In this document: piece after piece, positions 1 through 64,000 of the stretch
Layout of the letters: every line of letters starts with the position of its first letter
Numbering within the stretch: position 1 is the first letter of the stretch
The notes under the pieces: generated by a model
What the model was told of the DNA's origin: nothing
The model's input: only the letters and a program-made list of their open reading frames with translations
The model's database searches: none
Program-made: the position numbers and the translations under genes
Source: a virus
Length of the DNA stretch: 64,000 nucleotides
Strand: one strand, 5' to 3'
IMG/VR virus record: IMGVR_UViG_3300033149_001571
Location: 1-64,000 of that record

Positions 1-56
1 GTCTGATAAGCGTAGACGATGAATCGCCCCCGGTCAACTAGATAACGAAAAAACAA
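1..56 (-). promoter_or_regulatory. AT-rich promoter-like element downstream of polA
   Basis: On the minus strand, after the polymerase stop codon, there is a T6 run followed by CGTTATCTAG and, 21 bases after the run, a CGATTC box. The same order (T6, CG-T-rich block, about 15-22 bases, CGATT) occurs upstream of the MoxR-like gene and, in shorter form, upstream of the VWA and DUF6011 genes. No gene of 60 codons or more occupies these bases, so the element probably drives a gene lying beyond the left edge. The leader hairpin seen in the other copies would fall outside the window and cannot be checked. Promoter function is inferred. Confidence 0.4.
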
Positions 57-2849
57 CTAGAGACCCTCGTAGGGGGCTAGATCCCCCCACGTACGGCCGA
101 TCTCGATATCCACCTTAAGCGGTACCCCGCACGATTCCCATCCCTCCATGATGCGCCTCGCTTGCTCCGCAAGCTCTGAGACGTCCCCCTCTTCCACCTC
201 GAAGATGATCGAATCGTGCACGGTCATGACCACCCGGGCCCCGATCCCGTCCTCCTCGATCCACCGCGTGAGCGCCACGAGAGACGCTAGACAATACTCC
301 GAGCCGCTCCCCTGCACCGGCGTGTTGTAGCTCGCCCGCTCTCCGTGGCTCACCTTCCCGGCGTCCGTACGGTCTCCGAGATCTGGGAGCGGTCTCCGTC
401 TCGCCGGCTCGCCTCCCCATACGCTCCACGTCTCCCCCGTTCGTGTCGCCGTCTTCGCGGTCTTCTCAATCCACGCCCGGAGAGAATCGAAGCGTCCGAG
501 AACGATCCGCTGTGCGGTCTCGGCTTCTTCTTCGGAGATCTTCGCGAGACTCGCGAGCGCGGCGGCGGACTGTCCGTAGACCGTGCCGAAGTTAACCCAC
601 TTGCACACGGAGCGGCGGCGCTTCTTCTCCGCGCGGAGCTTCTCGCGGTCTTCGTCGCTCGGGGCTTCGTCTTCCGTGAAGCCTAGCCCGCACGTCTCGA
701 AGTCGCTCCCCCATACCATCGAAGAGACTAGCGAAGCGGTCCGGGTGTGGGGGTCTTCGCCGGAGCGGAACGCTTCGAGCATCGTAGGGTCTTGCGAGAG
801 CATCGCGGCCACCCGCATCTCCAGGGTGGAATAATCCACCTGCACGAGCACGGAGCCGGGCGGCGCGGTGAAGATCCCCTTAATCTTCTTCGCGTGCTCT
901 CCCCTGCTCGGGATCGTCTGTAGGTTAGGATCGGAACACGAGAGCCGGCCCGTCTCCGTCCCCGTGGGATTGAGACTCGCGCGGATCCTTCCGTCTTCTT
1001 CGAGCGCCTCCGAGAGACCGCGAGCATAGGTCCCGTTTAACTTCGAGATCGTTCGGTGCTCTAGCAGCGCGGCCACCACCGGGTGCGACCCTCGAAGAGC
1101 TTCTAGACTCTCCTTATCGGTGCTCGGCTTCTTATTCTTCGCGGTCACCTTCACCGGCGTAAGACCTAGCCCGCCGGCGCTCTTCTTCCCGAAGAGAAGC
1201 GCCGCCAATTGTGCGGAGCTACTCGGGTCCACTCCCGGCGCGTGTCTGCGAATCTCTTCGAGTAGCTCCGCCTCTCGCCTATCAAAGAATCTCGCGCTCT
1301 CTGCGAGCGCCTCGCGATCTACGAACATCCCTACGTCTTCGAGCTTCGCAAGCGCCCACGGGACCGCGTGAAGATGCGAGCGCCATAGGCGGGAGAACGC
1401 CGGGACCGCCTCAATCTCCGCGGAGAGCTTACGGTAGAGAGCCTCCGTCGCCACTACGTCCCGCGCGTTATACCGGTGGCATATGTCCCGGTCCATGAGT
1501 CCGTACGTGTAGGCGGCTTCGTGGGCCCGTGAGAGCGCCGCCACTACCCACGGATCCGGGAGCGGTGCCTCTGAGTCTCCGAGCGCTTCGAGCGCTAGAT
1601 TAGTCTTCCCCATGGGGCTCGCCTTCGAGGTGCGTATCTTCTTCCACCCGTGCGCGATGATTCCCCGCCGCTCTTCTTCGGTGGGCTCTCGGGTGACCGT
1701 GGGGACCTTGCGGCGCTGGGTCTTCCCGGTCTTCTCATTCACTCGCGTCTCGTACTCGAAGTCCACCACCACGGGCTTCTTGCTCTCGCGCCGGAGCGTC
1801 CGTAGTGCCTTCGTCTTCTTCGCTAGGTCTTCGCGGGCTTCGTCCTTATGTCCCCCGAAGCCAACGGACCACGCGAGCGGGTCTAGTCCGCCGGCTCCGT
1901 TGGCTTTTACTTGCTTCGCGTGGATCATCGTATCCGCTTCGAGGGAGTCCGCTTCGAGGTAGAACCCAAAGTGAGAGAATACGGAGCGAATCTCGTACTT
2001 CGCATTATGGGCCACGTGCTTAGATCTTCGGAGGATCTCCACGATGTACGCGCGGCGCGGGTCCTCCTCTGCTAGAGAGTCTTCGGGCCACACGTAGCAG
2101 GTATCCGAGCCGGGGCGCATGGACGCGAGCGAGACGATCCTGAAGTCCGTAGACCGAAGGCGTCCGTACGTCTCCACGTCGAAGACGTGAACGCCTCCCG
2201 CGATCTCGTCTCTAGCGGTCTTCGCCTGCTCTTCGGTCTCGATCACCTCGTAGGCCGTACCGCTGTAATCGTCTAGGTCTTCGAGCGCTACGCTCTGAGC
2301 CCACTCGATATCTTCTCGAAGGTCTCGCTGTAGGATTGAATTGCGGGAGACGTGGTAGGGGTCCGGGAAGAAGAAGACCACCGCCCCGGACTCCATACGC
2401 CGCCACGTCCGGCGGACTCGATAGACCGGAGCCGTATCCCCCACGAGAGAGATCGAAGCCTCTCGCCCGAAGGCGAAGATCCTCGAAGGCGCGGCGGCGT
2501 CGATAGCTTCTGCGAGGTGGGGCCTACACGCCGCGATCTCTTCGACGTCTCCGCCCGGTGCTCTCACTGCGTACTCGAATCCCGTATCATCGCCGCACAC
2601 TCGCCGGATCACCCGGGCCGTGTCGGCTTCGAGCGGAGAAGAGAGCGCGCGTCCGGTCCCGTAGCTTCGTCCAGTGGGTGAGGAGAAGACTACGAGCGTC
2701 CGCCCCTTATCCCTAGGTTCGTAGCCACCCAGACACGTCTTCTCTTCTGGCGAGCTTCGTAGCTTGCAACGTAAGCAATCCGGGCTGAACTTCACACGCT
2801 CCGAGCGCTCTACCTCCGTGGACTGAGAATCGAAGATCGGGAGCTTCAC
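57..2849 (-). CDS. polA: Family A DNA polymerase with UDG-like N-terminal domain
   Basis: Replicative phage DNA polymerase of 930 residues. Residues ~20-175 resemble family 4 uracil-DNA glycosylases: C25-x2-C28, a later C108 in an ACRPHL context, an FGREA-like 'LG..A' segment and a PxxYHVSR segment near 163-169. The catalytic GEAPG motif is replaced by SSPTG (56-60), so glycosylase activity is doubtful. A 3'-5' exonuclease domain follows: DVE at 224-226, HNAKYE (Glu where the usual Exo II Asp stands) and YNARD. The polymerase domain carries motif A VDYSTLEMRV (~671), motif B KWVNFGTVYG (~750) and motif C VHDS (877-880). Start is GTG in a GTGA overlap with the upstream gene, so translation is coupled. 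It is the last gene of the replication block (initiator, helicase, primase, unknown, polymerase). Confidence 0.95.
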   Translation of the reverse strand: MKLPIFDSQSTEVERSERVKFSPDCLRCKLRSSPEEKTCLGGYEPRDKGRTLVVFSSPTGRSYGTGRALSSPLEADTARVIRRVCGDDTGFEYAVRAPGGDVEEIAACRPHLAEAIDAAAPSRIFAFGREASISLVGDTAPVYRVRRTWRRMESGAVVFFFPDPYHVSRNSILQRDLREDIEWAQSVALEDLDDYSGTAYEVIETEEQAKTARDEIAGGVHVFDVETYGRLRSTDFRIVSLASMRPGSDTCYVWPEDSLAEEDPRRAYIVEILRRSKHVAHNAKYEIRSVFSHFGFYLEADSLEADTMIHAKQVKANGAGGLDPLAWSVGFGGHKDEAREDLAKKTKALRTLRRESKKPVVVDFEYETRVNEKTGKTQRRKVPTVTREPTEEERRGIIAHGWKKIRTSKASPMGKTNLALEALGDSEAPLPDPWVVAALSRAHEAAYTYGLMDRDICHRYNARDVVATEALYRKLSAEIEAVPAFSRLWRSHLHAVPWALAKLEDVGMFVDREALAESARFFDRREAELLEEIRRHAPGVDPSSSAQLAALLFGKKSAGGLGLTPVKVTAKNKKPSTDKESLEALRGSHPVVAALLEHRTISKLNGTYARGLSEALEEDGRIRASLNPTGTETGRLSCSDPNLQTIPSRGEHAKKIKGIFTAPPGSVLVQVDYSTLEMRVAAMLSQDPTMLEAFRSGEDPHTRTASLVSSMVWGSDFETCGLGFTEDEAPSDEDREKLRAEKKRRRSVCKWVNFGTVYGQSAAALASLAKISEEEAETAQRIVLGRFDSLRAWIEKTAKTATRTGETWSVWGGEPARRRPLPDLGDRTDAGKVSHGERASYNTPVQGSGSEYCLASLVALTRWIEEDGIGARVVMTVHDSIIFEVEEGDVSELAEQARRIMEGWESCGVPLKVDIEIGRTWGDLAPYEGL

Positions 2850-3517
2850 GATCCGCCGCCTAGCGTGTGGATCTGCCGCTCGATACGCGCGCGGAAGGTC
2901 TTAGGGTTAATCCGCGCGAACGTCGGTACGTCTTCACGATTAGCCACACACCACGAGAGCGCGTCTTCGGCATGTTCGACCACGATAGACACCGCGCCGC
3001 GTAGCGTCGAAGCCTCTCGCACTTGCGCCTCCCATGAATCGCTAGACCCCTCCGGGATCTTACGAGCGATCTCCGATAGCGTGGACAGATCGATCTTAAC
3101 CTTCGTCCCGTCTTCGAGAAGCAAGAACGCCACCCCGTCCGCGGTCTTCGTCTTCGTGATCTTCTTACCCTCGAAGAGCCCGCCTTCCTGGTAGACTGGC
3201 GAGAGCCCCCCGGCTTCCTCGGTATCTCTCGCGCTGTTCTCCGACTCCTCTACGATCGCTCTTCTCTCCTCGTCCTCGTAATCCATGGGAGCCGCCGGGG
3301 GCTCTTCCGGTCCCGTAGACTTCGAGCGCTCTACGGCGTCTCTCCACTCGGAGCGAGCCTCTTCGGTCTGCGATTCCCTAGCGTCTAGCGGGTAGCGCTG
3401 TAGGTACTCCCTCGCGAGCGTGAGCGCCTCCGCGATCGTGTCCGTGGTTATGCGGATCTCCACCCGGAAGCCGTCCGGGCGCGTGTCTACGTCGAAGCCT
3501 TGGAATCGTGCGACCAT
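2846..3517 (-). CDS. Hypothetical replication-block protein
   Basis: Encodes about 223 residues. I do not recognise a family. The N-terminus (ARFQGFDVDTRPDGFRVEI) looks like a small alpha/beta unit. The middle (~75-105) is acidic and probably disordered. The C-terminal half has a 'VAFLLLEDGTKVKIDLSTL' strand pair followed by a helical region ending in HTLGGGS. ATG at 3517 is preferred over the GTG six bases upstream because AAGGGG sits about 6 bases before it. It lies between primase and polymerase and overlaps the polymerase start by 4 bases (GTGA), so it is co-translated with them. A role as an accessory replication factor or single-strand-binding partner is only a guess from position. Confidence 0.75.
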   Translation of the reverse strand: MVARFQGFDVDTRPDGFRVEIRITTDTIAEALTLAREYLQRYPLDARESQTEEARSEWRDAVERSKSTGPEEPPAAPMDYEDEERRAIVEESENSARDTEEAGGLSPVYQEGGLFEGKKITKTKTADGVAFLLLEDGTKVKIDLSTLSEIARKIPEGSSDSWEAQVREASTLRGAVSIVVEHAEDALSWCVANREDVPTFARINPKTFRARIERQIHTLGGGS

Positions 3518-3526
3518 GCGCACCCC

Positions 3527-4396
3527 TTACGCCGGGTCACGTAAATCGGTATCTGATTCATGATCCACCGCCCACGCCACCGCCTCCGCGATCTTCTCCG
3601 GCTCCGTACTCCCTAGGTCTTCGCACGGGGGGAGCGCAAGCGCGTACGCTCGGACCCCTGAGAGCCTGAGAGAGCGCGCCACGGATAGACCCTCTCTCCA
3701 TGCGTCCCCGTCTAGAGCGATAACCACGGGGCGGTCTAGGACGCGGAGCCGGCCGATATGGTCCGGGGTCGGCTTACCTAGACACGCGACCGCGGTAGGC
3801 CAATGTCTTAGCGCGTCGAAGGGTCCCTCCGTCACCACGAGCGGAGAAGAGCCGGTAGACAGCGCGGCGTCATTGTAGAAGGTGACCCGGCGATTCATTC
3901 CCTCCGCCGTGTGGTACTTCCGGCCACGCTCTAGGATCGTTCTTCCTACCCATCCGAGCCGGGTCCCGCTAGGTGAATCGATCGGCATGATTATACGCCC
4001 GCGGTGCTTTCCTCGAATCGCGTAGCCTAGCCCGGCCCCCTTCACCGCCTCGAAAGAGATCCCCCGTTCTCGTAGATACTTCCGCGGAGCTTCGAGAGAT
4101 CGGGCCATACCAGGAAGCGCGTGAAAGTCAGACGGCTCTTCGACTTCCGTAGGGACGTCTTCCCACCCCTCGGAGTCATCCTCGAAGCCGTCCGCGTCAT
4201 CGAACCCGGGGAGCCTTCCGCGGAAGTCACAACGGAAGCACCGCCACCACCCGTTCCTCGTGTTGACGGAACAGGATCGTTTTCGATCCGCTCTCCCTAC
4301 CCGGTCAATACACGCGGGGCACCCTACACGAACATGGCCGGAAGCCCCCGCCGTGAGACCGCGAACGGCCTCCGCGATCTCGAATCTGTAGCTCAT
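3527..4396 (-). CDS. DnaG-type primase (zinc finger plus Toprim)
   Basis: A 289-residue primase that would lay RNA primers for the phage fork. The N-terminus has a CHC2-like zinc-binding site: C26-x2-C29 and C53-x2-C56, the second within WWRCFRCDFRG. A linker leads to a Toprim domain with catalytic Glu190 (VVTEGPFDAL) and the DxD pair D229/D231 (VIALDGDA). It is shorter than bacterial DnaG and lacks the helicase-binding C-terminal domain, as in many phage Toprim primases. ATG overlaps the stop of the upstream helicase gene (ATGA). It sits directly after the DnaB-like helicase, so primase and helicase are probably separate partners rather than a T7-type fusion. Confidence 0.92.
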   Translation of the reverse strand: MSYRFEIAEAVRGLTAGASGHVRVGCPACIDRVGRADRKRSCSVNTRNGWWRCFRCDFRGRLPGFDDADGFEDDSEGWEDVPTEVEEPSDFHALPGMARSLEAPRKYLRERGISFEAVKGAGLGYAIRGKHRGRIIMPIDSPSGTRLGWVGRTILERGRKYHTAEGMNRRVTFYNDAALSTGSSPLVVTEGPFDALRHWPTAVACLGKPTPDHIGRLRVLDRPVVIALDGDAWREGLSVARSLRLSGVRAYALALPPCEDLGSTEPEKIAEAVAWAVDHESDTDLRDPA

Positions 4397-5751
4397 GCGA
4401 GAAGATCCCCGCCACGCCCCACCGGAGCGATTCGGCCGATATCTAGATCCGTGGGGATGGGCCCGATCGTTCTCCCGGAGCCCGGTCCGCGGTTCTTCCC
4501 CACGATGTAGCTACGCTCGTCCGGCGCGTCTTCGGGGCGGTCGATTAGAATCACCGCGTCCGCTATGTCTCCCTTCCGCCGCGAGTCTCGTAGATCCTGC
4601 GCGGTGGGTTGCTTCTTCCCCTGCCGGTCCTTTAGCTGAGAGCCGGTCACTACCCAGTTCCCATAGTCCACCGCGATCTGCCGGAGACCTTCGTAGACCG
4701 TCCCCATAGCTTCATAGAGATTCTTTTCCCTGCCGGTGCCGGAGAGCTTATCGGCGTAGTCCACCAGAAGCACGTCGAAGCCACCGCCGAATTCAGGATG
4801 GTCTTCGAGCGCTTGATCTATCAACGCGCGGAGCTTCGAGACCGGCGAACCTTGCGGGAGGTACTCGCAAGCGATAGCGCCCACACTCGGGACCGCTAAC
4901 ATACGATCTAGAGCCGACTTAGACGCCGGGGTGGACTTGCTCACGTCCTCCATGCTGTGACCCGTGATCCACGAGATAATTCGTACCATCGTAGACGGTA
5001 CGGATTCCTCCGTAGGGACGTAGATAATCCGCTTCCCTGCGAGCCAATTAAAACACGCGATATGAACCATCATCGCCGTCTTTCCCACGTTCTGATCTGC
5101 ACCGATCACGGTGAGAGTCTTCGGGAACACGCCGCCCCCTAGAGCGTCGTCTAGCTGATTAATCCCGGTCGCTAATCGGCTCGCTCTGCGTAGCTCTTCG
5201 ATCCCTCCCCACACGGAGCGGGATAGCGAGACGGAGCCCGTAGCGCTTTCCTTCCCGATCTTCTCCACCGCTTCGATCTCCGCGGCGTAGCGGGTGAGCG
5301 GCTTCCCCTTGCCCGCTGCTAGAGTCATATCCGAGAGCACTTGATCTCGCTGGCGTCTACGAACTACCTCCGCCGCCTCCGCTACTAGCTGGTCTAGGGA
5401 CCCTACAACGTCCCCGCGGTCTTCCACCTCGTCTAGCATCGCCGCGATTTGATCGAAGTCCGAAGAGCGTAGCGCTCCCTCTTCGACGCGAGCCTGTATC
5501 CGGCGGAGCACGAGGAGAGGATTAGAGGGGCCCTCTCCGCTCTCCCTCGCGATAGCAGAGCACGCCCGAAGGATCTCCACGCCGCGGCGCTCCCGTAGGC
5601 TCTCGGCTTCGAGGTGGGTCCCTATCAGTGACCAGAAGCGCGGGTGGTAGACACACGCATGGAGTAGCGAGCGCTCGAATTCCGCGGGCCATGGGTACGG
5701 CTCGGGGTTATCGGGATCAATCGGTCGGAGGTGTCTAATCGTGTCGGTCAT
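4393..5751 (-). CDS. Replicative DnaB-like helicase
   Basis: RecA-fold hexameric helicase of about 452 residues. The N-terminal ~130 residues are helical and begin like DnaB N-domains (EFERSLLHACVYHPRFW). The motor follows: Walker A GADQNVGKT (~217-225), Walker B VLLVDYAD, an H3-like VVTGSQLKD and an arginine-rich VGKNRGPGSGRT region near the C-terminus resembling DnaB motif 4. An ATG 15 bases upstream is also open, but ATG at 5751 makes the ATGA overlap with the preceding initiator-like gene that is the rule in this block. Its neighbours are the initiator-like gene upstream and primase downstream. Function is well supported by motifs and order. Confidence 0.93.
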   Translation of the reverse strand: MTDTIRHLRPIDPDNPEPYPWPAEFERSLLHACVYHPRFWSLIGTHLEAESLRERRGVEILRACSAIARESGEGPSNPLLVLRRIQARVEEGALRSSDFDQIAAMLDEVEDRGDVVGSLDQLVAEAAEVVRRRQRDQVLSDMTLAAGKGKPLTRYAAEIEAVEKIGKESATGSVSLSRSVWGGIEELRRASRLATGINQLDDALGGGVFPKTLTVIGADQNVGKTAMMVHIACFNWLAGKRIIYVPTEESVPSTMVRIISWITGHSMEDVSKSTPASKSALDRMLAVPSVGAIACEYLPQGSPVSKLRALIDQALEDHPEFGGGFDVLLVDYADKLSGTGREKNLYEAMGTVYEGLRQIAVDYGNWVVTGSQLKDRQGKKQPTAQDLRDSRRKGDIADAVILIDRPEDAPDERSYIVGKNRGPGSGRTIGPIPTDLDIGRIAPVGRGGDLLA

Positions 5752-7232
5752 GCGTTCCAAATCCATGCCCCACGACGTAGGGCGAGCCGGTCCCTCTTAC
5801 GCGCCTGAGCCTCTTCGGCTTCGGCTTCGCGTTCTGAATAGTCTACCCCGCGGGGGAAGTGTCGCGAGACGATCTCCGTAGCTTCTTCGACGCTCGCGGG
5901 ACGCACGCGGAGAAGCTCCATACGCGCCGCCTGTAGCGCCTCGGAGTGTGCGTCCACCTTCTCCCCCGAGAAGACCACGCGATCGAATCTCCGCGCGTCT
6001 CGCTTGAATCGCCATAGGCGATCCGCTACCGCCTTCGGACTCGCGAGCGTGAAGAACTTAGGGGGGCGCTTCGTTCGCTCGTACTCTTCATCCCACGCCC
6101 ACGCGAACCACTCCCACGCGCTTACGCCTTCGCCGCGAAGGTGCTTCGCCGCCTCCGCGATTGAATCGACGCGCTTCCCGGGGCCGCCGTTGTACCGGCG
6201 TCCAGTGTGGCGCAGATAGACCGCGCCCCACGCGAGCGCCATAGCGTCCGCGAGCGCCTTCGCTTCATCCTCCCGGGGTAGCAGCGGCGGGGGCGGGTGC
6301 TCGTACCGTGGACGCGGTGAGACGCTCTCCACGACCGCCCACACCTCCGGGGACGGAGACCACGCGCCGGGAACCACGAGCCGATCACGACCGAAGAGAC
6401 ACCCGGCGCGGACTCCATCCGGCGCGGAGCCGTCCCTGTGGAATCGGAGCGATCGCCCCTCTTCCGGGGCCCGCTTCGTCTGGCGCTCTGAGAGCCTCTC
6501 TAAGAGCCTCGAAGCGGTGCCCGGGTCCGCTGGTACCTCTGGAATGCTAGGAACGCTCTCCGGCTCTACTGGGTGCCCTCCCGCCGCTGTATCACTCTCA
6601 GGGTCGGAGACGCCCGGGGGGCGGAGCCCCTCGGGCGATTCTATGGATTCTTCCGGCTCTAAAGAATCGGTGCCAGATTCTTTATTTTTATTTCTTGCTC
6701 TCTCTCTTGCTCTTGCTCTTGGCTTCGAGGGGGCATCAGAACCGGTTTCGTACCCCCTTCGATGCCCCTTCGATGCCCCTTCGATGGGGCTTCGATGCCC
6801 CTTCGATGGGGCTTCCGCTTCGATGTTCCATGGCTCCCCGTAGCGATCGAAGAAGCGCAGGTAGAGCGCACTCGATTTAAACGGTGCGATCTGTTTTACG
6901 ACCCACGGCCGGCGGCGGTCTCCATCCTTGAGAGTCTCCCCCACCTGAAAGCGACCCATCTCGCGGATCCACACAAGCGAAGCACCTTCGTCACGCTCTA
7001 GAAATCCGATCCCTTCGAGCACCTCTAACGCCTTCGAGATCTTGGATTCATCCAGCCCGGTGTCCGTGCTCGCATACGGTAGCGGGAGCCGGTAGAGCCC
7101 GGTGGCTTTCGCGTGGGGGCACGAGATCAGATATAGCGCCACGAATCCCACGATGGGCCCGGCGTCTCGCATCGCGCGGCCGGTCTCACCCACCCAGAAC
7201 TCCGGGGCGATCTTCGAGTAGTCTCGGCTCAC
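5748..7232 (-). CDS. Winged-helix replication initiator-like protein
   Basis: Encodes about 494 residues. The N-terminal ~115 residues (RDYSKIAPEFW ... SKISKALEVLEGIGFLERDE) look like a winged-helix domain of the kind found in phage replisome organisers. A low-complexity Ser/Pro/Arg linker (~130-260) is encoded over the phased CTTCGATG repeats and an AT-rich tract. The C-terminal ~200 residues are helical (WEWFAWAWDEEYERT) and may bind the helicase. Start is GTG at 7232 in a GTGA overlap with the upstream RHH-like gene. A longer open frame to 7373 exists but its first 47 codons lie inside that gene. Position immediately before the DnaB-like helicase and the repeats inside the gene suggest an O-like initiator. 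The family assignment is inference. Confidence 0.8.
   Translation of the reverse strand: MSRDYSKIAPEFWVGETGRAMRDAGPIVGFVALYLISCPHAKATGLYRLPLPYASTDTGLDESKISKALEVLEGIGFLERDEGASLVWIREMGRFQVGETLKDGDRRRPWVVKQIAPFKSSALYLRFFDRYGEPWNIEAEAPSKGHRSPIEGASKGHRRGYETGSDAPSKPRARARERARNKNKESGTDSLEPEESIESPEGLRPPGVSDPESDTAAGGHPVEPESVPSIPEVPADPGTASRLLERLSERQTKRAPEEGRSLRFHRDGSAPDGVRAGCLFGRDRLVVPGAWSPSPEVWAVVESVSPRPRYEHPPPPLLPREDEAKALADAMALAWGAVYLRHTGRRYNGGPGKRVDSIAEAAKHLRGEGVSAWEWFAWAWDEEYERTKRPPKFFTLASPKAVADRLWRFKRDARRFDRVVFSGEKVDAHSEALQAARMELLRVRPASVEEATEIVSRHFPRGVDYSEREAEAEEAQARKRDRLALRRGAWIWNA
6675..6697. other. AT-rich tract beside the phased repeats (possible unwinding element)
   Basis: A run of mostly A and T (agattctttatttttattt core) interrupts otherwise GC-rich coding DNA, about 60 bases from the CTTCGATG array and followed by a pyrimidine-only CTCTCTCTTGCTCTTGCTCTT stretch on the plus strand. 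It encodes the KNKNR-type linker of the initiator-like protein. In lambda-type origins an easily melted AT-rich tract lies beside the initiator-binding iterons. Assignment as an unwinding element is inferred from that analogy. Confidence 0.5.
6757..6825. repeat. Six CTTCGATG iterons, five phased at 11 bp; candidate replication origin
   Basis: CTTCGATG starts at 6757, 6768, 6779, 6790, 6801 and 6818, giving spacings of 11, 11, 11, 11 and 17 bases. Two copies sit in inverted repeats GCCCC-TTCGAT-GGGGC (6775-6790 and 6797-6812). Because 11 is not a multiple of 3, the repeat passes through all reading frames of the host gene, so the conservation is at DNA level rather than protein level. One repeat per helical turn places every site on the same DNA face. 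The array lies inside the initiator-like gene, as oriLambda lies inside gene O. Origin function is inferred. Confidence 0.7.
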
Positions 7233-7456
7233 CCTTCCACCTCTTGATCTTGCATCTCGCGAAGACGGTCTAGAACACGCGAGAGACCTTCTTCGATTGC
7301 GAGTCTCAAAACGTGCGAGTGTTTCACGCGGAGCGCTCGGGTCTTTCCTTCTACCCGTAGGTCTTCGTCCCACGCCTTCTTAACGATTTTATCCGCGGCC
7401 TTCGCGGTCCGGGGGGATAGACCTACGGTCACGTACTTGTCTCTGGGTCCGTTCAT
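7229..7456 (-). CDS. Small ribbon-helix-helix-like DNA-binding protein
   Basis: About 75 residues. The N-terminal segment RDKYVTVGLSPRTAKAADKIVKKA followed by HSHVLRLAIEEGLSRVLDRL resembles a strand-helix-helix CopG/Arc-type fold, in which the strand dimerises and contacts DNA. The match is by pattern only. ATG at 7456 is preferred over a GTG three codons upstream because GGAG lies just before it, although spacing is short. It is the first gene after a transcription terminator and overlaps the initiator-like gene by 4 bases (GTGA), so it may regulate the replication operon or assist the initiator. Confidence 0.7.
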   Translation of the reverse strand: MNGPRDKYVTVGLSPRTAKAADKIVKKAWDEDLRVEGKTRALRVKHSHVLRLAIEEGLSRVLDRLREMQDQEVEG

Positions 7457-7465
7457 GCTCTCCAC

Positions 7466-7494
7466 TTACGCGGGAAAACTAAACCACGAAAAAA
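7466..7494 (-). promoter_or_regulatory. Promoter-like T-rich element before the replication block
   Basis: On the minus strand, GTTTTTTCGTGGTTTAGTTTT directly follows the terminator hairpin and ends about 20 bases before the RHH-like gene. The T6-CGT-TTTAG order matches the elements near 13925 and near the left edge of the window. The T-run doubles as the terminator's U-tract. No CGATT box or leader hairpin is present here, so this is the weakest member of the set. Confidence 0.3.
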
Positions 7495-7523
7495 CCCCGC
7501 CGAAGCGCCACACTCCGACGGGG
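7489..7523 (-). terminator. Rho-independent terminator between SF2 helicase and RHH-like genes
   Basis: Minus-strand hairpin with an 11-bp stem (CCCCGTCGGAG against CTTCGGCGGGG, two G-T wobbles), a 7-base loop TGTGGCG and an immediate T6 run. It lies 66 bases after the stop of the SF2 helicase gene and would separate the 7589-10114 genes from the replication block. The loop sequence is identical to that of the terminator at 12534-12566. Confidence 0.85.
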
Positions 7524-7588
7524 AAGAAAGACCGGACGAAGACGCTCGTCCGTATGTGTGTTCGTTATGGTCTGCGCCTGCGCGGCTG

Positions 7589-9034
7589 TCAAGTGTCGGA
7601 CCATAGGTCACGCACCACGACGCAGTTGAACCCCTCGCGGCGCATCGCTCGGATTCTCTCCTTCGCGTGAGCGTGTAGCCACCGGTTACCCTTGTCCCCG
7701 ATATCGTAGACGATGAATCGATTCTTTCCGTCTGTACGTCGGGAGCCTCTCCCTACTTGCTGGAGAGTCTCGATTACCGATTTCCCTCCGGCCGCGTTGA
7801 TCACGGTGCGAAGCTCCGGGACGTTCACACCTTCCGCGAAGACCTTAGTAGAGATTATAAAATCGATCCGCGAGTCTTCGAGGCGAGCTAGAGCGGCGGC
7901 GCGTTGCTCCGTGTCTCGGTTCCCGTCCACCACTTCCACGTTGATACCTGCCGCGCGTGCTAGGTCTCGAAGCGTCCGCGCGTGCTCGATACGACGGACG
8001 AAGACCATACCCGGGCTCTCTCCGTCCGCGAGTGTCTTCCGCATCGCTTCCACCACGAGACGATTCCTAGGCTTAGAAGACACGATTAACTCTTCGTAGA
8101 CCTTCCGGTAATCTCCTTCGCTCTCTGGGCTCGCTCTCTGCTCTAGGGGGAGAATCCGTATCTCCGGCTCTGAGAGCATCCCGGCGTCTATCAACTGCCG
8201 CGCGGAGATCTCGTACTCGATAGGACCGATCGCCGCTACCGCCATAAGCGAGCGGCGGTCCCCTCGATCGAAGGGAGTACCGGAAAGACCTACGCGGTAG
8301 GTCGCTCGGGAAAACTCCCGGATGGTCTCGTAGAAGCTACGAGCCGGGGCCGTGTGGCACTCGTCTACGATCACCCCGTCGATTGAGCGGGCTAGGTCTG
8401 CGAAGCGCTGGGAGCCTCTCGCGCGGTGGAGTGTCTGTAGGGTGGAGCACGTGAGCCGCTCGCCTACCTCCCATCGTCCAGCGCCCACGAATCCCGCCGG
8501 CGGTTCGTCGGTCGCGAGCGTCTCCCACCGCTTCGCTACGTCGTCGGCTAGGTTCCCGCGGTGGACGCAGAATAGCCACCGCCCCGGGATCGCCTTCGCT
8601 ATCGCTACCGCTACTCTCCCCTTCCCTCCGCCGGTCGGGATCTTGATTACCCCTCGCCCGTACAGGCTCGCGTTCACGGTAGCCGCTACGATCGCGTCCA
8701 CCTGATACGGCCTCATGGTTAGGGGCTCCGCTCTGAGTCTCTCCGCGAGCGCCTCCGGGTCCGCTAGGGTCTTCGTCCTATGGTCGGAGATAGCCAGCCC
8801 CATGTTCTGAGACTGAGCCCCCTTAGCCACGAGAGGGATTAGACCTACCGGGAGCGTCCCTCTCTTGCGCGAGAATAGACGGATCCGGGTAGGGCCCCCG
8901 TAGTAGCCCATCCGCTCGCGTCGCTTCGCTTTCGTATCCTCGAAGCTCACGAATTCATCTAGCCACGAGAGCGCCTCTTCACTCCCCGTCACTCGTGCTT
9001 CGCTCCCGTTCTCGATTACGATTCTAAGATTCAT
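7589..9034 (-). CDS. Superfamily 2 DNA/RNA helicase (UvsW/DEAD-like)
   Basis: A 481-residue SF2 helicase. After an N-terminal extension of ~105 residues, the motor reads QxxR-like RPYQVDAI, motif I PTGGGKG (133-139), motif II DECH (224-227), motif III SGTP, then the second lobe with GMVFVRRIEHA, STKVFAEGVNVPEL and motif VI QQVGRGSRR. In motif I the residue after the Lys is Gly instead of the usual Ser/Thr. Related phage enzymes remodel recombination or stalled-fork intermediates. ATG has AGAGGG about 6 bases upstream and overlaps the methyltransferase stop by 11 bases. It is the last gene before the 7489-7523 terminator. Confidence 0.92.
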   Translation of the reverse strand: MNLRIVIENGSEARVTGSEEALSWLDEFVSFEDTKAKRRERMGYYGGPTRIRLFSRKRGTLPVGLIPLVAKGAQSQNMGLAISDHRTKTLADPEALAERLRAEPLTMRPYQVDAIVAATVNASLYGRGVIKIPTGGGKGRVAVAIAKAIPGRWLFCVHRGNLADDVAKRWETLATDEPPAGFVGAGRWEVGERLTCSTLQTLHRARGSQRFADLARSIDGVIVDECHTAPARSFYETIREFSRATYRVGLSGTPFDRGDRRSLMAVAAIGPIEYEISARQLIDAGMLSEPEIRILPLEQRASPESEGDYRKVYEELIVSSKPRNRLVVEAMRKTLADGESPGMVFVRRIEHARTLRDLARAAGINVEVVDGNRDTEQRAAALARLEDSRIDFIISTKVFAEGVNVPELRTVINAAGGKSVIETLQQVGRGSRRTDGKNRFIVYDIGDKGNRWLHAHAKERIRAMRREGFNCVVVRDLWSDT

Positions 9035-9554
9035 CGCGACCCTCTACTTGATTCCCCCACACGTCCCACCCGGGACGCTCGCGCCGCGCGAAGATCTCCG
9101 CGCGTGGACCGGGGGAGACCCCCTCGATTAGCGCGTAGCTCTCCTCCGGCTTCCTAGAGTGTTCGGTCCGCTTCACGAGCCCGCCGCCCACGAGACTAGA
9201 CCACGAGCGGGATTCCGAAGGGAGCCGGCCGCGGATACCGAAGAGCATAATTTCATGCTGTCCGCGGAGGTACTGGCCTAGACCGATTGACGTCTTCGCC
9301 CATACCGCGTTCGTCACGTACCGGAAGCCTAGGGCCTTCATGACGAAGAGCCCATCTTCTAGGAAATTATTCGTGACCCATAGCCATAGGTGGCACCCTT
9401 CCGCGTGGGGCTGGAAGAGCGGAGAGCGGTAGATCGTGTCCACGATCTGAGGGGTCTTCATGATCGGGTAGTGACGGTCCGCGCCGCGCTTGTACTTACC
9501 GCCCCCGCGCTCGTACCAAGGGGGGTCCGCTAAGATGCACCGGTACCCGCTCAC
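9024..9554 (-). CDS. MT-A70 family adenine methyltransferase (first copy)
   Basis: 176 residues with the hallmark DPPW motif at 10-13 (CILADPPWYERGGG), the WLWVTNNFL strand and the terminal GWDVWGNQ block typical of the phage branch of MT-A70 N6-adenine methyltransferases. It would methylate adenine in DNA, probably to protect the genome from host restriction. It starts with GTG in a GTGA overlap with the sigma-like gene. A second, different MT-A70 gene lies at 60893-61501, so the phage encodes two. The target sequence cannot be read from the protein. Confidence 0.9.
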   Translation of the reverse strand: MSGYRCILADPPWYERGGGKYKRGADRHYPIMKTPQIVDTIYRSPLFQPHAEGCHLWLWVTNNFLEDGLFVMKALGFRYVTNAVWAKTSIGLGQYLRGQHEIMLFGIRGRLPSESRSWSSLVGGGLVKRTEHSRKPEESYALIEGVSPGPRAEIFARRERPGWDVWGNQVEGRDES

Positions 9555-10114
9555 GCCGGGGCCCCGATCTGCTCACGGATAACGGCGCGAGCCTTGCGGC
9601 ACCTGTAGCGCCAGTGATCGTAGCCGCGGCGCTCCGGGTCGGAGTCCGCAAGCTCCCGCGGTCCGCCTCGAAGGATCCACGAGAGGTTCTCGGAGAACGC
9701 CTCCGCCACCACGGCGTCCACGTCTCCTAGAGCTTCGAGCGCTCTCGCGAGCCTAGCGAGCTTAGAGCGCGTCTCTAGCTGGTGTCCGGGGTCGAAGTAC
9801 CGCGGAGCCTCTCGGCTCGCTACGGCCGTCTCTGCCGCCTCTCCGCGTACGCTCTTCGCTTGCTCCGTGTAGGCGTACTCGCGATTCTTCGGAGTGTGTA
9901 CGGGCTGGATTGTCTGGTAGCTCCAATTGAGTAGCCCGCGGCGGATCGCCCCCTTCACATAGGCGCGGCGCGTCCCCTTCTCGGGGTCATAGTGTGGGAT
10001 CGCTTCGAGAGCGATCCGCCACGCTTCCTGGTTCACGTCTTCCGGGATGAGGCTAGGCCACGCGCGAGCGTGGTCCCGGGCTTCGTAGGCTACGATCTGA
10101 GAGATATCGTCCAT
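9551..10114 (-). CDS. Sigma-70-like RNA polymerase sigma factor
   Basis: 187 residues. Residues ~22-72 resemble sigma-70 region 2 running into region 3: IPEDVNQEAWRIALEAIPHYDP, then AYVKGAIRRGLLNWSYQ, then a VHTPKN segment like the VR+P+ motif that starts region 3. The C-terminal half (LARALEALGDVDAVVAEAF ... RCRKARAVIREQIG) sits where a region 4-like helix-turn-helix would be, but the match is weak. ATG has AAGGGGG about 6 bases before it. If active, it would redirect host RNA polymerase to phage promoters such as the repeated T6/CGATT elements. The alternative is another helical DNA-binding protein. Confidence 0.65.
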   Translation of the reverse strand: MDDISQIVAYEARDHARAWPSLIPEDVNQEAWRIALEAIPHYDPEKGTRRAYVKGAIRRGLLNWSYQTIQPVHTPKNREYAYTEQAKSVRGEAAETAVASREAPRYFDPGHQLETRSKLARLARALEALGDVDAVVAEAFSENLSWILRGGPRELADSDPERRGYDHWRYRCRKARAVIREQIGAPA

Positions 10115-10124
10115 GGTGTCCCCC

Positions 10125-10970
10125 TTAGTCCTCGTCTTCGACTAGAAGCGCGTGAGCCATCGTAGCTTGCGTCTGAGAGAGCCGGGCGCGTAGCTCTGGG
10201 AGCGCGCGAGACAGGATCCCCTCGTAGGTCTCCACCTTGCTCTGTGCCTTCGTGAGCGCGTCCACCTTGCTCTGGATCGCGCGCTTGCCCGCGTCTGCTA
10301 GTCCCTTCTTCTGGGTAGCGATCACGGTATCGATCTCGTCTACCACCGCGTCTAGGACGCCTTCCAGAACCCCCTCCGTCTTCATGGCGGGGATATCGGA
10401 GTAGAGCTTGTGGCCCGTCACCTCGCGGAACACGGTAGCCCACGAGCGCCACACGTCCACGCTACCAGCGGGCACGAAGTAGAAGCCTCCGCCGGGGCGA
10501 ATGCTCACCGCGTCCAGACGATGAAGAAGAAGCCGCGGGAGCCATAGCGAGAGATCTTCCGCTACGTAGGTCTCTCGGTAGTGGTCGAAGCCCGCGAGCA
10601 CACGAGCCGCGTCCGGGTGCTCCGGGTCCGATACCATCGGGGAGCCGCTCTCGCGGTCGTACCACGCTCGGAGACCCTCCGAGAATCGTAGGTCGCGCGT
10701 CTCCGTCTCGCCTACCGTAACGACCACATAACCCCCGCGGGGGTGAGCCTCTACGCGCCGGCTTCGGCCCGTCGCGAGAGCGTCCACCGCCCGGCGGATC
10801 GCTCGCTTCGGGCTCGGGTCTTTCGGCAGAATTGAAGCGTCCAGCCCGTGACGCTTCGCCGCTTCTCGGAGAGCTTCTACGCTCACCTCCCCGGAGAGAC
10901 GCCAGTAGGCGAAGACGCCGGTGACGCCGGGGATATCTTGATTCGTTCCCGTGATCCTGAATTCTCGCAT
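10125..10970 (-). CDS. DUF6744-like protein of the MoxR/VWA module
   Basis: About 281 residues. The N-terminal section (FRITGTNQDIPGVTGVFAYWRLSGEVSVEALREAAKRHGL) and a later 'GGGFYFVP' region resemble the phage DUF6744 family as I remember it. The C-terminal third (AVVDEIDTVIATQKK ... ELRARLSQTQATM) is a predicted long coiled helix. ATG at 10970 follows AAAGGAAATC. The frame stays open upstream through the 16-bp repeat array, but that extension is repeat-encoded and has no ribosome site. It is the third gene after the MoxR-like ATPase and the metallopeptidase/VWA gene, suggesting a shared job. That job is unknown. Confidence 0.75.
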   Translation of the reverse strand: MREFRITGTNQDIPGVTGVFAYWRLSGEVSVEALREAAKRHGLDASILPKDPSPKRAIRRAVDALATGRSRRVEAHPRGGYVVVTVGETETRDLRFSEGLRAWYDRESGSPMVSDPEHPDAARVLAGFDHYRETYVAEDLSLWLPRLLLHRLDAVSIRPGGGFYFVPAGSVDVWRSWATVFREVTGHKLYSDIPAMKTEGVLEGVLDAVVDEIDTVIATQKKGLADAGKRAIQSKVDALTKAQSKVETYEGILSRALPELRARLSQTQATMAHALLVEDED

Positions 10971-10982
10971 GTTCGATTTCCT

Positions 10983-11078
10983 TTCGTGTGTTCGTTGGTT
11001 CGTGTGTTCGTTGGTTCGTGTGTTCGTTGGTTCGTGTGTTCGTTGGTTCGTGTGTTCGTTGGTTCGTGTGTTCGTTAG
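10983..11078. repeat. Six tandem 16-bp repeats between the VWA and DUF6744-like genes
   Basis: The unit TTCGTGTGTTCGTTGG (plus strand) is repeated six times without error except the last two bases of the final unit, which merge with the VWA stop codon. Each unit is itself two similar 8-mers (TTCGTGTG and TTCGTTGG). The array fills nearly all of the gap between the VWA stop (11075) and the ribosome site of the next gene. It may be a protein-binding array, an mRNA element, or simple slippage expansion. Length polymorphism between relatives would be expected. Confidence 0.9.
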
Positions 11079-12445
11079 CGGGGGATCTTGATCTCCTGCC
11101 CCCATGAGACCGGAGCCTTACAGTCCGGAGTGATCAGCCAAATCGTGGGGACGCTGGGAGCCTTGCTCGGAGCCGGGCCCCCTCCGTCCGTCGCCACGAT
11201 TACGAGATCCGGGCGCGTCTTACCCTTCGCGCTCTCGGCCTTCTCGAAGATGGGGACGAAGTTAGTACCGCCCCCGCCCGTGAGCATATCGCGGACCATG
11301 GCGAGCGCGGCGGAGCGTGCTCGGGGGAGCTTCACGGGCTCGCCTTGCACCTTCGTATCACACGCGAGCACGTACACCTCCGCGGCGGCTCCGGCGACGG
11401 CTAGAAGGTTCCCCACGGCGTGAGCGTGGTCCTCTGGGCTCATGCTGCCGGAGGTGTCCACGGCGTACCACACGCGGGCCTTCTCGCTCTCGTAGGTGGC
11501 GCGGATAGGGTTCCGCGGGTGCGAACCCATGCACGCTTGCCGGCGGTGGGGGCGGCGGTAGGTCTTACGACCGCCGGCGGCGCGGCGTACCACGGCTCCG
11601 GTCTTGCGTCGAAGGACGGCGGCCCACGAAGTGACGGGGGGAGCCAGACGGCCGTCCGCCCACACGGAGAGAGAGCCCGCGAGACCGCCGGCGGCCTTAT
11701 CGGCTGCCGATTGCTTCGCGATCTCCCGAGCGCAAGCGTCCCGGGCGGATTCCATCTCGCTGTCCGTCACCTCCGAGATCTTCGAGCCGTGAGCGTCTGT
11801 AGAGCCCGTATCCGGCTCGCCTTCCATCTTCTCGCCCCCTGCACCCTCGCCACACTCTCCCGAGCACGGTTGCGGCTCTCCGTCGCTCTTACGGGGCTCC
11901 CCGTTCTCGTCGGTGGCGGTAGGGTCTTCGGGGAGGAGATCGTAGATCTCCGCGGCGGACATTTTCGGATCGTGGGGGATCTTCACCTGCGAGCCGTCCG
12001 CCCCGGTGAACGTGGTCGCGGGGTACTTCGCGGAGCCCGTGTCCGGGAAGATCCCACACGAAGGAAGCTCCCACCCGGCGGCCACCAGCATCCCGTTGAT
12101 TCGGAGATCGCAAGCGATGTTCCAGCGGCGCGGGCAACGGTCGCCGCGGTGGTGTACGTCCTTAAGCATGATGTGGAGACACTCGTGGGCGAGCACTCCG
12201 GCGATCACCTCCACACCTTCGGCGCGAGCGAACTTGATCGCGCACCGCGGATCGAAGAAGAGGCGATTACCAGCGTTAACGCCGGCGGTGCCGCATGGGG
12301 CCCACACACATCCGGCCTTCACGAGAATCGGCGCGATGTAGGCTCCGCGGACGCGGAAGATTATACGAGCCTCGCTCATGATCTCACGGGCCTCTGCGAG
12401 GAGATCGGGAGCGAAGGTAGAAGGGGCGGTAGCGGGGGCGGTCAT
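11075..12445 (-). CDS. Metallopeptidase-like and VWA domain protein (DUF2201 type)
   Basis: 456 residues. The N-terminal domain has a zinc-peptidase-like HECLH (87-91) in VIAGVLAHECLHIML, followed by HHRGDRC and WNIACDLRIN, as in the putative metallopeptidase domain of DUF2201 proteins. An acidic linker (~180-240) leads to a C-terminal von Willebrand A domain with the metal-ion site DTSGSMS (~331-337) and a later GGGGTNF (third MIDAS-type segment). Such proteins pair with MoxR-type AAA+ ATPases as chaperone or metal-insertion systems. The partner gene is immediately upstream. It has its own promoter/leader copy. Whether the peptidase site is active is unknown. Confidence 0.88.
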   Translation of the reverse strand: MTAPATAPSTFAPDLLAEAREIMSEARIIFRVRGAYIAPILVKAGCVWAPCGTAGVNAGNRLFFDPRCAIKFARAEGVEVIAGVLAHECLHIMLKDVHHRGDRCPRRWNIACDLRINGMLVAAGWELPSCGIFPDTGSAKYPATTFTGADGSQVKIPHDPKMSAAEIYDLLPEDPTATDENGEPRKSDGEPQPCSGECGEGAGGEKMEGEPDTGSTDAHGSKISEVTDSEMESARDACAREIAKQSAADKAAGGLAGSLSVWADGRLAPPVTSWAAVLRRKTGAVVRRAAGGRKTYRRPHRRQACMGSHPRNPIRATYESEKARVWYAVDTSGSMSPEDHAHAVGNLLAVAGAAAEVYVLACDTKVQGEPVKLPRARSAALAMVRDMLTGGGGTNFVPIFEKAESAKGKTRPDLVIVATDGGGPAPSKAPSVPTIWLITPDCKAPVSWGQEIKIPR

Positions 12446-12462
12446 CGTTCGGTCTTCCTTGG

Positions 12463-12533
12463 GTCGGGCGGGAGTAGTGGCGGCCCGACTCTGGGAGATT
12501 AGATCAATCGTGGCGCGAGTACAACTAAAAAAC
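12463..12533 (-). promoter_or_regulatory. Promoter and leader hairpin of the VWA gene (conserved copy B)
   Basis: Minus strand order: T6 run (12527-12532), AGTTGTACTCG, a CGATTG box about 16 bases after the run, then a leader hairpin GTCGGGC-N13-GCCCGAC (12463-12489) and an AAGGAAGACC ribosome site before ATG 12445. Hairpin arms, the CGCCAC start of the loop and the ribosome-site region match the copies before the MoxR-like and DUF6011-like genes. Promoter activity is inferred; the hairpin is directly visible. Confidence 0.65.
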
Positions 12534-12566
12534 GGGGAGCGATGCGCGCCACACGCACCGCCCCCC
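12527..12566 (-). terminator. Rho-independent terminator after the MoxR-like gene
   Basis: Minus-strand 13-bp stem (12554-12566 with 12534-12546, two G-T wobbles), 7-base loop TGTGGCG, then GTTTTTTAG. It lies just after the MoxR-like stop codon (12574) and directly before promoter copy B, insulating the VWA gene from read-through. The heptaloop is the same as in the terminator at 7489-7523. Confidence 0.85.
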
Positions 12567-12573
12567 GGACCGA

Positions 12574-13833
12574 CTACTTAGATTTATTCGCTTTAGCCTT
12601 CGCCTTCGCCTTCTTCTCCGCCATGAGCACGGAGAAGAGCTTCTCCACGACGGGAGCGGCTTCCGTGATCTTATCGGGGCCGAACCCCAGCCCGTCCTTC
12701 GCGACGCTTCGAGACATCTCCCGGGCGTACTCGCGGACGAAATCCGCTCCGCCGTAGGGGCTCTCGATCACCCGGTCCGCGAGAGTCCACCACGCACGGG
12801 CGAGATCCTCCCGATCGTCTCCCGTGTAGCTGGCGAGGTATGTCACCGTCGCCCCGAGCACCGCGTGGGTCTTGTCGAATCGCTCCGTGGGCTCGTAGCT
12901 CTCGGGGTCCATGAGAACGCCGCGGGGGGCGGGAAGATCCTGATCTTGCCAGAAGGAAGCGAAGCGGGCGGCGAGACCCTCCGGGAGAGCGCAGTAAGCT
13001 ACGAACTCCATTTGACGGGGGGAGAGTCCGTGAATGATCCCGCCGGCGAGAGCGTGGATAAGATTCGTCCACGAGCGGACGGACGGCCAGCGGTAATCGT
13101 CGCCGTCGCTCATGGCGTGCGCGTCCGCCTCGAAGCGGTCTAGGTACTCTCCGACGATGGTAACCGCGGCGGAGTACGCCTCCGGCCACGCGGCGAGTAC
13201 CCGCGCCTCGATCTCCGCCACGTCTTCGCGAACGATCTCCCGCTGTAGGGAAGAGCGCCGCCAGTGTGTCTTCATGCTGCCCACGGAGGGCGGGACCCAG
13301 GGCACGTGTAGGAAGCGGTTCGCGGTAGGGGCCGCGAGCGTGTTCGCGTCCGCGGCACACTCGGGGGGGTTACCGATCGCGAAGATGCGGACGTGTCCGG
13401 CCACCTTCGTGTCACCGGCGAGACGCTCCGTAAGAAGCGTAAGCGCGGCGGCTTGCTTATGCTCTGCGACGGAGCCGAACTCATCTAGCCCGATGCAAGC
13501 GGACGCGGCGGCGTTCGCCTCTGCGAAGACCGGGCTGGGGAGCTTCGTCATAGCCGTGCGGGTCTTGTTAGGGACCCCGTAGCCGGCGATCTCTTCGGCG
13601 TCATGCTGAGCGAGGCTCATGGTAAGGGAGAGCCCGAAGAGCTTCGAGCCGATCTCCCGGGTGATACTGCTCTTCGCAGTACCGGGCTCTCCCCACACTG
13701 CGAAGGGGATACCCCACACGGTATCGGCACCGGGAGCGGTGTACGCCGGGGTGGTAAGGAAGCTACGGAGAACTTCGAGAACCTCGTCAGAGGTGAGGGA
13801 GTGGGAGAAGCAGAGGGTAGCGGTGTCGGTCAT
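12574..13833 (-). CDS. MoxR-type AAA+ ATPase
   Basis: 419 residues. Walker A GEPGTAKSS (48-56), Walker B IGLDEFGS (D117/E118), sensor-like IFAIGNPPE and an ANRF arginine-finger-like stretch identify an AAA+ ATPase of the MoxR/RavA group. These ring ATPases work with VWA-domain partners to remodel proteins or insert metals, and the next gene downstream encodes such a partner. The C-terminus is Lys/Ala-rich (KKAKAKAKANKSK). ATG follows AAGGAAAGACC and the conserved leader hairpin. The gene is monocistronic by the visible signals: own promoter copy and own terminator. The phage role of this pair is not established to my knowledge. Confidence 0.9.
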   Translation of the reverse strand: MTDTATLCFSHSLTSDEVLEVLRSFLTTPAYTAPGADTVWGIPFAVWGEPGTAKSSITREIGSKLFGLSLTMSLAQHDAEEIAGYGVPNKTRTAMTKLPSPVFAEANAAASACIGLDEFGSVAEHKQAAALTLLTERLAGDTKVAGHVRIFAIGNPPECAADANTLAAPTANRFLHVPWVPPSVGSMKTHWRRSSLQREIVREDVAEIEARVLAAWPEAYSAAVTIVGEYLDRFEADAHAMSDGDDYRWPSVRSWTNLIHALAGGIIHGLSPRQMEFVAYCALPEGLAARFASFWQDQDLPAPRGVLMDPESYEPTERFDKTHAVLGATVTYLASYTGDDREDLARAWWTLADRVIESPYGGADFVREYAREMSRSVAKDGLGFGPDKITEAAPVVEKLFSVLMAEKKAKAKAKANKSK

Positions 13834-13851
13834 CGTTCGGTCTTTCCTTGG

Positions 13852-13930
13852 GTCGGGCGGGGTTTGTGGCGGCCCGACACGGAGAACCTACGAGAAGAAT
13901 CGCCGGCTGGCAAGCTATAAAACGAAAAAA
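13852..13930 (-). promoter_or_regulatory. Promoter and leader hairpin of the MoxR-like gene (conserved copy A)
   Basis: On the minus strand a T6 run (13925-13930) is flanked on both sides by the 10-mer CGTTTTATAG. A CGATTC box follows 22 bases after the run, then GTAGGTTCTCCGTG, then the hairpin GTCGGGC-N13-GCCCGAC (13852-13878) and an AAGGAAAGA ribosome site. The block from GTAGGTTCTC to the ribosome site is nearly identical to the plus-strand copy before 62683. Transcription start is inferred to lie between the CGATTC box and the hairpin. Confidence 0.7.
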
Positions 13931-13957
13931 CTATAAAACGCCGTTTGGGTGGCGTTT
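13925..13957 (-). terminator. Terminator-like hairpin ending the long late operon
   Basis: Minus-strand perfect 7-bp stem AAACGCC/GGCGTTT with an 8-base loop (13936-13957), followed by TATAG and a T6 run. It is weaker than the other two terminators but stands in the same place: after the last gene of an upstream operon and directly before a promoter copy. It would close the structural operon that ends with the small gene at 14064-14312. Confidence 0.55.
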
Positions 13958-14063
13958 GACGCACGCCCCGCGCCGTGCACACGATACCGGGAGCGGGCTC
14001 CCTGGCGGGCTCCCTGGCGATCCTCCTACCCTCCTAGCACCTCCGTCGGGGGGTCCCGCTCAC
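13958..14063. other. Short gene-free spacer with a direct repeat
   Basis: This stretch downstream of the gene at 14064 contains two adjacent copies of GGGCTCCCTGGC (13995-14006 and 14007-14018). I see no open frame with a ribosome site, no T-run and no further promoter copy in it. Confidence 0.5.
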
Positions 14064-14312
14064 CTACTCGGAGCCTTCTTCTTCTTCTTCTTCGGCCGCT
14101 TCCACCTCTTCGGGCGCGTCGAAGAGCTTCGGACCCCCGAGCAGCGAGCGGTCTAGCCCGATCACCGCGGAGCCCTGCTCTCTCCGCTTACGCTGATAGG
14201 CGCGGTCGAAGGCTTCGCGTCCGTCCACGGTGACAGTCTTCCGGCTATCGGGGTCTCCCACCGGTCCGGCTTCGATTACCTTGATCTCTTCGGGCTTCTT
14301 CGTCTTCGCCAT
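14064..14312 (-). CDS. Small acidic-tailed hypothetical protein
   Basis: 82 residues, not recognised. The N-terminus is basic (MAKTKKPEE), the middle has a charged helix (FDRAYQRKRREQGSAV) and the C-terminus is a run of Glu (EAAEEEEEEGSE). It is the last gene of the late operon, 32 bases after the giant head protein gene, so a head-associated role is possible. No catalytic motif is visible. Confidence 0.65.
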   Translation of the reverse strand: MAKTKKPEEIKVIEAGPVGDPDSRKTVTVDGREAFDRAYQRKRREQGSAVIGLDRSLLGGPKLFDAPEEVEAAEEEEEEGSE

Positions 14313-14344
14313 GATTACCTCTTACGCGCTTCGATTCTTTCGCG

Positions 14345-17300
14345 TCATTCGTCTACCCGCTTCGGGCTAACCGTCACCCCTACCGTCTTATCCGGCTTCG
14401 CGCTACCGGGGAGAATCGTGTAGGGCGCGTCGTTCTCTAGAGACTTGATCGACGCGGCCACGGATCGCGGCTTCTCGGATATGTCTTCGACGTCTAGCAA
14501 GACGGCATCATAGCCGGAGCGTCTAGACACTCCCGTACCTAGGTGCGCCGCCCCTAGATTATCGAGAGTCGCGTAGCTCACCACGCGGCGATTCTCTCCC
14601 GCTAGGATATATTCGTTCTCTCCGTTTAGACCAATCGAGAACGGAGACGCGCGGCGGTCCGCGAGAATCTCCCCTACGTCCGCCTCTCGCGTGGTGATCA
14701 CGGATCGGGATCGGCCCTCTATGCTTACGCTACCGGAGAAAGCGTCCGCGGAGAACGGGCTATCAGACCACGAACACGCGGCGTCTTGTTTAATCACGAA
14801 CTTGCGAGCGGACTTGTTTTTAATCTCGTTCGCTAGGTCTCCGAAGTGAAGCCCGCGGTAGGCTCGTACCTTCGTCACGCCTTGCGCCTTGAGAACGGCT
14901 TGCGTGTGCCCATAGAACGCCGCCGCCACGTCTTCGAGGTTCCCTAGGTACTTACCGCTGTAGGAACTCTTAATCTCTCCAGTGCCGAAATCTACCTCGT
15001 AACTGCCAAATTTACGCTTACCGGTGAGTCTAACTCGCGCGCTTACGTTGGAGTCTTGCGATAGCCCTAACCGGTGCGCCATCCAGTGGAAGATATCCGC
15101 GGCCCCCCCGGTGCTGCTACCGGACCAACTGCTAGAGGCCTTCTCCATGATCTCGGAGTAGAAATCCGGGTAGGTCTTCATGAAGACCGTACGGCTCTCG
15201 GATGCGGCCTTCTTCCGAGCCGTGTCACTTAGCAGGCTCGCGCGGTCGAATCCTAGATCCGTGCTCGGGGACGCGAGCGGGGACTTAAGGTCTTCCATCG
15301 CCTTCGTGCTCTGCACGTAGCTTCGGAGCACCTTCTCCTTCTGCTCGTCTGGGATCTTGTCCCAGACCTTCGGAGAGAACGGAGCACGGCCGCCCTTAAG
15401 AATCTCCTCGATCTCTTTCCGCGCCGCGGCGGCTCGCGCCTTCCGTTCGGCGGCTTCCTTCTTCGCCTTCTTCGCCGCGGCGGCCTTCGCCTTCTTCTCT
15501 TCCTTGATCTTCTTTACGAACTCCGCGCGCCGGCTCTTAATGTTGTCGCGGCGTTTAATCAACTTGTCACGAAGAGCCGAACGCTCTACGAGATCCTCGG
15601 GACCTAGCAAGTCCACCACCTTCGTAATCTGAGCGTCCGTGATACTCGCGACCCGATCGATTCCCGCTACCACCGCCTCCGCGTCCACCCCTTTGTAGAC
15701 GTCTGCCGCCGCGGGGTTCTTCGCGGAGTCTAGGAAGTTATCTAGCTCCGTCACCGTGTCCCCGAAGGCCCCTCCCTTCGCGTCTCCGCCCCCGCGGTAG
15801 CGTAGCGCCCCCTTCATGTCCCCACGGATGATCTTCCCGTTCGCGAGCTTCCTGAGCTTGCTAGGGCCCGTCCAGTTAGCGAGCCACGCATCCACCACGA
15901 AGCCGTCCGCTACTTGCTTCGCTAGGTCTCCCTTAATCGCGCTCGCGTTGATCTCGGTGCCTTCTCGGAAGTCGTAGACGGCCCTCTTCGCGTTGTCGGA
16001 TAGCGTGACGTCTGCCGCGTCAATGTCCGCGATCCGGTATAGCTCTCGCGTCAGCACCTCGTTCGCCACGTGGTCCGCGCTCTGCCGCTCGAAGCCGGTT
16101 AGACCCATGTCCCCGTAATCCTTCTCCGGTATTCCGAGAGACTCCGGGGTGGTCTTCGCCTTCTTCGCGGCCTTCTCGATATCCTCTAGGCTCTTCTCCG
16201 GGATTACGGCCTTCGTCTTCTTCGCGGCCTTCTTCTTCGTAGCCTTCTTCGCGAGCTTCCCGGGGATGTTCGCGTACTTCGAGTCCCGGAGCTTCCGTAG
16301 GTACTCGCGGCGATTCAGAAGCGTCTTAAGAAGCTCTTCGCCTTCCTTCGCATCGATCGGACCCACCTTCTTCACGAGAGCCTTAATCGTGGCCTCGTCG
16401 ATATCGAGAACGCGATCGATTCCGTGAGCTATGGATTTGTCCGTGACGTACTTAGAGAAGACCGAAGACGCTTGCGGGGCTATCTTCGGATCTAGAAGCG
16501 TGTCTAGCTCTTTTACTTCGTCACCCCATACCCCGGGGATCAGATCGTTCTTCTTCCCTCCCTGCGCGCGGTAGCGGAGCGCCCCGCCCGTGTCTAGCCG
16601 GTACGCCTTCGAGCCCTTAACCAGGAGGTTATCGTACCCGAGACCCACGACGTCCCAATTGGCGAGCCATGCGTCTACCACGAACTCTTCCGCGATGCCT
16701 TCGAGCTTCCCCGATTTGAGCGCCGCCGCGTCTTCCCCTACCCCGTCGATTATCTTCGAGGCGATCGACGGCTTTCCCTTCCGGGTAGCTAGAACCACGT
16801 CCGGGATATCGACACCCGCGGCCCGGTATAGCTGAGCGGCTAGGACTTCGTTACGCGCTACGTCCTCCACGCTTGGAGTCTTCACGTACCACCGCTCGCC
16901 CGTGGTGCTCTCGTACATGCCCCCGTCATTACTGCCCCCCTGAGCCCCTACCTTCTTCCACTTCGCCGTATCGTCCACGTCTACGACGTCCGCGGGGATC
17001 TTCGTAGGCTCTTCCGGCTTCTTCTTCGCGGCCTTCTTCTTCGTGGCCTTCTTCTTCGTAGCCTTCTTCTTCGCTACGGCCTTCGCTACGTCTGCCGCGT
17101 CCGGGGCGATTGCGGTAGCTACCTTCTTCGCCTTAATCGCGCTCACGTCGTCGATGTACTTCGCGAGCGCTGGTACGCTCTTCGCTTGCTTCGTCTTCGC
17201 CGCGTGCTTCGTGAGCCAATCCGCTAGATCGTCTCTCGTGACCACGAGGGACTTCCCTACCTTCTTCGCGGGGAGCTTCCCGGCGTAGACCGCATTATTA

Positions 17301-20263
17301 AGCACGTAAGACTTAACCTCGAAGAGCTTCGCCGCCTCGCTCGTCTTTAGCTCCGCGGGGAAGAGCTTCGCGAGCGCCTTCGCCTCCGTCTCTTTCGCGG
17401 CCTTAGCCGCCCCCGCCTTCTTCGCGGACTCTTCGGCCTTCTGAGCCTTCGCGAGAAGCGTCTTAAACTTGTCACCCTTCGAGACCTTGCCGGTCTCCGT
17501 CTGTAGCCACTTCGCTAGATCTTGCGCTTCGATCTCGTAGGTGAACGCCCCCGCCTTCTTCGGGTTCGGGATCTTCGTAGCCTTTAGCTTCTCCGCGTAG
17601 ATCGCATTATTGATCGCGTACGGCTTCACCTCTAGCGCCTTCGCTAGATCGCTGGAGAGTATCTTCTCCGCGCCTACGATATCGGCGTAGCTCTCCGCCG
17701 CTACCGCTGCGTCTGCCGCCGCTGCGTCTACCACGGCGTCCGTCGCGTCTTCTAGCTTATCAAGCGCCGCCGCGGCTTCGTCCGCGCTCGTGGCGGCTAT
17801 CGGAGCTTCTAGCTTCGCCGCTTGCATCTTCGCTAGGTCTCCGCTCGCTATGGCGTCGTCTGCTAGCTTCTTCGCTCCGCCCCCTACCTTCTTCGCGGCG
17901 TCGTCTAGCTCTTCTAGAATCGCCTTCGCCTTCTTCCCTTGGAGAGAGAAGCCGGCCTCCGTGAGAACCTTCTGGATCTCCGCCTTCTTCGCGGTGAACC
18001 CCGCGGAGGTGCCGTCTTCGATCGCCTCCTCTACGAGCGCCTTCGCCTTCGCCTTCGCTTGCGCGGTCGTGAGCTTTGGAGGCTTCTTCCGGTAGATGAA
18101 ATCGGGGACGCCTGAGACGTTCGCCCCCTCTAGCTTCCACGTGAGGGAAGAGATCTCGCCGGACTCCCCGATTAGCTGGATCTTGACAGACGACGGATCG
18201 AATTCTTTAACCGCTACTTCGGCTCCGTTTAGCCTTACCAGATCTCCGGCCTCGATATCCGCTACGGGGGTCCGTGCGAAGCCCTTCGACGTTAGCACCT
18301 TGATCTCGTCGGTCTGTTTAATCGCTAGCTTTAGACTCTTCTTCGCCTCGTCTAGAGTCTTCCCCGAGAGCGTCCCGAGCGGCTCGTATTTCGTTACGAA
18401 ATTCTCTAGCTTCACTCTCGCCGCGTTGATCTTCGAGGGGTCTGCGAGGGTACTCGCGGACAGTACCTCCTTAATCGACGCGCCTACGTTGCTCTCTGCG
18501 ATCTCTGAGCTTTCGCGATAGAGCTTCTTCGCTAGATCCTTGTCTCGGAGCTTGATTACCGGCGGCTTCTTCCACACGCGAGGAGAGCTATATACGTAGA
18601 TATTCCCCGCCGGGCTCTTCGCGAGCTTCGCCACCTTGGGATCGGCTTCTAGGCTCTTCCCGCTGATTAGCCGTACTCGAATCTTTCCCGCCTTCGGGAA
18701 AGACTCTACCGTCATAGGGAAGCCGGACTCCGTGGCGATTATGTCTCCCGGCTTTAGGTCATCGAATTTCTTCGTGGTCTTCTTCGCGGACTTCCACTCC
18801 TGTTTAGCTTGCGCCTTCCAATCTTCGGGAGACACGCTACCCGGCTTCGGAGAGATCACCGCCTTGGAACTGTCTAGAGACTTCTTAACCTTCGCGGCTT
18901 CGAGCGCCGCCGCTTGCTCTTTAGAAGCCTTTCGCGCTAGTGCTTTCGCCTGGGCGATCTTCTTCGCCTTCTCCGCCGCCGCGGCCTCCGCCGCCTTCTT
19001 CTCCGCGAGTAGCTTCGCCTTCGCCGCTTCTTCTTTCGCCTTCGCTTCTTTGAGCTTCGCCGCCTTCGCGGCCTTCGCCTTCTCCGCGGCTTCCTTCGCC
19101 TTCTTCTGCGCTATCTTGTTCTGAATCGTGGCCTTCTTCGCGGCGAGAAGAGCCTGGATCCTATCGATCTCGTCCACCTCCGCCTTGATCGCGTTGATCC
19201 TGGCCATGAGCGCTTCCACCTGCTGGATTGCGGCCTGCTGCGCGGCGGGTGTCACGAGCGAAGCGGCCCCCTTCTTCGCGGCCTGTAGCTTCTTTCGATA
19301 GTCGATTAGGTTCGCGGAGAGCATCGCCTTACGGATCTCCGTAGGCCCCTCCGCACGCGCCGCGCTCGCCCCCGGTATGGTAATCGGAGCGTCTTCCGTC
19401 GGCGTCGCGGTGTCTACGATATACCCCTTGTCTCCGTCCTCGAATTCGTCTCCGTAGCTTGCTCGCCATCCCACCACGATCTCGCGGTCGTGGGGGCGGT
19501 TCGGCGGCGCTTGATAGCTCACCCCGAAGAAGGGATCGTAGAAGGGTTCTTTAACCGGCTTCGTCTGCCCGTGTAGCCCTACGGAGTCCCGGCCGGTCCG
19601 GGAGTCGAAGGTAGCCACGAGACGCTTAAGCATAGGCTCGTCGTCTGTGTCCTCCTCGATTAGCGCGTTTAGCTGTAAGCCGTTGTAGGCGGCGCTCGTC
19701 TCCGTACGGATGATTCGATCGACCATCCATTGACGATCACCCACCACGTCCTTAACCGCGGCCATCACTTTAGGCCGCGCCTTGATCCAAGATTCACCCG
19801 TTAGGATCGTCTTCGCTATCTCGTCTTCGATCTTCGTGACGGTGCCGGACCCGTACCTAGCGAAGCTCTGCGCGTACGTTCGTAGACGGATCTTCGATAG
19901 CTGGTTAGCTTGATTATCGATCCACCCGAGAGACTCGAATCGAAGCGGCCGGGCCACCCCTAGGTACTGGCGGTCTAGAGCGTGAAGCCACGTCGAAGCG
20001 TCCCGAGCGGATACCCTAGCGGTCTCCGCGAGACCTAGGGCTAGAAGGTCCGTCTGGCCCTTGGTTAGCTGAGAGACGCCGGCCTGTAGCTGCCGCATCA
20101 CTGCGAGGCGCTCCGCGTAGCCCCACGAGCCTAGACTCATTCCGGCTAGGTCCTTCTTCACCTGCCGGAGCGTGTCTAGAGCGAGCTTCGCCGCGCGCGT
20201 CTGGGACTGTAGCTGTACGGCGCGGATACTGTCCGCCTGAGCTTCGAGAAGATCACGAAGCAT
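14345..20263 (-). CDS. Giant MuF-type head protein with HTH, kinase-like and ART-like segments
   Basis: 1972 residues, far longer than ordinary MuF/SPP1 gp7 proteins (about 300-500). Residues ~150-270 match the head morphogenesis (MuF) domain: RTETSAAYNGLQ, TFDSRTGRDSVGLHGQ, PPNRPHDREIVVGWR. Residues ~340-460 are an Ala/Lys/Glu coiled coil. Two excisionase-like helix-turn-helix units follow (~864-921 and ~971-1018: LAKALEVKPYAINNAIYAEKL and AAKLFEVKSYVLNNAVYAGKL), then Lys/Ala repeats. Residues ~1100-1325 resemble a HipA/PI-kinase-like fold (GGSNDGGMYE, WYVKTP, catalytic-loop-like ANWDVVGLGYDN, LDTGG). A second, degenerate copy lies at ~1388-1575. The C-terminus (~1690-1900) looks like an ADP-ribosyltransferase: YRGL (~1801), CSWSDSPFS, ENE (~1882). 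It lies after the portal gene, so it is probably packaged and possibly injected. Confidence 0.85.
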   Translation of the reverse strand: MLRDLLEAQADSIRAVQLQSQTRAAKLALDTLRQVKKDLAGMSLGSWGYAERLAVMRQLQAGVSQLTKGQTDLLALGLAETARVSARDASTWLHALDRQYLGVARPLRFESLGWIDNQANQLSKIRLRTYAQSFARYGSGTVTKIEDEIAKTILTGESWIKARPKVMAAVKDVVGDRQWMVDRIIRTETSAAYNGLQLNALIEEDTDDEPMLKRLVATFDSRTGRDSVGLHGQTKPVKEPFYDPFFGVSYQAPPNRPHDREIVVGWRASYGDEFEDGDKGYIVDTATPTEDAPITIPGASAARAEGPTEIRKAMLSANLIDYRKKLQAAKKGAASLVTPAAQQAAIQQVEALMARINAIKAEVDEIDRIQALLAAKKATIQNKIAQKKAKEAAEKAKAAKAAKLKEAKAKEEAAKAKLLAEKKAAEAAAAEKAKKIAQAKALARKASKEQAAALEAAKVKKSLDSSKAVISPKPGSVSPEDWKAQAKQEWKSAKKTTKKFDDLKPGDIIATESGFPMTVESFPKAGKIRVRLISGKSLEADPKVAKLAKSPAGNIYVYSSPRVWKKPPVIKLRDKDLAKKLYRESSEIAESNVGASIKEVLSASTLADPSKINAARVKLENFVTKYEPLGTLSGKTLDEAKKSLKLAIKQTDEIKVLTSKGFARTPVADIEAGDLVRLNGAEVAVKEFDPSSVKIQLIGESGEISSLTWKLEGANVSGVPDFIYRKKPPKLTTAQAKAKAKALVEEAIEDGTSAGFTAKKAEIQKVLTEAGFSLQGKKAKAILEELDDAAKKVGGGAKKLADDAIASGDLAKMQAAKLEAPIAATSADEAAAALDKLEDATDAVVDAAAADAAVAAESYADIVGAEKILSSDLAKALEVKPYAINNAIYAEKLKATKIPNPKKAGAFTYEIEAQDLAKWLQTETGKVSKGDKFKTLLAKAQKAEESAKKAGAAKAAKETEAKALAKLFPAELKTSEAAKLFEVKSYVLNNAVYAGKLPAKKVGKSLVVTRDDLADWLTKHAAKTKQAKSVPALAKYIDDVSAIKAKKVATAIAPDAADVAKAVAKKKATKKKATKKKAAKKKPEEPTKIPADVVDVDDTAKWKKVGAQGGSNDGGMYESTTGERWYVKTPSVEDVARNEVLAAQLYRAAGVDIPDVVLATRKGKPSIASKIIDGVGEDAAALKSGKLEGIAEEFVVDAWLANWDVVGLGYDNLLVKGSKAYRLDTGGALRYRAQGGKKNDLIPGVWGDEVKELDTLLDPKIAPQASSVFSKYVTDKSIAHGIDRVLDIDEATIKALVKKVGPIDAKEGEELLKTLLNRREYLRKLRDSKYANIPGKLAKKATKKKAAKKTKAVIPEKSLEDIEKAAKKAKTTPESLGIPEKDYGDMGLTGFERQSADHVANEVLTRELYRIADIDAADVTLSDNAKRAVYDFREGTEINASAIKGDLAKQVADGFVVDAWLANWTGPSKLRKLANGKIIRGDMKGALRYRGGGDAKGGAFGDTVTELDNFLDSAKNPAAADVYKGVDAEAVVAGIDRVASITDAQITKVVDLLGPEDLVERSALRDKLIKRRDNIKSRRAEFVKKIKEEKKAKAAAAKKAKKEAAERKARAAAARKEIEEILKGGRAPFSPKVWDKIPDEQKEKVLRSYVQSTKAMEDLKSPLASPSTDLGFDRASLLSDTARKKAASESRTVFMKTYPDFYSEIMEKASSSWSGSSTGGAADIFHWMAHRLGLSQDSNVSARVRLTGKRKFGSYEVDFGTGEIKSSYSGKYLGNLEDVAAAFYGHTQAVLKAQGVTKVRAYRGLHFGDLANEIKNKSARKFVIKQDAACSWSDSPFSADAFSGSVSIEGRSRSVITTREADVGEILADRRASPFSIGLNGENEYILAGENRRVVSYATLDNLGAAHLGTGVSRRSGYDAVLLDVEDISEKPRSVAASIKSLENDAPYTILPGSAKPDKTVGVTVSPKRVDE

Positions 20264-20271
20264 CTAAGCGC

Positions 20272-22119
20272 CTACCCTTCCGCGTCTTCGTCTTCGTCCG
20301 CTTCTTCCGCGTCTTCGTTCTCTAGATCCTCGCGGTAGTCCGGGGGCTCTAGGTCTTCGTCTTCGTCTTCGTCGTCGAGACCCATCCCCCCTAGACCTTC
20401 GATCATCGCGCGCATACCTTCGGAGCGCTCTAGCGCCACCCGTCGCACCTCTTCGTCCCCATCATTCCCGAGCATCTGCGCTAGTTGCCGAATCGCGGTC
20501 TCTTCTGAGATCGCTTGCTTCTGAGCGCTCGCGACCGCCATAGCCTGAGCCATCTGAGCCACCTGAGCGGCCGTAGGCGTCCAGTACGGGGGCCACTCCA
20601 TATCTACGTATGTCTCGGGGGGTCCGGGTTCGTGAGCCTCGTACGACACCTCTACGGACGCGGGAGCGGCCGGGATCATCGGGTCATCTTTCGAGGTGTC
20701 CGCCTCCACCTCTCGGATTACTTTCCGCGGAGGGAGTAGGATACCGGGCCGGTCTTCTCCGCTCCCTACCTTCTCCATATTCGCGACCCCGTGATTCTTC
20801 GCGGCGGTAAGTAGGAGATACGATATCTCCCGGACCGCGCTCCCGAGTGTGACGCGGAGCCGGTTCGCCTTGCTCTCCATGGATCGCCATAGGATCTGGA
20901 GAGCTTCGCCGGACTGGTAAGCCTTCGCGGTGTCCGGGTGGATTACGACGCACTCTACGGTCTGGAGTACCTCGTGGATCATCTTATCGATCGCCTTAAG
21001 CCCGATCTCCACGCTCGTACCTTGCATCTCTAGATATTTCGCTTCGCCGTCCGGAGAGAGCGGGATTACGTGGCTCGATCCCTTCTGGATTAGGTTATTC
21101 CGGCGGCGGTTCTGCCGGTCTTCCTTGATCACGAGGGTCGGATCTGCGTTCGCTACCGCGGCCTTATAAACCTGAGACTGTAGCCGATCTAGCTTATCGA
21201 GAAGCGGCCACGCCCCCGAGCAATCGGGCTCACCGTCCGGGCTCTCCGTGCGTCTCGTGTTCTGGTACCAGACGACGGGACACGCTCCGAACTTATGGGG
21301 GACCACCTTCGCGACCGGGATCGCTTCGTCTGGTACGTCGTCACACGGGACGTCCCGGTAGTAGATAATCTCTTCGGGGGTCCATGCTCGGGTCTTATAA
21401 AAGAGCTTAGACACGAGCCGTCCGCGGTCTCGCGGTCCCGGTAGGCCGCCCCCTTCGTTCGCTCGCTCCCACACCTGCCGGACCACCTTCGTCTGTTCGA
21501 TCACGACGTTAGGGACCCACCCGGGAGACTCGGGGCACCACTCCGCCACCCACACGTTCGACGGTCGAAGCACCTCCGCCTCGAAGTGTCCGGCAACGAT
21601 CCCGAGCGCCACGAGCGAAGAGCCACACGCGCCCGCTACGTCTCGCGCTTGTGAGAGCACGTCCCACAGACTCGCCTCCCGGAACGCCGCTTCTAGGTAA
21701 TCCTGCGTCGCCGGTGAAGACCACGAGCGAAGAGCGGGCCTCCTCCCTTCCCCTAAGAGCATCTCCGTGAATCGGCTCGTAACCTGCCGCGCTAGAGGTA
21801 CCGGAGCGTCCGGCTTCCGGTAGGCGTGTGGCGTACTGTTCACGGGGACGAACCCCTGGGGCTTAAGGCGCTCCTGCATGTAGCCGACGCCCGGATCTCT
21901 CGGGAGCCCGTTCCAATCGCTCCCGTGGTGGTCGTGTTGGGAACCCTCGAAGAAGCCGTAGCACTGGGTTAAGGCTCTACACCGCGGGTCCGATTCTAGG
22001 TCTAGGACCGCCATAGCGGAGAGATAATCGCGGACGAATCGGATAGAGCCGCCCTCTTCGGACGCTTGCCCGGGGAGCGTCTGCAACACTCCGCCCTTCA
22101 TACTCGAATTCCCTTCCAT
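20272..22119 (-). CDS. Portal protein
   Basis: 615 residues, directly after the large terminase and before the MuF-type gene, the usual place of the portal. Features of the portal fold include the N-terminal YLSAMAVLDLESDPRCR region, VTSRFTEMLLGEGRRP, ASLWDVLSQARDVAGACGSSLVALG, a long helix (LLDKLDRLQSQVYKAAVANADPTLVIKED) and a strongly acidic C-terminal tail (DDEDEDEDLEPP ... EDEDAEG). It would form the dodecameric DNA channel and dock the terminase. ATG at 22119 has AGGGAGG only 2 bases upstream. A second ATG at 22101 has AGGG at better spacing, so the true start may be six codons later. Confidence 0.85.
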   Translation of the reverse strand: MEGNSSMKGGVLQTLPGQASEEGGSIRFVRDYLSAMAVLDLESDPRCRALTQCYGFFEGSQHDHHGSDWNGLPRDPGVGYMQERLKPQGFVPVNSTPHAYRKPDAPVPLARQVTSRFTEMLLGEGRRPALRSWSSPATQDYLEAAFREASLWDVLSQARDVAGACGSSLVALGIVAGHFEAEVLRPSNVWVAEWCPESPGWVPNVVIEQTKVVRQVWERANEGGGLPGPRDRGRLVSKLFYKTRAWTPEEIIYYRDVPCDDVPDEAIPVAKVVPHKFGACPVVWYQNTRRTESPDGEPDCSGAWPLLDKLDRLQSQVYKAAVANADPTLVIKEDRQNRRRNNLIQKGSSHVIPLSPDGEAKYLEMQGTSVEIGLKAIDKMIHEVLQTVECVVIHPDTAKAYQSGEALQILWRSMESKANRLRVTLGSAVREISYLLLTAAKNHGVANMEKVGSGEDRPGILLPPRKVIREVEADTSKDDPMIPAAPASVEVSYEAHEPGPPETYVDMEWPPYWTPTAAQVAQMAQAMAVASAQKQAISEETAIRQLAQMLGNDGDEEVRRVALERSEGMRAMIEGLGGMGLDDEDEDEDLEPPDYREDLENEDAEEADEDEDAEG

Positions 22120-22138
22120 GGCCTCCCTACCTTACCAC

Positions 22139-23638
22139 CTACCGCGAGAGAGAATCGATATCGAAGAAAGCGGCGTCTTCCTTAGCGGTCCACGCCCCGT
22201 GCCCGTGCCCTGATTTACGGGCCGATTCACGAGCGATCCACGAAGCCACGAGCCGGTCTCCGGTGTGCTCCGTGGGGACGTAGGAGGTACACTCCCGGAC
22301 CCACGAAGCCACCTCCTCGTGCGGAACCATGTCCGGGTCGCAAGGGATGATCCATTTACCTTGCTCGAACTCCGTCCCGAGCGATTCAATTCCCCACTGG
22401 ATATCCCGCTTATTCGCTCCGGTGTAGTGCTTACGTAGCGGGAGCGCTGATAGCTCCCCCGCAAACTGAGCGAGGTAATCCTGTGCCGCGTTGCTCTCCA
22501 CCGTGATAATCGATCCGAATCGCCGGTAGACGTCTACAAGCTCTTCGAGGATACGCGGACCCGTCCAGCGGCCGGAGCGGATATCGAGAACGCGCCGCGA
22601 GCCGTCCGGGAGAATCGCGATCGTGAAGACGCACGCTAGATCTCCCTTCGCGCTCGAAGCTACGGATAGGTCTACCCCGGTAAAAGTCGGAGCGTCTTCC
22701 GGGTTCCACTCGGAGACGAATCCCGTCCCGCGGCCCCGCTCCAAGCACCTTTCAATCCACGCCTGTTTAATCCGCGCGTCATCATAGAGCGGGATTATAT
22801 TTCGGAGCATGTACGGGGCGAGTCTTCCTAGCTCGCTCTCTCGCCGCTTGAGAGCGTCCACCGTCCATAGTTCCGGGATCAGCGGGGCTTCCTTCCCGGT
22901 CTTCGGGTCGCGGACGAAGGCGCTATATAGGCGCTTCTCGTAGCCTTCGATCCGCGTTAGCCGGTGGAGTACGTCTTCCCTATGCCACACGTGTCCCACT
23001 GCCCACACTCTCCCGCCGCGCCGCGGGAGACGGGAGAGCACCTCGCCGGAGACCCACTCGAACATCTTCTCCCGCGAGTGTTCGGTGAAGGTGTTCTCCA
23101 TGTTGCAAATATCATCGATCACCACGAGATCTAGGCGAGAGCCTAGAATCTTCCCGTAGAGCCCGAACATCTGGATCGTAGGATCCGGGACGTTATCCGC
23201 CCTCTCTACGATGATCCCGCGCTCGCCCCATAGCCGCTGTCCGCTCGTAGACGGACGGAGGTTAGGGAACACGAGACGAAGCCACCGATTCCGCTCGATA
23301 TCCGCCTTAATCGCAGAGAGGAATTTCGTAGGGACTCCGCTCTTCGAGACGGAGATTACCCCGATTCGGATGTTTGGATTTCGGCCTATCTCGTAAAGAA
23401 GACGCCACCTCGTGATCTGGGAGCTTTTACCGTGACCCACCGGGGCGAAGAGCACGATTCGATCGTGATCGTCTAGCGCCTTCTGCCAGTCCCGGTGGAC
23501 GTCTCCCATCCGAATCGGTAGGTCCCCCTCTTGCCGCCCAATCGTCTCGATAAAAGCAGCGGAGTCTTCGCGAGCGCGGAGGATCTTCGCCCGTAGCGCT
23601 AGTCGTAAGCGCTCGGAGTCTTCTTCTTCGGTGCTCAC
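22139..23638 (-). CDS. terL: Terminase large subunit
   Basis: 499 residues. The ATPase half has Walker A APVGHGKSS (65-73), Walker B LVVIDD (D175/D176) and an arginine-rich SGEVLSRLPRRGG segment. The RNase H-like nuclease half begins near FTGVDLSVASSAKGD and continues with TVESNAAQD and a later Asp-bearing strand near TGDRLVASW. It cuts and pumps DNA into the prohead through the portal encoded next. Start is GTG in a GTGA overlap with the holin-like gene. Unusually, it lies downstream of tail and lysis genes, near the end of the late operon. Confidence 0.95.
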   Translation of the reverse strand: MSTEEEDSERLRLALRAKILRAREDSAAFIETIGRQEGDLPIRMGDVHRDWQKALDDHDRIVLFAPVGHGKSSQITRWRLLYEIGRNPNIRIGVISVSKSGVPTKFLSAIKADIERNRWLRLVFPNLRPSTSGQRLWGERGIIVERADNVPDPTIQMFGLYGKILGSRLDLVVIDDICNMENTFTEHSREKMFEWVSGEVLSRLPRRGGRVWAVGHVWHREDVLHRLTRIEGYEKRLYSAFVRDPKTGKEAPLIPELWTVDALKRRESELGRLAPYMLRNIIPLYDDARIKQAWIERCLERGRGTGFVSEWNPEDAPTFTGVDLSVASSAKGDLACVFTIAILPDGSRRVLDIRSGRWTGPRILEELVDVYRRFGSIITVESNAAQDYLAQFAGELSALPLRKHYTGANKRDIQWGIESLGTEFEQGKWIIPCDPDMVPHEEVASWVRECTSYVPTEHTGDRLVASWIARESARKSGHGHGAWTAKEDAAFFDIDSLSR

Positions 23639-23958
23639 TCGCCGGACTCTTCGGAGACGCTCTCTACGCTCGTGGCGGCCTTCGTGGCCACCTCTAGAGC
23701 TTCGGCTACGTCTCCGCCTTCTCCACGTGAAGCCACCGCCGTCTTGCCGCTCGCGATAGCTTCGCCGGCGTACTTACCTAGATCCGCGAGTCCCTGACCC
23801 CCTAGGTATGCCATCGCGAGAGCTGTGAGCTTATCCACGAAATCGCTCGCGTGCTCGGGGTCGATACCCCCGAACACGATAGCCGCGATCGTCGCGACGG
23901 TGACTAGGTAGATTAGAGCCTTCTTCGAGGTGGCTAGATCTTTAATCATGTTCTTCAT
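23635..23958 (-). CDS. Holin-like membrane protein
   Basis: 107 residues. A hydrophobic segment ALIYLVTVATIAAIVFGG (~14-31) is followed by a second, amphipathic one (LTALAMAYLGGQGLADLGKYAGEAI), then a polar, charged tail. Short length, an N-terminal membrane segment and a hydrophilic C-terminus are typical of holins, and endolysin and a coiled-coil membrane protein are encoded a little upstream. ATG at 23958 overlaps the preceding gene by 17 bases. An ATG three codons later (23949) is possible. Position between small and large terminase genes is unusual for a holin, so another small membrane role is possible. Confidence 0.6.
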   Translation of the reverse strand: MKNMIKDLATSKKALIYLVTVATIAAIVFGGIDPEHASDFVDKLTALAMAYLGGQGLADLGKYAGEAIASGKTAVASRGEGGDVAEALEVATKAATSVESVSEESGE

Positions 23959-24760
23959 CTTCTTCTGGTTCCTTCTCTGGCGTGACGTCGATAACCTTCG
24001 CCGGTTCGTCTCCGTAGTCTCTCGCGGGGCGCTCCCCCGTCTCTAGGTAGTGCTCGATCTCTTCCGCGTTCCACCCCTTGTATTCGGGTAGAAGATCGTC
24101 CAGCACGTCGTGACCCACGTCCCCGCGGTCTACCTCCTCCACGAGCGCGATCATAGCGGGTAGCTGGGACTCCCCGGATAGGTCTAGCCGTACCTCTTTC
24201 GGTAGCTGGGAGAGCGGGTCCCGCGATTGGTGCGGGCTCTCGTAGACCATGCGGAACGCCTTCGCCGTCTCGGAGAAATCGGTGTAGGGACGGATCACCT
24301 TAAGGCTCTCGCGGAGCCCCTTCGGTAGCGCGATGTTTTGTAGGTCTTCGTCGCTCCCCTCCCCCTTGCGTATCTTCTTTAGCGCCGGCCGTACCCGGTG
24401 GGCCATGAAGGCTTCGAGCGCTTCCCGTGCGTACGTCTGCGCGGTCTTCGTGATCTCTATGGAGCGCCGTAGGCTCTCCGGTGCCTCCGCTCCCACGTAC
24501 TCCGCGGCTCTCTGAGCGCGTGAGCGAATCGCCGCCACCTCTTCCGCGATCCGCGAGTGATAGGAGATCATCCCGCGCGATTCGTCTCCCACCTTCATAA
24601 GCCACGCTAGCTGTGGCTTCGTGAGACCGGTAGCCGCTACCACCGCCTGGATCGTGTGGCCCGTGGAGACTAGCTCCCACCCGCGCCGGTACTGATCCGG
24701 GGTGATCTCTTCCCACGGCCTCCGGCGCTTGCGCGCGGGGTTCGTCGCACGCCGCCCCAC
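23942..24760 (-). CDS. Putative terminase small subunit
   Basis: About 272 residues. A helix-turn-helix-like segment near the N-terminus (TIQAVVAATGLTKPQLAWLMKVG) follows a basic stretch (ARKRRRPWEE). The middle is helical (IEITKTAQTYAREALEAFMAHRVRPALKKI) and the C-terminus acidic (EPEEDEEHD). DNA-binding N-terminus, oligomerisation helices and position just before the large terminase support a small terminase, which would recognise packaging DNA. GTG at 24760 has GGAGG seven bases upstream and shares one base with the preceding stop (TAGTG), so it is preferred over a GTG 30 bases further up. Confidence 0.65.
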   Translation of the reverse strand: MGRRATNPARKRRRPWEEITPDQYRRGWELVSTGHTIQAVVAATGLTKPQLAWLMKVGDESRGMISYHSRIAEEVAAIRSRAQRAAEYVGAEAPESLRRSIEITKTAQTYAREALEAFMAHRVRPALKKIRKGEGSDEDLQNIALPKGLRESLKVIRPYTDFSETAKAFRMVYESPHQSRDPLSQLPKEVRLDLSGESQLPAMIALVEEVDRGDVGHDVLDDLLPEYKGWNAEEIEHYLETGERPARDYGDEPAKVIDVTPEKEPEEDEEHD

Positions 24761-25329
24761 TAGCCCGCCTCCGTCCAGCGGACGCCCCACGGGGTAGACG
24801 CTCGCGCCGTCTCTCTCTCCGCCTTATGGGCCGCGCTAGACCCCTTCTCTACGTAGATCCACCCGGCCGCCGGGTCTAGCATCGTAGCCACTTCGTCCAG
24901 CGCCGCCGCGGAGATCGCGTCCGCTTGCGGCTCGAAGATCACCACCTCCGCCGGCGGCGGAAGGAAGGGGAGCGCCGCGGCCCGCTGTACCACCTCATGG
25001 GAGCCCGTCACACCCTCGAAGAGCGCCGTAGCATCGAAGACCCACCACACGGGAGCCGGGCTCCACCGCGTCTCTGAGACCCCGCGTAGCGCCCACACTT
25101 CGAGCCCCTCCGTACGGCCGTCCGCCGCGAGCATGGTAAGCGCCCGGTCTAGCTTCGAGTCCCCCCACGGGGCCCGCTTTAGCCGGACCGCCGCCGCGCC
25201 GGGGACTCGCGCATCTATAACCGCCCGAAGAAGAGAGAGATCGTCTTCGAGATCTAGCTCTCCGACGTCTACACCTACAGCCATCCGGCCCTGTAAGTCC
25301 CCGTAGGGGATTCGATTGATTCCTAGCAC
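24760..25329 (-). CDS. Hypothetical protein in lysis/packaging cluster
   Basis: Up to 189 residues, rich in Ala, Val and Trp. I do not recognise a family. Strand-helix alternation (MAVGVDVGELDLEDDLSLLRAVIDARV, then AEVVIFEPQADAISAAALDEVATML) suggests an alpha/beta fold. The annotated start is GTG at 25329 without a clear ribosome site. ATG at 25284, preceded by CAGGG, would give about 174 residues and is a fair alternative. It sits between the coiled-coil membrane protein and the small terminase. No function proposed. Confidence 0.6.
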   Translation of the reverse strand: MLGINRIPYGDLQGRMAVGVDVGELDLEDDLSLLRAVIDARVPGAAAVRLKRAPWGDSKLDRALTMLAADGRTEGLEVWALRGVSETRWSPAPVWWVFDATALFEGVTGSHEVVQRAAALPFLPPPAEVVIFEPQADAISAAALDEVATMLDPAAGWIYVEKGSSAAHKAERETARASTPWGVRWTEAG

Positions 25330-25338
25330 CGCTAGATT

Positions 25339-25911
25339 CTACTCGATTCCCGAGAACAATTTCTTAACGTCTCGGGTTCGCTTTATCTCCGTGGCGGCCT
25401 TCTTCGCTTCGGTTACGGACTCCGGCTCTTCAACCGCCCCCGCTGTCCGCGGGTGCGCCGCGTCAATCTTCGCGCCTAAGTAATCGAAGCCGTCCGAGAT
25501 CTGTACCTGCTGCCCCACCACAGCCTCCGCTACCCGTTCGATCTTGTCCTCCGTAGTCTTTACTCGCTCTTCGATCGAGCGGGACTCTTCGCGAATGGAT
25601 TTAATCTCCGTCTCTATTGGCGATTCTTTATTCGATACCACATAGAGAGCGCCACCACTGCCGGACGTCACGACCGCGAGCGTAGCCGCTAAGAGCCTGT
25701 AGGTAAGTCGCTCCCGTTGTGTCTTAGCTTCGGTCTCTTCGATCTGTAGGTCTAGAAGCCGCGAGATAGACTCATCTCTACGTGCGTCGCTCTGCTCGCG
25801 CTCTCGCTTGCGTACCCGGTCCGCTTCCTGCGTCTGCTCTAAGAGCTTACCGATCTCGCACTGGATCGTGTCTCGAAGCGCCGCGCGGAAATCTCTAGAT
25901 TCGACGTTCAT
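25339..25911 (-). CDS. Coiled-coil membrane protein, possibly spanin-like
   Basis: About 190 residues. A charged helix (TQEADRVRKREREQ ... IEETEAKTQRERL) leads into one hydrophobic segment (LLAATLAVVTSGSGGALYVV, ~74-93). A heptad-rich region (IKSIREESRSIEERVKTTEDKIERVAEAVV) follows. One membrane span plus a long coiled coil, directly after the endolysin gene, fits an inner-membrane spanin-type lysis accessory, although the span is internal rather than N-terminal. ATG at 25911 makes an ATGA overlap with the endolysin stop. A longer open frame to 25965 lies wholly inside that gene. Confidence 0.65.
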   Translation of the reverse strand: MNVESRDFRAALRDTIQCEIGKLLEQTQEADRVRKREREQSDARRDESISRLLDLQIEETEAKTQRERLTYRLLAATLAVVTSGSGGALYVVSNKESPIETEIKSIREESRSIEERVKTTEDKIERVAEAVVGQQVQISDGFDYLGAKIDAAHPRTAGAVEEPESVTEAKKAATEIKRTRDVKKLFSGIE

Positions 25912-26825
25912 AGGTCCACCCCCGAGAGCGATAGACGTACCGCGATCTCCGTGCGCGGTCCCCATCTCCCATCTACTACGAGCCCGGCGGATCGTTGGAA
26001 CGCGATCACCGCTCCCTTCGTTTGCTCTCCGGGGATCCCGTCAATCGGTCCCACGTCGAAGCCTAGATCCGAGAGAGCCGCCTGACGCTCGCGCCACGTC
26101 TTTAGCGGCCTCCCGTCCGCGCCCTCTATGACCGGATCTCCAATCGTTACCCGGCCGCTAGGGTCCATACTGTCCGGCTCTACCTCTTCGCCGCGGTGAG
26201 TCCGTACCCACGACTCTAGAGCGTCACCGGGGCACGCGGGCTTGCCTGCGTCGAAGTGTCCGCGCAAGCTCTCACGGTCTAGCCCGTAGCGCGGAAGAAG
26301 GTAGTCTAGGATTAGCTCTTTCCCCGCGAGCATCGCGAGAGAGTCCGGCCCCGCCGGTAGTTCCCCGCGAGCGTGGCGTGACTGAAAGTGTCCAGCGAAA
26401 CACACGGCTACCCCGATACGGTTCCACACTCCGCCCGTGTGGTACGTGTGCCGGTCGTCGTCGTGGCACCGGTAGACGACTAGCTTCCCCTCTTCGGTGT
26501 CTGGCACCGTGGGGACCACGAACGTGTAGCCGATACCGGGCCACCCCCGGCCGCCGCCTACCCATACCGGCGAGAGCTTCCCGCGTCTCTTCCGGTAGAC
26601 TAGATTCCCGTCTTCGTCTCGCTTGTAGCGAGGTTCGCCCGCATGGAATCGGGCGATTCTAATCGGAGCGTCTAGCCCGTTAAGACGGTTGCCGGCGCTC
26701 TGGTGAACGAAGACCGCCTCTACTTTCGCGGTGCTTCGTCGCGGGCCGTAGCCTCTACCGGGTAAGCCTCCGAGACGAACTAGACGAACGTGTTCGCCTT
26801 CCCACTCTGTGGTCTTCGTGAGCAA
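25908..26825 (-). CDS. Endolysin: N-acetylmuramoyl-L-alanine amidase with PG-binding domain
   Basis: 305 residues. The catalytic domain (~30-205) is of the amidase_2/PGRP type: zinc-ligand-like His41 in VFVHQSAGN, HTYHTGG, and HFDAGKPACPGDAL with the distal His and Cys. It would cleave the amide bond between muramic acid and the stem peptide. A C-terminal peptidoglycan-binding domain (~245-300) carries the typical LGFDVGPIDGIPGEQTKGAVIAF and GRWGPRT segments. The start is TTG at 26825, three bases after the stop of the preceding small gene, with GGAG about 10 bases upstream. No signal peptide is seen, so release depends on a holin. Confidence 0.9.
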   Translation of the reverse strand: MLTKTTEWEGEHVRLVRLGGLPGRGYGPRRSTAKVEAVFVHQSAGNRLNGLDAPIRIARFHAGEPRYKRDEDGNLVYRKRRGKLSPVWVGGGRGWPGIGYTFVVPTVPDTEEGKLVVYRCHDDDRHTYHTGGVWNRIGVAVCFAGHFQSRHARGELPAGPDSLAMLAGKELILDYLLPRYGLDRESLRGHFDAGKPACPGDALESWVRTHRGEEVEPDSMDPSGRVTIGDPVIEGADGRPLKTWRERQAALSDLGFDVGPIDGIPGEQTKGAVIAFQRSAGLVVDGRWGPRTEIAVRLSLSGVDL

Positions 26826-26828
26826 TGG

Positions 26829-27023
26829 TCACGAACTCCGGCCGCTCCGCATACCTTTACCCGCACCCATGACACCGCGACCACTACCACCGTTAACGGA
26901 GATCGTAGCGGAGTCCTTAACCGCGGGGGTCTCGGGGGGTGCCTTCGTGGGATCGTCTTTCCCAATGCCGTAGCATTCGATCCGATTCTTTCCGGTGATT
27001 CCTTTCGGGTTACCGTGCGCCAT
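26829..27023 (-). CDS. Small Gly-rich hypothetical protein
   Basis: 64 residues, Gly/Lys/Ser-rich (GITGKNRIECYGIGKDD, NGGSGRGVMGAGKGMRSG). ATG has AGAGG and AGGGG upstream, better than most starts here, so it is very likely translated. It lies between a tail fibre-like gene and the endolysin, with only 3 bases to the latter. No fold or function can be read from the sequence. Confidence 0.65.
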   Translation of the reverse strand: MAHGNPKGITGKNRIECYGIGKDDPTKAPPETPAVKDSATISVNGGSGRGVMGAGKGMRSGRSS

Positions 27024-27032
27024 ACCCCTACT

Positions 27033-28664
27033 TTACCTCTCACTCAAGATCGGGTCTAGGTAGCCCCGCACGGACACCAACAATTGAACGGTACCCGCCG
27101 CGGCCGTGTTCTGATTTCTCCACTCGAAATTCCCGGCGTCATCGGTGCGAATCGTGGTGCTCTCTACCAGCCTAGCGTCGCCCCCGGCCGTGTCACTCTG
27201 CGATTGCCATAGATAGAACCCCGCCGGCCCGGGGGTGTCATACGTAGGGGAGTCAACGTAGGCGGATACCGTAGAAGCCGCCGCCACCCCGATATAATTA
27301 AGCTGGATCGTTAAGTCGTACTCTCTCGCCTCCGGGAGCACCGGACCCGCGGACGGGAAGATTGCTCCCGTACCGAGCACGTCCAACTCTCGAAGCTGGG
27401 ACGTCTGGACTCCGCTATCTGCATTCGATTGATTATCGAAGCTCCGGGGGATCTTTGCCCCCTCCGTGATTCGTACGCGCCCCCCGTGCGTCTGCTGAGT
27501 CGTGAGACCCGCCGGAGCGACGGAGCTTAGAGCCATCGCGCTACCTAGGTAGATGGAGTGTGCCGCTTCTCCGTTAGACCATGCGGGATCGTTAAGCCTA
27601 AGCGTACCGGGATAGCTTCCTACGCGGCTCGGAGCGTTGATACCAGTAACCGTGGGCGCGGCCGTAGAAGCAACCACGATCCCGTTGATAACAGCCCCCG
27701 GGGTGACCGCTGGATTAGAGGGGAACCGCGGCGTACCTGCTACGGTGTTATCGAAGAATTCGCGGGTGGTAATCGCCACGTCTGCGTCGTAGCCGGAAGG
27801 GTACGGAGCGGACGCGAGGTAAAAGTAAATCGGCGCGTCTCCGGCCGGGTAGCTCTCACCCTGAGCGAAGTTAGGATTAGTCGCGATGTTCGCATCTACT
27901 ACGGGGGTCCCCGCTAGAAACGCCTCGAAGCGAGCGCGGGGAAAGTAGACCGCGAGAGGGTTAAGTCTTACGTCGGTACCACCGCCGCCGCCCGTGACGT
28001 TAACCCCGCCCTTGCCACCGATCTCGTAGCTGCTCTCCGGGTTCCCGAGAAGCGGCCGGCACCTTACGACGTCGGTCGTAGAGAGCACCACCGCGGCGGC
28101 GGTGATATACACGTACGCGAGCGGGATTGTTCCCGCCGTACCCGTAGGGAGAGCCGGGGTAGGGGAAGGTGCCCCCGCGTTGACAGTGAAGACCGGCTCC
28201 GGTGCTCGGATCTTGTCTACCGATACCGGCGAGAACGTACCGAGCGCGGGCTGGAAGATATCGCGAGTCGATGCCACCTCCACGGTATCCCCGGGCGCTA
28301 CCTCGATAGCTACCCACCGGGGGTTACCCGGATCCACGAACGAAGAGAGATCGATTGTGGTCGGGGACGTCTTCTCGATCTTGAGATATGGAGAGTCGAG
28401 AGCGGTCGCCGCGGTTCCGAACTTGAACCCCAGAATCGCGGACACCTCCGCGTTAAGGTCCACCCCGTTCGTAGAGACGAAGCCACCGGAAACAATCCCG
28501 CTCATGCTCCCACTGCTTCCGCTGTTACGCCAGAAGTCCCCGGAGAGACCGGCCGCCGCTTCGTCCGTGCTCTTCGCGTGGAAGAGCGCAGTAGCGTCGT
28601 TTAGGTCCGTAGAGAGAAGCCGCTCTCTCGTGTTGAAAATCACCCGTCTGTTATTGCTCGCCAT
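27033..28664 (-). CDS. Large tail/baseplate-associated structural protein
   Basis: 543 residues, beta-rich, Gly/Thr/Ser/Ala-rich and without enzymatic motifs. The N-terminus (NNRRVIFNTRERLLSTDLNDATALFHAKSTDEA) resembles baseplate-associated fibre proteins. The middle has PSPTPALPTGTAGTIPLAYVYI and a glycine hinge (GGGGGTDV), and the C-terminus repeated Thr-rich strands. It is the last gene of the baseplate run (spike, gp25-like, J-like, unknown, then this), so a baseplate-anchored fibre or plug is likely. Receptor binding is conceivable but not shown. Confidence 0.7.
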   Translation of the reverse strand: MASNNRRVIFNTRERLLSTDLNDATALFHAKSTDEAAAGLSGDFWRNSGSSGSMSGIVSGGFVSTNGVDLNAEVSAILGFKFGTAATALDSPYLKIEKTSPTTIDLSSFVDPGNPRWVAIEVAPGDTVEVASTRDIFQPALGTFSPVSVDKIRAPEPVFTVNAGAPSPTPALPTGTAGTIPLAYVYITAAAVVLSTTDVVRCRPLLGNPESSYEIGGKGGVNVTGGGGGTDVRLNPLAVYFPRARFEAFLAGTPVVDANIATNPNFAQGESYPAGDAPIYFYLASAPYPSGYDADVAITTREFFDNTVAGTPRFPSNPAVTPGAVINGIVVASTAAPTVTGINAPSRVGSYPGTLRLNDPAWSNGEAAHSIYLGSAMALSSVAPAGLTTQQTHGGRVRITEGAKIPRSFDNQSNADSGVQTSQLRELDVLGTGAIFPSAGPVLPEAREYDLTIQLNYIGVAAASTVSAYVDSPTYDTPGPAGFYLWQSQSDTAGGDARLVESTTIRTDDAGNFEWRNQNTAAAGTVQLLVSVRGYLDPILSER

Positions 28665-28675
28665 GATCTAGCCCT

Positions 28676-30589
28676 CTAGGGAATCGTTAACTCTTCGCTC
28701 TTGATTAAGGTGAATCCTACCCCGCCCGCCTTGATCGCGTCGATAGCGGAGTAGATAGCAGCGTAAGCGGCGTCCCCGTCCACCGGGGAACCGTCCATAA
28801 ACCCGAAGAAAGAAGGCCCGTAGTACACCTCCGCCGAATCATCGAAGTACAGCGGTCCTTCATCGCAGAAGATGCCAAAGTCCCCCGCGCCTAACAGCGG
28901 GAGCTTCACGAGGAACCACCCGTAAGCCTCCGTAGCGCTCTGCAATACGAAGAAGTCCGCCTCCGGGAAGAGATCCCCGGGGCCGTATAGGTCGAACGCC
29001 GCCACACGGTCCGGGGCTAGATCCGCGTCCGTGTCCATGAAGAGCCCCGTGTACCCCCCACCAATCCCGCCGTCTTGCACGTCACACACGGCCCCGGCGA
29101 ACCCGAGCGGCCGGAGGATTCGATTAATCGTCCGTAGAATCGCGTTCGGGGATACCACGTCCGCGAGTCGGCTCGCCCGGTCTCGGAACACCGAATCAGA
29201 CTCCCCCGGCTGCTGATAGACCCCGCGATCATCCCCTAGCAAGTAGAGATCGTCGTCCCTCCCGCCGGTGAACGCCTCCACGCTCGCGAGCGAGAGCCCC
29301 AACGCCTCGAAGTCTAAGAGCGTCCACGAGACGGTACCGCTCTCCGGCGCTAGGGGCTCGTCTGAGAGCGCGAGAAGACGGCCAGACGCCGGGGACGTCG
29401 TGGACGCTACGAACGCGGAGAGACGCGCTCTAGCGAAGAAGAGCGAGAGCCCCGAGCCGGAAGGGCTCGCGAGCGCCGTCCAGCCCGGCGGCACCGTCCA
29501 CGAGACGGAGTAGGTAGCCGCTCCCCCCGGCGCTCGGAATCCGTTCGTAGGGTCGTCTACGTCCGCGAGAGCTTGCCATGCCGCGCCGTCCCAATACTCC
29601 CAGACAATCGTCCAGTCCCCCACCCCCACGGTCGTAAGATCGAAGACCACGCCGGAGATCGGGCCAGAGAAGCCGAAGTAGAAGGCGTCTCCGAGCGCCG
29701 GCGCGGCGGGGAGTAGCGGTACCCCGTCCGCGGTGTACGAGCGCGCCTCTACTGCGTAGTCCGTGAACGCTCCCCCGTCATCCTGTAGGGCCTCCACTAG
29801 ATCGCGCCGTACCGTGTCCTCTAGGGTCACCCGGCGCGGGTACCGGCCGCTCCCCACCGGTATCTCAATCTCTGGCCAATCGAAGCCGGCGATCTTTCGC
29901 ACCTGCCCCACGTTCGCGGGGTCTCCCGCCCCCGTGATCCGAACGTACAGCCCTACGTCGCTAGGCTCGAAGACGTCCGGCTTCCCGGTGTCCTGTAGCA
30001 CCGTCGAAGGCCCCGAGATAATCGAAGCATTAATCCCGGCGCGCTCCGTGTCCTGATCTTTAATCGAAATCAGATCTAGGTCTACGGTCCCGTCTTCGTT
30101 CGCTACGAATTCAAGGTTCCCGACGAAGCCTAGAACATCGCTAACGAACTCCACCTCTTGAGTCCGCGAATCGTTCGGGTTCCATACAACCGGGGCCGCG
30201 TTTAGGTACTCCCTCGCCCCCTCCACGCCGCCGTCGAAGACTAGGCGCATATCCCCGGCGTTCACCACGAGAGCGTCTACGGTGGGCCCTACGCGAGCGA
30301 GAGAGACGGTACCGGTAGCGATACCCGCCGGCCGTCCAGACGAAGACGGATCGTCTCTCTCGATCGCGCTCGGGAGATAGAAGCGCGCGGCGGTAGTGCG
30401 GGAGCCCTTCTCCGCTACGGTCTCGAAGATGCTCGCCAGCCCGCGGAAGATCGCGAAGCTGGGATGGGGCTCGCCGTTCTCCCCCTCTTCGATCGGCCTG
30501 TAATACTCCGGCGGGACCGCCCGCCGGAACACCTCTAGAAGATCCTCGAAGGTCGGAGCCGGTGGTAGCTTGCCTTTACCGTTCGCCAC
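28676..30589 (-). CDS. Baseplate/tail protein downstream of the J-like gene
   Basis: 637 residues. The beginning (APTFEDLLEVFRRAVPPEYYRPI ... FAIFRGLASIFETVAEKGSRTTAARFYLPSAIE) suggests a baseplate component with an N-terminal helical anchor. The middle carries 'VVWEYWDGAAWQALADV'-type segments common in phage tail proteins with carbohydrate-binding-like beta sandwiches. The last third (VSPNAILRTINRILRPLGF) resembles the end of gpI-like wedge proteins. It follows J-like and two small genes, the slot that P2-like phages use for gpI. GTG start overlaps the preceding gene by 14 bases. Confidence 0.7.
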   Translation of the reverse strand: MANGKGKLPPAPTFEDLLEVFRRAVPPEYYRPIEEGENGEPHPSFAIFRGLASIFETVAEKGSRTTAARFYLPSAIERDDPSSSGRPAGIATGTVSLARVGPTVDALVVNAGDMRLVFDGGVEGAREYLNAAPVVWNPNDSRTQEVEFVSDVLGFVGNLEFVANEDGTVDLDLISIKDQDTERAGINASIISGPSTVLQDTGKPDVFEPSDVGLYVRITGAGDPANVGQVRKIAGFDWPEIEIPVGSGRYPRRVTLEDTVRRDLVEALQDDGGAFTDYAVEARSYTADGVPLLPAAPALGDAFYFGFSGPISGVVFDLTTVGVGDWTIVWEYWDGAAWQALADVDDPTNGFRAPGGAATYSVSWTVPPGWTALASPSGSGLSLFFARARLSAFVASTTSPASGRLLALSDEPLAPESGTVSWTLLDFEALGLSLASVEAFTGGRDDDLYLLGDDRGVYQQPGESDSVFRDRASRLADVVSPNAILRTINRILRPLGFAGAVCDVQDGGIGGGYTGLFMDTDADLAPDRVAAFDLYGPGDLFPEADFFVLQSATEAYGWFLVKLPLLGAGDFGIFCDEGPLYFDDSAEVYYGPSFFGFMDGSPVDGDAAYAAIYSAIDAIKAGGVGFTLIKSEELTIP

Positions 30590-30929
30590 GTCCCGCCCCT
30601 CTCGCGCGGCGCGCTAGGCCGCTGAAATTTTCGAGCCTAACCCCGTCCCGCAAGACGGACGTCTTGAAAGACTCGCGCATCCGAAAGCGCGCCTCTTCGC
30701 GTACCTCGAAGGGGAGCGCAGACTGGATCGCGAGGTTCGGAGGCATACGCTCGCCCGTCTCGGGGTTCACCTCTACCACGTTCCGGTCGTAGCGGTACTC
30801 GCATACGTAGCACTCGATCGGTGGCTCTTGCGCGTCGGGGCTCGCGTCGTAGCAGATCACGAAGTCTCTACGACAGAAGCACCGCCGACAGAAGAACTCT
30901 CCCGCGGGGTATAGGCCGTCCGTAGCCAC
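30576..30929 (-). CDS. Small Cys-rich zinc-ribbon-like protein
   Basis: 117 residues with two cysteine pairs near the N-terminus: CRRCFC at ~14-19 and CYVC at ~40-43, a spacing compatible with a zinc ribbon. The rest is Arg-rich (FEVREEARFRMRESFKTSVLRDGVRLENF), ending in GLARRARGAGRGER. GTG start. It sits between a Lys-rich protein and the baseplate protein above. It could be a baseplate assembly factor or an RNA/DNA-binding protein. No firm function. Confidence 0.65.
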   Translation of the reverse strand: MATDGLYPAGEFFCRRCFCRRDFVICYDASPDAQEPPIECYVCEYRYDRNVVEVNPETGERMPPNLAIQSALPFEVREEARFRMRESFKTSVLRDGVRLENFSGLARRARGAGRGER

Positions 30930-30937
30930 GGAGACGC

Positions 30938-31330
30938 CTAGCGCTTCTTCGCGCTCCCCTTCCGTACGGTGACCGTCTTCCCGCCTTGAACCTTCCGCAC
31001 GCCCTTGCGAGCGGCTACGGATTGGACCTTCTTCGACGCGGCGGGAGCTTGCTTCTTCGCGATCTGGGAAGCCGTCTTAAGCCCGGCCTTCTTCGCCCCC
31101 TTCTCGCCGCCTGCTAGAACTCGATTCGCCTTCTCTACCACCTTCGAGAATTCCGCCTTCGAGATCTTCCCGGACTTAAGCGCCTGAGAGGCTCGCGCCT
31201 TCGCGTTCGATGCGTGGGCGCGGTCCGGCATAGGGTAAGCCCGCTGCTTAGGGAGCCCGTACTGTGACGCCGGGATCTTCGCGCGTTGCTTCGCGGTTAG
31301 GTTGCTCTGTGCCTTCTTCGTCTTCGCCAT
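30938..31330 (-). CDS. Lys-rich DUF6582-like protein
   Basis: 130 residues, strongly basic. The N-terminal segment LTAKQRAKIPASQYGLPKQRAYPMPDRAHASNAKARASQA is the recognisable DUF6582-type motif found in many phage structural clusters. The remainder is Lys/Ala-rich (KKAGLKTASQIAKKQAPAASKKV) and ends in SAKKR. The high charge suggests DNA or nucleoprotein contact, perhaps in the head. Function of the family is unknown to me. ATG lies 2 bases after the J-like gene's stop codon. Confidence 0.75.
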   Translation of the reverse strand: MAKTKKAQSNLTAKQRAKIPASQYGLPKQRAYPMPDRAHASNAKARASQALKSGKISKAEFSKVVEKANRVLAGGEKGAKKAGLKTASQIAKKQAPAASKKVQSVAARKGVRKVQGGKTVTVRKGSAKKR

Positions 31331-31332
31331 GA

Positions 31333-32439
31333 TTAGCCCGTGAGAGAGATACGATCTCGGGTGGTACGGATTACGGTACCGGTAGAGGGTACGAGATCCC
31401 CGGCCGGTTCTGAGAGAGCACCCGCCGGGACGATTAGCTGTGACGTCCCTGCGAGCGCGCTAAGCACGTCCGCGCGCCGGAGGGTATCGCCCGGAGCAAT
31501 CCCGTTCACGAGAGCCAGGAGACGGTTCGTAGCTTCCTGGATTACGTTAGAGGTGTTCGCACCCGCCTCGAAGAGAAGACCGGCCGCGGAGATGTTCACG
31601 TACTGAGGAACCGCCGGGACCACGAGCACGGGAACCCCGAGCGCTCGGTATTCGTCTAGAGATTCTTCTACCTCTTCGGCTAGAGCTTCATTCGCTTGCC
31701 CATCCGAATCGGAGATATTGAGCGTTACCCGATAGCCGGGGAGCCCCGTCGTCTCCTCGAAGGTCTCCGCGGCGGTGGCTTGCGTCACCCTAGCCACGTC
31801 CAGCGCTCCGAACTCAATAGCGGAGCGAGTACCCCGGCGCGCGTTCGTGAAGAAGTCCCGCGCCCGGTCCCTTAGCTGGTCATCCGTCTCCCGCTCATTC
31901 CCCCCGCTCGCCGCCTCTGCGTTCGTAACCTCTACGCTAGGGTCTTCGAGAGCGCTCACCACCTGCGTGATAGTGGCCGGCTCTACGTCCCCCGCTACGC
32001 CCGTCTGTTCCGCGATAGCGAGTACGGAGAGCGGTCCTATCTGCCCGTCTGCGAAAGCTACGTCTGTGGTCGTGACGAAGTTAATACCCGTCGCGGTACC
32101 GAAGACGGAGCCGGCGGGAATCGTGAAGCCGGGGGTGGTGTTCGTACGCGAGAGCGTGAGCGTAGCGACCGCGGCGGTGGCTTCCTTCCGCGTTAGCTGG
32201 TAGCGGTCGAAGACCCACCGGTCTAGGGCCTCCCCGTTCGCGGTGGAGAGATTCAATTCGTTAACCGCCACCTGTAGGAAGCGCGAAAGCTCTCCACCCA
32301 TCGCGGAGGCCACCCGGAAGACGATATTAATATCGCTTCCCACGGTGTCTATAATCGCTTTATCGAATCGGGTAGGCGATAGGATCGCCTCTTGTCTTCC
32401 GGCTAAGAAGAGATCTCGCTCTGTAGGTGCGTCCGCCAT
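31333..32439 (-). CDS. Baseplate J-like protein
   Basis: 368 residues with the classic baseplate J signatures: N-terminal helices ending in GEALDRWVFDRYQLTRKEA, the central FTIPAGSVFGTATGINFVTTTDV and SALEDPSVEVTNAEAASGGNERETDDQLRDRARDFF region, and a C-terminal GIAPGDTLRRADVLSAL unit. It forms the wedge of the contractile baseplate together with gp25-like and gpI-like partners encoded beside it. ATG at 32439 lies 3 bases from the gp25-like stop. Confidence 0.92.
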   Translation of the reverse strand: MADAPTERDLFLAGRQEAILSPTRFDKAIIDTVGSDINIVFRVASAMGGELSRFLQVAVNELNLSTANGEALDRWVFDRYQLTRKEATAAVATLTLSRTNTTPGFTIPAGSVFGTATGINFVTTTDVAFADGQIGPLSVLAIAEQTGVAGDVEPATITQVVSALEDPSVEVTNAEAASGGNERETDDQLRDRARDFFTNARRGTRSAIEFGALDVARVTQATAAETFEETTGLPGYRVTLNISDSDGQANEALAEEVEESLDEYRALGVPVLVVPAVPQYVNISAAGLLFEAGANTSNVIQEATNRLLALVNGIAPGDTLRRADVLSALAGTSQLIVPAGALSEPAGDLVPSTGTVIRTTRDRISLTG

Positions 32440-32442
32440 GGT

Positions 32443-33312
32443 CTAGACCCTCTCCGAGAATACCACCCGAACGGTACGCGCGTCGCTTCTCTGGACTCGT
32501 GATTCTACGTTAACGAAGGTCCCCGCGGTCGTACGGTCCACACTCACCGTGGTTCCCGCCTGTAGCACGTCCGGCTCTTCTTGGATTTGCTCGTTAATGA
32601 GGTTCGCGAGCGCTTGCGAAGATCCGGCCTTCGCGAGCTTCTTAACCTTCACGCCTACACCGTAACCCGGTGCCCACGAGAGCCCGCCCGGGTCCGTGAA
32701 GACACGCCGGAAGATCCGTTTGCGGAGCGAGAGAGACGCGCTCTGTATCGCTATATCCCCATTATCTTCGATCCGGTACACCTGATTAGGCTGCCCCGGC
32801 TCCGCGTTAACCACGTAATCGAAGTCCCTGTAGCGCTCTTCGGAGATCGTTACTCGGCTCGCCTGCGGAGCGAAGCGGAGCGCGCGAAACTCGAAGACGT
32901 TAGGGCCTGCGAACGTCTCTCCGTTCTTCCCCCGGATGCTCGTGGAGATCGTTACGCTGTAGCGGACCCGAGACTCTAGCGCCGCGTCCGTAGCCACCTC
33001 GATCTGCTTAGGGTCCTCCTCGTCTACTACCGCCGTCGCGGAGTACGGCTCGCGCGTGGGGACCACTTCACCGGGCGGGACATAGATCTGACCGTTGCCC
33101 GTAACGATCGCGGGGTTCACCGCTTCGAGCGCGTAGTTCTCTTCGTTCGTAGCGCTCGCGAAGCTCTGCGGGTCTAAAGACTCCGGCTCGCGATCGAACA
33201 CTACGACGAATCGATTATTAGAAGCGGGAAGAACCCCGAGCACGGTAATTAGGCCCGGACCCCCCGCGGGTCCGAGCCCGCTACCTAGCGGATCTATTCC
33301 GAAGACGGACAC
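32443..33312 (-). CDS. gp25-like baseplate wedge protein with N-terminal beta domain
   Basis: 289 residues, about twice the usual length of gp25/W proteins. The C-terminal ~110 residues hold the gp25-like core: GDIAIQSASLSLRKRIFRRVFTDPGG, then GYGVGVKVKKLAKAG and LANLINEQIQEEPDV. The N-terminal ~170 residues resemble an Ig-like unit (VLGVLPASNNRFVVVFDREPES, FEFRALRF), an extension not present in P2 W or T4 gp25. Located immediately before J-like, as in many myoviruses. GTG start. Confidence 0.8.
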   Translation of the reverse strand: MSVFGIDPLGSGLGPAGGPGLITVLGVLPASNNRFVVVFDREPESLDPQSFASATNEENYALEAVNPAIVTGNGQIYVPPGEVVPTREPYSATAVVDEEDPKQIEVATDAALESRVRYSVTISTSIRGKNGETFAGPNVFEFRALRFAPQASRVTISEERYRDFDYVVNAEPGQPNQVYRIEDNGDIAIQSASLSLRKRIFRRVFTDPGGLSWAPGYGVGVKVKKLAKAGSSQALANLINEQIQEEPDVLQAGTTVSVDRTTAGTFVNVESRVQRSDARTVRVVFSERV

Positions 33313-33324
33313 CTAGCGGACCCC

Positions 33325-33744
33325 CTACGGGACCGCCGTAACGGAGCCCACCGCGGAGAGAAGCGCGTAGGCGTACGCACCGGAGGCGTCTGCGTAGCCG
33401 GCGACAGTGATCGCAGAGCCGGCCGCGTCCAGCGTATAGGAGGTGTTACCGTCGATCTTCTGGGAGAGCGTGACGGTGATAACCTCCGAGCCTTGCCGCT
33501 TGAACGTGTGAGCGATCATCTCTACGGACTCGTCTTCGAGATCTAGACCGGTGAAGCTATGCGCGTCCGTAGCCTCTTCCGAGAGGTGCAGATTAGCTTC
33601 CGCATCCGCCGCGACCGCGGCCCCTCCGGTAGCTCCGTCCGCCACCACTTGGTTCTTAAATCCCGCGAGATCTCCCGCGCGTGAAGCTCCCCACTTCCCC
33701 AGAGCGTCTCGGAGCGGGGGGCGTGATTGAATCTCTCTTGCCAT
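33325..33744 (-). CDS. Hypothetical baseplate-region protein
   Basis: About 139 residues. I do not recognise the family. Asp/Glu-rich middle (FTGLDLEDESVEMIAHTFKRQG) followed by a strand-rich C-terminus (EVITVTLSQKIDGNTSYTLDAAGSAITVAGYA). ATG at 33744 is chosen over a TTG two codons upstream. Placed between the gpV-like spike region and the gp25-like gene, it is presumably a small baseplate or spike-tip component. Confidence 0.65.
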   Translation of the reverse strand: MAREIQSRPPLRDALGKWGASRAGDLAGFKNQVVADGATGGAAVAADAEANLHLSEEATDAHSFTGLDLEDESVEMIAHTFKRQGSEVITVTLSQKIDGNTSYTLDAAGSAITVAGYADASGAYAYALLSAVGSVTAVP

Positions 33745-33783
33745 GGTCAAAGCCTAGCAGCGTCACCCGGCGCGCGTCTACGG

Positions 33784-34065
33784 CTAGGCTCTCTCGCCAC
33801 ATACGGCCACGTCTAGAGCTTCGTCTAGATCGTCTCTCCGTCTGCCGGGCTCTCCCGTACCTACCACCGTCGCGCCCTCTGAGCCCCATAGAAGCCACAA
33901 GCGGCGGCGAAGCTGGACAGAGAGGTAGCGCAGGCACACCCCGTCTATGCACCGATCTACCTCTAACGTGGCAAGCGTGATCCCCCCGGAGCGGTGGGCA
34001 CGAAGAAGACGCCCCGCGATTCTTTTCGCGGTCTTATTATTAGGCGTCCAGTCCTCCGCTCCCAT
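33784..34065 (-). CDS. Hypothetical protein after the spike gene
   Basis: 93 residues, basic, with a helical RLLRAHRSGG and LSVQLRRRLWLLWG segment and two isolated Cys (DRCIDGVC). ATG is 4 bases after the spike stop codon, without a clear ribosome site, consistent with coupled translation. No family recognised. Existence rests on frame, spacing and the absence of a competing frame. Confidence 0.55.
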   Translation of the reverse strand: MGAEDWTPNNKTAKRIAGRLLRAHRSGGITLATLEVDRCIDGVCLRYLSVQLRRRLWLLWGSEGATVVGTGEPGRRRDDLDEALDVAVCGERA

Positions 34066-34069
34066 CGGA

Positions 34070-35026
34070 TCAATCGTCGGCTACGGTATTCATGCTCCCG
34101 CCCTTCGGGGCGGCTTCGATGCTCGTAGCGAGCGCGGCGGTAGTGCCTACGGTACTAGCGGCGCTAAGCGTGTTCACGTAAAGCGGAGCTAGCACCGCGG
34201 CTGCCGTGGTCTCCGTAGCCCACGCGGCCACGAAAGCGGTTAATGCCCCGATGTACGTCCACCACGCCGGATCGATCGCCGCGTTGCTCTGCGTTCGGTC
34301 CTTCACGCGGAAGACCCCCTCCGCCGGAAGAGGGAAGCCGCTAGGGTCTAGCGGGGGCGGTATGGTGGGGTTCGTGTTCGGGGTGGGCGTGTAGCTACCC
34401 CCCGGCTCCCCGGGCTCTACGAAGCCCTCTCCGGCTACCTCCGGGGGCGTGGGGGCGGTGGAGAAGCCTACCCCGCTCCCGATATGGGTACGGCCCCCCA
34501 CTAACACCTGTTCCCCCGCGGAGACGCTCACCTCTACGGAGCCGCCGGAGTGAATCAAGATATCCGCCCCCTCTCCGGTCTCGATCGCGAAGATCTGCCC
34601 GGCGGCGGTCTTGACGAATGAGAACATAGGGGCCGGCGTTCCACTCGAAGACGTAGAGAGCCCCGCCACACTCCCGGGGAACGGCCACGATTGATCCGAG
34701 CACCTTCCGAGAATCACCGGGTCCCCGGTCTCCGCGTTCGGAAAGCCGACCACTACCCGTTGCCCGTACGAGAGCGGGACGTAGGCCCCGCCGCCGTCCA
34801 TGGAATCGAAGTCTAGCCGCGCTACGATCTCGTCCCCGCTCGGGGCTAGAGTCACCTCTACGAGAACGTCTCCGCCTTCGATGCGAGCGAAGGCCGGCGT
34901 AAGGTCCACATGCCCCACGGTGCCATACGATAGGAAATTCCGCGGGAAGCCGTTCGTCTGTTCTCGGATGCGCGAGAAATCGAGCGCGCGCTGGTGCGTT
35001 CGCGTGTAGGCTGGATTCTTCTTCAT
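34070..35026 (-). CDS. gpV-like baseplate spike protein
   Basis: 318 residues. An OB-fold like that of gp5/gpV spikes is suggested by SYGTVGHVDLTPAFARIEGGDVLVEVTL and VPLSYGQRVVVGFPNAETGDPVILGRC. After it comes a beta-helix-like repeat region (ADILIHSGGSVEVSVSAGEQVLVGG), a Pro/Gly linker (GSYTPTPNTNPTIPPPLDP) and an Ala/Thr-rich helical C-terminus. The spike pierces the host envelope at the tip of the tail tube. ATGA overlap with the hub gene. Confidence 0.8.
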   Translation of the reverse strand: MKKNPAYTRTHQRALDFSRIREQTNGFPRNFLSYGTVGHVDLTPAFARIEGGDVLVEVTLAPSGDEIVARLDFDSMDGGGAYVPLSYGQRVVVGFPNAETGDPVILGRCSDQSWPFPGSVAGLSTSSSGTPAPMFSFVKTAAGQIFAIETGEGADILIHSGGSVEVSVSAGEQVLVGGRTHIGSGVGFSTAPTPPEVAGEGFVEPGEPGGSYTPTPNTNPTIPPPLDPSGFPLPAEGVFRVKDRTQSNAAIDPAWWTYIGALTAFVAAWATETTAAAVLAPLYVNTLSAASTVGTTAALATSIEAAPKGGSMNTVADD

Positions 35027-37002
35027 GGATTGAACCTCCGAAGCAATTCTAGCGCCGCGTCCGCTCCGGCTAGTTCTTCGTCTACCGCGTTCCGTGCGTC
35101 TAGGTAGTTAATCGCTTCGATCGAGAACTTGAATCCGCTAGTCGCGTCGAAATCGATCCCCACCGTGCGGACGTAGAAGCGACGCTGTACCTTATCGCTC
35201 TCGCTCGCCCCCGCGGCTAGTGCTGCCGCCTCATCGGAGAATCCGTAGACTTCTACGAGCGCGCGTGCTCTCCCCTCTAGCCCTAACGCCTCGAAGTTCC
35301 CGGCCTGAGTAACGAACGCCCCCGAGACCCCCGAGCCGGAGGATATCGAAGGAACCAGCGCGGTCTCGATAGGGTCCCCCGCCTGTAGCTGGAAGAGATC
35401 CGCGCGGCCCGTTCCCACGTTCTCGCGGAACCCGGCTAGAGCGGTCGTCTCTATGTTTACGAGGAATTCCCCGCGCCCCAACTGCTGGTAGATGGATTCC
35501 GCGATCCTGTTTAGAGTCTGCTGCGCGCTTCGTCCGTCTAGTGACCCGGGGATCCGGTCCTTTAGAAGAATCGTTAGGTACTCCGAACGATCCCCGAGCC
35601 CCTCCGCGTTCGCGGTCGCTCGGTTCGTGGCCGGGTCCGGTGGGTACTTCGTGGATATAGGCTCCCCCGTATCCGCCTCGATAGCGCTCACGGCTACCCC
35701 GGTCGGTACGTTGCGGCCGGTGAAGCTCCGGGAGATCGATACGCTGTCCACGTTGTACCCGTAGACGAACTCCCGCACGTTCTTAGCGTCGTTTGGATAA
35801 TAGGTCTTAGGTAGATCGATCACTAGCTCCGCCGGCGGTAGGGTGCCCGTCCGGTCCGCCTTCGTGGGCGTGCGGAAGTAGCAGATAAATCCCGCCCCTA
35901 CACAGATATCGGTCACGAAGTCCCAATAGCTTATGGTCTCATTCGATCCGCCGGACCTAGAGCGCTTCGCGTTCCCTTTGGAGTCGAAGTAGGTCGCCCC
36001 CTTCACTTGCGCGAGCGTGGGGAGGGGAGCCCCCGTCGCGTTCGTGACGCGGAGCCCTCGAAGCGCTGGGAGCCCGTAGCGGCGCGCGAGAATCGGTACG
36101 GCGTTCGTAGTGGCTTCCACCTCCTGAGCCTGTACGAGCGCCACCGTAGCTCTAGCGAGCGTCTCGTTAAGCCTTGCGATCTCGGATGTAATCGCGGTGT
36201 TCGTCGGCTCTCTCGCTTGCGCGGCGGTGAGCTTCGCGATCTTCTTCGTGAGATACGAGATCTGGAATTGGAGCCGTCGCGAGTCCGTACGCGCATCGAT
36301 CCGCCGCGGGTAGTCTTCCCCCACGGTGGGCGCGGTGATCTGCGCGTCTGGTTCGCCTACGATGATCTCCCGGATCACCTCATCAATCGCTAGATCCTTC
36401 GGGATACCCGAGAGCCCGCCGGTAGGCATGTTCGCATCGATTAGGACCGCGGTGATATCTCGGCACGTGATAGAGACCGCATCGTCTCCGTCTTGCGAGG
36501 CTTCCCAATCGTCTACGTACCCGCGGAATACTTCGTTGGATCTGACGTTGACGGTGGTTCCGTCTTTCGTGGTGCGGACTAGCTCCCCATCCACTAGCTG
36601 GATCGAGCTTAGCTCCGCGTCTTCGATCTCCGTCTCGGATTCTGGGATTAGGGTCGTACGAGACTCGCCGTAGATGGGGCCGATACCCCTAGCGTATTCG
36701 CCGGGGTCTAGGGTCCCCATAAACACCTGTACCGCGCACGCTCGGAGCCACCGCGGATCTATGGGGAGTCTCCCGTAAGGGATCGTGATTCGAGCTTCGT
36801 CCGCGTTCCGGTAGCTGTTACGGGTGACGCTGCAATTGGTTGGGATGATCTTCTCATCGATTAGAACGAATCCGTAATCCACCGGGTCCGTATCCGGTAC
36901 GGCCGGACTCCGGTCCGGCGGTGCTGCGCGTACGAAGTCCTCGAAGCGAAGACGAAGACGGACCCAGCACTGTGGGTAGTAGACGTCCCCGCGCTGTGTC
37001 AC
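35023..37002 (-). CDS. Baseplate hub protein (gpD/gp27-like)
   Basis: 659 residues. Beta-rich with the overall layout of hub proteins: an N-terminal 'VLIDEKIIPTNCSVTRNSYRNADEARITIPYGRLPIDPRWLRACAVQVFMG' domain, a middle VFRGYVDDWEASQDGDDAVSITCRDITAVLID segment as in late control D proteins, and a C-terminal ATSGFKFSIEAINYL strand. A charged helical stretch at ~255-310 interrupts it. It forms the trimeric hub under the tube and carries the spike encoded by the next gene. GTG start overlaps the LysM-like gene by 4 bases. Confidence 0.8.
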   Translation of the reverse strand: MTQRGDVYYPQCWVRLRLRFEDFVRAAPPDRSPAVPDTDPVDYGFVLIDEKIIPTNCSVTRNSYRNADEARITIPYGRLPIDPRWLRACAVQVFMGTLDPGEYARGIGPIYGESRTTLIPESETEIEDAELSSIQLVDGELVRTTKDGTTVNVRSNEVFRGYVDDWEASQDGDDAVSITCRDITAVLIDANMPTGGLSGIPKDLAIDEVIREIIVGEPDAQITAPTVGEDYPRRIDARTDSRRLQFQISYLTKKIAKLTAAQAREPTNTAITSEIARLNETLARATVALVQAQEVEATTNAVPILARRYGLPALRGLRVTNATGAPLPTLAQVKGATYFDSKGNAKRSRSGGSNETISYWDFVTDICVGAGFICYFRTPTKADRTGTLPPAELVIDLPKTYYPNDAKNVREFVYGYNVDSVSISRSFTGRNVPTGVAVSAIEADTGEPISTKYPPDPATNRATANAEGLGDRSEYLTILLKDRIPGSLDGRSAQQTLNRIAESIYQQLGRGEFLVNIETTALAGFRENVGTGRADLFQLQAGDPIETALVPSISSGSGVSGAFVTQAGNFEALGLEGRARALVEVYGFSDEAAALAAGASESDKVQRRFYVRTVGIDFDATSGFKFSIEAINYLDARNAVDEELAGADAALELLRRFNP

Positions 37003-38201
37003 GGACTACCGATCCCCTGATCTAGCCGCGGAACATAGATAGTCTGGCCGCGCGTGATCAACTTAGACGCGAGCCCGTTAAAGTCCGCGATCGTGGTCCA
37101 CTCGTCCGGGTCTCCGTAGTATTCGGTTGATACGTCTACGAGGGACGTACCCTCCCGGCCTTGAACGATAGCGAGAAGATCCGGGGACTCTAGCTCTTCG
37201 ATCTGGGAGCGTGTAGTAGCGGCCTCCACCCCGAGACGCCTAGCGTTCGCGGCGATAACTTGCGCGGCTGTAGCGGCCTCGTTCACCGCGATGGGGTTCC
37301 CGTCTTCCTTAGCTGCCGCGTAGGCTTGCGGGACTCGGTTCGCGGTGTCTACGACGTCACGAGCCGCGAGAACGATCGACGTTAACTGTTCTTTGATCGT
37401 TCCGAGAACCTCTAGCGGAATCAGTCCGCCCGCTACGATAGCCTCGAAGCTCTCGATTAGAGAGCCGGCGAGAGATGCCAGACGGGTGATCCTTTGCGTG
37501 ATGAGAGTGACCGATCCGCGAAGAAGAGCCAGCGCAGTGTTGATCTGGTTAATGAACTCTTGAACCGCTGAGATTAGCTGAGCGAGCAATCCCGGGACGT
37601 CCAGCCGCGGCTTCTCGTTTATGGTCTGCGGTGCTACGGAATCACCGATCCACTTAAACTCAATCTCCCACCCTATGTCTTCTTCACGGTCATGAGTCGG
37701 ATCGAATCTCTCGATAAACCCGAAGCGCACGAGAGAGCCCCACTCCACCCGGAGAAGCTGTCCGGCTCTCTGTAGTAGGTAGATCGCGTCTCGCACCGTT
37801 CGCGCTCGTGTAGCGTCTCCGGTGGGCACCGCCCCGCCACTATCGAAGCTCTTCCCTCCGATAGCGTTCGACCCGGACCGCCCCGGTGGGGCTACCGCGG
37901 GGAAATTGAGAAGAGTGACCCGCGAATCCTGCCGGTCTAGAAATACGTCCTTCCACTTCCCCGAGATCGTAGTATTTGACCACGTAGGACCTAGCACCTG
38001 AGCCTGTGCGACCGGGTTCCCGGGGAAGTATTTCACCTCCACGCGCTCTTCGCTTCCCCACGTCACGCCGCGGTAAGGGAGCGAGCGCCCCCGTAGAACG
38101 AGCGCGCGGCCTTCCCCCGTGGTCTCGCTAATCGAGAAGGGGAACGCCTGCGAGGGGACGCGCTCCGCGGCCTGTAGCGCTCGGGGGTTAAGGAGGACCA
38201 T
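36999..38201 (-). CDS. LysM-like tail/baseplate protein
   Basis: 400 residues. An N-terminal domain resembling DNA-circularisation/tail proteins (ALVLRGRSLPYRGVTWGSEERVEVKYFPG, FLDRQDSRVTLL) is followed by a long helical region (~215-330). The C-terminal LysM-like unit (VDVSTEYYGDPDEWTTIADFNGL ... ITRGQTIYVPRL) is typical of gp53/gpX-type baseplate proteins, where it contacts the hub or sheath initiator rather than peptidoglycan. Located between tape measure and hub. Confidence 0.78.
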   Translation of the reverse strand: MVLLNPRALQAAERVPSQAFPFSISETTGEGRALVLRGRSLPYRGVTWGSEERVEVKYFPGNPVAQAQVLGPTWSNTTISGKWKDVFLDRQDSRVTLLNFPAVAPPGRSGSNAIGGKSFDSGGAVPTGDATRARTVRDAIYLLQRAGQLLRVEWGSLVRFGFIERFDPTHDREEDIGWEIEFKWIGDSVAPQTINEKPRLDVPGLLAQLISAVQEFINQINTALALLRGSVTLITQRITRLASLAGSLIESFEAIVAGGLIPLEVLGTIKEQLTSIVLAARDVVDTANRVPQAYAAAKEDGNPIAVNEAATAAQVIAANARRLGVEAATTRSQIEELESPDLLAIVQGREGTSLVDVSTEYYGDPDEWTTIADFNGLASKLITRGQTIYVPRLDQGIGSP

Positions 38202-38210
38202 AGCTCTAGC

Positions 38211-40424
38211 CTACACTCCCGAAGCCGGTAGCGCGGTGCTCTGCGTCCGCTTGCGGACGCTCTCGTCTACCGCCTTGTAAAAGGCACCGATTACGCGGTC
38301 CGGATCCTGATTCCTGAGATCCTGATTAACCACCATCTTATGAATGTTCGTCACGTTCCCCGCGGGACCGCCGGGCCCCTCCCCCGTCTGCGTCCCCCGG
38401 CTGAGCGGCCCGCCGTCCCCTAGCCCCTTGTCCGCCTTCTTCTGCGCGCTAGCCCACGCCTTCCGAAACTTGCCAGAAGAGAGCCCCTCCGTGATTCGGT
38501 CCGCCGCGTTCCATAGCTGGGTAGAGTCCTTCGCATCCTGCTGGATATCCTTAACGGTCCCGGTCATGCTCGCCCGGAGCCTAGATACGGAATCGGTCAT
38601 CGAATCCGCCGCGCCGCTAACCTTATCCCCTAGCCCCGTTAGATTCATTTGGTAGGCCGCGTCCGCTACTACTCGGAGGAGTCCCCGGATCATGTGAGCG
38701 AATCCGGTGATTACTGCTAGGAACCCGAGCTTAACAACTCGAAGACCCGCGGTGAAAGCATTGAACACGTACTGAAAGGCTCCGGCTATTTTCATCCCCA
38801 CCGCGAGAGCACCGGTAAGGGAGTAGACGGCATCCGCCGCCATGTTGATTACTCCCTGGGCACCGCTCGTGGTGTCCGTGAAGCCTAGTATCTCTTCGCC
38901 CGCGAGACGGAGCCCGTCTAGCATGGACTCGAACGCATCTAGCAGCGGCCCGATCGTGATCGTTCCATCTCGAACACCTTTTAAGATCTCATCCCACCGC
39001 GAGACGAAAGCCATAACGATAGCGCCGCCGGCCGCTGCTACCCCCACGAGCGCCGCCGCTCCGACTAGGAAGATCGGGAGCGCGAAGAGAGCGGCGCTAC
39101 CCATAGACATAATCGCGGGTCCTAGCTTCGCGATTGAGCCGGCCGCGCCTCCGGACTGTAAGAGCTTAGCGATCCCACCGATCGCCCCCTTCGCCGCGCC
39201 GCCTACCGCTCCGGCCGCCTTACCTACGCGGCCCGCCGCCATGAGACCGCCACCTACCACCGCCCGCGCGGCGGCTACCTTAACGAAGAGAGTCGCCGCA
39301 CGTAAACCCGTATCGAACGCCGTCTGTAATCTCGCGATGATGCTAGGCCAGTTATCCGCGAGATAGGAGATCCACCCTTCCATCTTCCCCGCGAAGTAGT
39401 CCGCCGCTTCCCCGATACGAGACCCGAGCGAAGCCCCTAGGTTCCGGAGCTTCTGCATGGTCTGCCCCGTAGGGTCTAGGACTCCGCCCTCTCCCACCAT
39501 GCTCTTGAATCGATCTTTGAGCTTCGAGAAGGCTACTTGACCGATCTCCTTCTGGATAATCTGAAAGTCCGAGAAGATCGTAGACGTGAGACCGGTCCAC
39601 GTCTCGCCTAGAGCTTCCGTCGCGGTGCCTAGCTTCTTCGTAGCGGACCGGATTAGCTCGTACCTCTTCTCCGGTGCTAGACGGTTGAATTCGCGGGTGA
39701 GCTTCTCGCCCATCTGCATATTCTCCCCGAAGTACCCGAGAGCCTGCCCCGCATCTAGAATCGGCTTCTGTAAGACCTTCCACGTCTGGAATTCCGCGCC
39801 CGCTCCACCGGTAAGGATGCGCGAAAGCTGGGCACCCGTCGTCGCGAAGTCTCCACCCATAACTAGACCTAGGGCTAGAGATTCCTTCGATAAGTCTAGG
39901 ATGCTTTGCATATTATCCGTAACGGCTCGCGCACCCGGGAGCATGTTCTGAAACATGATCCGGGCTTGATCGAAGCTCGCCGGACTCTTCGCGGCGATCA
40001 TGAAGAGACGATCCATGGTCGTCTCCCCGATCTCTAGATTCTTTCGGAACTGCTCCGCGGCGGCGTTCGCCGGGTCCATCCCGTCCGCTACCAACGTCTT
40101 AAACGTGGAGACGGAGTGATCCATTAACTGGAGCGTGGTCGCAATCGTGTACTGCGTGTTTTCAAGCTCCACGTTAAAGCGGACCGCCCCCGCCACGAGA
40201 GCACCGAAGCCCGCCGCACCTGCGAGCACCGTAGCGCTCCCCGCCATAACCGCGAACGCCTTCCCGGCCGCGATCGTGTTCCCTGCGATTCTTTGGCCGG
40301 CGCGATCCATCGCGTCCGCGCTCTTCATGAATCCGCGGGAGAATTTTTGCATCGCGGAGGCTTGCTTCTTCGCCCCGGACGCTTCGAGAATCGCCCGGAC
40401 GTGGTATTCGATTCCTTCGGCCAT
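38211..40424 (-). CDS. Tape measure protein
   Basis: 737 residues, the only gene here with the Ala/Gly-rich, helix-plus-membrane-segment layout of tape measures. It has an N-terminal coiled region (AMQKFSRGFMKSADAMDRAGQRIAG), hydrophobic stretches at ~55-80 and ~400-480 (ALFALPIFLVGAAALVGVAAAGGAIV), and a Gly/Pro-rich C-terminus. With the family rule of about 0.15 nm of tail per residue, it predicts a tail near 110 nm. It follows the tail assembly chaperone pair, the standard order. Confidence 0.88.
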   Translation of the reverse strand: MAEGIEYHVRAILEASGAKKQASAMQKFSRGFMKSADAMDRAGQRIAGNTIAAGKAFAVMAGSATVLAGAAGFGALVAGAVRFNVELENTQYTIATTLQLMDHSVSTFKTLVADGMDPANAAAEQFRKNLEIGETTMDRLFMIAAKSPASFDQARIMFQNMLPGARAVTDNMQSILDLSKESLALGLVMGGDFATTGAQLSRILTGGAGAEFQTWKVLQKPILDAGQALGYFGENMQMGEKLTREFNRLAPEKRYELIRSATKKLGTATEALGETWTGLTSTIFSDFQIIQKEIGQVAFSKLKDRFKSMVGEGGVLDPTGQTMQKLRNLGASLGSRIGEAADYFAGKMEGWISYLADNWPSIIARLQTAFDTGLRAATLFVKVAAARAVVGGGLMAAGRVGKAAGAVGGAAKGAIGGIAKLLQSGGAAGSIAKLGPAIMSMGSAALFALPIFLVGAAALVGVAAAGGAIVMAFVSRWDEILKGVRDGTITIGPLLDAFESMLDGLRLAGEEILGFTDTTSGAQGVINMAADAVYSLTGALAVGMKIAGAFQYVFNAFTAGLRVVKLGFLAVITGFAHMIRGLLRVVADAAYQMNLTGLGDKVSGAADSMTDSVSRLRASMTGTVKDIQQDAKDSTQLWNAADRITEGLSSGKFRKAWASAQKKADKGLGDGGPLSRGTQTGEGPGGPAGNVTNIHKMVVNQDLRNQDPDRVIGAFYKAVDESVRKRTQSTALPASGV

Positions 40425-40440
40425 GCCCCTAGAGTCTACC

Positions 40441-40764
40441 CTACCGCGGCGCTCCCCCGCGAGAGCGGAAGGGGTCTCCCCCCTTCTTGTGCTCTTCTTC
40501 GAGGTACTGGCCGACGAAGGTAGCCACCCGGAAGAGCTTCGAGATCGGCCACCGTTCTACGTCGTCGATTCTTTGATTACCGTAGCGAGCGACGAAGACT
40601 ACCGTCTTCCACACTCCCCGAAACTCGCGGATCCAATCCCGCGCGAACATGGATACCCACCGGTCCCACGAGAGCCTGTAGGTCTCTTCGAGACTCTTCG
40701 TAGGCTCCGGGGGCGGCGGTGCTGCTACCAGTATCCCACCCTCTAGCGCGAGCGTGGGGGGCAT
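40441..40764 (-). CDS. Tail assembly chaperone, downstream frame (GT-like extension)
   Basis: From its first ATG, 107 residues. Helical, with LEETYRLSWDRWVSMFARDWIREFRGVWKTVVF. This frame stays open upstream of the ATG through ATSAQLAEEDPPRWV into the end of the preceding chaperone gene, where it is in the +1 frame. Two overlapping small genes just before the tape measure are usually joined by programmed frameshifting (gpG/gpGT type), and a slippery CCC-G lies at the right place. The product is therefore probably an extension of the 40802-41203 protein that recruits the tape measure. Independent start at 40764 remains possible. Confidence 0.75.
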   Translation of the reverse strand: MPPTLALEGGILVAAPPPPEPTKSLEETYRLSWDRWVSMFARDWIREFRGVWKTVVFVARYGNQRIDDVERWPISKLFRVATFVGQYLEEEHKKGGDPFRSRGGAPR

Positions 40765-40801
40765 GACCCACCGCGGCGGATCTTCTTCGGCTAGCTGCGC
40801 G

Positions 40802-41203
40802 CTAGTGGCCGGGCTTCCCGGAAGAGAGAAACATCTCCACGTCCACCTCTTCCACGCTTTGCATACGCATAAAGGCCGCCTCTACGAGACGGCGGCCCTT
40901 CGAGCCGATCGCGTCCCACCACGCCTCTAGCTTCGCTCTCTCGCGCGCCGCCTTCCATTCCCCCACCTGCCACACTGCCGCGAACATAAGCTCTCTCCCT
41001 AGCGCGCTCGCGTTCTGCCCGGCGATCTTCGCCGCGTGGTCCTGCTGGCGCGGGCTAATCTCCGTCATCTTAAACGAGCGATCCGCCTCCGAGAAGCCGG
41101 ACGAACCCCACCCGAGTCCCACCATGGACTCCGGGATCGTGTACTCGATAAAGGGGCGCTCTGATTCTGTTTTGATTTGTTTCGGTAGTCCGAGATCCGA
41201 CAT
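40802..41203 (-). CDS. Tail assembly chaperone (gpG-like)
   Basis: 133 residues. The N-terminal half is extended (IEYTIPESMVGLGWGSSGFSEADRSFKM). The C-terminal half is helical (AAVWQVGEWKAARERAKLEAWWDAIGSKGRRLVEAAFMRM), ending in FLSSGKPGH. Size, helical content and position two genes before the tape measure fit a tail assembly chaperone. ATG has AGGAGA upstream. Near its end it reads AAG CCC GGC CAC TAG, with an alternative downstream frame entered by a +1 slip at CCC-G. Confidence 0.75.
   Translation of the reverse strand: MSDLGLPKQIKTESERPFIEYTIPESMVGLGWGSSGFSEADRSFKMTEISPRQQDHAAKIAGQNASALGRELMFAAVWQVGEWKAARERAKLEAWWDAIGSKGRRLVEAAFMRMQSVEEVDVEMFLSSGKPGH
40811..40813 (-). other. Candidate +1 programmed frameshift site in tail chaperone pair
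   Basis: The codon CCC followed by G (AAG CCC G GCC) lies three codons before the upstream stop. A Pro-tRNA re-pairing from CCC to CCG moves the ribosome +1 into the downstream frame, which is open from here to 40441. The -1 frame from the same place hits a stop quickly (…GCGCGCAGCTAG), so +1 (or -2) is the only shift that joins the two genes. Confidence 0.5.
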
Positions 41204-41258
41204 AGGGGAAGTCTCCTAGCGCTTCGAGGTTACACGAAGAGCGCGGAGAGCGTAAGGG

Positions 41259-41615
41259 GTGTCCGTGCTCCCCTTCGACGTAGACGGCCGCGAGGTAGCG
41301 GCGGACCTAGAGGATCTCCGGTGGGACCGCTACGGCCCGGACGGCGTTCTAGTAGAGCGCCACGTAGGCGCGGACATTGTGGAGAAGCGCGGCCCGTGGG
41401 CTACCGTGATTCTTTCGGTTCAAGATAAGAAGCGGGGGCGGTGGCTCGCTACCCGCTACGTCTTCGCCCGGTACCGGAAGGAAGCCGGCGCGTGGAGATT
41501 ACAGAGCTACTTTCGCGCTTCCCCCTCCGTCTTCGAGGCTCTTCCCGCGAAGATCTCCGAAGCTCTAACCCTAACCCCTGAAAGAGAGAAAGACATATGT
41601 GGATCTTCTTCCTAG
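41259..41615 (+). CDS. Plus-strand protein of inverted island, first gene
   Basis: 118 residues, on the strand opposite to all surrounding structural genes. It reads LRWDRYGPDGVLVERHVGADIVEKRGPWATVILSVQDKKRG and ARYRKEAGAWRLQSYFR, a beta-rich pattern seen in small phage regulatory proteins, but I cannot name a family. GTG at 41259 is the longest frame. GTG at 41265 has AAGGGG at better spacing. It overlaps the next plus-strand gene by 19 bases, so the two form an operon. No minus-strand frame of comparable length competes here. Confidence 0.7.
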   Translation: MSVLPFDVDGREVAADLEDLRWDRYGPDGVLVERHVGADIVEKRGPWATVILSVQDKKRGRWLATRYVFARYRKEAGAWRLQSYFRASPSVFEALPAKISEALTLTPEREKDICGSSS

Positions 41616-41953
41616 GCGGCTTCGTGTCCGCCGTCGTACACCGCCACGATTCGAGCCGGGTAATCGTACGAGCCCGCGAGCGGGAGCACCTCGAAGGCTT
41701 CCTAGACCGCGAGCCCGGTACCCATGAGACCCGCCATATAAAAGAGACCCCGGGAGCGGACTACCGATACCGGGCCATTATGCCCCGCGTCCAGTTCGCG
41801 CGGACGCTCTCCACGATCGCGCTCTCCATGGAAGCGACGAACTTTAAGGACTCCGTAGCGGAGGCCGGAGCCCCGCGCCGGTGGCTATCGGTGCTCTCGA
41901 AGGTGTGGACAGTCCTCTGGAACTTCCAAGAGACGAACCACGCTAGGCCCTAG
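41597..41953 (+). CDS. Plus-strand protein of inverted island, second gene
   Basis: 118 residues. The arrangement MWIFFLGGFVSAVVHR, VIVRARER, a YRYRAIMPR strand and NFKDSVAEAG ... YxxVWxVLW-like ending (LSKVWTVLWNFQ) matches a widespread family of small phage proteins that begin MWIF-x-GFxSAV. Their function is unknown to me. ATG follows AAAGAGAGAAAGAC. Its 3' end overlaps the convergent minus-strand gene at 41943 by 11 bases. With its neighbour it looks like an independently expressed cassette inserted in the late operon. Confidence 0.8.
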   Translation: MWIFFLGGFVSAVVHRHDSSRVIVRAREREHLEGFLDREPGTHETRHIKETPGADYRYRAIMPRVQFARTLSTIALSMEATNFKDSVAEAGAPRRWLSVLSKVWTVLWNFQETNHARP

Positions 41954-42314
41954 AAGCCTCGAAGCTCTCGGGGGTACCTAGACCCCGCTCTAGCACCGCG
42001 AAGACCTTAGCGGGCTCGATACGCTCGCCGGACGTCACCTCTACCGAGTACCGGCCGGGGAGTCTCCCGGCCTTCGTGTAGGTGTGGATTGCGACCGTCC
42101 CCCCGGGGAAGACCAGACACCCGGAGACCCCTTCGCCGCTCCCGTCCGCGAGTCGAGTCACGCTAGGCCGGTGGGCGCTCTGAGAGCCCCCGAGAGCCTC
42201 CGCGAGCCCTTGGAGTATCTCGCACACGGTATCGGAGTCCGCGAGCTTAGGAGCGCTCTCCGAGCCTACGAGCGCCTCTACGGTGAAGCCGTATAGCGTT
42301 TCTCGGTCGGTCAC
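41943..42314 (-). CDS. S-adenosylmethionine decarboxylase-like protein, probably inactive
   Basis: 123 residues, close to the size of bacterial SpeH-type AdoMet decarboxylase. The layout LYGFTVEALV ... SDTVCEILQGLAEALGG ... GVSGCLVFPGGTVAIHTYTKAGRLPGRYSVEVTSG ... KVFAVLERGL follows that fold, including the conserved IHT-type strand. The self-processing ESH motif, whose Ser becomes the pyruvoyl group, appears as PGGT, so catalysis is unlikely. In the late operon it may be a structural or regulatory derivative. GTG start overlaps the Lys-rich gene upstream by 4 bases. Confidence 0.55.
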   Translation of the reverse strand: MTDRETLYGFTVEALVGSESAPKLADSDTVCEILQGLAEALGGSQSAHRPSVTRLADGSGEGVSGCLVFPGGTVAIHTYTKAGRLPGRYSVEVTSGERIEPAKVFAVLERGLGTPESFEASRA

Positions 42315-42694
42315 TTCTTCCCCCGGCGTCCCTTCGGGTTCCCGCGGACGTAGCTCTGTGATGCCGGCGGGTTCTTCTTATCGCCACCCGGCCCGGACCA
42401 GAAGACCTTATCCGCCCAATACGCCGCGGACGTCTTCCCCTTCGCGATGTTCTTCGCGTGGCGGGCCTTGAACGCCGCGCGGGCTTCCGGGCTGTAGTTG
42501 TGCCCCATCTTCTGATCCCCGAAGCGGATCGTCTTTACCGCGTCCCCGTCCTTCACGACCACCACCGCCTTCTTCGTCGGGTGGCTCGGGGTCTTCTTCG
42601 GCTTATTCAACCCAGACACGCCGGCGCGCTTAACGGCCGCCGCTACCTTCGAGGCGGTCCCCGTCTTCGCGCTCTTCTTCTTCGACGCGGCCAC
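42311..42694 (-). CDS. Basic Lys-rich phage protein
   Basis: 127 residues, very basic. The block KTIRFGDQKMGHNYSPEARAAFKARHAKNIAKGKTSAAYWADKVFW is a motif I recognise from small proteins in marine phage genomes, where it often closes proteins of unknown function. The N-terminus is Lys/Ala/Ser-rich and the end is RGNPKGRRGKK. It probably binds DNA or RNA. GTG start, directly after the tail tube gene. Confidence 0.7.
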   Translation of the reverse strand: MAASKKKSAKTGTASKVAAAVKRAGVSGLNKPKKTPSHPTKKAVVVVKDGDAVKTIRFGDQKMGHNYSPEARAAFKARHAKNIAKGKTSAAYWADKVFWSGPGGDKKNPPASQSYVRGNPKGRRGKK

Positions 42695-42697
42695 GGG

Positions 42698-43135
42698 CTA
42701 GTTAATGATCTTGTAATCGCTCGCCTTGCCGGAGAGCGTAAAGCCTACGAACTCATCCCGGCCGCCGATATCGAAGGGGATACCCTCGAAGAACACATCC
42801 GTAATCACTATGCTCGGGAACTCGCCATTGGGGAAGGCGAAAGATCCGATAATATCGATCTGGCTGATACCTCCGGCCCGGTTCTGAGCCCGCCCGGCGA
42901 TAGCGTCCGCAAGCTCTAGATAGCTCTGGCTGTTCGTGTGCCCTTGCACGTTCACGCGGATTAGCTTGAACACCGAATCCACCCGGTCCGACGTCTCCCC
43001 GAGATAGCCCTCTTCCATTAGGTCTAACTCGAACTCGATCTCTGCGCTCTGTACGGTGTCGATCTGAGTCTGTAGAGCACCGTCCACCGTGATCGCGATG
43101 CTAACCTCTTGGCCTTTGATTCTCTGCGCTGGCAT
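42698..43135 (-). CDS. Tail tube protein
   Basis: 145 residues directly after the sheath gene, the fixed position of the tube in contractile-tail phages. The sequence KGQEVSIAITVDGALQTQIDTVQSAEIEFELDLMEEGYLGETSDRVDSVFKLIRVNVQGH has the start of the tube fold, and the C-terminus (VGFTLSGKASDYKI) a closing strand. It polymerises into the inner conduit for DNA. High expression is expected. Confidence 0.88.
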   Translation of the reverse strand: MPAQRIKGQEVSIAITVDGALQTQIDTVQSAEIEFELDLMEEGYLGETSDRVDSVFKLIRVNVQGHTNSQSYLELADAIAGRAQNRAGGISQIDIIGSFAFPNGEFPSIVITDVFFEGIPFDIGGRDEFVGFTLSGKASDYKIIN

Positions 43136-43155
43136 TGTCTTACGTCCCTTCTAGT

Positions 43156-45690
43156 CTAGCCCGTGATCTCTTCGACGTTCACCGTAGTCCCGACCGTCGT
43201 ACGGTAGACGATGAAATCCATCGATGCGTATTGACGGACCGCGACCGCGATAACTTGGAACCCTTGCGCGCGAAGCTCTGGGCTCGTCTCGTCCCTAACT
43301 CCGAAATTCTCAAGTCGAGAAGTCTCGGGGCTGTTTGGTGATCGGAGAACCTCTAGGAAGGCGTTAATCGTGGAGAGAAGCGCCCGGCGTCTCGCGGGGG
43401 TGTTTAGCTTCTTCACGTAGCCCGCCGCGATATCGGAGAGCGAATCGATGATGAAATCTCCGAAGAATCGTCGCTTCGCGTCCGTGAGGCTCGGCTGTAC
43501 CTCGGGGTCTACCGCGGTGACGTCACTCTGGAACACGAGCCCCGCGGCGCGATCGTTACGGGGAGCGATGATCCCCTCCGCCTTGAAAGAGATATAATCC
43601 TCGATAGTGAGGCCCACCCCTCCCTGCTCTTTATTGTAGGCGTCTTCGAGACCCACCGCGTTAAGGGGGCCGTAGTTCGTGTCGCTCAACTGCTGCCCCG
43701 CGTTCTCTTCGGGCGGGAGGATGGAGCGGACCGAAGCGTAGAAGCCGTCCGATCGTACGTTAATCACGCCGTCATCCGTGAAGCCTAGACCGCGGTCCGA
43801 GCCGAAGGCCGCGATCTCCGGGACGAAGGTAGTAAGCCCGGGGAAGGCGTAGAAGACTCGCTGGTCCCGTCCGGTGTTCCCCACGCCTACACCGCTCGAA
43901 GCCTTCGCGTCCGCGCGGCTCGTGGCGAGCGGCGGCGAGACGATAGCCTTCCGGGCACGGTGACCGGACGCGGTGGCGTCCAGTGCGTTAGATTTCAGAG
44001 CGAGCATAATCCTCTCGCTCGTACGCGCGGAGTAGATCTCGTTAATGTCGTACGAGACCCCGGAGACGTCGATCGTAGCCGCGAGCGCGTCTAGATAACG
44101 GACGTCCATCTGTGACGAAGAGAGCCGGGAGACGTCCGCCGCGTTCGTAACGCTCCACCCGTCCGCGAGGCTATCGAGAACGCTCGTAAGGGTGCCGGCC
44201 GCCGCCGTGGGGGTAGTGTCATCGTCCACCGCCGGGCGGACCTTGATCGTGTACGGGCCGCCGTTGTCGGCTGCTACCGCGGTCGTGGTGAGGGTGATCC
44301 AATCCGTGAGGTTCGCGGAGTCGCGGACCCGGGTACCGGCGGGGATGCTCGAAGCGCTCCCGCTCGCCGCGCTAACCGTGGTCCCCGCGGTGAAGCCTAG
44401 ACCGGTCGCCGTGCTCCCGGCGTCTACGAGAATCGTCCCGGTCGCCGGAGTCGTGGTAGCGCAGAGACGAAGATTCCCGCTCGGGTCCGTGTCCGCGGAG
44501 ACTCCCGCGAGCGCCCCGAGAATCGAAGCCGCCTCCGCCTGCGTGACTAGATCGATGTTCGCCACGTTGCCGGACCCGGCCGCGAGGGTGAGCACCGCCG
44601 GGGTGGTCGTGGTGACCGTAACGTCTCCGGGGGTGGGCTCCGCCTGCACTGCGCTAGTGAAAAGCACGTTAGCGTCGCCGGTCGCCGTAAGGTCCGCCGC
44701 TCCGGAAGCCGCGAACGTCACACCCGGGACCCCGAGAGCTTGCACCGCGGAGAGAAGCGCGTCCCGTAGCTGAGTCACGGTCTCCGCTCCGGTCGCGACG
44801 TAGCTACCGTCGAAGTCCGTAGACGCCCCGAGCACGGTAACCGTAGTCCGAAGCGTGTACGTCCCCGCGGTTACGCTCGTCACCGTGTAAGTGTCTAGCT
44901 GTGGAACCGCCGCGGTAGGAAGCCCAAGCGTAGCGCGAGCCGTTCCGCCCACTACTTCGATGGTACCGGAGTAGCCACGGATTACGGAGTCGAGCGCGAG
45001 CTGACCGCCGGAGTCTCGCGCGATGCTCGAAGCGGTGGCCGCGTTGATTCGGTCGATAACTTGCGCGAGCGATTGATCCGCCGCGGTGAACGTCACTACC
45101 TGAGTCGGGCCGCCGTCGATCGAAAGCTCTAAAGTCTCGCCGCCGGTGAACGTGGTGGGGAAGGTCCCGCCTGTACCGGTGATCGTTCCGACCGCCGCGT
45201 TAAACGTGGCGGTGACCGCCGCGGCTCCGTCTACGCTCACGCTGAGAGTCTGAGCGGGCTCTAGATCGAAGGGAGCCGCTCCACCGGTGAGACACGCGAG
45301 GCGATTAAAGGTCACCTCTCCGCCGCTGTTATCAACGCGGGAAACGATTAGCCCGGCGAATCGCTTATTCCGTAGCGCGATAAATCCGTTCCCGTTCCAC
45401 ACGTTAGCGTCGTCGCTACCCGCGCTTCGCACTGCTACCGGGTAACTATTCGCGGCCCCGTTCACGGTAAAGCCGAAGCCTCCGAACTTGTCCTCTAGGT
45501 CTGTACCGCCGAAGACCGCCGTGGGGGATTCAAGCTCCCCGTCCTCGAACTCTCCCACGATCGCCACGGTGCCGGTGCCGGCCCCTAGCGGGGTAGCGGG
45601 GGGAGCTAGATCGATCGTATTAACGCTCTCGATATTTCCGAGAATGTTAAAGCCGGGGAATTGGGTAAAGACTCGCTTAAAACCTGCCAT
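43156..45690 (-). CDS. Tail sheath protein
   Basis: 844 residues, longer than T4 gp18. The N-terminus (PGFNILGNIESVNTIDLAPP ... TVAIVGEFEDGELESPTAVFGG) and C-terminal core (AEGIIAPRNDRAAGLVFQSDVTAVDPEVQPSL, RRFFGDFIIDSLSDIAAGYVKK, INAFLEVLR ... VIAVAVRQYASMDFIVYRTTVG) are diagnostic of sheath proteins. The middle (~150-520) holds several Thr/Ala-rich Ig-like beta units that probably decorate the outer surface. This gene is the main evidence that the phage is a myovirus. A strong hairpin (45725-45753) lies in its 5' leader. Confidence 0.93.
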   Translation of the reverse strand: MAGFKRVFTQFPGFNILGNIESVNTIDLAPPATPLGAGTGTVAIVGEFEDGELESPTAVFGGTDLEDKFGGFGFTVNGAANSYPVAVRSAGSDDANVWNGNGFIALRNKRFAGLIVSRVDNSGGEVTFNRLACLTGGAAPFDLEPAQTLSVSVDGAAAVTATFNAAVGTITGTGGTFPTTFTGGETLELSIDGGPTQVVTFTAADQSLAQVIDRINAATASSIARDSGGQLALDSVIRGYSGTIEVVGGTARATLGLPTAAVPQLDTYTVTSVTAGTYTLRTTVTVLGASTDFDGSYVATGAETVTQLRDALLSAVQALGVPGVTFAASGAADLTATGDANVLFTSAVQAEPTPGDVTVTTTTPAVLTLAAGSGNVANIDLVTQAEAASILGALAGVSADTDPSGNLRLCATTTPATGTILVDAGSTATGLGFTAGTTVSAASGSASSIPAGTRVRDSANLTDWITLTTTAVAADNGGPYTIKVRPAVDDDTTPTAAAGTLTSVLDSLADGWSVTNAADVSRLSSSQMDVRYLDALAATIDVSGVSYDINEIYSARTSERIMLALKSNALDATASGHRARKAIVSPPLATSRADAKASSGVGVGNTGRDQRVFYAFPGLTTFVPEIAAFGSDRGLGFTDDGVINVRSDGFYASVRSILPPEENAGQQLSDTNYGPLNAVGLEDAYNKEQGGVGLTIEDYISFKAEGIIAPRNDRAAGLVFQSDVTAVDPEVQPSLTDAKRRFFGDFIIDSLSDIAAGYVKKLNTPARRRALLSTINAFLEVLRSPNSPETSRLENFGVRDETSPELRAQGFQVIAVAVRQYASMDFIVYRTTVGTTVNVEEITG

Positions 45691-45724
45691 GGTAGGGGTA
45701 TCTCTTTCCGAAGGTTAGAGGGGG

Positions 45725-45753
45725 GCGCGCTTGTCTAGGCTAGACACGCGCGC
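45725..45753. repeat. 29-bp near-perfect inverted repeat upstream of the sheath gene
   Basis: GCGCGC-T-TGTCTAG-G-CTAGACA-C-GCGCGC: 14-base arms with one mismatch around a single central base. In the minus-strand transcript it folds into a very stable hairpin about 35 bases before the sheath start, with no T-run after it. It could be an RNase processing/stabilising stem for the abundant sheath and tube mRNA, or a protein-binding operator. Confidence 0.85.
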
Positions 45754-45762
45754 GGAGAATCG

Positions 45763-46506
45763 TCAAGACGTAGAGACGTCGAAGCGGGGGGGACGGATGC
45801 ACGTAGGAGAAGCCACGAGGGAGACCACCTCGATATCGGCAGAGAATCGCGCGATGAGGGGCCACATATTCGATCGAGCATTGTCGGGGGTATCCTCGTA
45901 GGTGATACCCATCAAATCGAAGCGCGCCACCCGATCGAAGTACCACGGGACCACCACGCGCCGGCCGCTCCGCTCGTCTCCGGGCTCGTGGAACGCCTCG
46001 ATTAAGCCCTTCCGTACCGCGCTACGTTCGTCCTTATCCGCGACCCAGAACGCGACCACCATGCGGGCGGACACCTCGTAGATCTTACGGAGCGCCGTCC
46101 CGGGGGCGTACACGTCTAACGTGTCTTCGATTAATTGCTGTCCCGAGAGCGCCCCCGATAGCTGTAGGTCTTGCTCGGTAGGTGCGTAGATCGTTGCGCT
46201 CGGGATTGGTACGGAGTCGTCTTCGCTCTCCGGCCAATCGAGAAAGATTCTAGTGAATCGAAGGGTATTCGATTCAATTTTACCGCTAGTCACGAGCGCG
46301 CGGCGGTCGATAGTCGTGAACGTGAGACCGTCCAAGATCAACCACATCCCAAGCTGTAGCGCCGTGAAATCGTCTACGTAGGTCCGTTGTAGTAACGGCA
46401 CCTCCGCGGGGTAGATCGTTTGTACCCCGGCACCTAGCTCCGAGCGCGGGACTAGGGTCCCATCCGGGTTCACGTACACGTCCGGCCATACTTCGGAACG
46501 GCTCAC
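45763..46506 (-). CDS. Neck/tail terminator-like protein
   Basis: 247 residues. Located between the neck protein gene and the sheath, where the tail terminator or tail completion protein normally lies. The sequence alternates strands and helices (DDFTALQLGMWLILDGLTFTTID, RKIYEVSARMVVAFWVADKDERSAVRKGLIEAF, WYFDRVARFDLMGITYED), compatible with that fold. There is no motif of its own. GTG start in a GTGA overlap with the preceding gene. Confidence 0.65.
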   Translation of the reverse strand: MSRSEVWPDVYVNPDGTLVPRSELGAGVQTIYPAEVPLLQRTYVDDFTALQLGMWLILDGLTFTTIDRRALVTSGKIESNTLRFTRIFLDWPESEDDSVPIPSATIYAPTEQDLQLSGALSGQQLIEDTLDVYAPGTALRKIYEVSARMVVAFWVADKDERSAVRKGLIEAFHEPGDERSGRRVVVPWYFDRVARFDLMGITYEDTPDNARSNMWPLIARFSADIEVVSLVASPTCIRPPRFDVSTS

Positions 46507-47156
46507 GGCTTCCCACCTTTCGCGCTCACTGCTCGGAGCGATTTCTTAATCTCCCGCTTCGCTCTCTTCTGGATCTTCGGCATGGTACGGAGAAGAACAT
46601 AGCGCCCCGGCGTACCCTTCTTCGCGATCTTGAGAGCTACGAGCCGGGCGAAGCGGCGCTGGGCTTCGTCCTTCTTCTTCCCGCGGGGTGCCTTCGGCTG
46701 CTTAATCCCTTTCCCCTGCCGCTTGCTCGCCACCTTAGACTGTGCCGGGGTCTTCTTCTTCCCGCTCTTCTTCCCCGGCTTCTTCTTCTTAATCTGACCG
46801 GATGCGTCGAAGCTAAATCGCTTAAGCCGGACCCACGGGAGAATCCCCTCCGTCTCCGAAGAGAAGGGGGGCATCTTGCCGGGGCGGCGTCCCACCTCCA
46901 CGAAGTACGAAGCCAGCGCGCTGTTACCTAAGATCGCTCCGCCGCGGGTCTTCTTCACTACCCACGAATTCCGATAGGTGTAGGAAGCCTCCGGCTTCGG
47001 GTTCGTGATGGACATTGTACGCACCACCGCCGTGTGCCCGAATCGAGCCGTACGCACGAAGGCCCCGCGGACGCCCTTATCTAGCGCCTTCGATAGCTTA
47101 TCCATCGCGAGCGGTAGCTGGCTCGGCCTGGAAACGATCACGCGACGGAAGCCCAT
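46503..47156 (-). CDS. HK97 gp10-like neck protein with Lys-rich insertion
   Basis: 217 residues. The first ~110 (RTARFGHTAVVRTM ... YTYRNSWVVKKTRGGAILGNSALASYFVEVGRRPGKMPPF) look like gp10/gpS-type virion morphogenesis proteins. The last ~45 (FARLVALKIAKKGTPGRYVLLRTMPKIQKRAKREIKKSL) continue that fold. Between them lies a very basic insertion (KKKKPGKKSGKKKTPAQSKVASKRQGKGIKQPK), unusual for the family. It would cap or join the head-tail interface. Confidence 0.75.
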   Translation of the reverse strand: MGFRRVIVSRPSQLPLAMDKLSKALDKGVRGAFVRTARFGHTAVVRTMSITNPKPEASYTYRNSWVVKKTRGGAILGNSALASYFVEVGRRPGKMPPFSSETEGILPWVRLKRFSFDASGQIKKKKPGKKSGKKKTPAQSKVASKRQGKGIKQPKAPRGKKKDEAQRRFARLVALKIAKKGTPGRYVLLRTMPKIQKRAKREIKKSLRAVSAKGGKP

Positions 47157-47159
47157 AGG

Positions 47160-47972
47160 TTAAGTCCGTAGGGAAGAGATCCGGGGACGGACCGCGTTCG
47201 TATCCCGCTCCGTCTGGTAAGAGCCATCGCGGTCCGGGACTCCGATAGGCGGCGGCTCCGTCCGCGCGCCTTCCTGATCCGTTAGCGTAATCACGTACTG
47301 GAAATTCTCCGCGTCGTAGTAGGGGAGACTCGCGGGGGTGAAGCGCCCGGGGACCGAATTAGGATCGGAGGGGCACCGCTCGCGCCGCTCCACCTCGTAG
47401 AAGAATTCGACGTCTGGATCTCGCGTCCGGTCGTCGATGTACCCGAACAATTCGCGCCCGCTCACCTGAGCCGGAGAAATCTCCGTTAAGACGATATCTC
47501 CGCTTGCTCGCATCCCGGAGAACGAAGACTCCCAATCGATCGCGGCGGTGCTCGATACGAGCACGGGAAACAACTCCACCCGGCGAAGCTCTTCCGCCCG
47601 TTGCTTCCGGTCCCGCTTGCGCCACACGAGCCACACGCGATAGCCCCGGAGCCCTAGATCGTGGACGATACCCCGCGCCCCATCTACCGCCGTCTGTAGG
47701 CACACCCCGAGAGAGCCCACGAGATCCCCGTCTGTGTTCGGTACGTTCTCGGGACCCGGGCCGCATATCCCGGGGGCGGGTACGGGCTGCCCCGTCTGCG
47801 GGTCTATGACGGTCGTACAGTCGCCGCCTGCACAATCGGAGGGTACCCGCGCGGAGCATCCCTCGAAGCGGTTAGGGGCCGGCGCGCACGGATCGCGCCT
47901 AGGCTTCGAGCACGAACACGAGCCCGAACACGAGCCCGAACACGAGCCCGAACACGATCCGCACCCGCTCAA
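47160..47972 (-). CDS. Neck-region protein with Cys-Gly-Ser repeat N-terminus
   Basis: 270 residues. The first ~20 residues are a tandem GSCS repeat (seven Cys), with further paired Cys to residue ~50 and ~70. The rest has a strand-rich structural domain (LRGYRVWLVWRKRDRKQRAEELRRVELFPVLVSSTAAIDWESSFSGMRASGDIVLTEI ... NFQYVITLTDQ) likely to be a head-tail connector component. The start is TTG, sharing bases with the stop of the tiny upstream gene (TTGA). The Cys array could bind metal or crosslink. Confidence 0.7.
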   Translation of the reverse strand: MSGCGSCSGSCSGSCSGSCSCSKPRRDPCAPAPNRFEGCSARVPSDCAGGDCTTVIDPQTGQPVPAPGICGPGPENVPNTDGDLVGSLGVCLQTAVDGARGIVHDLGLRGYRVWLVWRKRDRKQRAEELRRVELFPVLVSSTAAIDWESSFSGMRASGDIVLTEISPAQVSGRELFGYIDDRTRDPDVEFFYEVERRERCPSDPNSVPGRFTPASLPYYDAENFQYVITLTDQEGARTEPPPIGVPDRDGSYQTERDTNAVRPRISSLRT

Positions 47973-48064
47973 TTCTTACCGCCTCCCCGCGCCTTAATCT
48001 TCTCCCGTAGCGCGGGCTTCGTGTACTTCGCGGAAGAAGAGCCGCTCTTCTTCGCGTTCGCCAC
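47969..48064 (-). CDS. 31-residue basic protein
   Basis: A tiny gene missed by length filters. It encodes about 31 residues containing SAKYTKPALREKIKARGGGKN. The TKPxLREKIK segment resembles the start of a longer family of small phage head-region proteins (those continue with a GGRPGQW-type segment, absent here). Start GTG shares a base with the preceding stop (TAGTG), and its TGA overlaps the TTG of the next gene, so it fits the coupled-operon pattern exactly. Confidence 0.6.
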   Translation of the reverse strand: MANAKKSGSSSAKYTKPALREKIKARGGGKN

Positions 48065-48561
48065 TATGCACCCCCGAGAGGTGCCGCGAGTAGGCGCACG
48101 GTAACCGCCCCCGCGGGAGCGCTAAGAGCCGTCACACGAAGCGCGAACTGGTTCTGGCTCCCACCGATAGCGGCGATCGTTGCGCCCGTGTTGAACGCGA
48201 GAGCGGCCCCTACGGTGGGGGTCGAAGCGAACGCGGTAGAGATATCCGCCACGTGTACCGCGAGATCATCGTACTCACCGGAATACCGGACCACCTCGAT
48301 TAGCTCCACGGTGATCGTCCCGGCACCCGGAGCCACCGGAGCCCCGCCGGCATCCACCGCCACGGGAAGCACCTTAAGCCCGGAGCCCGGCCGTCCGGGC
48401 CATGGGGGGATCTGGAAAGCCGTCACGGGGTTACCGGCCGCGTCCGGGAGGAAGCGGGCCTGTGTGGCTCTCCAATCCGGATCCGTCGCGAAGCCGGCGA
48501 CAGTGAGAGAGCGCGCTACGATCCACTCGTTATAGCGCGGAGAATCGCCGGAGAGGCTCAC
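48064..48561 (-). CDS. Hypothetical structural protein (head/connector region)
   Basis: 165 residues, beta-rich and Ala/Gly/Pro-rich (FQIPPWPGRPGSGLKVLPVAVDAGG, GTITVELIEVVRYSGEYDDLAVHVADIS). No family recognised. Located between connector proteins and the Cys-rich neck protein. It may be a minor head or fibre component. GTG start overlaps the small Lys-rich gene by GTGA. Confidence 0.65.
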   Translation of the reverse strand: MSLSGDSPRYNEWIVARSLTVAGFATDPDWRATQARFLPDAAGNPVTAFQIPPWPGRPGSGLKVLPVAVDAGGAPVAPGAGTITVELIEVVRYSGEYDDLAVHVADISTAFASTPTVGAALAFNTGATIAAIGGSQNQFALRVTALSAPAGAVTVRLLAAPLGGA

Positions 48562-48731
48562 GATTCACCCTCTCCTTCTTCGCTCTTCTTCTTCTTCGTG
48601 AGCTTCTTCGCGAGCTTCTTCGCGAGCCCGGCGGATTTCTTCGCGGGCTTGCTCTCCGCCTTCTTCGGGGCGGCGCTCTTCTCGGGGCTCTTCCCCTTCG
48701 TGCTTACGGTGCTATTAGTTTCGATCTTCAC
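48558..48731 (-). CDS. 57-residue Lys-rich protein
   Basis: A small gene below usual length cut-offs, filling what would otherwise be a 170-base gap. It encodes MKIETNSTVSTKGKSPEKS followed by repeats such as LAKKLAKKLTKKKKS and ends EEGEGES. GTG start lies 7 bases after the connector gene's stop with CGGAG upstream, and its stop overlaps the next start (GTGA). Histone-like charge suggests nucleic-acid contact in the head. Confidence 0.6.
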   Translation of the reverse strand: MKIETNSTVSTKGKSPEKSAAPKKAESKPAKKSAGLAKKLAKKLTKKKKSEEGEGES

Positions 48732-48738
48732 GATTCAT

Positions 48739-49143
48739 TCACTCCGGGTTAATGACGACGTACGAGCCGCCTAAACGTTGATGCTTCTTTGAGAACGGAT
48801 TTTTGTTCACGCCGAAAATATCTACGAGCGCGTCCGTCCAATACGTATAGGTGTCTTCGAGATCCTCTAACTCTTCCCGGCCCCGTAGAATCACGTTCCC
48901 CGCGGTGGCTGCTTTCAAGCGTGAGCGCGCCTCCGCTATCTGCTTCTCAGTGCAATCGCACTGAGAGAGCACGTAGCGGAAATTAGGCTCTGCCACCGGG
49001 AGGATTTGATCCATCGCCGCTTCGAGAAGAAAGGCCGGGTGACCCGCCGCCGGGAACCCGAGCGCGAGCACGGTAGCGTTCCCGATGTTCGGGAAGCCTA
49101 GGTGGTAGCGGGTCTTCGACCGTTCTTCTTGAGTGAGCGCCAT
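48739..49143 (-). CDS. Head completion/connector-like protein
   Basis: 134 residues. The opening LTQEERSKTRYHLGFPNIGNATVLALG and the helical remainder (IAEARSRLKAATAGNVILRGREELEDLEDTYTYWTDALVDIFGV) follow a family of small phage proteins encoded between capsid and neck genes that I take to be connectors. No enzymatic motif. Function from position and pattern. Confidence 0.65.
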   Translation of the reverse strand: MALTQEERSKTRYHLGFPNIGNATVLALGFPAAGHPAFLLEAAMDQILPVAEPNFRYVLSQCDCTEKQIAEARSRLKAATAGNVILRGREELEDLEDTYTYWTDALVDIFGVNKNPFSKKHQRLGGSYVVINPE

Positions 49144-49152
49144 AGCTTTACC

Positions 49153-49644
49153 TTAGTGCGTCGCCGCCTCTCGTAGACGGGCCTCCGCGGCTTCCGCTTC
49201 GACACGAGCCGCCGCCGCCTGAGCTAGACCGGACTCCGCGATTGCCTTCTTAACTCGCGCCTCCGCTTCTTCTCGTAGCTGAGCGATCACGGACTCCTGA
49301 TCCCGGGGCACTCCCACGAGAAGACCAGCCCGGATCCAATCCATGAGATACGGCGAAAGATCCGCGCGGATAATCTCTCCCTCTCGAAGCGTTCGGACTC
49401 CGTGGCTCCACGTCCGGAGCACCTCGAATCGCGCGTAGGGATCCTCTTCGATCGCCTTCGTAACGGTCTCCGGGGTGAGCTTGATAAGCTCCGGCGGCCG
49501 GGCGATCTCCATAGCCGCGAGTCTCGAATCCTGATCCTCCACCCGAGATCGGAGCGTCTCGCACGTCTCCGAGAGCTTCGAGAGAGTCTCTCTAAGCTCT
49601 TCGATTTCTTCGCGGTTACTTCGCTTCTTCTTTGATTCTTCCAT
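49153..49644 (-). CDS. Coiled-coil head-region protein
   Basis: 163 residues with coiled-coil stretches at both ends (REEIEELRETLSKLSETCETLRSRVEDQDSRL and LREEAEARVKKAIAE ... ARVEAEAAEARLREA). The middle resembles a small head-tail joining domain (EDPYARFEVLRTWSHGVRTLREGEIIRADLSPYLMDWI). Not recognised as a known family. Lies after a strong hairpin that follows the capsid module. Confidence 0.65.
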   Translation of the reverse strand: MEESKKKRSNREEIEELRETLSKLSETCETLRSRVEDQDSRLAAMEIARPPELIKLTPETVTKAIEEDPYARFEVLRTWSHGVRTLREGEIIRADLSPYLMDWIRAGLLVGVPRDQESVIAQLREEAEARVKKAIAESGLAQAAAARVEAEAAEARLREAATH

Positions 49645-49680
49645 GATTTGCCTCCTAGCCCCCTAACAGTATCACGAAGA

Positions 49681-49713
49681 AGACCGGCCGCGCGCTCGTA
49701 CGCGGGCCGGTCT
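49681..49713 (-). terminator. Strong hairpin after the capsid module
   Basis: Minus-strand stem AGACCGGCC/GGCCGGTCT (9 bp, perfect) extended by an inner CGCG pair around TACGAG, followed by TCTTCTTCG rather than a true T-run. It lies in the 90-base gap between the 67-residue gene and the coiled-coil gene. It could act as a leaky terminator or 3' mRNA stabiliser that raises capsid output over downstream genes. Confidence 0.6.
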
Positions 49714-49734
49714 CCCGAAGCGGTAGCCGGTCGG

Positions 49735-49938
49735 CTACTGCTCCGTCTTCACGCCCGGGGCCGCCTTCATGGGGACCATAGGCGCGGAGCGAAAGCGCTG
49801 TCCCGCGCGCGCGGGCTTCGTGGTGCCTTTAGCGCTCGGGTCCATGGGCATCGCGTCTGCAAGGCTCGCGCCCCCGGGAGCCGGGGGATCGCACTCCACC
49901 TTACAGAGACCACCGCAAGAGTGTACGGGGTCCTTCAT
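49735..49938 (-). CDS. Small Cys-containing head-region protein
   Basis: 67 residues: KDPVHSCGGLCKVECDPPAPGG near the start has three closely spaced Cys, and the rest is Pro/Ala/Met-rich and basic. ATG at 49938 overlaps the preceding stop (TAATG). Last gene of the capsid module before the 49681-49713 hairpin. Unknown function. Confidence 0.6.
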   Translation of the reverse strand: MKDPVHSCGGLCKVECDPPAPGGASLADAMPMDPSAKGTTKPARAGQRFRSAPMVPMKAAPGVKTEQ

Positions 49939-50315
49939 TAGACGCACGTCCCGGAGTCAGCCGCGAGAGTCGCTCCGAGACCCGCGGGAAGGGTGAGCTG
50001 GAGCGCAGTGTAGGCGGTGACCGCCGCGTTAAAGGTGAGCGTAGCCACCCCGTCCGCGTCGTACGCTACCGCCACCTCTCCGGCTGCCGGAGCCGCACCG
50101 GGACCGACGATCGTAAGATTCGTCCCGGCGGGGCTCTCCACGGCGAGAAGAGCGCCGGGGAGATCGTTTACCTGAGTCGCGTTAGAGGCGAGACCAGTAC
50201 GAGCGTTCGCGGTGGGAATCAGCCCCCCGAGAATGTCCCCGGCGGAGACCTTGCGGAGCATATCCGGGACGCTGGTAGGGTTCGCGAGGTTTAGAGCTTC
50301 TTTAGTCGTAGACAT
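49938..50315 (-). CDS. Putative head decoration protein
   Basis: 125 residues, immediately after the major capsid gene. The C-terminal half (TNLTIVGPGAAPAAGEVAVAYDADGVATLTFNAAVTAYTALQLTLPAG) is a compact beta domain as in head fibre/decoration proteins. The N-terminus (ALNLANPTSVPDMLRKVSAGDILGGLIP) resembles the start of structural proteins anchored on the capsid. ATG with AAAGGAA upstream. Inferred from position and fold. Confidence 0.65.
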   Translation of the reverse strand: MSTTKEALNLANPTSVPDMLRKVSAGDILGGLIPTANARTGLASNATQVNDLPGALLAVESPAGTNLTIVGPGAAPAAGEVAVAYDADGVATLTFNAAVTAYTALQLTLPAGLGATLAADSGTCV

Positions 50316-50345
50316 TTTCTCTGTTCCTTTCAGTGCTCGTCTAGA

Positions 50346-51755
50346 TTAGTCCTCGGAGCCGCTCTCGATAACGACGGCGCGCTTGAAGCGTCCGCCCAAC
50401 TGTCCGCCCAAGAGATCGGTGGGTACGCCCCAATCCCCGGACCACGACCACGATTGCGACACCTGCTGCTGGAGTCGATCCTGTGGGCTTCGGATGATGT
50501 AGCGGATCCGGTCCACGTTGATCTGGATACCGTTGTTCACGATATTGAACATACCCACCTTACCGGTGTAGCCGGCTTCCGTGAGATAGTCCGCGGTCTC
50601 ATCGATGTACTTCTCCATGATGGAGCCGCCGCCGGTGATGATGGTACGAACGACGCCCACGCCGGAAGCGTTACGCATCTCGCCGTAAAACTCCGGCGAA
50701 GCCACGGCGTCTGTACCAGCGCGGGAAGCGATTAGACCGCTCTCCCCATCGGGGGCGCTGTTAAAGACGTTCGGCGCTTCGTTATTCGAGAAGAAGATAC
50801 ACCCGAGAAGGCGACCGATCGCGAACTCGGCATATCGAAGACCGTCCGGCACTCCCTGATTCAAGCGCTGGAACTCGTTATCGTTGTAGATCTGAGCTTC
50901 CGCGATGGGATCAAGGTGGACGTGGTAGTAGCCGTCCGGGTGGGTCGGAACTCGGTTACGGCGCATGGTTGCGACCGCTTGACGGATCTCCTTGAGAGAG
51001 ATCGAAGAGGTAGAGGTGAGACCGTCCACCGAAGCGGCTCCGCCCACACGGATGATCCGGGGAGCGTCCGAAGCGAGAACCCTAGCGCCGGCCGCGAAGG
51101 TAACAGCGGCGGCGAGAGTAAGGGTACCGGGGCCGAAGGGGTTAGCGGGATCGGCCGGGGTAGCGGCGATCACGTTCTGAGACCCGGCCACGCCGGAGAT
51201 CGTTACGGCCTTCGGGTTAGTGGCGGAGACCGCCACCTCTTCGCCGTTGACGATCGTGGTGGTGAAGCCGTTAAGCATCGCCACGTTCACCGAAGCGGAA
51301 GGGGCCCCGGCGTTAGAGGTGAGGGTATCGCCTCCGACATAACGACAAAAGAGCTTGTCTCGGCAAAGCCGGTTCAAGCTCTGCCCGGCCTGTAGTCCGA
51401 GCGTCTTCGCGTTGCGAGCGAAGAGGGGAGCGAGAGCGGTACGGCTGCTCGGCATGTGGGTATCGATGGAGTCGCCGTACTGGGCGGCCTGCACTCGCCA
51501 CTGCTCGAAGCTAGGATTCTTCGGGGCCGGGTCTGCACCGGGGGTAAGAGCCGACACGTTAGGGGCGAGAAGACTCGCGCGGGTGTAAACCTGAACGTCT
51601 CCGACGTTAACCTGCCAGCGCTCCGGCATCGCTTCATCTCGGAAGAGAAGCTGAGGGTAAAGCGCGTCGCGGAACTCGCGGACGAGGGTGTTATCCTGAA
51701 CGATCGGACCGAGGAATCCGAGCGAGGGAAGAATTGATCCAAGGGAACCAGCCAT
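50346..51755 (-). CDS. Major capsid protein
   Basis: 469 residues, following a scaffold-like gene. The HK97/P22-like capsid layout is suggested by the N-terminal arm, the central spine (SLKEIRQAVATMRRNRVPTHPDGYYHVHLDPIAEAQIYNDNEFQRLNQG) and the RYAEFAIGRLLGCIFFSNNEAPNVF and KVGMFNIVNNGIQINVDRIRYIIRS segments. A Thr/Ala/Gly-rich domain at ~160-230 probably protrudes. It would be among the most abundant proteins of infection. No separate protease gene was recognised nearby. Confidence 0.88.
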   Translation of the reverse strand: MAGSLGSILPSLGFLGPIVQDNTLVREFRDALYPQLLFRDEAMPERWQVNVGDVQVYTRASLLAPNVSALTPGADPAPKNPSFEQWRVQAAQYGDSIDTHMPSSRTALAPLFARNAKTLGLQAGQSLNRLCRDKLFCRYVGGDTLTSNAGAPSASVNVAMLNGFTTTIVNGEEVAVSATNPKAVTISGVAGSQNVIAATPADPANPFGPGTLTLAAAVTFAAGARVLASDAPRIIRVGGAASVDGLTSTSSISLKEIRQAVATMRRNRVPTHPDGYYHVHLDPIAEAQIYNDNEFQRLNQGVPDGLRYAEFAIGRLLGCIFFSNNEAPNVFNSAPDGESGLIASRAGTDAVASPEFYGEMRNASGVGVVRTIITGGGSIMEKYIDETADYLTEAGYTGKVGMFNIVNNGIQINVDRIRYIIRSPQDRLQQQVSQSWSWSGDWGVPTDLLGGQLGGRFKRAVVIESGSED

Positions 51756-51801
51756 TTTTCGTTACTCCGTGATTCTGATTTCTGAGGGTTAATGCGGGGG
51801 T

Positions 51802-52536
51802 CTAGTGAATTCCATGGAGCCGCCGCCGGTGCTCTTCGTACTCTTGGCGGCTCATTTTCATAACGTCAACCCCCGGCGGAGATTCTTTCGCGGCGGGGGC
51901 TTGTGTGGCCTTCTCCACGGGGGCCGTGTTCGGGCGATCTTGCGGGGCTACCGGGCGATTCTCAGTCGATTCACTGGACGCCACGGGGGGGGCTTCTGGT
52001 GTTTTCATGAGGTACGCATGGGACCCGAGTACGCGAGCCACCGCGTCCGAGACCGCTAGGTCCGGGTCGGAGTCCACCTCCGCGAGAACTTTAAATCGTA
52101 GGAAGTCCATCGCGGCGGCATCCGCTAGAGCGACGTTCGACGCTACGAGCGCCGCGGCTAGGTCTCGCTCACGCTCCACCCCGCGAACCTTCTCCCGGGC
52201 CGCCTCCGCTGCTTGCTCCGCCTCTTGCTTCTCCAGACGGAGCCGGTCTACCTCTTCCATCTTCGCGCGCTCCGCTTCCTTCTGCGCGCGCTCTTTCTCT
52301 TCTTCCACCGCGCGAGAAGCCGCGAGCTTCGCGGCCTTGCGGATCTCCGCGCGTACGTCGTCGCGGCCTAGGATCGCGTCTAGGGCCTCCGGCTTAGGGG
52401 GCTCCGCTGATACGGGCTCCGGGCTCGGAGCGCTCTCGGGGGCGCTGGGAGCCTCTACGGGGGCCGCTTCTTCGGTCGTCTCCGGGGCGGTGGTCACTTC
52501 GGGGGGTGCTTCGGGTGTAGGTGTTTCGGATTCCAT
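51802..52536 (-). CDS. Scaffolding protein
   Basis: 244 residues. Pro/Glu/Ala-rich N-terminus (~1-50), a long charged helix (RAVEEEKERAQKEAERAKMEEVDRLRLEKQEAEQAAEAAREKVRG), a second helical part (DLAVSDAVARVLGSHAYLMKTP) and a short basic C-terminus (SRQEYEEHRRRLHGIH) that would touch the capsid protein. Composition, length and position directly before the major capsid gene are those of phage scaffolds. No protease motif. Confidence 0.85.
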   Translation of the reverse strand: MESETPTPEAPPEVTTAPETTEEAAPVEAPSAPESAPSPEPVSAEPPKPEALDAILGRDDVRAEIRKAAKLAASRAVEEEKERAQKEAERAKMEEVDRLRLEKQEAEQAAEAAREKVRGVERERDLAAALVASNVALADAAAMDFLRFKVLAEVDSDPDLAVSDAVARVLGSHAYLMKTPEAPPVASSESTENRPVAPQDRPNTAPVEKATQAPAAKESPPGVDVMKMSRQEYEEHRRRLHGIH

Positions 52537-52557
52537 GATTCTCCTAGCCCGTCGATT

Positions 52558-52806
52558 CTACGTCTTAGCGCTCTCCGCGTCTAGCCCGCTATCTACGGAG
52601 GGGATACGTTGCGGCCACAACAAATGGCCGCACACGAAGCCGGAAGCGAACGGGATCGCGGGGTGGCGCTGTACGACTCCGAGAACGAAGCGGCTAAAGG
52701 TAGCGTCAACGCCACCGCGAACCACCGCGATTATGTCCACCACTACGAACACGAGAACGACGGCGATAGAGCCGGCTCTCCAAAATCGATTAAAGTCTAG
52801 GGTCAT
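52558..52806 (-). CDS. Small membrane protein, holin-like
   Basis: 82 residues with one clear membrane span (AGSIAVVLVFVVVDIIAVV, ~11-29) and a second weaker one (AIPFASGFVCGHLLW, ~50-64). Size and two-span form fit class II holins, but the gene lies between the fibres and the scaffold, far from the endolysin. ATGA overlap with the upstream gene. Another small membrane role is equally possible. Confidence 0.6.
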   Translation of the reverse strand: MTLDFNRFWRAGSIAVVLVFVVVDIIAVVRGGVDATFSRFVLGVVQRHPAIPFASGFVCGHLLWPQRIPSVDSGLDAESAKT

Positions 52807-53201
52807 AACCCTAGGTATGGGGCCGCGGCTGAATCCACGCCAGCCTGATCGAGCGCAGCATTTACGGCATTAATGAATCCCTGAGCGTATGCGCGTTCCG
52901 TGATCACGGCATCTGAGATCGTTGCAACGGCGTTCGTAAGGTCCGAAGAGCTAGTGAGATCATAAGACCCCATCTCGTCCGCGGTGGTCACCGTGAACGG
53001 ATAGGACACCAGCCCCCGGTCATCTAGGACGGTTAGATTCCCCCAATTGATCTGGCTAGTTGTAGAGCAAGAGAAGAGATTACCCGAGCCCGGCGGATAC
53101 TCCGCGAGTACATCATAATCGAGACGTTCCGCCCGTTGATCCTTGATCTGGCTGATCATGAATTCTTTATATTGAATCAGCGTCAATGAATCGTCCGTCA
53201 T
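52803..53201 (-). CDS. DUF4376-like tail fibre-associated protein
   Basis: 132 residues. QYKEFMISQIKDQRAERLDYDVLAEYPPGSGNLFSCSTTSQINWGNL, YPFTVTTADEMGSYDL and a closing helix follow the pattern of DUF4376 domains, often found at the ends of tail fibre operons. Downstream of the 53198-54193 fibre gene with an ATGA overlap, so it is probably a fibre subunit or assembly partner. Confidence 0.6.
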   Translation of the reverse strand: MTDDSLTLIQYKEFMISQIKDQRAERLDYDVLAEYPPGSGNLFSCSTTSQINWGNLTVLDDRGLVSYPFTVTTADEMGSYDLTSSSDLTNAVATISDAVITERAYAQGFINAVNAALDQAGVDSAAAPYLGL

Positions 53202-54193
53202 ACTCGCCACCTTAGCTTCACCGTGAACGTAGTATCCCTCGCATCATCATTAGACACGAACGCCTGTAGGCGTACGTCCGCCGCGATATCTACGTTAACC
53301 GATAGGTCTTTCCCTTCGGTCGTACTGTTATTCGGTACCTGAATCCATGCGTTCGTATTACTCCCATCCGTGCGGACGGTGTAGCGGGGTTGATCGTTCC
53401 CGCTTCGCCGCACGTACGCGATCTCAGTAATCGTAGCGTTCCGCGTGACCAGATAACCTCTGTCCGACGCCAACCGAAGATTCCCGATCTTCATGTACTG
53501 ATTATTTACGCGACCGTTGTTCACGAACGGCGCTACCCATGCCTCCGTCGAAAGCCACTTAGACCGCCCCGCGTCGTAGGTCATCTCCATCCCGAGCGCG
53601 GTATTAAAGTACCGGTCGCCGGCTGCCGGTGACGGACTAGACGGATCGGTGGCCGATGCTCCGTAGTGACGAAGGCCGCTATCCTTGATCACCTTACCCG
53701 TGGTGCCATCGAAGACGGCTACACCAAGATCTACGCTGCTAGATGGGCCGGTAACATCTCCCCCGCCACCTCCGCCCGGGAGATCGCCTATCGCCACTCG
53801 CTTCTTCGCGTTGCTCGCGGCGCTGTCCTCGATAAGAACTAGATCCGCCGCGACCGGAGAAGCCTTCGCCGGTACGCCTGCGATCTCTCCGGCTACGTCC
53901 GTATGGACTGCGTTCTCTCCCACGCTCGCGGCCTCCGGGGTGGGTATGTTCGCGAAGATATAATCCGTATCGAGTACGAGCACCTCCCCGCTCTGCGCAG
54001 ACGAGAGATTAACCACCACTTCGTTACGTGGGTCGGAGGTGCTAGGGATCACCGTCTCGATTAGATCGTTTCGAGCTACGTCCCCGACACGAACTAAGAC
54101 CGCCACCTGTAAGCGGTTTAGGTTATGGGTAACCGTTACGACCGCCGTAGAAGAGAAGGACGTGGAAAATAGCTTATCAAACGATCCCGCCAT
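53198..54193 (-). CDS. Tail fibre protein
   Basis: 331 residues. An N-terminal virion-attachment domain (FSSTAVVTVTHNLNRLQVAVLVRVGD) is followed by a glycine hinge (GGGGGG), then a DGTTGKVIKDSGLR segment typical of trimeric fibres, a DRYFNTALGMEMTYDAGRSKWL motif and a C-terminal beta domain. ATG overlaps the spike stop (TAATG). An open frame reaching 54301 lies inside the spike gene and lacks a better start. Confidence 0.75.
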   Translation of the reverse strand: MAGSFDKLFSTSFSSTAVVTVTHNLNRLQVAVLVRVGDVARNDLIETVIPSTSDPRNEVVVNLSSAQSGEVLVLDTDYIFANIPTPEAASVGENAVHTDVAGEIAGVPAKASPVAADLVLIEDSAASNAKKRVAIGDLPGGGGGGDVTGPSSSVDLGVAVFDGTTGKVIKDSGLRHYGASATDPSSPSPAAGDRYFNTALGMEMTYDAGRSKWLSTEAWVAPFVNNGRVNNQYMKIGNLRLASDRGYLVTRNATITEIAYVRRSGNDQPRYTVRTDGSNTNAWIQVPNNSTTEGKDLSVNVDIAADVRLQAFVSNDDARDTTFTVKLRWRV

Positions 54194-56472
54194 TAGATCG
54201 GAGCCCCTTCCGAGAACGCTACGCCGGAGATGATAAGCGCCCACACGGTTACGTCTTGATTCGGCGCTCCGTCGTTGTCCATCTCGAACCGCACGAAGCA
54301 CAGATCGTCTTCGTAATAGCTTGATATCGAGAACGGGCCGAACTCCTGCTCGTGCGCGCGGTTGTCAAGCGTAGCAGGCAACGCCGCGCCGGCCGTTAGA
54401 TTCTGCGTATCGCTCTGTCCTGCTTTGGCGGTAAGTAGCTCGGTATTCGCCAACGTGCGCGGGACGGGTACAAGCCCTCCCGCGGGGTCGGCTACCCGCG
54501 CACCGCTAACCTGCGTCGGTAAAAACGAGAGGATGCCCTGCGGCGCGGCGGTAACAGGTTGCGAACCCTGTAAGGAGTACACCACCTTCATCGTGATCGG
54601 GTACGCCGTACAGATCCCGTCTTGTAGAGCGAACTGAAAGTAGATCGCGTCGCCGTTGTTATTCAGCCTCGCGTTCGGTGCGATCTGATTCCAGCCCGTG
54701 GGTAAGCCACCGGACCCCACCGGGATGTTACTAGTCACCACCCCGCCCGACTCACCAAAGATGTTGCCGCCCGCGCTGATCGTCGTGCGCCACAACGCGA
54801 GCCCGTGAGCCACGCGCTCGCCTTCTTGGTTGAACTCGCAATGCGACGGCGAGATCTTCATGCGCTCGAACGTGGGGCCCGTGGTGAGGTTCGACGTGAT
54901 ACGCACGCGCGCCCACCTGCCCTGAATCCCAGAGTGTGTTGTAACCGGCCACGCGGTACCGTCGGGTAGCACGGGGTCTGCGGTGCCGTTCCCGCCGAAG
55001 ACTCCGAACCGTATGTCCTCGCCCGTCGTTGCCGCACGAAGGAACACGTCCTCGCCGTACCGAAAGTCGGTCTCAATCGACACCGCCTGAAAGCCGACCA
55101 CCCGCCACGTATTCGCCGCTATGCGTACCTCGAAGACGTAGGAGCCGCCTGTGCTGCCGACGGTCTGGAACATCGCGATCCCCCAGTACGGTAGCGGCGT
55201 CCCTGCCTGATCGACGCGCGTAGTTGTGAACGCGATGGAGTGACCCGCCGTGGTGCCTTGGAACCCGAAGGTCGAGCCGCTGATACTCTGTGCCGCGGCC
55301 GTCTCTTCTACGAAGTTCGCACCATCTGAGCCGGGAGCCGCGGTGCCGTCCGTGGTGAAGACGCGCATCCCCTTCACGTAGCTTCTGCCGCGTCCCGCGT
55401 TTAGGGATGCTCCCTTCTCGGGAAAGCCGAATGACACCTCGGGGCCGAAGACGGTGAACTGTGGCCGCTCGATATCGCTTCCCTCTTGGAAGTGTGCGAT
55501 CTCGAAGTCTGACTGAAGCGCGGCGGGTGGGAACGAGTAATCAGACGAGTGTGATGTCGTAACCTGAAACAACGAGTTCACACCCGTGAGTCCGGGGTCG
55601 AGCAAGAAGTCGAAGCCGCCTGCACCGTGAACCATCTTGCCGCCGAACAACCCGACCGTCACGCCGTCGCTTTCGACGTGCACCATGTTCGTCGCGTTGG
55701 TTATGTTCACACCGAACACGAGCACGGTCGCATCGCCGTCTACCTCGATCGCGTCCACGATGTTCCCATTGCCTACATTGAAGTCGGCAAGCTGGAGACG
55801 CCCCGTGGTTCCCTCTGCTCTTACTCCCGTCGCGAAAGATCCCGCGGTCGGCGGGAAGTGAATGCCCTCGGCAGCGATGGTGCCTGCGGTCGTGAGCATC
55901 CCGATCCCGACACCGCCGTAATCGAAGCGAAGCTCTGCGGCGATGATCTTACCCAGGCCGGTCTTCTTCATCCCGATGCCTGCACCGGTCGAAGCGTCGC
56001 CCTGGAACTGTAGATCGTAGGCGGCGGCGGTTAGCGTTCCGCCGACGCCGTTATAGGTGAGGCCCGCGAATGACGAGGACGTAGGCACGCGAACCCGCAC
56101 ACCGCGGATCATCGCCTCATCCGAAAGCGTGATGCAGTCCGCGGCGGCGGCGTAGTCTCCGATGGTCGTGACTTCCCACGAGCCTTGACCGATGAGCGAC
56201 ACCCCGCTGGGTATAGTCAGCCCGCTCTCAACGTACACCCCGGGGCGCACGATCACCGTGTCACCTGATCCCGCTACCGCGAGAGCGGCGGATACGGTTA
56301 GGAACGGTAAGTCTTGCCGCCCGCTCGTTCCGGTCCCGTCGTCGCCATTAACCTCATCCACCCATACCGTGTTACCGGTAGGGATGGATGAGACCGCGCC
56401 GGAGATCGAATCGCCCGCTTGAAGCTGCTCGATCTCCCCGTCGGTCATGACGAGGGGAATCTTAACGGCCAC
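54193..56472 (-). CDS. Tail spike with beta-helix (pectate-lyase-like) domain
   Basis: 759 residues. The N-terminal ~22 residues (PLVMTDGEIEQLQAGDSI) are nearly the same as those of the next gene upstream, an anchor module. Residues ~35-290 form a right-handed beta-helix: VDEVNGDDGTGTS, LTVSAALAVAGSGDTVIVRPGVYVESGLTIPSGVSLIGQG, then repeated short strands. The C-terminal ~350 residues are beta-sandwich-like. Such spikes bind or degrade surface polysaccharide. CTAG occurs once in 2.3 kb, against about seven in the 1.5-kb terminase gene, so the body looks acquired from another source. GTG start. Confidence 0.8.
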   Translation of the reverse strand: MAVKIPLVMTDGEIEQLQAGDSISGAVSSIPTGNTVWVDEVNGDDGTGTSGRQDLPFLTVSAALAVAGSGDTVIVRPGVYVESGLTIPSGVSLIGQGSWEVTTIGDYAAAADCITLSDEAMIRGVRVRVPTSSSFAGLTYNGVGGTLTAAAYDLQFQGDASTGAGIGMKKTGLGKIIAAELRFDYGGVGIGMLTTAGTIAAEGIHFPPTAGSFATGVRAEGTTGRLQLADFNVGNGNIVDAIEVDGDATVLVFGVNITNATNMVHVESDGVTVGLFGGKMVHGAGGFDFLLDPGLTGVNSLFQVTTSHSSDYSFPPAALQSDFEIAHFQEGSDIERPQFTVFGPEVSFGFPEKGASLNAGRGRSYVKGMRVFTTDGTAAPGSDGANFVEETAAAQSISGSTFGFQGTTAGHSIAFTTTRVDQAGTPLPYWGIAMFQTVGSTGGSYVFEVRIAANTWRVVGFQAVSIETDFRYGEDVFLRAATTGEDIRFGVFGGNGTADPVLPDGTAWPVTTHSGIQGRWARVRITSNLTTGPTFERMKISPSHCEFNQEGERVAHGLALWRTTISAGGNIFGESGGVVTSNIPVGSGGLPTGWNQIAPNARLNNNGDAIYFQFALQDGICTAYPITMKVVYSLQGSQPVTAAPQGILSFLPTQVSGARVADPAGGLVPVPRTLANTELLTAKAGQSDTQNLTAGAALPATLDNRAHEQEFGPFSISSYYEDDLCFVRFEMDNDGAPNQDVTVWALIISGVAFSEGAPI

Positions 56473-56475
56473 GGA

Positions 56476-56946
56476 CTAGAGCTTAATTCGTCGGCGGATC
56501 ATGAGAAGAAGATCAGTCGAGTCGATAGCTTCTCCAAGCTCCACGACGTAGCGTGTAGCCGTGGTCGGGATAGATGCCTGGTCCACGACGCGGCCGGGGG
56601 CCGCATCGCTCAGGTAGTACTTCGTCCCCGCGGTGAGCCCGCCCGTAGTGCCTGCAACGGCATCCCACTCGGCGGTGGTCAGCGTGACCGTGCCGTTAAA
56701 AATCACGGTGCCGGTGTTCGTAGCGGTAACCGCCGTCGCGGAGAGCCCGGCTACCTCGCTGGTACCGCTTGCGGTTGCGTTAGCTTGATCGACGCTGCTC
56801 GCGCCGTCGATATAGACGGGTTCGCCTGCGATTACTGTAGAGGTAAAGGTAGCCTCATACGAATCGGGCTGGACGTCGATACTATCGCCAGCCTGAAGCT
56901 GCTCGATCTCACCGTTGGTTAAGACTAGAGGTTTCTTGATTGCCAT
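56476..56946 (-). CDS. Small fibre/decoration protein sharing the spike anchor
   Basis: 156 residues. It starts with the same anchor as the spike (GEIEQLQAGDSI). The C-terminal ~70 residues (LTTAEWDAVAGTTGGLTAGTKYYLSDAAPGRV ... RYVVELGEAID) match the C-terminus of the 56965-57513 protein, a compact beta domain of the head-decoration/fibre type. The gene is thus a bridge between the two neighbouring gene types and probably arose by shuffling. Confidence 0.7.
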   Translation of the reverse strand: MAIKKPLVLTNGEIEQLQAGDSIDVQPDSYEATFTSTVIAGEPVYIDGASSVDQANATASGTSEVAGLSATAVTATNTGTVIFNGTVTLTTAEWDAVAGTTGGLTAGTKYYLSDAAPGRVVDQASIPTTATRYVVELGEAIDSTDLLLMIRRRIKL

Positions 56947-56964
56947 GGTCTGATTCTTTCGGGG

Positions 56965-57513
56965 TTAGAGGAGGATCGGATTTCGGGGGTCTACGTCTAG
57001 AGTCGTACTCGTGACGGCTTTCCCTACCTTAGCGGAGAAGACTCCCGTACCGCTAGGGGGTGACGTAGTAATCGCGCCGGCGGTGGTAGTAGATAGGAAG
57101 TAGGGAGCGCCGGGGGTAAGCCCTCCGATCTGCCCCGTGATCGCGTCCCACTGAGCCGCTGTAAGCTCTAAGGGTCCACCGGTTACCACTGTAGCCGCGA
57201 CCGTGGGAGCCGTGGTCTCCGTAGAGAACCCCGCGAATCTCGCCTGTGGGAAAGAATCACCCTGGGCTAGTCCGAATCTTCCCGTGTTCTTCGCGTAGAC
57301 CGGGGAGCCCGGCACTAGAGGATCGTCTGTCTCCGCCACGATAGGCGCGAAGCCGGGGGGACCCTGCGGACCCTCCGGCCCGGGTGGTCCCACCGCGGAC
57401 ACTTGCACGGTGAGAGCTTCGATCGGCTCCGCGCATACCACTACGTCCGAGACGGATAAGCTCAGATCTAGTTCCGCCCGGTGAACTTCGACGCATGGAT
57501 CACACCCCCCCAT
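56965..57513 (-). CDS. Collagen-like decoration/fibre protein
   Basis: 182 residues. A short collagen repeat GPPGPEGPQGPPG (~42-54) joins an N-terminal domain (CDPCVEVHRAELDLSLSVSDVVVCAEPIEAL) to a C-terminal beta domain (LTAAQWDAITGQIGGLTPGAPYFLS ... VFSAKVGKAVTS) homologous to the end of the neighbouring gene. Gly-x-y repeats in phages mediate trimerisation of fibres. It is likely displayed on the tail or head surface. Confidence 0.75.
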   Translation of the reverse strand: MGGCDPCVEVHRAELDLSLSVSDVVVCAEPIEALTVQVSAVGPPGPEGPQGPPGFAPIVAETDDPLVPGSPVYAKNTGRFGLAQGDSFPQARFAGFSTETTAPTVAATVVTGGPLELTAAQWDAITGQIGGLTPGAPYFLSTTTAGAITTSPPSGTGVFSAKVGKAVTSTTLDVDPRNPILL

Positions 57514-57520
57514 GGTCCCC

Positions 57521-57907
57521 CTACGTGTTCGGAGTCACGTCCCGAACGAATTTGATCGTGCCCTGTACGAGCGTCTTACGGAAGGTCCCATCTATGGAGC
57601 CGTCCGAGATCTGTAGGTCCCACACTCCAAATTGCGGAAAGGTCTGCGTCTGCTGCCCCGTAGCCTCTACGGTTATATCCCCCACCGTAGGCCCGGTCGT
57701 GGACTCGTCCACGGTCACGGTTAACTCAGTTACTACGGGATAATCGAACGCCTCCCGAATCGCCGCCCTCCCTACCTTACCGTCTAACGGTACACGCTTA
57801 CCGCGATCTTTTAGGGTGATCACGAAGTAAACCGAGTCGCCGCGCACCACCGGTAGGTCTAGCCGTTGGGGCTTCGTAAGTCTTTCGAGTAGATTCGGGG
57901 TGCTCAC
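57521..57907 (-). CDS. Small tail-associated beta protein (BppU-N-like)
   Basis: 128 residues. LDLPVVRGDSVYFVITLKDRGKRVPLDGKVGRAAIRE followed by FGVWDLQISDGSIDGTFRKTLVQGTIKFVRDVT is the pattern of the small immunoglobulin-like domain that begins baseplate upper proteins and of stand-alone relatives near fibres. GTG start without strong ribosome site. Located at the head of the fibre cluster with the collagen-like gene 7 bases downstream. Confidence 0.65.
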   Translation of the reverse strand: MSTPNLLERLTKPQRLDLPVVRGDSVYFVITLKDRGKRVPLDGKVGRAAIREAFDYPVVTELTVTVDESTTGPTVGDITVEATGQQTQTFPQFGVWDLQISDGSIDGTFRKTLVQGTIKFVRDVTPNT

Positions 57908-58027
57908 GGATTAATACTCGATTCAAGTAATCGACGGGCCGGGGGCCTGCGGGTAGAGGCTAGGGTCTGCCCTAAGACTACACGAGCGCTGTGCGCCCGT
58001 CACGACGCCAGACAATCGACCCACGGA

Positions 58028-58201
58028 TTAGGGCACACCCCGCGGTAGTGGCGGATTCTCGCGCTTGCCTACGAAGCCACCCCCGCCACCGGACGATGCT
58101 CCGATCACGAACGTCTGAGACGGATGATCGAAAGATGTGCTCCGCGCAATCGGCGGATCGGGGGGGAGCGGGCGCGTGGTAGGTGGAACGATCTCGGCCA
58201 T
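58028..58201 (-). CDS. 57-residue Pro/Gly-rich protein
   Basis: A small gene found by reading the gap between two fibre genes. It encodes MAEIVPPTTRPLPPDPPIAR, then SFDHPSQTFVIGASSGGGGGFVGKREN. ATG lies 9 bases after the stop of the 58211 gene with TAGGA upstream, better than the overlapping longer frame (57978-58238), which begins inside the upstream gene. Pro-rich start and Gly hinge are typical of short fibre parts. No further gene seen between 57908 and 58027. Confidence 0.5.
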   Translation of the reverse strand: MAEIVPPTTRPLPPDPPIARSTSFDHPSQTFVIGASSGGGGGFVGKRENPPLPRGVP

Positions 58202-58210
58202 GGTCTAGTC

Positions 58211-59269
58211 CTACGGGTGCGGTGTGGTGCCGTCCCAATCCAGTGAGAAGCCACCAAGGTTTATGCTGGCTCCACCGTCCTCCACCGACCAGCCGATCCG
58301 TGTGAGACCGTCACTCGTCCACCGCGCGCCGGTGGCCTCGCTGGTGACGTTCACATACCTGAGCGTTCCAGCGATGTGCTGGTGGCCACCCGTCGTGAAG
58401 CCGACGCCCACTGGCGAGCGAGGGTACCCGCCGTAGTCTGCGTAGTTGGGATCCGTGAGATTCCAAGGAGTATTCGATGTAGAAGAGCAAAATGAAAGCG
58501 GCCGGCTATCAGTCAAGAGCGTCGTACCATCGACGGGGCTGATCCTGCTCCACGCGGACTGTAGGCCGTTACCGACGATCGCATACTGCGCCGTCCCCTC
58601 CGTCCCGTCCGACGCGACGAACGGTCGCGTGTCGCCAGTCGGTGGGTTATCCACCTCGCCCGCGTAGTGCCACCAAAAATCTCGCGCGACGGCGGTATCG
58701 TCCGCGATGATGATCGCTACGCCGTTGTCTGCCCATCCGTACCAGATCGCGTTGAGAGAATTGACGTTTGTATTGATCCCACCTGGATCGGTGCAGAGAC
58801 CGGAGGTGGTCTCTGCGGCAATGGCTGCCTGCGATGCCAGAGCGCTACTCGCCGCGCCGTCGTTGGTCACCCAGTCCTTCGCGGGGATCACCACGTTGGT
58901 GTCGTCCATGTCCCCTGCGGTGCCTCCGTTGAACTGAAGGAACCACTGCCATCCGGTGTTGCCGTTGACGCCGGTACCATCGAACTCAATCACGATCCAC
59001 CCGTTCTGGATGTTCGATGCGTCGGTGCGCCACGTGCTACCCGCATTAAGGCCGTCTATGGTGCCGTCACTTGAAACAGTGCGCAGACCATACGCACTGT
59101 CCCATGCCTCTACCACCTTCACGGTGTTCCCCGCGGTAGCGCCGTTCCACCCGGGTCCGCGGGTAGCTAGGTCGCCTTGAGTCTCGCCGGTGATCCACCG
59201 AATGAATTTAATCATCCGCGACGAATAGAACGCGGTGATCGTGCTGTCCTTGTAGAGTGATGCCGCCAT
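58211..59269 (-). CDS. Tail fibre/spike-like structural protein
   Basis: 352 residues, Trp/Gly/Asn/Thr-rich (TGWQWFLQFNGGTAGDMDDTNVVIPAKDWVTNDG, WYGWADNGVAIIIADD, FWWHYAGEVDNPPTGDTRPF). It reads like a lectin or fibre-tip beta protein, but no family was recognised. Like the spike at 54193 it is nearly free of CTAG (one copy), unlike its neighbours, suggesting recent acquisition as a receptor-binding module. ATG two bases after the preceding gene's stop. Confidence 0.65.
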   Translation of the reverse strand: MAASLYKDSTITAFYSSRMIKFIRWITGETQGDLATRGPGWNGATAGNTVKVVEAWDSAYGLRTVSSDGTIDGLNAGSTWRTDASNIQNGWIVIEFDGTGVNGNTGWQWFLQFNGGTAGDMDDTNVVIPAKDWVTNDGAASSALASQAAIAAETTSGLCTDPGGINTNVNSLNAIWYGWADNGVAIIIADDTAVARDFWWHYAGEVDNPPTGDTRPFVASDGTEGTAQYAIVGNGLQSAWSRISPVDGTTLLTDSRPLSFCSSTSNTPWNLTDPNYADYGGYPRSPVGVGFTTGGHQHIAGTLRYVNVTSEATGARWTSDGLTRIGWSVEDGGASINLGGFSLDWDGTTPHP

Positions 59270-59271
59270 AT

Positions 59272-60447
59272 CTAGCCTGTGATTATCTGATAGATGGAGA
59301 AGGTAGCCGCCGCGCCGCCGCTATTATCGATTGTGTAGTAGATGGTGTCCGCCGCTAGATCTGTACCGTCGTCCGCGAGGAGGTAGGCCGGTGTCCGGTC
59401 TACGAAGTCCGACGTGAAATCATGATCCGGTGAAGCCGCCGCGGGTGCTTCATAGATTAGTTTAGTCCTAGCCACGTCCGAATAGAACTTAACCCGGCCG
59501 TCCGTTACTGCGCTCGCGGATACGCGGAGGTAGCCCTGTGTCCCCTTCGGAAGCCCGATCGCAATCGTTCCGTTACCACTAGCCCCGGACCCTACTGCTA
59601 TCGTCGCCGGGGTTAGACGGCTATCGTAGGCCGCCGCGGCGTATTGCTTAGTTACGAAATCGTTCGCGCCTACGGGATTAGCACCTCGAACGGTCTGGTA
59701 CCCGCCCAACCCGTTAAGATACTCGAATTCGGTAGTAGCCGTGATCGCTGTGACTCCCTCGAATCTAACGCCGTCGGACGAATTGGCATCGATCGCGAAA
59801 TCGGACGTCCCCGCGGCGGTCAGTCTTAGCTCCGAATTGAGAGACTGAAGAGATACGGACCCAGTAACCTGAACATCGAAATCCTCGGTACCGGATACCT
59901 GTAAGGCCCCGACCGCGCCGGACGTGACGATGGTGGGGCCCGCATCATACGCGCCCTGTAGTGTGGACCCCCCGCCCCCACCGCCTACGGCAACTGCTTG
60001 AATTAGTCGCGTCCACCGGTCTAGGTCTTCCCACCACCCGGTGGTGTTCGTGACGGGACCCGCCCCTAGGTCTACGGTCCAATTCGCCTCCCCGTCTTCC
60101 CCGATTCCGATGTATCGCGTATCGAAGCTCTGGACGCCTATCGTAACCGTGGGATTTCGGACCGCGGCTAATAGCTTATCCGTCTCGCCCGTACGGCCTT
60201 CGTTCACTGCGAGGGAGACGACGTACGTACCGGTTACGTCCGGGGTGAAGACCGGAGCGGCGGCGGTTACATTCGAGAGCGTAGCGGTAGAACCCTTCGG
60301 GGGCTCTAGCTTCCATCGCCACGATCGAACGCCTTCGTCGTTAGCGTTCCGAATTGCGACCGGGGATCCGGTCGCGATATCGTCCCGGCTCTTCCCTGCG
60401 GCACCTGCTACGCCGCTCTGTTCGATAACAATCGAAGCGCTCGCCAT
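59272..60447 (-). CDS. Tail fibre protein with Ig-like N-terminus
   Basis: 391 residues. Residues ~1-100 form an Ig/PKD-like unit (SPVAIRNANDEGVRSWRWKLEPPKGSTATLSNVTAAAPVFTPDVTGTYVVSLAVNEG). A Gly6 hinge (GGGGGGSTLQGAYDAG) starts a trimeric-fibre-like shaft (VSGTEDFDVQVTGSVSLQSLNSELRLTAAGTSDFAI). The C-terminus (GTQGYLRVSASAVTDGRVKFYSD ... ADTIYYTIDNSGGAAATFSIYQ) is a small beta domain. It is rich in CTAG like the core genome. Confidence 0.75.
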   Translation of the reverse strand: MASASIVIEQSGVAGAAGKSRDDIATGSPVAIRNANDEGVRSWRWKLEPPKGSTATLSNVTAAAPVFTPDVTGTYVVSLAVNEGRTGETDKLLAAVRNPTVTIGVQSFDTRYIGIGEDGEANWTVDLGAGPVTNTTGWWEDLDRWTRLIQAVAVGGGGGGSTLQGAYDAGPTIVTSGAVGALQVSGTEDFDVQVTGSVSLQSLNSELRLTAAGTSDFAIDANSSDGVRFEGVTAITATTEFEYLNGLGGYQTVRGANPVGANDFVTKQYAAAAYDSRLTPATIAVGSGASGNGTIAIGLPKGTQGYLRVSASAVTDGRVKFYSDVARTKLIYEAPAAASPDHDFTSDFVDRTPAYLLADDGTDLAADTIYYTIDNSGGAAATFSIYQIITG

Positions 60448-60450
60448 GGG

Positions 60451-60861
60451 TCACACCTCTAGGCCAGTTACGGCCCACTCGATATCCCCGGACCCGCTCG
60501 TCACGGACACTCCGGTGATTCTTTCATCGTCCGCGGGTTCGATGATTAGAAGCCCCTTCACGGGGTGGACCGTCGCGCCCTGCGTCGCGTAGGCGACGGA
60601 GACGTCTAAGGGTCCGCCCGATACCACTCGAAGATAGAGTAGCGTCCCCTCTAGATTCGCCGGGAAGGGAAGCGCGACCGCCCCCCCGCTCGCGTCTACG
60701 GACGCTAGATTCTGGGAGATCTCTAGGTAGGCGGATCGGTTCGCGTCGAGAATCGAGAAGGAAAATCCTAGACCCGCGCTCGTGGTAGAGCCGGGACACG
60801 TCGCGGAATCCTGCCGTACGTCGAGATCGCCGGAGAGCGAGACGGATAGACGGGTAGCCAT
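60451..60861 (-). CDS. Hypothetical structural protein at head of fibre cluster
   Basis: 136 residues, strand-rich (SVSLSGDLDVRQDSATC, LEGTLLYLRVVSGGPLDVSVAY, GVSVTSGSGDIEWAVTGLEV). No family recognised. The composition and place, 3 bases upstream of the Ig-containing fibre, suggest a minor structural component. Confidence 0.6.
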   Translation of the reverse strand: MATRLSVSLSGDLDVRQDSATCPGSTTSAGLGFSFSILDANRSAYLEISQNLASVDASGGAVALPFPANLEGTLLYLRVVSGGPLDVSVAYATQGATVHPVKGLLIIEPADDERITGVSVTSGSGDIEWAVTGLEV

Positions 60862-60892
60862 GGCACTAGGCTACACGCTCGCCGGCCACACG

Positions 60893-61501
60893 TCACCACG
60901 TCCCGGGAATCGCCGTCTGCCGCGGAGCGTACGGAGTGTCCGGGCCTATCTCATTCCCCCACGACGTCCACCCGTGGCGCTTCACCCTCGCGAACATATC
61001 GAGACGGGGCCGGTCGTCGCCTACGAGACGCTCTAGACGGTCGTAAAAGAGATCCGGTTTCTGCGAGTGTTTACCTACGGGCGCTCTAAGATACTGCGAT
61101 TCTTTTAGAGAATGAATCGGGAAAGGCCGCCCCGTCTTTACGGTGGTAGCCACTAGAACCAATTCGGCCATCGGCTTAACGAAAGTCGGCTGTACGCCCT
61201 TCCCCTCGATAATCCCTCCGTCGCTCCGGCGGGTCTTTAGCCATATCCACGCCACCCCGCGGTAGGTAAGGCCCCACGCTCTGATTATGTCGATCGCATA
61301 ATCGAGACGCGGACACGTAGCCCATAGGAAGAGCGCGGAGCGATCTGACATAACAGAGCGCACGGGGAGCGCCGCTAGTTCTTCCTGGGTCATGACCCCG
61401 TAGTGATTCCTCGCGCTGTTAGTGTGGCCCGGCTTCGCGCTGTACCACCACGGGGGATCCGCTACTACGACGTCGAAGGGTCCGGGCGGGAGAGGGTTCA
61501 C
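60893..61501 (-). CDS. MT-A70 family adenine methyltransferase (second copy)
   Basis: About 202 residues. The DPPW motif (VVVADPPWWYSAK, ~14) plus MTQEELAALPV, LFLWATCPRLDYAIDIIRAWGLTYRGVAWIWLKT and the terminal HGWTSWGNE block identify an MT-A70 N6-adenine methyltransferase. It differs clearly from the 9024-9554 copy, so it is not a recent duplicate. GTG at 61501 makes a GTGA overlap with the gene before. A longer open frame to 61570 falls within that gene. It is in the first part of the long operon, away from the other copy. Confidence 0.9.
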   Translation of the reverse strand: MNPLPPGPFDVVVADPPWWYSAKPGHTNSARNHYGVMTQEELAALPVRSVMSDRSALFLWATCPRLDYAIDIIRAWGLTYRGVAWIWLKTRRSDGGIIEGKGVQPTFVKPMAELVLVATTVKTGRPFPIHSLKESQYLRAPVGKHSQKPDLFYDRLERLVGDDRPRLDMFARVKRHGWTSWGNEIGPDTPYAPRQTAIPGTW

Positions 61502-61761
61502 GCCTTCTCCCCCTCTTCGAGCACTCGCCGGGCCACGTCCGCTTTTAATATTCGGACGATATGGGGCCACTCCCGCGAGATTATATCCGGGACGTCTTCG
61601 GCCTTCTCCACGTACCCGACCGCGAACACGGAGCCCCCTCCGTACCTTGCATCGCCGGAGCGATTTACCACCTTCACCCGTACGAGATCGTCCACCGCGA
61701 GTAGATCTATCTCTACCCCGAGCGCTAGACTAATCACTTTGTCTTCCTCCGGCTTCGGCAT
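61498..61761 (-). CDS. Small hypothetical protein
   Basis: 87 residues: a beta-rich start (KVISLALGVEIDLLAVDDLVRVKVVNRSGDARYGGGSVFAVGYVEK) and a helical end (REWPHIVRILKADVARRVLEEGE). Unknown family. ATG overlaps the zinc-ribbon gene by 32 bases and its stop overlaps the methyltransferase start, so it belongs to the same translational chain. Confidence 0.65.
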   Translation of the reverse strand: MPKPEEDKVISLALGVEIDLLAVDDLVRVKVVNRSGDARYGGGSVFAVGYVEKAEDVPDIISREWPHIVRILKADVARRVLEEGEKA

Positions 61762-61960
61762 GGTCCCCTCTTACGCGAGCGAGTCTCTTCGCGCGAGAGA
61801 GCAACCCGGACTCTTCGCAAGAGTCGCACGAGAGCCACACGAAGCCGCGACCACACGCGACGCGGGCCACCCCTCGAAGCCTCCATAGCTTCGAGCGGAG
61901 CACGATCACCACGCGCCCCGAACCGCGACACATGGGGCACGGTTCGGGGATGGTAGTCAC
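61730..61960 (-). CDS. Small zinc-ribbon protein (DnaJ-type CxxCxGxG)
   Basis: 76 residues. CPMCRGSGRV (~8-17) and LSCDSCEESG (~43-52) are two CxxC-x-G/S-x-G knuckles as in the DnaJ cysteine-rich domain, compatible with one zinc ion. Arg-rich segments surround them, suggesting nucleic-acid or protein binding. GTG start in GTGA overlap with the preceding gene. Confidence 0.7.
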   Translation of the reverse strand: MTTIPEPCPMCRGSGRVVIVLRSKLWRLRGVARVACGRGFVWLSCDSCEESGLLSRAKRLARVRGDHAEAGGRQSD

Positions 61961-62181
61961 GAGATCTTAAATACCGAGTGATCCGGTGCTACGTAGAAAT
62001 CGATCACGCCTTCGGTGGTATCGCACTTCGCGAGTACGCTCTCCACGCCGTTCGCCTGCGTAGTCCGTGCTTCGAGCACCCGCCCTTCGGGTTCCTGTAG
62101 GGTCATCCTTACCCGGTCACCGGGTCGAACCTCGCTAGCTGGAATCACGTCACACGATTTCAGATCTATGTTTCGGCGCAT
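61957..62181 (-). CDS. Small beta-barrel-like hypothetical protein
   Basis: 74 residues: SCDVIPASEVRPGDRVRMTL, GRVLEARTTQANGVESVLAKCDTTEGVIDFYVAPDHSVFKI. The 'RPGDRV' turn and alternating strands suggest a small SH3/Hint-like barrel. Function unknown. Second gene of the long minus-strand operon. Confidence 0.65.
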   Translation of the reverse strand: MRRNIDLKSCDVIPASEVRPGDRVRMTLQEPEGRVLEARTTQANGVESVLAKCDTTEGVIDFYVAPDHSVFKIS

Positions 62182-62190
62182 CCGTCTACC

Positions 62191-62454
62191 CTACCAGTCT
62201 TCCCGGCTCGTGATCGCTTCGAGCGATACAACGCGGACGCGGACGCTCTTAGAGACGATCCTGATAGCTCCATCCCGGAGACGTACTACGGTCCGCGCCT
62301 TCGGGGATTCGTTATCGATCAAGATCCACGCCGCGGACTCTTCGCTTAAGGTCTCCGGCTCCATGTCTTCGGGGTGGATGTAGACGGTCCCTCCGGTGTC
62401 CACGTCTCGGATCTGATCGGGGTAGCTGTTAGGTAGGATCGCGGGTGCTCGCAT
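62191..62454 (-). CDS. First gene of the long minus-strand operon, hypothetical
   Basis: 87 residues, acidic middle (YIHPEDMEPETLSEESAAWILIDNESP) and a strand-rich basic end (ARTVVRLRDGAIRIVSKSVRVRVVSLEAI). No family recognised. ATG is preceded by GGGGGGAG, the strongest ribosome site of this block, consistent with being first behind a promoter in the divergent region. Confidence 0.65.
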   Translation of the reverse strand: MRAPAILPNSYPDQIRDVDTGGTVYIHPEDMEPETLSEESAAWILIDNESPKARTVVRLRDGAIRIVSKSVRVRVVSLEAITSREDW

Positions 62455-62580
62455 TCTCCCCCCTTACGCACTAGCGCCGCCCGTGAGCGCCGCGAGTCTC
62501 CGAGACCGCCTACGGGACCCCTCTAGCTTCGAGCCCGTATAAGGCTTCCTAGGGGCTCCGGTGCCCGTCGCGCATTTATC
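62455..62580. promoter_or_regulatory. Divergent intergenic region, left half
   Basis: Gene-free region between the divergent genes. On the minus strand it contains CTTATACGG and a CTAAAAAACTAAAAAACGCG stretch about 120-150 bases before the first gene, plausible promoter material, and two short GC-rich palindromic segments. No copy of the GTCGGGC leader hairpin is present on this strand, so the late operon is probably controlled differently from the plus-strand gene. Confidence 0.4.
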
Positions 62581-62664
62581 GCGTTTTTTAGTTTTTTAGG
62601 TTTGCGCTTATTCGATTCTTCGGGTAGGTTCTCTGTGTCGGGCCGCCACGAACCCCCGCCCGGC
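62581..62664 (+). promoter_or_regulatory. Promoter and leader hairpin of the DUF6011-like gene (conserved copy C)
   Basis: Plus-strand T6 run repeated (GTTTTTTAGTTTTTTAGG), a CGATTC box, GGTAGGTTCTCTGTG, then the leader hairpin GTCGGGC-N14-GCCCGGC (62637-62664) and an AGAAGGAAAGACC ribosome site. The stretch from GTAGGTTCTC to the ribosome site is nearly identical to that before the minus-strand MoxR-like gene. No plus-strand gene lies upstream for 20 kb, so here the T-run cannot serve as a terminator tail. Confidence 0.7.
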
Positions 62665-62682
62665 AGAAGGAAAGACCAGACC

Positions 62683-63762
62683 ATGTGCTACGAAGACGCC
62701 CCCGCTACCCGCCTCCTCGCCACTCACTGCACCATGTGTAGCCGCCCCCTCTTGGACGCTCAATCCGTCGAAGCGGGCATGGGCCCGATCTGCCGTAAGA
62801 AGTACGGCGCTCCGGCGCATATCGACGAAGAGAGCCGCAAGCGCGCCAATAAGCTAATCCACGAAGCCGCGGTGACCGAAGACCCCGCACGCATCCCGGG
62901 GATCGTTGCGGAGCTTTGCCTGTTGGAGTGTGACGTAGCCGCGGAGAAGCTCGCGGAGCGTTGCGGCGCTATCCGAGTCTCCCAGACGGAGGCCGGCTTC
63001 TTCACGGCCGTGAGCCCCTACGATCCGGGCTTCGTCGCCGCTTCCCGCTCGCTCCCCGGCCGCCGGTGGCTCCGCGAGGAGAAGGCGAACCGGTTCGCTC
63101 TCGAAGCCATCCCCGGCTTCGTCTCCGCCGCCCGTGAGGCGTACGGAGAGCGCACGATCATCCGTATCGATCGCGGAGACCGCTCCCCGATCTGGACGGA
63201 CTACGCCGGATTCTCGGGCTTCGCCTTCGAGAAGGCGGAGAAGCCCTTCTCCGCGGCGGCGTCGAAGGTCCCCGTCCACGTCCCCGCGAAGAAGATCGCG
63301 AAGCTCACGGGCTCCACGGAGTACGACCCCGCGGACGCTACGAGCCGCTCCGTAGCCGGTGCCGCTCTCGTGGGTGCGCTCGTATCCGGCGGCTTCGAGA
63401 AGGTGACGGACGCCCGCAAGCTCCCCCGCGGCTGCCGCGAAGAGGTGTACGAGATGCCCGTCTACCAGCGCCCCGGGAAGCCGGAGTGTGGTCACTTCGT
63501 ACAGGTGTTCTCTAGCGTCGTGGGTGACGGCTTCCGCTCGTGTGGGAAGGACGCGATCCGCGTCAAGAGCTTCGTCCGCTTCTGGTCTAAGAAGTCCGGA
63601 TCATGGGAGCTTCGCACGAAGACCGTGGGCCGTGGCCGCCGCGTCCACCGTACCGGGACGATCGAAGAGATCACCAATCGCACGGTGGAGCGCGCTCGGG
63701 ACTGCTACCGCGCCGCGATGGAAGACTACAAGGCGAACCTGGCTAAGCTGGTAAGCGAGTAG
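62683..63762 (+). CDS. DUF6011-like zinc protein
   Basis: 359 residues. The N-terminal CTMCSRPLLDAQSVEAGMGPICRKKYG (~16-42) is the treble-clef-like zinc motif of DUF6011 proteins. Residues ~90-155 (ERCGAIRVSQTEAGFFTAVSPYDPGFVAASRSLPGRRWLREEKANRFAL) resemble the small PYDP-FV-A-R-LPGRRW domain also seen beside SNF2/HARP-type helicases. The rest is unassigned with an Arg/Lys-rich end. ATG at 62683 follows AGAAGGAAAG and the conserved leader. The frame upstream to 62602 runs through the leader hairpin and is rejected. It shares its control element with the MoxR/VWA genes. Confidence 0.85.
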   Translation: MCYEDAPATRLLATHCTMCSRPLLDAQSVEAGMGPICRKKYGAPAHIDEESRKRANKLIHEAAVTEDPARIPGIVAELCLLECDVAAEKLAERCGAIRVSQTEAGFFTAVSPYDPGFVAASRSLPGRRWLREEKANRFALEAIPGFVSAAREAYGERTIIRIDRGDRSPIWTDYAGFSGFAFEKAEKPFSAAASKVPVHVPAKKIAKLTGSTEYDPADATSRSVAGAALVGALVSGGFEKVTDARKLPRGCREEVYEMPVYQRPGKPECGHFVQVFSSVVGDGFRSCGKDAIRVKSFVRFWSKKSGSWELRTKTVGRGRRVHRTGTIEEITNRTVERARDCYRAAMEDYKANLAKLVSE

Positions 63763-63769
63763 GAGACAC

Positions 63770-63791
63770 GAGGGGGGCTACGGCCCCCCTC
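63770..63791 (+). terminator. GC hairpin between the two plus-strand genes
   Basis: Perfect 9-bp stem GAGGGGGGC/GCCCCCCTC with a TACG loop, followed by TTCG rather than a T-run. It starts 7 bases after the DUF6011-like stop and ends about 15 bases before the next start. Without a U-tract it is more likely an mRNA-stabilising or leaky element than a full terminator. Confidence 0.45.
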
Positions 63792-63806
63792 TTCGTAGGA
63801 GGTAAC

Positions 63807-64000
63807 ATGAAGAAGACGAAGACGAAGACGGAGCGAGCCGGAGACCGGCTCTCTAAGGCCCTAGATAGGCTCGCTAAGAGCGAGAAGCGGGTGGCTCGGG
63901 GGAACGCGCGTACGGAGACTCTCGCCGCTCTGAGAGCCGTACGGGCCGCCGTAGATAGCGAGTACCCGATCATCCCTAAAGCGAAGAAGAAGCGCGCGAA
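63807..64000 (+). CDS. Basic hypothetical protein, truncated by window end
   Basis: The first 64 codons of a plus-strand gene: KKTKTKTERAGDRLSKALDRLAKSEKRVARG, then ALRAVRAAVDSEYPIIPKAKKKRA. Highly basic and helical. ATG has TAGGAGGTAAC, the best Shine-Dalgarno in the window, so strong translation is expected. The rest lies beyond position 64000. Confidence 0.75.
   Translation, partial: MKKTKTKTERAGDRLSKALDRLAKSEKRVARGNARTETLAALRAVRAAVDSEYPIIPKAKKKRA

What the first reader, a model, noticed from the sequence alone, without database searches (positions are those of the whole stretch)
10125..13833. MoxR ATPase, metallopeptidase/VWA and DUF6744-like module in a lytic phage
The first two genes have their own promoter/leader copy and terminator each, and the third follows behind a repeat array. 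MoxR/VWA pairs are cellular protein-remodelling systems. Their strong, separate control here suggests a major role in infection (host protein takeover, virion maturation or anti-defence).
Basis: partly seen in the sequence, partly recalled or inferred. Interest (0 to 1): 0.7.

Follow-up and report, generated by a model that had tools for sequence, protein, structure and literature searches.

The report
Phage MoxR–VWA–DUF6744 protein-remodelling module
This phage carries a three-gene, ATP-driven protein-handling module whose first two parts are widespread in phages, and whose unexplained third gene turns out to travel with such pairs in viruses and bacteria, so it is probably a real third component.

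Summary
The observation largely holds. On the minus strand lie a divergent MoxR-like AAA+ ATPase (13833-12574), a metallopeptidase-VWA protein (12445-11075) and a DUF6744 protein (10970-10125). MoxR and VWA each have a near-identical promoter-hairpin-ribosome-site cassette; an unreported third copy precedes a DUF6011 gene (62683, + strand). Only MoxR has its own terminator; VWA reads on into DUF6744.

The MoxR/metallopeptidase-VWA pair is already known: it is N4 gp24/gp25, core genes of N4-like phages, and was described in jumbo phages in 2021. MoxR lay upstream in 68 of 69 testable viral loci.

The new part is DUF6744. Searched independently, it sits beside MoxR and/or VWA genes in 26 of 29 bacterial loci, in 9 of 12 testable non-seed sites from two phylum samples, and in four of the viruses carrying it; two further virus lineages hold such a pair elsewhere in the genome. 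Usually the partners are a different MoxR-VWA lineage. One integrative element repeats this phage's combination.

Most likely this is a three-part remodelling module expressed with the replication genes; its client is unknown. The protease may be altered: the third zinc histidine, invariant in 68 relatives, is aspartate here. New variant of a known kind.

The parts
12574..13833 (-). MoxR-like AAA+ ATPase, 419 aa (N4 gp24 type, phrog_1297)
   Evidence: Walker A GEPGTAKS, Walker B LDE, GNP sensor; 88 bits with the N4-type profile, no match with the bp-type profile
11075..12445 (-). DUF2201_N metallopeptidase-like domain + DUF2201 VWA domain, 456 aa (N4 gp25 type, phrog_1314)
   Evidence: HECLH, NxAxD, MIDAS DxSxS/T/D intact; third zinc His replaced by Asp96; model m24dbf254e913 matches VWA folds including Rea1/MDN1 MIDAS
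10125..10970 (-). DUF6744 protein, 281 aa (ATG at 10970 preferred over 11105: the Pfam match begins at 10976 and a GGAAA site lies just upstream)
   Evidence: 50 bits, RPGGGFYF signature; model m80dafcf15367 pLDDT 84
13834..13907 (-). promoter-leader cassette of MoxR: TTGCCA-17-TAGGTT-6-GTCGGGCCGCCAC hairpin-AAGGAAAG-ATG
12446..12518 (-). promoter-leader cassette of VWA: TTGTAC-17-TAATCT-6-GTCGGGCCGCCAC hairpin-AAGGAAG-ATG
62606..62682 (+). third copy of the same cassette: TTGCGC-17-TAGGTT-6-GTCGGGCCGCCAC..., before a DUF6011 gene
62683..63762 (+). 359-aa DUF6011 zinc-finger protein sharing the cassette
   Evidence: PF19474 7.1e-11
12533..12567 (-). intrinsic terminator after MoxR, 16-pair stem then TTTTTT
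13936..13957 (-). terminator-like stem and T-tract upstream of the MoxR promoter
10983..11076 (-). 16-bp tandem array, 5.9 perfect copies, filling the gap between the VWA stop and the DUF6744 ribosome site
9551..10114 (-). sigma-70 region 2-like protein, next gene in the same run
   Evidence: PF04542 1.7e-5
9024..9554 (-). MT-A70 DNA methyltransferase
   Evidence: PF05063 1.9e-18
7589..9034 (-). UvsW-like helicase, last gene before a terminator at 7523-7495

Best explanation
The locus encodes a three-part ATP-driven protein-remodelling module. Shown by sequence: a MoxR-like AAA+ ATPase, its VWA partner with an intact MIDAS and a zincin-like N-terminal domain, and a DUF6744 protein whose family repeatedly accompanies MoxR-VWA pairs. 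Inferred: the ATPase forms a hexameric ring; the VWA protein docks on it and uses the MIDAS metal to grip an acidic residue of the client, as in Rea1/Midasin; DUF6744 is the third subunit, acting as client adaptor or regulator, which is why it can be paired with two separate MoxR-VWA lineages. MoxR and VWA are driven by strong host-type promoters followed by a shared 5' hairpin leader, and VWA reads through into DUF6744 and the helicase/methyltransferase genes, so the module is probably made with the replication genes, before the structural genes. The most likely client is a replication or transcription complex of the phage or host. The peptidase step is doubtful here because the third zinc histidine is replaced.
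For: MoxR lies upstream of VWA on the same strand in 68 of 69 testable viral loci and in LIT1, D505, nACB1 and inbricus. DUF6744 used alone as query hit Moorella phage MTATph1 beside a MoxR-VWA pair. Adjacent trio in three IMG/VR contigs; same genome about 7 kb apart in G082; same genome about 15 kb apart in haloviruses. Bacterial DUF6744 loci: 26 of 29 have MoxR and/or VWA alongside, 22 both. Phylum samples, non-seed testable sites: 7 of 10 Bacillota, 2 of 2 Actinomycetota; against about 2% expected by chance (own estimate: 2-4 MoxR genes per genome, 20-kb window, about 4 Mb). L151 repeats the N4-type pair plus DUF6744 in one strand and order. MIDAS residues invariant in 55 aligned proteins. 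Replication context: window, LIT1, D505 and nACB1 beside helicase and DNA polymerase, MTATph1 beside RNR, Rad52 and UDG. N4 genes 24 and 25 are core and middle-transcribed (PMC4193335). Cassette evidence.
Against: No physical interaction was tested. DUF6744 was absent from all 80 N4-type viral records and 5 further phages searched, so N4-type pairs normally work without it and the window combination is rare. The window DUF6744 is very divergent (at most 23% identity to any tree row, branch length 5.7). DUF6744 occurs without a nearby pair in L101-L103, L155, L156 and a broken copy in L152. The client is unknown, and replication context is correlation only. The MoxR protein alone scores under the Pfam cut-offs.
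Confidence: 0.55

Rival explanations
1. Virion-assembly chaperone: MoxR-VWA remodels or clips structural proteins during head or tail maturation, as proposed for jumbo phages and for the tail of Acidianus two-tailed virus.
For: Iyer et al. 2021 propose exactly this for the metallopeptidase-VWA pair in group 2.2 jumbo phages (PMC7824862); ATV p618/p892 precedent cited there and in PMC7911831. In roseophage RPP1 the gp24/gp25 homologues lie near a second structural module (PMC4193335). In the window the module is next to a giant MuF-like virion protein.
Against: A terminator and new promoter separate it from the structural run; neighbours here and in the annotated relatives are mostly replication genes; N4 gp24/gp25 are middle genes. 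The third zinc His is missing, which weakens the processing idea here.
Confidence: 0.2
2. Conflict module: defence, superinfection exclusion or counter-defence, related to MoxR-VWA ternary conflict systems of cells.
For: The partners of DUF6744 elsewhere carry bpMoxR, named for ternary conflict systems (PMC7159879). In three Paenibacillus species the DUF6744-MoxR-VWA operon is followed by a GmrSD_N restriction-type protein (PADLOC NsnA/restriction models). Trio loci often carry RadC, and one lies in an integrative element with an integrase.
Against: None of the window proteins matches any PADLOC model. No effector or nuclease gene lies in the window operon. Pervasive presence and core status in Schitoviridae fit a basic function better than an optional conflict gene.
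Confidence: 0.2
3. DUF6744 is a hitchhiker in mobile-element gene blocks; only the MoxR-VWA pair is a functional unit here.
For: Most N4-type pairs lack it; the window copy is behind a 94-bp repeat array and has no promoter of its own.
Against: Adjacency in 9 of 12 unbiased testable sites and 26 of 29 scanned loci in two bacterial phyla plus phages, in several gene orders, is far above chance and rearranged rather than simply inherited.
Confidence: 0.1

Closest known systems
N4-like (Schitoviridae) gp24 AAA ATPase and gp25 vWFA protein (phrog_1297, phrog_1314)
   Same: Same two protein families, same order (ATPase upstream of VWA), beside replication genes (PMC2784036, PMC4193335)
   Different: This is a contractile-tailed phage, about 25% identical at best; has DUF6744 as third gene; third zinc His replaced by Asp; each gene has a private promoter-leader cassette
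Jumbo-phage group 2.2 MoxR-vWA pair with N-terminal metallopeptidase (Iyer et al. 2021, PMC7824862)
   Same: Same domain architecture of the pair
   Different: No DUF6744 mentioned in the passage read; proposed there for virion assembly
bpMoxR + VWA + DUF6744 loci (Moorella phage MTATph1, IMG/VR L091-L093, Paenibacillus and other Bacillota, Actinomycetota)
   Same: Same third component and, in L091-L093, the same gene order MoxR-VWA-DUF6744
   Different: The MoxR and VWA belong to a different lineage (bpMoxR, VWA_2/CoxE type, no metallopeptidase domain)
MoxR-vWA ternary conflict systems (VMAP, iSTAND, FtsH, beta-propeller; Kaur et al. 2020, PMC7159879)
   Same: MoxR chaperone + VWA co-chaperone + a third conserved protein
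   Different: None of the four described third components is present; DUF6744 is not among them in the text read
Integrative element L151 (Bacillota genome G363)
   Same: N4-type MoxR, HExxH-VWA and DUF6744 on one strand in the same order
   Different: Small ORFs and a RadC gene lie between; DUF6744 there groups with Bacillota copies, not with the window

Membership tests
AAA+ ATPase, MoxR-like (phrog_1297) | Walker A, Walker B and sensor-1 residues | tested here: met
   GEPGTAKS, LDE, GNP; invariant across six aligned phage proteins
AAA+ ATPase, MoxR-like (phrog_1297) | Profile match | tested here: inconclusive
   phrog_1297 4.7e-22, N4-type profile 88 bits; Pfam AAA 20.4 against 21.2 and AAA_5 16.3 against 22, both just under cut-off
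AAA+ ATPase, MoxR-like (phrog_1297) | MoxR-clade helix-2 insert and lid arrangement; ring assembly; ATPase activity | not tested
   No model of this protein was made
DUF2201 metallopeptidase-VWA proteins (N4 gp25 type) | PF13203 + PF09967 domains | tested here: met
   84.5 and 61.4 bits, over cut-off; phrog_1314 175 bits
DUF2201 metallopeptidase-VWA proteins (N4 gp25 type) | MIDAS DxSxS...T...D | tested here: met
   D330, S332, S334, T394, D420, invariant in 55 rows
Active zinc metallopeptidase of this family | HExxHxxxxH zinc site | tested here: not met
   HExxH present, but third His is Asp96; His in 68 of 68 viral relatives and 53 of 55 aligned rows. So no claim of peptidase activity is made
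DUF6744 (PF20529) | Profile over cut-off and RPxGGxxF signature | tested here: met
   50 bits against 27; R158 P159 G161 G162 F165 invariant in 26 rows
DUF6744 (PF20529) | Fold shared with family members | tested here: met
   Model pLDDT 84; Foldseek best viral hits include HVTV-1 gp25 at 1.6e-12, itself a DUF6744 protein by Pfam
bpMoxR / beta-propeller ternary systems | bpMoxR match and beta-propeller components | tested here: not met
   No bpMoxR hit for the window ATPase, no match with the bp-type MoxR profile
Known anti-phage defence systems (PADLOC) | Match to a PADLOC model | tested here: not met
   0 families for all three window proteins
Three-part MoxR-VWA-DUF6744 complex | Physical interaction of the three proteins | not testable with these tools
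   Needs co-purification or complex prediction

The most novel reading that the evidence does not exclude
[quoted passage not shown] cells link it to a GmrSD-type restriction protein and phages use it in early takeover.
Probability: 0.35. Interest if true: 0.75.

Novelty: new variant of a known kind. Interest (0 to 1): 0.52.

Why it matters
MoxR-VWA pairs are core genes of a large phage family yet their client is unknown. A conserved third protein, of no known function until now, gives a concrete handle for finding that client, and ties phage modules to bacterial loci that look like conflict systems. It also shows that a PHROGs label (HNH endonuclease for phrog_1314), which is also the product name of such proteins in several annotated phage records, is probably wrong.

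Tried and rejected
Close relatives of the whole phage: none by megablast of window 1-25000 in 50,697 phage records, and single-protein scans of viral contigs gave one weak VWA relative only. 'HNH endonuclease' label of phrog_1314: rejected, because both Pfam domains are metallopeptidase and VWA and no HNH domain was found. DUF6744 in N4-type phages: searched in 85 records, not found (some are fragments and the 80-record searches had no positive control). DUF6744 function from fold: no PDB match under E 0.001; VIA-align hits are only three-helix bundles (residues 197-281), within the range expected for helical bundles, so the BAG-domain, ribosome-recycling-factor and CorA resemblances were not used. 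The metallopeptidase domain was not covered by fold hits, since the VWA domain filled the list. First genome scan with two DUF6744 sequences found nothing because its patterns were poor; the six-sequence alignment solved this. Common origin of the window and L151 combinations: trees place them apart, but the window branches are very long, so two origins are suggested, not proven. L070 is the one testable viral locus without a MoxR gene upstream; not resolved.

Full report
Identity of the source. The window is 64,000 of the 68,356 bases of an IMG/VR virus record, 62% GC; its first 25 kb has no near relative in 50,697 phage records. It is a tailed phage with portal, terminase, capsid, baseplate wedge and a tail-sheath hint, and with DNA polymerase, primase, DnaB-like helicase and a helicase-loader-like gene at the left end. 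No integrase was seen among the proteins scanned, which fits but does not prove a lytic life.

The three genes. Reading on the minus strand: a 419-aa AAA+ ATPase (13833-12574), a 456-aa metallopeptidase-VWA protein (12445-11075) and a DUF6744 protein (start preferred at 10970, stop at 10125). The ATPase is divergent: it falls just under Pfam cut-offs but matches phrog_1297 and keeps its nucleotide-binding motifs. The VWA protein matches both DUF2201 models well, with MIDAS residues D330, S332, S334, T394 and D420 all present. Its HECLH is real, but the third zinc histidine of the family motif HExxHxxxxH, found in 68 of 68 viral relatives, is aspartate here. Asp can bind zinc in other peptidases (general knowledge), so activity may be changed rather than lost.

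Expression signals. A cassette of TTGnnn, 17 nt, TAnnnT, 6 nt, then a hairpin GTCGGGC...GCCCGAC and AAGGAAAGACC before ATG stands in front of MoxR and VWA. The strict promoter pattern occurs five times in 64 kb on both strands; three of these are exactly 6 nt before the 13-base leader core. The third lies at about 62606-62682 on the other strand, before a DUF6011 gene. The hairpin at the presumed 5' end may protect the transcript (inference). A strong terminator separates MoxR from VWA, and a terminator-like stem lies upstream of MoxR; there is none after VWA. VWA therefore reads through a perfect 16-bp x 5.9 array into DUF6744, a sigma-like protein, an MT-A70 methyltransferase and a UvsW-like helicase, up to a terminator at 7523-7495.

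The pair is known and widespread. Relatives of the VWA protein occur in 57 phage records, all under 60% identity; the ones read are Schitoviridae or similar phages with the ATPase just upstream. A viral-contig scan returned over 500 relatives; among the best 80, MoxR is upstream on the same strand in 68 of the 69 with enough sequence. N4 genes 24 and 25 are AAA and vWFA proteins (PMC2784036), belong to the 14 core genes of N4-like phages and are middle genes (PMC4193335). Iyer et al. described the MoxR plus metallopeptidase-vWA pair in jumbo phages and proposed a role in virion assembly (PMC7824862).

DUF6744 is the new part. Used alone as query, it gave one weak hit in the phage collection, Moorella phage MTATph1. 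That protein is a strong DUF6744 (206 bits) lying 0.7 kb from a MoxR-VWA pair of another lineage, bpMoxR with a VWA_CoxE/VWA_2 domain and no metallopeptidase. Three IMG/VR contigs have MoxR-VWA-DUF6744 side by side in the window's order. A fourth (G082) has the pair about 7 kb away. Haloviruses HVTV-1 and HCTV-1 hold DUF6744 and, about 15 kb away, an AAA and VWA pair (the AAA/vWA gene proximity in HVTV-1 is noted in PMC7911831).

In bacteria, 29 DUF6744 loci were found, some of them duplicates; 22 have both MoxR and VWA beside it, four have one of the two (mostly at contig ends), and three near-copies have none. An even sample of 398 Bacillota genomes gave 13 sites; leaving out the seed and two tiny contigs, 7 of 10 have the pair within a few kb. 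In 396 Actinomycetota, both testable non-seed sites do. The chance rate is about 2% per site (own estimate), so 9 of 12 cannot be chance.

One of these, L151, is an integrative element (integrase; RecJ- and RadC-type genes) carrying the N4-type MoxR and HExxH-VWA with DUF6744, which is the window's own combination. Trees do not join the window and L151 copies, suggesting two separate pairings, though the window branches are long. DUF6744 was not found in the 80 viral records of N4-type pairs or in five further phages, so the combination is rare.

Structure. The DUF6744 model is confident (pLDDT 84). It has an N-terminal alpha/beta part and a C-terminal three-helix bundle. It matches other viral DUF6744-like models, HVTV-1 gp25 first, and nothing significant in the PDB. 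The VWA model matches VWA folds including Rea1/MDN1 MIDAS domains, and the MoxR profile hits Midasin first among solved structures, which supports the AAA-plus-MIDAS analogy.

Function. Most likely a three-part remodelling module whose MoxR ring and VWA MIDAS act on a client chosen or controlled by DUF6744. Its place in the replication run here, beside helicase and polymerase genes in three of the four Schitoviridae-type phages read and beside RNR, Rad52 and UDG in MTATph1, and the middle timing of N4 gp24/gp25, favour a client in replication, transcription or host takeover over virion assembly. The GmrSD_N restriction-type protein after the trio in Paenibacillus keeps a conflict role open. 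Interaction, client and timing in this phage are inferred, not shown.

Novelty. The pair alone is already known. The DUF6744 link was not found in the library: no paper holds the term DUF6744, and the four ternary classes of Kaur et al. do not include it. Hence: new variant of a known kind.

Noticed in passing
window 14345-20263, - strand: 1972-aa protein beside the portal gene: weak Mu gpF-like N-terminus, HTH_17 domain, HipA-like kinase fragments and, by eye, an ADP-ribosyltransferase-like C-terminus; looks like a multi-domain virion-carried MuF protein, directly upstream of the MoxR module.
   Followed up: partly
window 62606-63762, + strand: Third copy of the promoter-leader cassette in front of a DUF6011 zinc-finger gene, so MoxR, VWA and this gene look co-regulated.
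   Followed up: partly
phrog_1314; RefSeq LIT1 gp35, inbricus gp69, Vibrio phage D505 and others: Family annotated 'HNH endonuclease' is really a DUF2201 metallopeptidase-VWA protein; the label appears in several annotated phage records.
   Followed up: yes
window 9551-10114, - strand: Sigma-70 region 2-like protein just downstream of DUF6744; could read phage promoters.
   Followed up: no
window 9024-9554 and 60893-61570, - strand; L007 3860-5509, - strand: Two MT-A70 methyltransferases and an N6_N4_Mtase DNA methylase in one phage.
   Followed up: no
L007 3248-3682, - strand: 144-aa protein with a DnaA C-terminal helix-turn-helix (PF08299, 1.1e-7), possibly an origin-binding protein.
   Followed up: no
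window 47907-47957 and 6754-6815: Other short tandem arrays (12 bp x 4.2; 11 bp x 5), the first near a gene start, like the array before DUF6744.
   Followed up: no
L109, L111, L112, L113, L114, L116, L145: In three Paenibacillus species the DUF6744-MoxR-VWA operon is followed by a GmrSD_N restriction-type protein: a candidate defence locus.
   Followed up: partly
L096, L097, L106, L110, L150, L151, L153, L157: A RadC-family gene recurs near DUF6744-MoxR-VWA loci.
   Followed up: partly

What the first reader, a model, noticed from the sequence alone, without database searches (positions are those of the whole stretch)
12463..13930. Conserved promoter-leader hairpin used at three operon heads (also 62581-62664)
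The MoxR-like, VWA and DUF6011-like genes share a T6 element, a CGATT box, a GTCGGGC...GCCCGAC hairpin with loop beginning CGCCAC, and an AAGGAAAG-type ribosome site. Copies at 13852-13878 and 62637-62664 are on opposite strands and 49 kb apart, yet nearly identical from GTAGGTTCTC to the ribosome site. The hairpin just before the ribosome site suggests control of translation or mRNA stability of a co-regulated gene set.
Basis: seen in the sequence. Interest (0 to 1): 0.8.

Follow-up and report, generated by a model that had tools for sequence, protein, structure and literature searches.

The report
Shared 5'-hairpin leader in a phage
A phage puts the same short control cassette (a host-type promoter, an RNA hairpin that probably forms the very front end of the messenger RNA, and a ribosome site) before three separate genes, which suggests that these genes are tuned together at the RNA level, perhaps with the help of a small phage RNA.

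Summary
In detail: three, and only three, copies of a ~65-nt leader occur in the 68,356-bp virus contig, before an AAA/MoxR-like ATPase, a DUF2201/VWA protein and a DUF6011 protein. Each follows a sigma70-like promoter (TTG-N3, 17 nt, TANNNT). In all three copies the first stem base is exactly the 7th base after the -10, so the mRNA should begin with the hairpin. Between the two most diverged copies (VWA, MoxR), identity jumps from 40-50% to about 90% at this point and runs through the Shine-Dalgarno (SD) to codon 6. The conserved unit is therefore the transcribed leader, not the promoter. No relative carrying the leader was found, so covariation cannot be tested; one U-A/U-G change and a one-base loop insertion are all the evidence there is. 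A new lead is a possible ~70-nt sRNA at 7490-7559 (-). Its seed GGUCUUUCUU pairs with exactly these three SDs best of 73 genes, and its terminator top GUGGCG complements the invariant leader loop CGCCAC. The whole-genome null makes this suggestive only. Similar start-associated repeats are known in other phages.

The parts
12443..12489 (-). VWA (DUF2201) leader: stem GUCGGGC/GCCCGAC 12489-12463 with invariant loop start CGCCAC, SD AAGGA 12460-12456, ATG 12445-12443
12496..12524 (-). sigma70-like promoter of the VWA operon: TTGTAC, 17 nt, TAATCT; predicted +1 about 12489
   Evidence: third best intergenic site; matrix approximate, from memory
13831..13878 (-). MoxR-like (AAA) leader: stem 13878-13852, SD AAGGA 13849-13845, ATG 13833-13831
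13885..13913 (-). sigma70-like promoter of the MoxR-like gene: TTGCCA, 17 nt, TAGGTT; predicted +1 about 13878
   Evidence: second best intergenic site
13936..13957 (-). terminator-like hairpin upstream of the MoxR promoter, followed by a T-rich stretch
62637..62685 (+). DUF6011 leader: stem 62637-62664 (one U-A to U-G change), SD AAGGA 62667-62671, ATG 62683-62685
62602..62630 (+). sigma70-like promoter of the DUF6011 operon: TTGCGC, 17 nt, TAGGTT; predicted +1 about 62637; T-rich upstream stretch 62584-62597
   Evidence: weaker score, same register
11075..12445 (-). DUF2201 metallopeptidase-like/VWA protein, phrog_1314, distant relative of N4-like phage gp25
12574..13833 (-). AAA ATPase (MoxR-like), phrog_1297
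62683..63762 (+). DUF6011 protein
7490..7559 (-). candidate small RNA: hairpin 1 (7552-7533), mostly unpaired seed region with GGUCUUUCUU, terminator hairpin (7523-7495) with GUGGCG near its top, U6; complementary to the three leaders (inferred, not shown)
7564..7592 (-). sigma70-like promoter before the candidate small RNA: TTGACA, 17 nt, CATAAC
   Evidence: best intergenic site of the record

Best explanation
The element is a shared 5'-UTR cassette. A host sigma70-type promoter starts the RNA at the base of a 7-bp GC-rich stem, so each of the three mRNAs begins with a 5'-terminal stem-loop, with the Shine-Dalgarno sequence two bases behind it and left open. The terminal hairpin most likely protects the messages from decay that starts at a single-stranded 5' end (RppH/RNase E type, or the host's equivalent), and it holds the ribosome site in a fixed, accessible setting. 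The MoxR-like ATPase, its VWA partner operon and the DUF6011 operon would thereby be co-expressed and long-lived. Shown: copies, positions, promoter register, leader conservation. Inferred: transcription start, folding in the cell, stabilisation.
For: All three copies have TTG-N3 17 nt before TANNNT; the first stem base is the 7th base after the -10 in each. The MoxR and VWA promoters are the second and third best of all intergenic sites in front of genes. Between VWA and MoxR, identity is 12/30 and 3/6 just before the stem, then 7/7 (5' arm), 6/6 (CGCCAC), 7/7 (3' arm), 15/16 (SD and spacer) and 16/18 (codons 1-6), falling to 8/21 after that. Inside the leader the differences lie mostly in the mid-loop. 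The stem forms in all copies (pair probability about 0.9-1.0). The only stem change is U-A to U-G. SD accessibility is 0.57, 0.62 and 0.70 against a gene mean of 0.49. 5' structure hinders RppH and RNase E and stabilises mRNAs (PMC3997798).
Against: The stem is hardly more stable than shuffled sequence of the same composition (z -0.6 to -1.3) and is not an outlier among this phage's upstream regions (ranks 8, 12 and 15 of 73). No covariation could be tested. A simple protective hairpin does not explain why CGCCAC in the loop and GACC after the SD are invariant. No transcription start is known, and the host and its decay enzymes are unknown.
Confidence: 0.45

Rival explanations
1. The leader is the target of a phage-encoded antisense small RNA made from 7490-7559 (-), either from its own promoter or as the 3' end of the VWA-helicase operon. 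Its seed GGUCUUUCUU covers the SD and its terminator top (GUGGCG) touches the leader loop (CGCCAC), shutting down the three genes together. This can coexist with a stabilising hairpin.
For: With accessibility counted, the three leader genes rank 1, 2 and 3 of 73 translation starts, all through the same 10-bp seed; VWA keeps the 10 pairs despite a deletion. For pairing to the three SDs alone, 7543 (-) is the best of 45,461 non-self windows. Hairpins with GTGGCG in the loop exist at only two places, the terminators after MoxR and after the VWA operon. The region has the best intergenic promoter-like site, folds very stably (z -4.4) and ends in a U6 terminator. The leader covariance model matches it in antisense, in the same order (17.3 bits).
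Against: When pairing anywhere in the leaders is allowed, the full RNA ranks only 100th (sum) or 33rd (weakest target) of 6,809 genome segments. With raw duplex energies the three are not the top targets. In the best fold GUGGCG is partly paired. The region was found after looking, and it may simply be an eroded inverted copy of a leader. The weak Rfam SorX match is chance level (13.7 bits against a cut-off of 46.6).
Confidence: 0.25
2. The inverted repeat is a DNA operator at +1 to +27 for a phage or host repressor that switches the three promoters together; the hairpin in the RNA is incidental.
For: Perfect 7-bp half-sites about 20 bp apart overlap the predicted start of transcription. Start-associated inverted repeats of Cluster K phages were judged more likely to be DNA sites (PMC3203893).
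Against: Half-site spacing differs (20 and 21 bp); conservation extends through the SD, its spacer and, in MoxR and VWA, into codons 1-6, and includes an asymmetric loop half; the one change breaks DNA symmetry but keeps the RNA pair; no isolated copy without an SD exists.
Confidence: 0.2
3. The copies are the product of past duplication or recombination and are alike by descent, with nothing selected beyond promoter and SD.
For: MoxR and VWA are neighbours and share also the first six codons; MoxR and DUF6011 share much of the promoter (20/30).
Against: Flanks have diverged to 40-50% in the VWA-MoxR pair while the leader stayed at about 90%, and changes inside it avoid the stem and CGCCAC.
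Confidence: 0.1

Closest known systems
SAS/ESAS repeats of Cluster K mycobacteriophages and Cluster EF Microbacterium phages (PMC3203893, PMC7302621)
   Same: Unusually conserved SD-region sequence before a subset of genes; in Cluster K about half have inverted repeats just upstream
   Different: Other sequence; 10-19 copies rather than 3; Cluster K ESAS departures do not support RNA pairing, here pairing is kept
18-bp inverted repeats 14-22 bp before starts in Cluster EG Microbacterium phages; 17-bp repeats of Cluster O (PMC7302621, PMC4351075)
   Same: Short inverted repeats in front of phage genes
   Different: Short spacers (2-3 nt), more copies, Cluster O repeats not tied to starts, no shared SD and promoter register described in the passages read
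5'-terminal stabilising stem-loops such as ompA (reviewed in PMC3997798)
   Same: Predicted hairpin at the mRNA 5' end with an open SD behind it
   Different: No RNA data here; sequence, loop and SD flank are also conserved between genes
Autoregulatory 3'-UTR sRNAs OppZ and CarZ (PMC7398697)
   Same: Candidate RNA at 7490-7559 lies at the 3' end of an operon whose first leader it could pair with
   Different: Phage, three targets, possible own promoter, additional loop-loop complementarity; RNA not shown to exist

Membership tests
Start-associated sequences (SAS/ESAS) | 13-bp consensus GGGATAGGAGCCC (K) or GGGAAAGGACCCC (EF) at the ribosome site | tested here: not met
   The conserved site reads AAGGAAAGACC
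Start-associated sequences (SAS/ESAS) | conserved repeat tied to starts of a subset of genes, with an inverted repeat upstream | tested here: met
   three genes, inverted repeat two bases before the SD
5'-terminal stabilising stem-loop | stem within 0-2 nt of the mRNA 5' end | tested here: inconclusive
   predicted from promoter register only
5'-terminal stabilising stem-loop | longer mRNA half-life that depends on pairing | not testable with these tools
   needs RNA experiments
Known RNA family (Rfam 15) | match above the gathering score | tested here: not met
   no match in the window; SorX-like match at 7489-7560 far below cut-off
N4 early hairpin promoter | 5-7 bp stem with 3-nt loop upstream of the start site (from memory) | tested here: not met
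   loop is 13-14 nt and lies downstream of a sigma70-like -10
Intrinsic terminator/attenuator | stem followed by a U-run | tested here: not met
   the stem is followed by CCAAGGA or AGAAGGA

The most novel reading that the evidence does not exclude
The phage encodes a ~70-nt antisense RNA (7490-7559, minus strand) that recognises one shared leader in three mRNAs at two points, loop to loop (GUGGCG with CGCCAC) and seed to SD (GGUCUUUCUU with AGGAAAGACC). This would be a small phage RNA regulon, with negative feedback on the VWA operon whose 3' end gives the RNA.
Probability: 0.25. Interest if true: 0.75.

Novelty: new variant of a known kind. Interest (0 to 1): 0.5.

Why it matters
Repeated start-associated sequences occur in several phage groups and their function has stayed open. 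Here the position relative to the promoter, the intact pairing and a candidate antisense RNA make RNA-level function directly testable. The shared leader also links a DUF6011 protein of unknown function to a MoxR/VWA pair of the kind found in N4-like phages.

Tried and rejected
Relatives: blastn of the MoxR/VWA region and of the DUF6011 leader, and tblastn of several proteins in 'phages', found no close relative; VWA matched at about 25% in N4-like and similar phages, TerL and DNA polymerase only distantly. TerL gave one near-identical fragment of 7 kb, one 82% contig of 18 kb and one 43% contig of 91 kb; none of the three carries MoxR, VWA, DUF6011 or the leader, but the first two are fragments. 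Both genome-contig scans: the protein scan found nothing, and the pattern scan gave five hits without the promoter block, taken as chance. Covariation: impossible with three copies. Hairpin as terminator: no U-run. RNase III site: a 7-bp stem is too short (own knowledge). Defence-system models: no match. Rfam: no match at the gathering score.

Full report
What was checked. The finding names a hairpin shared by three operon heads. A matrix of promoter plus hairpin scores 54-63 bits at the three and 12 at the next site; the 44-nt inverted match between the MoxR and DUF6011 copies has a chance expectation near 6e-10.

Anatomy. Read in the direction of the gene, each copy is: a T-rich stretch; TTG-N3; 17 nt; TAATCT or TAGGTT; six bases; GUCGGGC; CGCCAC and 7-8 further loop bases; GCCCGAC (GCCCGGC in DUF6011); two bases; AAGGA; 10-11 bases; ATG. 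The fixed 17-nt spacer is kept although the spacer sequence of VWA matches the others at only 5-6 of 17 positions. By a sigma70 matrix (approximate frequencies from memory) the MoxR and VWA promoters are the second and third best intergenic sites in front of any gene; the DUF6011 one is weaker. Transcription should start at or within two bases of the first stem base.

What is conserved. VWA and MoxR are the informative pair. Upstream of the stem they agree at 12/30 and 3/6 positions; from the stem on at 7/7, 6/6, 1/3, 3/4, 7/7, 2/2, 15/16 and, in codons 1-6, 16/18; then 8/21. The conserved block therefore starts at the predicted first transcribed base and ends inside the coding region. That is what a functional 5' UTR would give, and not what a promoter or a DNA operator alone would give. 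The only stem difference is U-A to U-G; one loop has an extra base. With three copies this is not a covariation test.

Corrections. The T-runs before MoxR and VWA directly follow terminator-like hairpins at 13957-13936 and 12567-12533, so they probably end the preceding transcript. Only DUF6011 has T-runs without a called terminator. Thus MoxR looks monocistronic, and VWA heads a run of genes to the helicase that ends at the terminator 7523-7495. CGATT is aligned between MoxR and DUF6011 only. The hairpin is not unusually stable for this GC-rich genome; its case rests on position and conservation, not on energy.

Genes. VWA: DUF2201_N plus DUF2201 (Pfam), phrog_1314, about 25% identical to proteins of N4-like phages. 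MoxR-like: AAA, phrog_1297. Third: DUF6011. Other genes show a phage with a baseplate wedge protein, portal, terminase and DNA polymerase. No isolated phage in the collection is close.

A candidate partner RNA. The covariance model of the leader also matched 7499-7541 on the strand opposite to the local genes (17.3 bits). On the minus strand this place is an intergenic unit: TTGACA-17-CATAAC, the best intergenic promoter-like site of the phage, then about 70 nt with two hairpins and U6. The stretch between the hairpins is complementary to the leader SD. For SD pairing it is the best non-self window of 45,461, and with accessibility the three leader genes are ranks 1-3 of 73. The terminator top contains GUGGCG, the complement of the invariant loop CGCCAC; the only other hairpin of this kind is the MoxR terminator. 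Against this, a null over 6,809 segments, in which pairing to any part of the leaders counts, puts the full RNA at rank 100 or 33, and GUGGCG is partly paired in the best fold. Because the leaders resemble each other, ranks 1-3 are not three independent hits. The match could be an eroded inverted copy of a leader. I give it one chance in four.

Comparison. Conserved start-associated sequences with inverted repeats are known from Cluster K mycobacteriophages and from Microbacterium phages of clusters EF and EG, with unknown function (PMC3203893, PMC7302621); Cluster O repeats are not tied to starts (PMC4351075). The consensus sequences differ, so this is not a member of those sets; it is the same kind of thing with RNA pairing kept. 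5'-terminal hairpins that impede RppH and RNase E are established in bacteria (PMC3997798). The feedback idea resembles OppZ and CarZ (PMC7398697).

Verdict. Observation confirmed; interpretation partly supported. Most likely a 5'-terminal hairpin leader that sets stability and translation of three co-expressed units. Whether a phage small RNA acts on it is the question worth an experiment.

Noticed in passing
10967-11092 (-): Tandem 8/16-bp repeats (ACGAACCAACGAACAC) directly before the SD and start of the DUF6744 gene and reaching the end of the VWA gene; may tune expression or vary in length.
   Followed up: no
7457-7588 (-): Intergenic unit with TTGACA promoter-like site, two hairpins and U6, possibly a small RNA gene.
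   Followed up: partly
12533-12567 and 7495-7523 (-): The two strong minus-strand U6 terminators share the top GUGUGGCGC although their stems differ.
   Followed up: partly
63770-63791 (+): Nine-bp GC hairpin with UACG loop between the DUF6011 gene and the next gene, just before GGAGG; the predicted accessibility of that ribosome site is very low.
   Followed up: no
11075-13833 (-): MoxR/VWA pair like that of N4-like phages in a phage with a baseplate wedge gene, hence probably a contractile tail.
   Followed up: partly
6746-6815 and 47907-47966: Short tandem repeats of 11 and 12 bp.
   Followed up: no
56410-56477 and 56884-56951: A 68-nt direct repeat, 78% identical, spanning the starts of two neighbouring genes.
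   Followed up: no

What the first reader, a model, noticed from the sequence alone, without database searches (positions are those of the whole stretch)
14345..20263. Giant head protein combining MuF, excisionase-like HTH pairs, kinase-like repeats and an ART-like C-terminus
A MuF-type protein is normally 300-500 residues; this one is 1972. It appears to carry two DNA-binding HTH units, a HipA/PI-kinase-like domain with an intact ANWD...DN loop, a degenerate second copy, and an R-S-ExE-like ADP-ribosyltransferase end. MuF proteins can carry effector domains delivered with the DNA. Here several effector types are stacked in one polypeptide.
Basis: partly seen in the sequence, partly recalled or inferred. 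Interest (0 to 1): 0.85.

Follow-up and report, generated by a model that had tools for sequence, protein, structure and literature searches.

The report
Phage head protein bearing kinase effector
A virus of bacteria carries a giant head protein that combines a packaging part, two DNA-binding units, a working-looking protein kinase, a dead kinase copy and a probable ADP-ribosylating end, most likely injected with the DNA to modify the host; the kinase belongs to an uncatalogued family found in hundreds of other phage sequences.

Summary
The 1972-codon ORF at 14345-20263 (-) is real and lies directly after terL and portal. (1) A MuF domain at the N-terminus (weak by itself, solid through relatives). 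(2) Two duplicated HTH_17/excisionase-like units. (3) A kinase domain at 1100-1328, AlphaFold2 pLDDT 96.9, whose nearest solved fold is CtkA, with HipA further down the list; its catalytic residues are invariant in 67 sequences. (4) A second, degenerate copy at 1394-1582 that has lost the Gly-loop, Lys, Asp and Asn. (5) A C-terminus with R1803, S1831 and E1882xE1884 in ADP-ribosyltransferase order, supported by weak homology only; its fold could not be modelled. "MuF plus stacked effectors" is not new: it is a polyvalent protein/MuF fusion. What seems new is the kinase. It passes no Pfam, PHROG or NCBIfam cut-off, yet 441 viral-contig stretches encode relatives, usually in 700-3300 aa proteins that also carry MuF and/or ART. 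MuF-kinase-ART proteins without the HTHs exist (L067, L105). A relative in Yersinia phage fHe-Yen8-01 is annotated as particle-associated. Best reading: a DNA-co-delivered kinase + ART host-modification protein. Substrates, packaging and ART activity remain untested.

The parts
14345..20263 (-). giant MuF protein, 1972 aa, ATG start, 212 kDa
19394..20263 (-). MuF-type head-morphogenesis domain, residues 1-290 (Pfam core 144-257)
   Evidence: PF04233 E=4.3e-4; PHROG head morphogenesis hits; 55-61% identical relatives in the same place after portal
18824..19366 (-). Ala/Lys-rich linker, residues 300-480 (30% A, 19% K, net charge +20)
18128..18778 (-). middle region, residues 496-712, two short GD[IL]-containing segments that look like small beta barrels; unassigned
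   Evidence: sequence only; no significant family (best YajC E=0.087)
17489..17698 (-). HTH unit 1, residues 856-925, diverged copy of unit 2
   Evidence: 37% identity to unit 2, E=2e-10
17198..17386 (-). HTH unit 2 (HTH_17 / excisionase-like), residues 960-1022
   Evidence: PF12728 E=1.7e-10, above curated cut-off; phrog_1840 excisionase E=1.5e-4
16976..17200 (-). strongly basic linker, residues 1022-1096 (28% K, AKKKATKKKA repeats)
16280..16966 (-). HipA/CtkA-type kinase domain, residues 1100-1328, catalytic set intact (G1110/G1114 loop, K1128, E1139, N1202, D1204, D1211, N1212, D1224)
   Evidence: family alignments; AlphaFold2 pLDDT 96.9, pTM 0.93; Foldseek best hit CtkA E=2.4e-8
15518..16084 (-). 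degenerate second kinase copy (pseudokinase), residues 1394-1582
   Evidence: 39% identity to copy 1, E=1e-29; Gly-loop and Lys deleted, NWD->NWT, DN->SK
14549..14881 (-). probable ADP-ribosyltransferase core, residues 1795-1905: R1803, S1831 (SWS), E1882-N-E1884
   Evidence: fold not confirmed
20272..22119 (-). portal protein, directly upstream
   Evidence: phrog_64 E=2.6e-20
22139..23638 (-). terminase large subunit
   Evidence: phrog_38 E=1.2e-48
14064..14312 (-). 82-aa acidic ORF directly downstream, no known family; the only candidate for an immunity partner

Best explanation
A MuF-anchored polyvalent effector of a contractile-tailed phage. Proposed steps: (1) made late, right after terminase and portal, the MuF domain docks the protein at the portal/inside the head in very few copies [inferred from MuF homology and gene order]; (2) the HTH pair and Lys/Ala-rich linkers hold the chain on the packaged DNA and let it be threaded out with it [inferred]; (3) in the new host the CtkA/HipA-type kinase phosphorylates, and the C-terminal ART ADP-ribosylates, host (or phage) proteins to turn the cell to phage production [enzyme classes shown or probable; substrates unknown]; (4) the catalytically dead second kinase copy acts as a substrate-binding or regulatory partner of the first [inferred]. 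Shown here: the ORF, the order of domains, the kinase fold with an intact catalytic set, the dead copy, and the recurrent linkage of this kinase family with MuF and ART in other phages.
For: terL-portal-MuF order. Kinase fold pLDDT 96.9, CtkA best PDB match E=2.4e-8 and HipA 8.5e-4. Catalytic positions identical in 67/67 sequences, E1139 66/67. Of 33 kinase-bearing phage proteins scanned, 21 also match Phage_Mu_F, 11 ADPrib_exo_Tox and 8 ART, with NUDIX, WGR and Zeta_toxin in a few. Of 24 from bacterial genomes, 12 match ADPrib_exo_Tox, 6 Phage_Mu_F and 3 Phage_min_cap2. Structure matches among viral proteins include ones named portal, ADP-ribosyltransferase and head morphogenesis. L067 and L105 are MuF-kinase-ART without the HTHs; L094 is a 55%-identical MuF with an ART end and no kinase. 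Yersinia phage fHe-Yen8-01 gp129 (kinase + ART) is annotated 'phage particle associated protein'. Gordonia phages carry the kinase protein directly after portal.
Against: No virion or activity data for this protein. The MuF match is below Pfam's cut-off in this protein. The ART end passes no family cut-off, is invisible to an ART HMM and could not be folded. The particle-associated note in fHe-Yen8-01 is a record annotation; no paper was found. All matched phages are distant: terL at most about 25% identical in the rows listed. Patterns used to collect kinases contained part of the active site (DAWL[AG]NW; R[VLI]D[ATP]GG), so conservation at those positions is partly by selection; K1128, the Gly-loop, D1211 and N1212 lie outside the patterns.
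Confidence: 0.65

Rival explanations
1. MuF polymorphic toxin aimed at competitors: the C-terminus is the toxin, the middle is a delivery/spacer region, and a small neighbouring gene gives immunity.
For: C-termini on this MuF clade vary between close relatives: ART in L094, HExxH-type metallopeptidase in L097/L101, short MuF with no extension in L100/L102. An 82-aa ORF lies right downstream. MuF toxins with ART ends are known (PMC5576092).
Against: No recognisable immunity gene; the intact, conserved kinase in the middle is more than a spacer. MuF toxin domains are reported only from temperate phages (PMC5576092); lysogeny of this phage was not examined.
Confidence: 0.15
2. Enzymes act inside the producing cell or in assembly (for example modifying capsid, portal or late host proteins) and are never injected; the MuF part only recruits them to the prohead.
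For: Late-operon position after portal; in several relatives the kinase is in tandem stand-alone ORFs next to the large protein (L073, L074, L084, L088, L089).
Against: One homologue is annotated as particle-associated, and T4 Alt sets the precedent of a head ART injected with DNA (PMC9503650).
Confidence: 0.12
3. Mainly structural filler: the extra domains are decayed passengers of recombination and the protein is just a large head protein.
For: The second kinase copy is dead; the ART end is so diverged that no HMM reaches it.
Against: The first kinase and the R-S-ExE residues are intact, and the 5.9-kb frame is open.
Confidence: 0.08

Closest known systems
Polyvalent proteins of phages and conjugative elements (Iyer et al. 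2017, PMC5512222)
   Same: One large virion-linked polypeptide with unrelated enzymatic and DNA-binding domains encoded with packaging genes; ART and MuF parts.
   Different: The kinase described there is an S/T/Y kinase with the C-terminal subdomain lost, mostly in Verrucomicrobia-Chlamydia and Bacteroidetes phages; here it is a HipA/CtkA-type kinase. HipA, CtkA and excisionase-type HTH are not mentioned in that paper's text. Sequence comparison with their supplementary alignment was not possible.
MuF-ART fusions / MuF polymorphic toxins (PMC9503650, PMC5576092; EFV toxin of Enterococcus)
   Same: MuF N-terminus downstream of portal with an ART C-terminus.
   Different: A kinase, a pseudokinase and two HTHs lie between them; no immunity gene recognised.
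Head-packaged Alt of phage T4
   Same: Head protein carrying an ART, proposed to be injected with DNA.
   Different: No MuF, kinase or HTH; ART only distantly alike (from general knowledge; not compared here).
CtkA (Helicobacter pylori) and HipA kinases
   Same: Fold: Foldseek E=2.4e-8, TM 0.65-0.67 to CtkA; TM 0.50 to HipA; HipA_C sub-threshold match at the N-lobe.
   Different: 13-15% identity; own family with motif DAWLANWDVVGL.YDN...R(V/L)D.GG(A/S)L; fused to virion/ART proteins.
Yersinia phage fHe-Yen8-01 gp129 and Pseudomonas phages Jeremy/Dolphis
   Same: Same kinase family (46-48% identical for Yen8-01 and Jeremy) and a C-terminal ADPrib_exo_Tox ART in those two.
   Different: MuF was not matched there; ART of the YTGSGY type; no HTH_17 match and one kinase copy only.

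Membership tests
MuF superfamily | Sequence homology to PF04233 / SPP1 gp7 | tested here: met
   E=4.3e-4 but below the curated cut-off; relatives L109 and L105 match PF04233 at about 2e-4, and the kinase-bearing L027 at 1.3e-20; the window MuF profile finds 40+ loci
MuF superfamily | Gene immediately downstream of portal | tested here: met
   portal ends at 20272, MuF ORF begins at 20263 (- strand)
MuF superfamily | Present in the capsid | not testable with these tools
   needs virion proteomics
Polyvalent protein | Several unrelated enzymatic/DNA-binding domains in one polypeptide encoded with virion genes | tested here: met
Polyvalent protein | Delivered into the host with the DNA | not testable with these tools
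   only a particle-associated annotation of a relative
MuF polymorphic toxin | Variable C-terminal toxin domain on a conserved N-terminus | tested here: met
   ART, metallopeptidase-like or no extension on related MuFs
MuF polymorphic toxin | Cognate immunity gene | tested here: inconclusive
   82-aa ORF of unknown family downstream
MuF polymorphic toxin | Carried by a temperate phage | not tested
   integrase/lysogeny genes not searched
HipA/CtkA-like kinase superfamily | Kinase fold closest to CtkA/HipA | tested here: met
HipA/CtkA-like kinase superfamily | ATP-binding Lys, catalytic Asp, metal-binding Asn/Asp | tested here: met
   copy 1, 67/67 sequences
Pfam HipA_C (PF07804) family proper | Score above the curated cut-off | tested here: not met
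   17.4-18 vs 30.5 bits
ADP-ribosyltransferase superfamily, R-S-E class | R, S-x-S, ExE in order | tested here: met
   R1803, S1831-W-S1833, E1882-N-E1884, in register with ART profile
ADP-ribosyltransferase superfamily, R-S-E class | Significant homology to a known ART | tested here: inconclusive
   window vs L094 ART BLASTP E=3e-4, 0 of 1000 shuffles; 2-sequence HMM 16.3 bits vs shuffle maximum 10.2; A11-A12 hhalign 78%, 1.8e-5 but A11 includes two relatives; window sequence alone vs ART profile P=0.008, probability 4.8%; no Pfam hit
ADP-ribosyltransferase superfamily, R-S-E class | ART fold | tested here: inconclusive
   AlphaFold2 pLDDT 40.9 with 5 sequences
HTH_17 / excisionase-like HTH | Family match above cut-off | tested here: met
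   unit 2: 41.4 vs 27 bits; unit 1 by similarity to unit 2 only

The most novel reading that the evidence does not exclude
A previously uncatalogued, widespread family of HipA/CtkA-type kinases has become a standard partner of head-delivered ADP-ribosyltransferases, so that phages inject a two-enzyme (phosphorylation + ADP-ribosylation) host-modifying polypeptide; in this phage it is further equipped with a DNA-tethering HTH pair and a pseudokinase regulator.
Probability: 0.4. Interest if true: 0.8.

Novelty: new variant of a known kind. Interest (0 to 1): 0.6.

Why it matters
Injected host-modifying enzymes of phages are known from very few cases (T4 Alt and, made after entry, the T7 kinase). 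A kinase family that repeatedly sits in one chain with a head (MuF) domain and an ART, occurs in 441 viral-contig stretches and in culturable Pseudomonas putida and Gordonia phages, gives a tractable way to ask what a phage changes in the first moments of infection. It also fills an annotation gap: the domain passes no Pfam, PHROG or NCBIfam cut-off.

Tried and rejected
ART fold by AlphaFold2 with 5 aligned sequences: pLDDT 40.9, discarded. Searches for close relatives of the ART end in viral contigs, phages and PDB: none. ART HMM (A10) on the C-terminus: no better than shuffles; the claim rests on L094/L131 similarity instead. First ART alignments (A3, A5, A6) misaligned the R motif and were not used. 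A regular-expression motif test missed the window's own sequence, so it was dropped. Kinase profile against PDB sequences: nothing significant; only the fold search placed it. Chimera or misassembly: considered; GC is even, MuF-kinase-ART recurs in L067, and an independent contig (L006) is identical over the first 192 residues but stops there, so the full length is supported by one contig only. PHROG 'HNH endonuclease' label for 11075-12445 rejected in favour of the Pfam metallopeptidase/VWA match.

Full report
OBSERVATION. The ORF at 14345-20263 on the minus strand is open for 1972 codons from an ATG and encodes 212 kDa. It starts 9 bases after the portal gene, which follows terL; the major head protein is at 50346-51755 and a baseplate wedge at 31333-32439, so this is a contractile-tailed phage. 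The record is a 68,356-base viral contig. Its terminase is at most about 25% identical to those of the cultured phages listed, so the phage is far from anything characterised.

DOMAINS. Residues 1-290 are a MuF domain: PF04233 E=4.3e-4, below the curated cut-off, but several PHROG head-morphogenesis families match, and a profile of this region found 43 loci, some 55-61% identical over its whole length and, where checked, in the terL-portal-MuF position. Two HTH units follow: 972-1020 is HTH_17 above cut-off and 856-925 is its duplicate. They are separated by Lys/Ala-rich linkers, most with strong positive charge.

KINASE. Residues 1100-1328 match proteins of cultured phages at 33-48% identity. 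AlphaFold2 on an alignment of 67 sequences gave pLDDT 96.9 and pTM 0.93. The best solved fold is CtkA (E=2.4e-8, TM 0.65-0.67), with HipA also in the list (8.5e-4; TM 0.50). The Gly-rich loop, K1128, E1139, N1202, D1204, D1211-N1212 and D1224 are invariant or nearly so (the search patterns bias N1202 and D1224, not the others). No PHROG or NCBIfam model covers it in this protein and Pfam's HipA_C stays below its cut-off. The second copy (1394-1582) is 39% identical to the first, no closer to it than to other phages' copies, and lacks the ATP-binding loop, the Lys, the catalytic Asp and the metal-binding Asn: a pseudokinase. Of the other kinase ORFs collected, only one (L166) has two copies.

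C-TERMINUS. The nearest relative, L094, is a MuF protein of the same clade with an ART end (its own Pfam score PF03496 E=6.7e-4, just under cut-off). The window protein and L094 align over the S..ExE half (BLASTP E=3e-4; score 73 against a maximum of 68 in 1000 shuffles), and an HMM of L094+L131 scores the window C-terminus at 16.3 bits against at most 10.2 for 2000 shuffles. Profile-profile comparison puts R, S and ExE in register with bona fide phage ARTs (probability 78%, E=1.8e-5). Against this, the window sequence alone is not found by an ART HMM, and the structure model failed. I hold the ART reading at about 0.8.

RECURRENCE. The kinase is the informative part. 441 viral-contig stretches encode relatives and 56 were found in bacterial genomes. 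They sit mostly in proteins of 700-3300 aa. Among 33 scanned from viral contigs 21 also match MuF, 11 ADPrib_exo_Tox and 8 ART; among 24 from bacterial genomes 12 match ADPrib_exo_Tox, 6 Phage_Mu_F and 3 Phage_min_cap2. L067 and L105 are MuF-kinase-ART; L071 is MuF-NUDIX-kinase-ART plus an HExxH-like end. In Gordonia phages the kinase protein follows portal directly. In Yersinia phage fHe-Yen8-01 the kinase-ART protein is annotated as particle-associated. Predicted viral structures with this fold include proteins named portal, head morphogenesis and ADP-ribosyltransferase. The linkage is therefore seen by sequence, in two collections, and by structure.

MECHANISM. Best reading: MuF anchors the chain at the portal; HTHs and basic linkers associate it with packaged DNA; it enters with DNA; kinase and ART modify host proteins. 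The two enzymatic statements rest on fold and motif; docking, injection, tethering, pseudokinase regulation and substrates are inference.

COMPARISON. The general idea is published: polyvalent proteins (PMC5512222), MuF-ART fusions packaged in heads, ARTs enriched in myoviruses (PMC9503650), MuF polymorphic toxins (PMC5576092). Searches for a published link between HipA or CtkA kinases and phage head or ART proteins found none in the library held; subscription papers are not covered. Hence 'new variant of a known kind'.

Noticed in passing
L014, L027, L028, L034, L039, L049, L057, L060, L068, L120, L133 (last ~250 codons of the large ORF): A second recurrent C-terminal domain on MuF and MuF-kinase proteins: RRG...GMSP..D..TGGASYFFTR...NETIFK..LSLFDDL...WPDGR, invariant R, S, D, E; no PDB relative and only a hint of ART. 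Possibly a new effector family.
   Followed up: partly
L073, L074, L084, L088, L089: Two neighbouring ORFs each carry the kinase domain, a 500-760 aa one ending in it and a larger one with further C-terminal parts.
   Followed up: no
L071:4124-10240: 2038-aa protein with MuF, NUDIX, kinase, ART and an HExxH-like end: a larger stack of enzymes than the window's.
   Followed up: partly
window 9551-10114 (-): Phage-encoded protein with a Sigma-70 region 2 match above cut-off (E=1.7e-5): a possible phage sigma factor.
   Followed up: no
window 11075-13833 (-): AAA ATPase next to a DUF2201 metallopeptidase/VWA protein, a MoxR-VWA-like pair; PHROGs labels the second one HNH endonuclease.
   Followed up: no
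window 9024-9554 and 60893-61570 (-): Two DNA methyltransferase genes of the same PHROG (phrog_359) far apart in the window.
   Followed up: no
L096:7004-8395: A 58%-identical MuF relative is followed by what looks like an HTH_17-type segment before the contig ends, so MuF-HTH may recur (judged by eye).
   Followed up: no
L097, L101, L103: MuF proteins of this clade ending in HEFGH/HExxH metallopeptidase-like segments (judged by eye).
   Followed up: no
L150, L151, L163, L189: The kinase domain in Pseudomonas genomes (P. cerasi, P. sp. KUIN-1, P. tremae, P. syringae) in 555-755 aa proteins; whether they lie in prophages was not checked.
   Followed up: no
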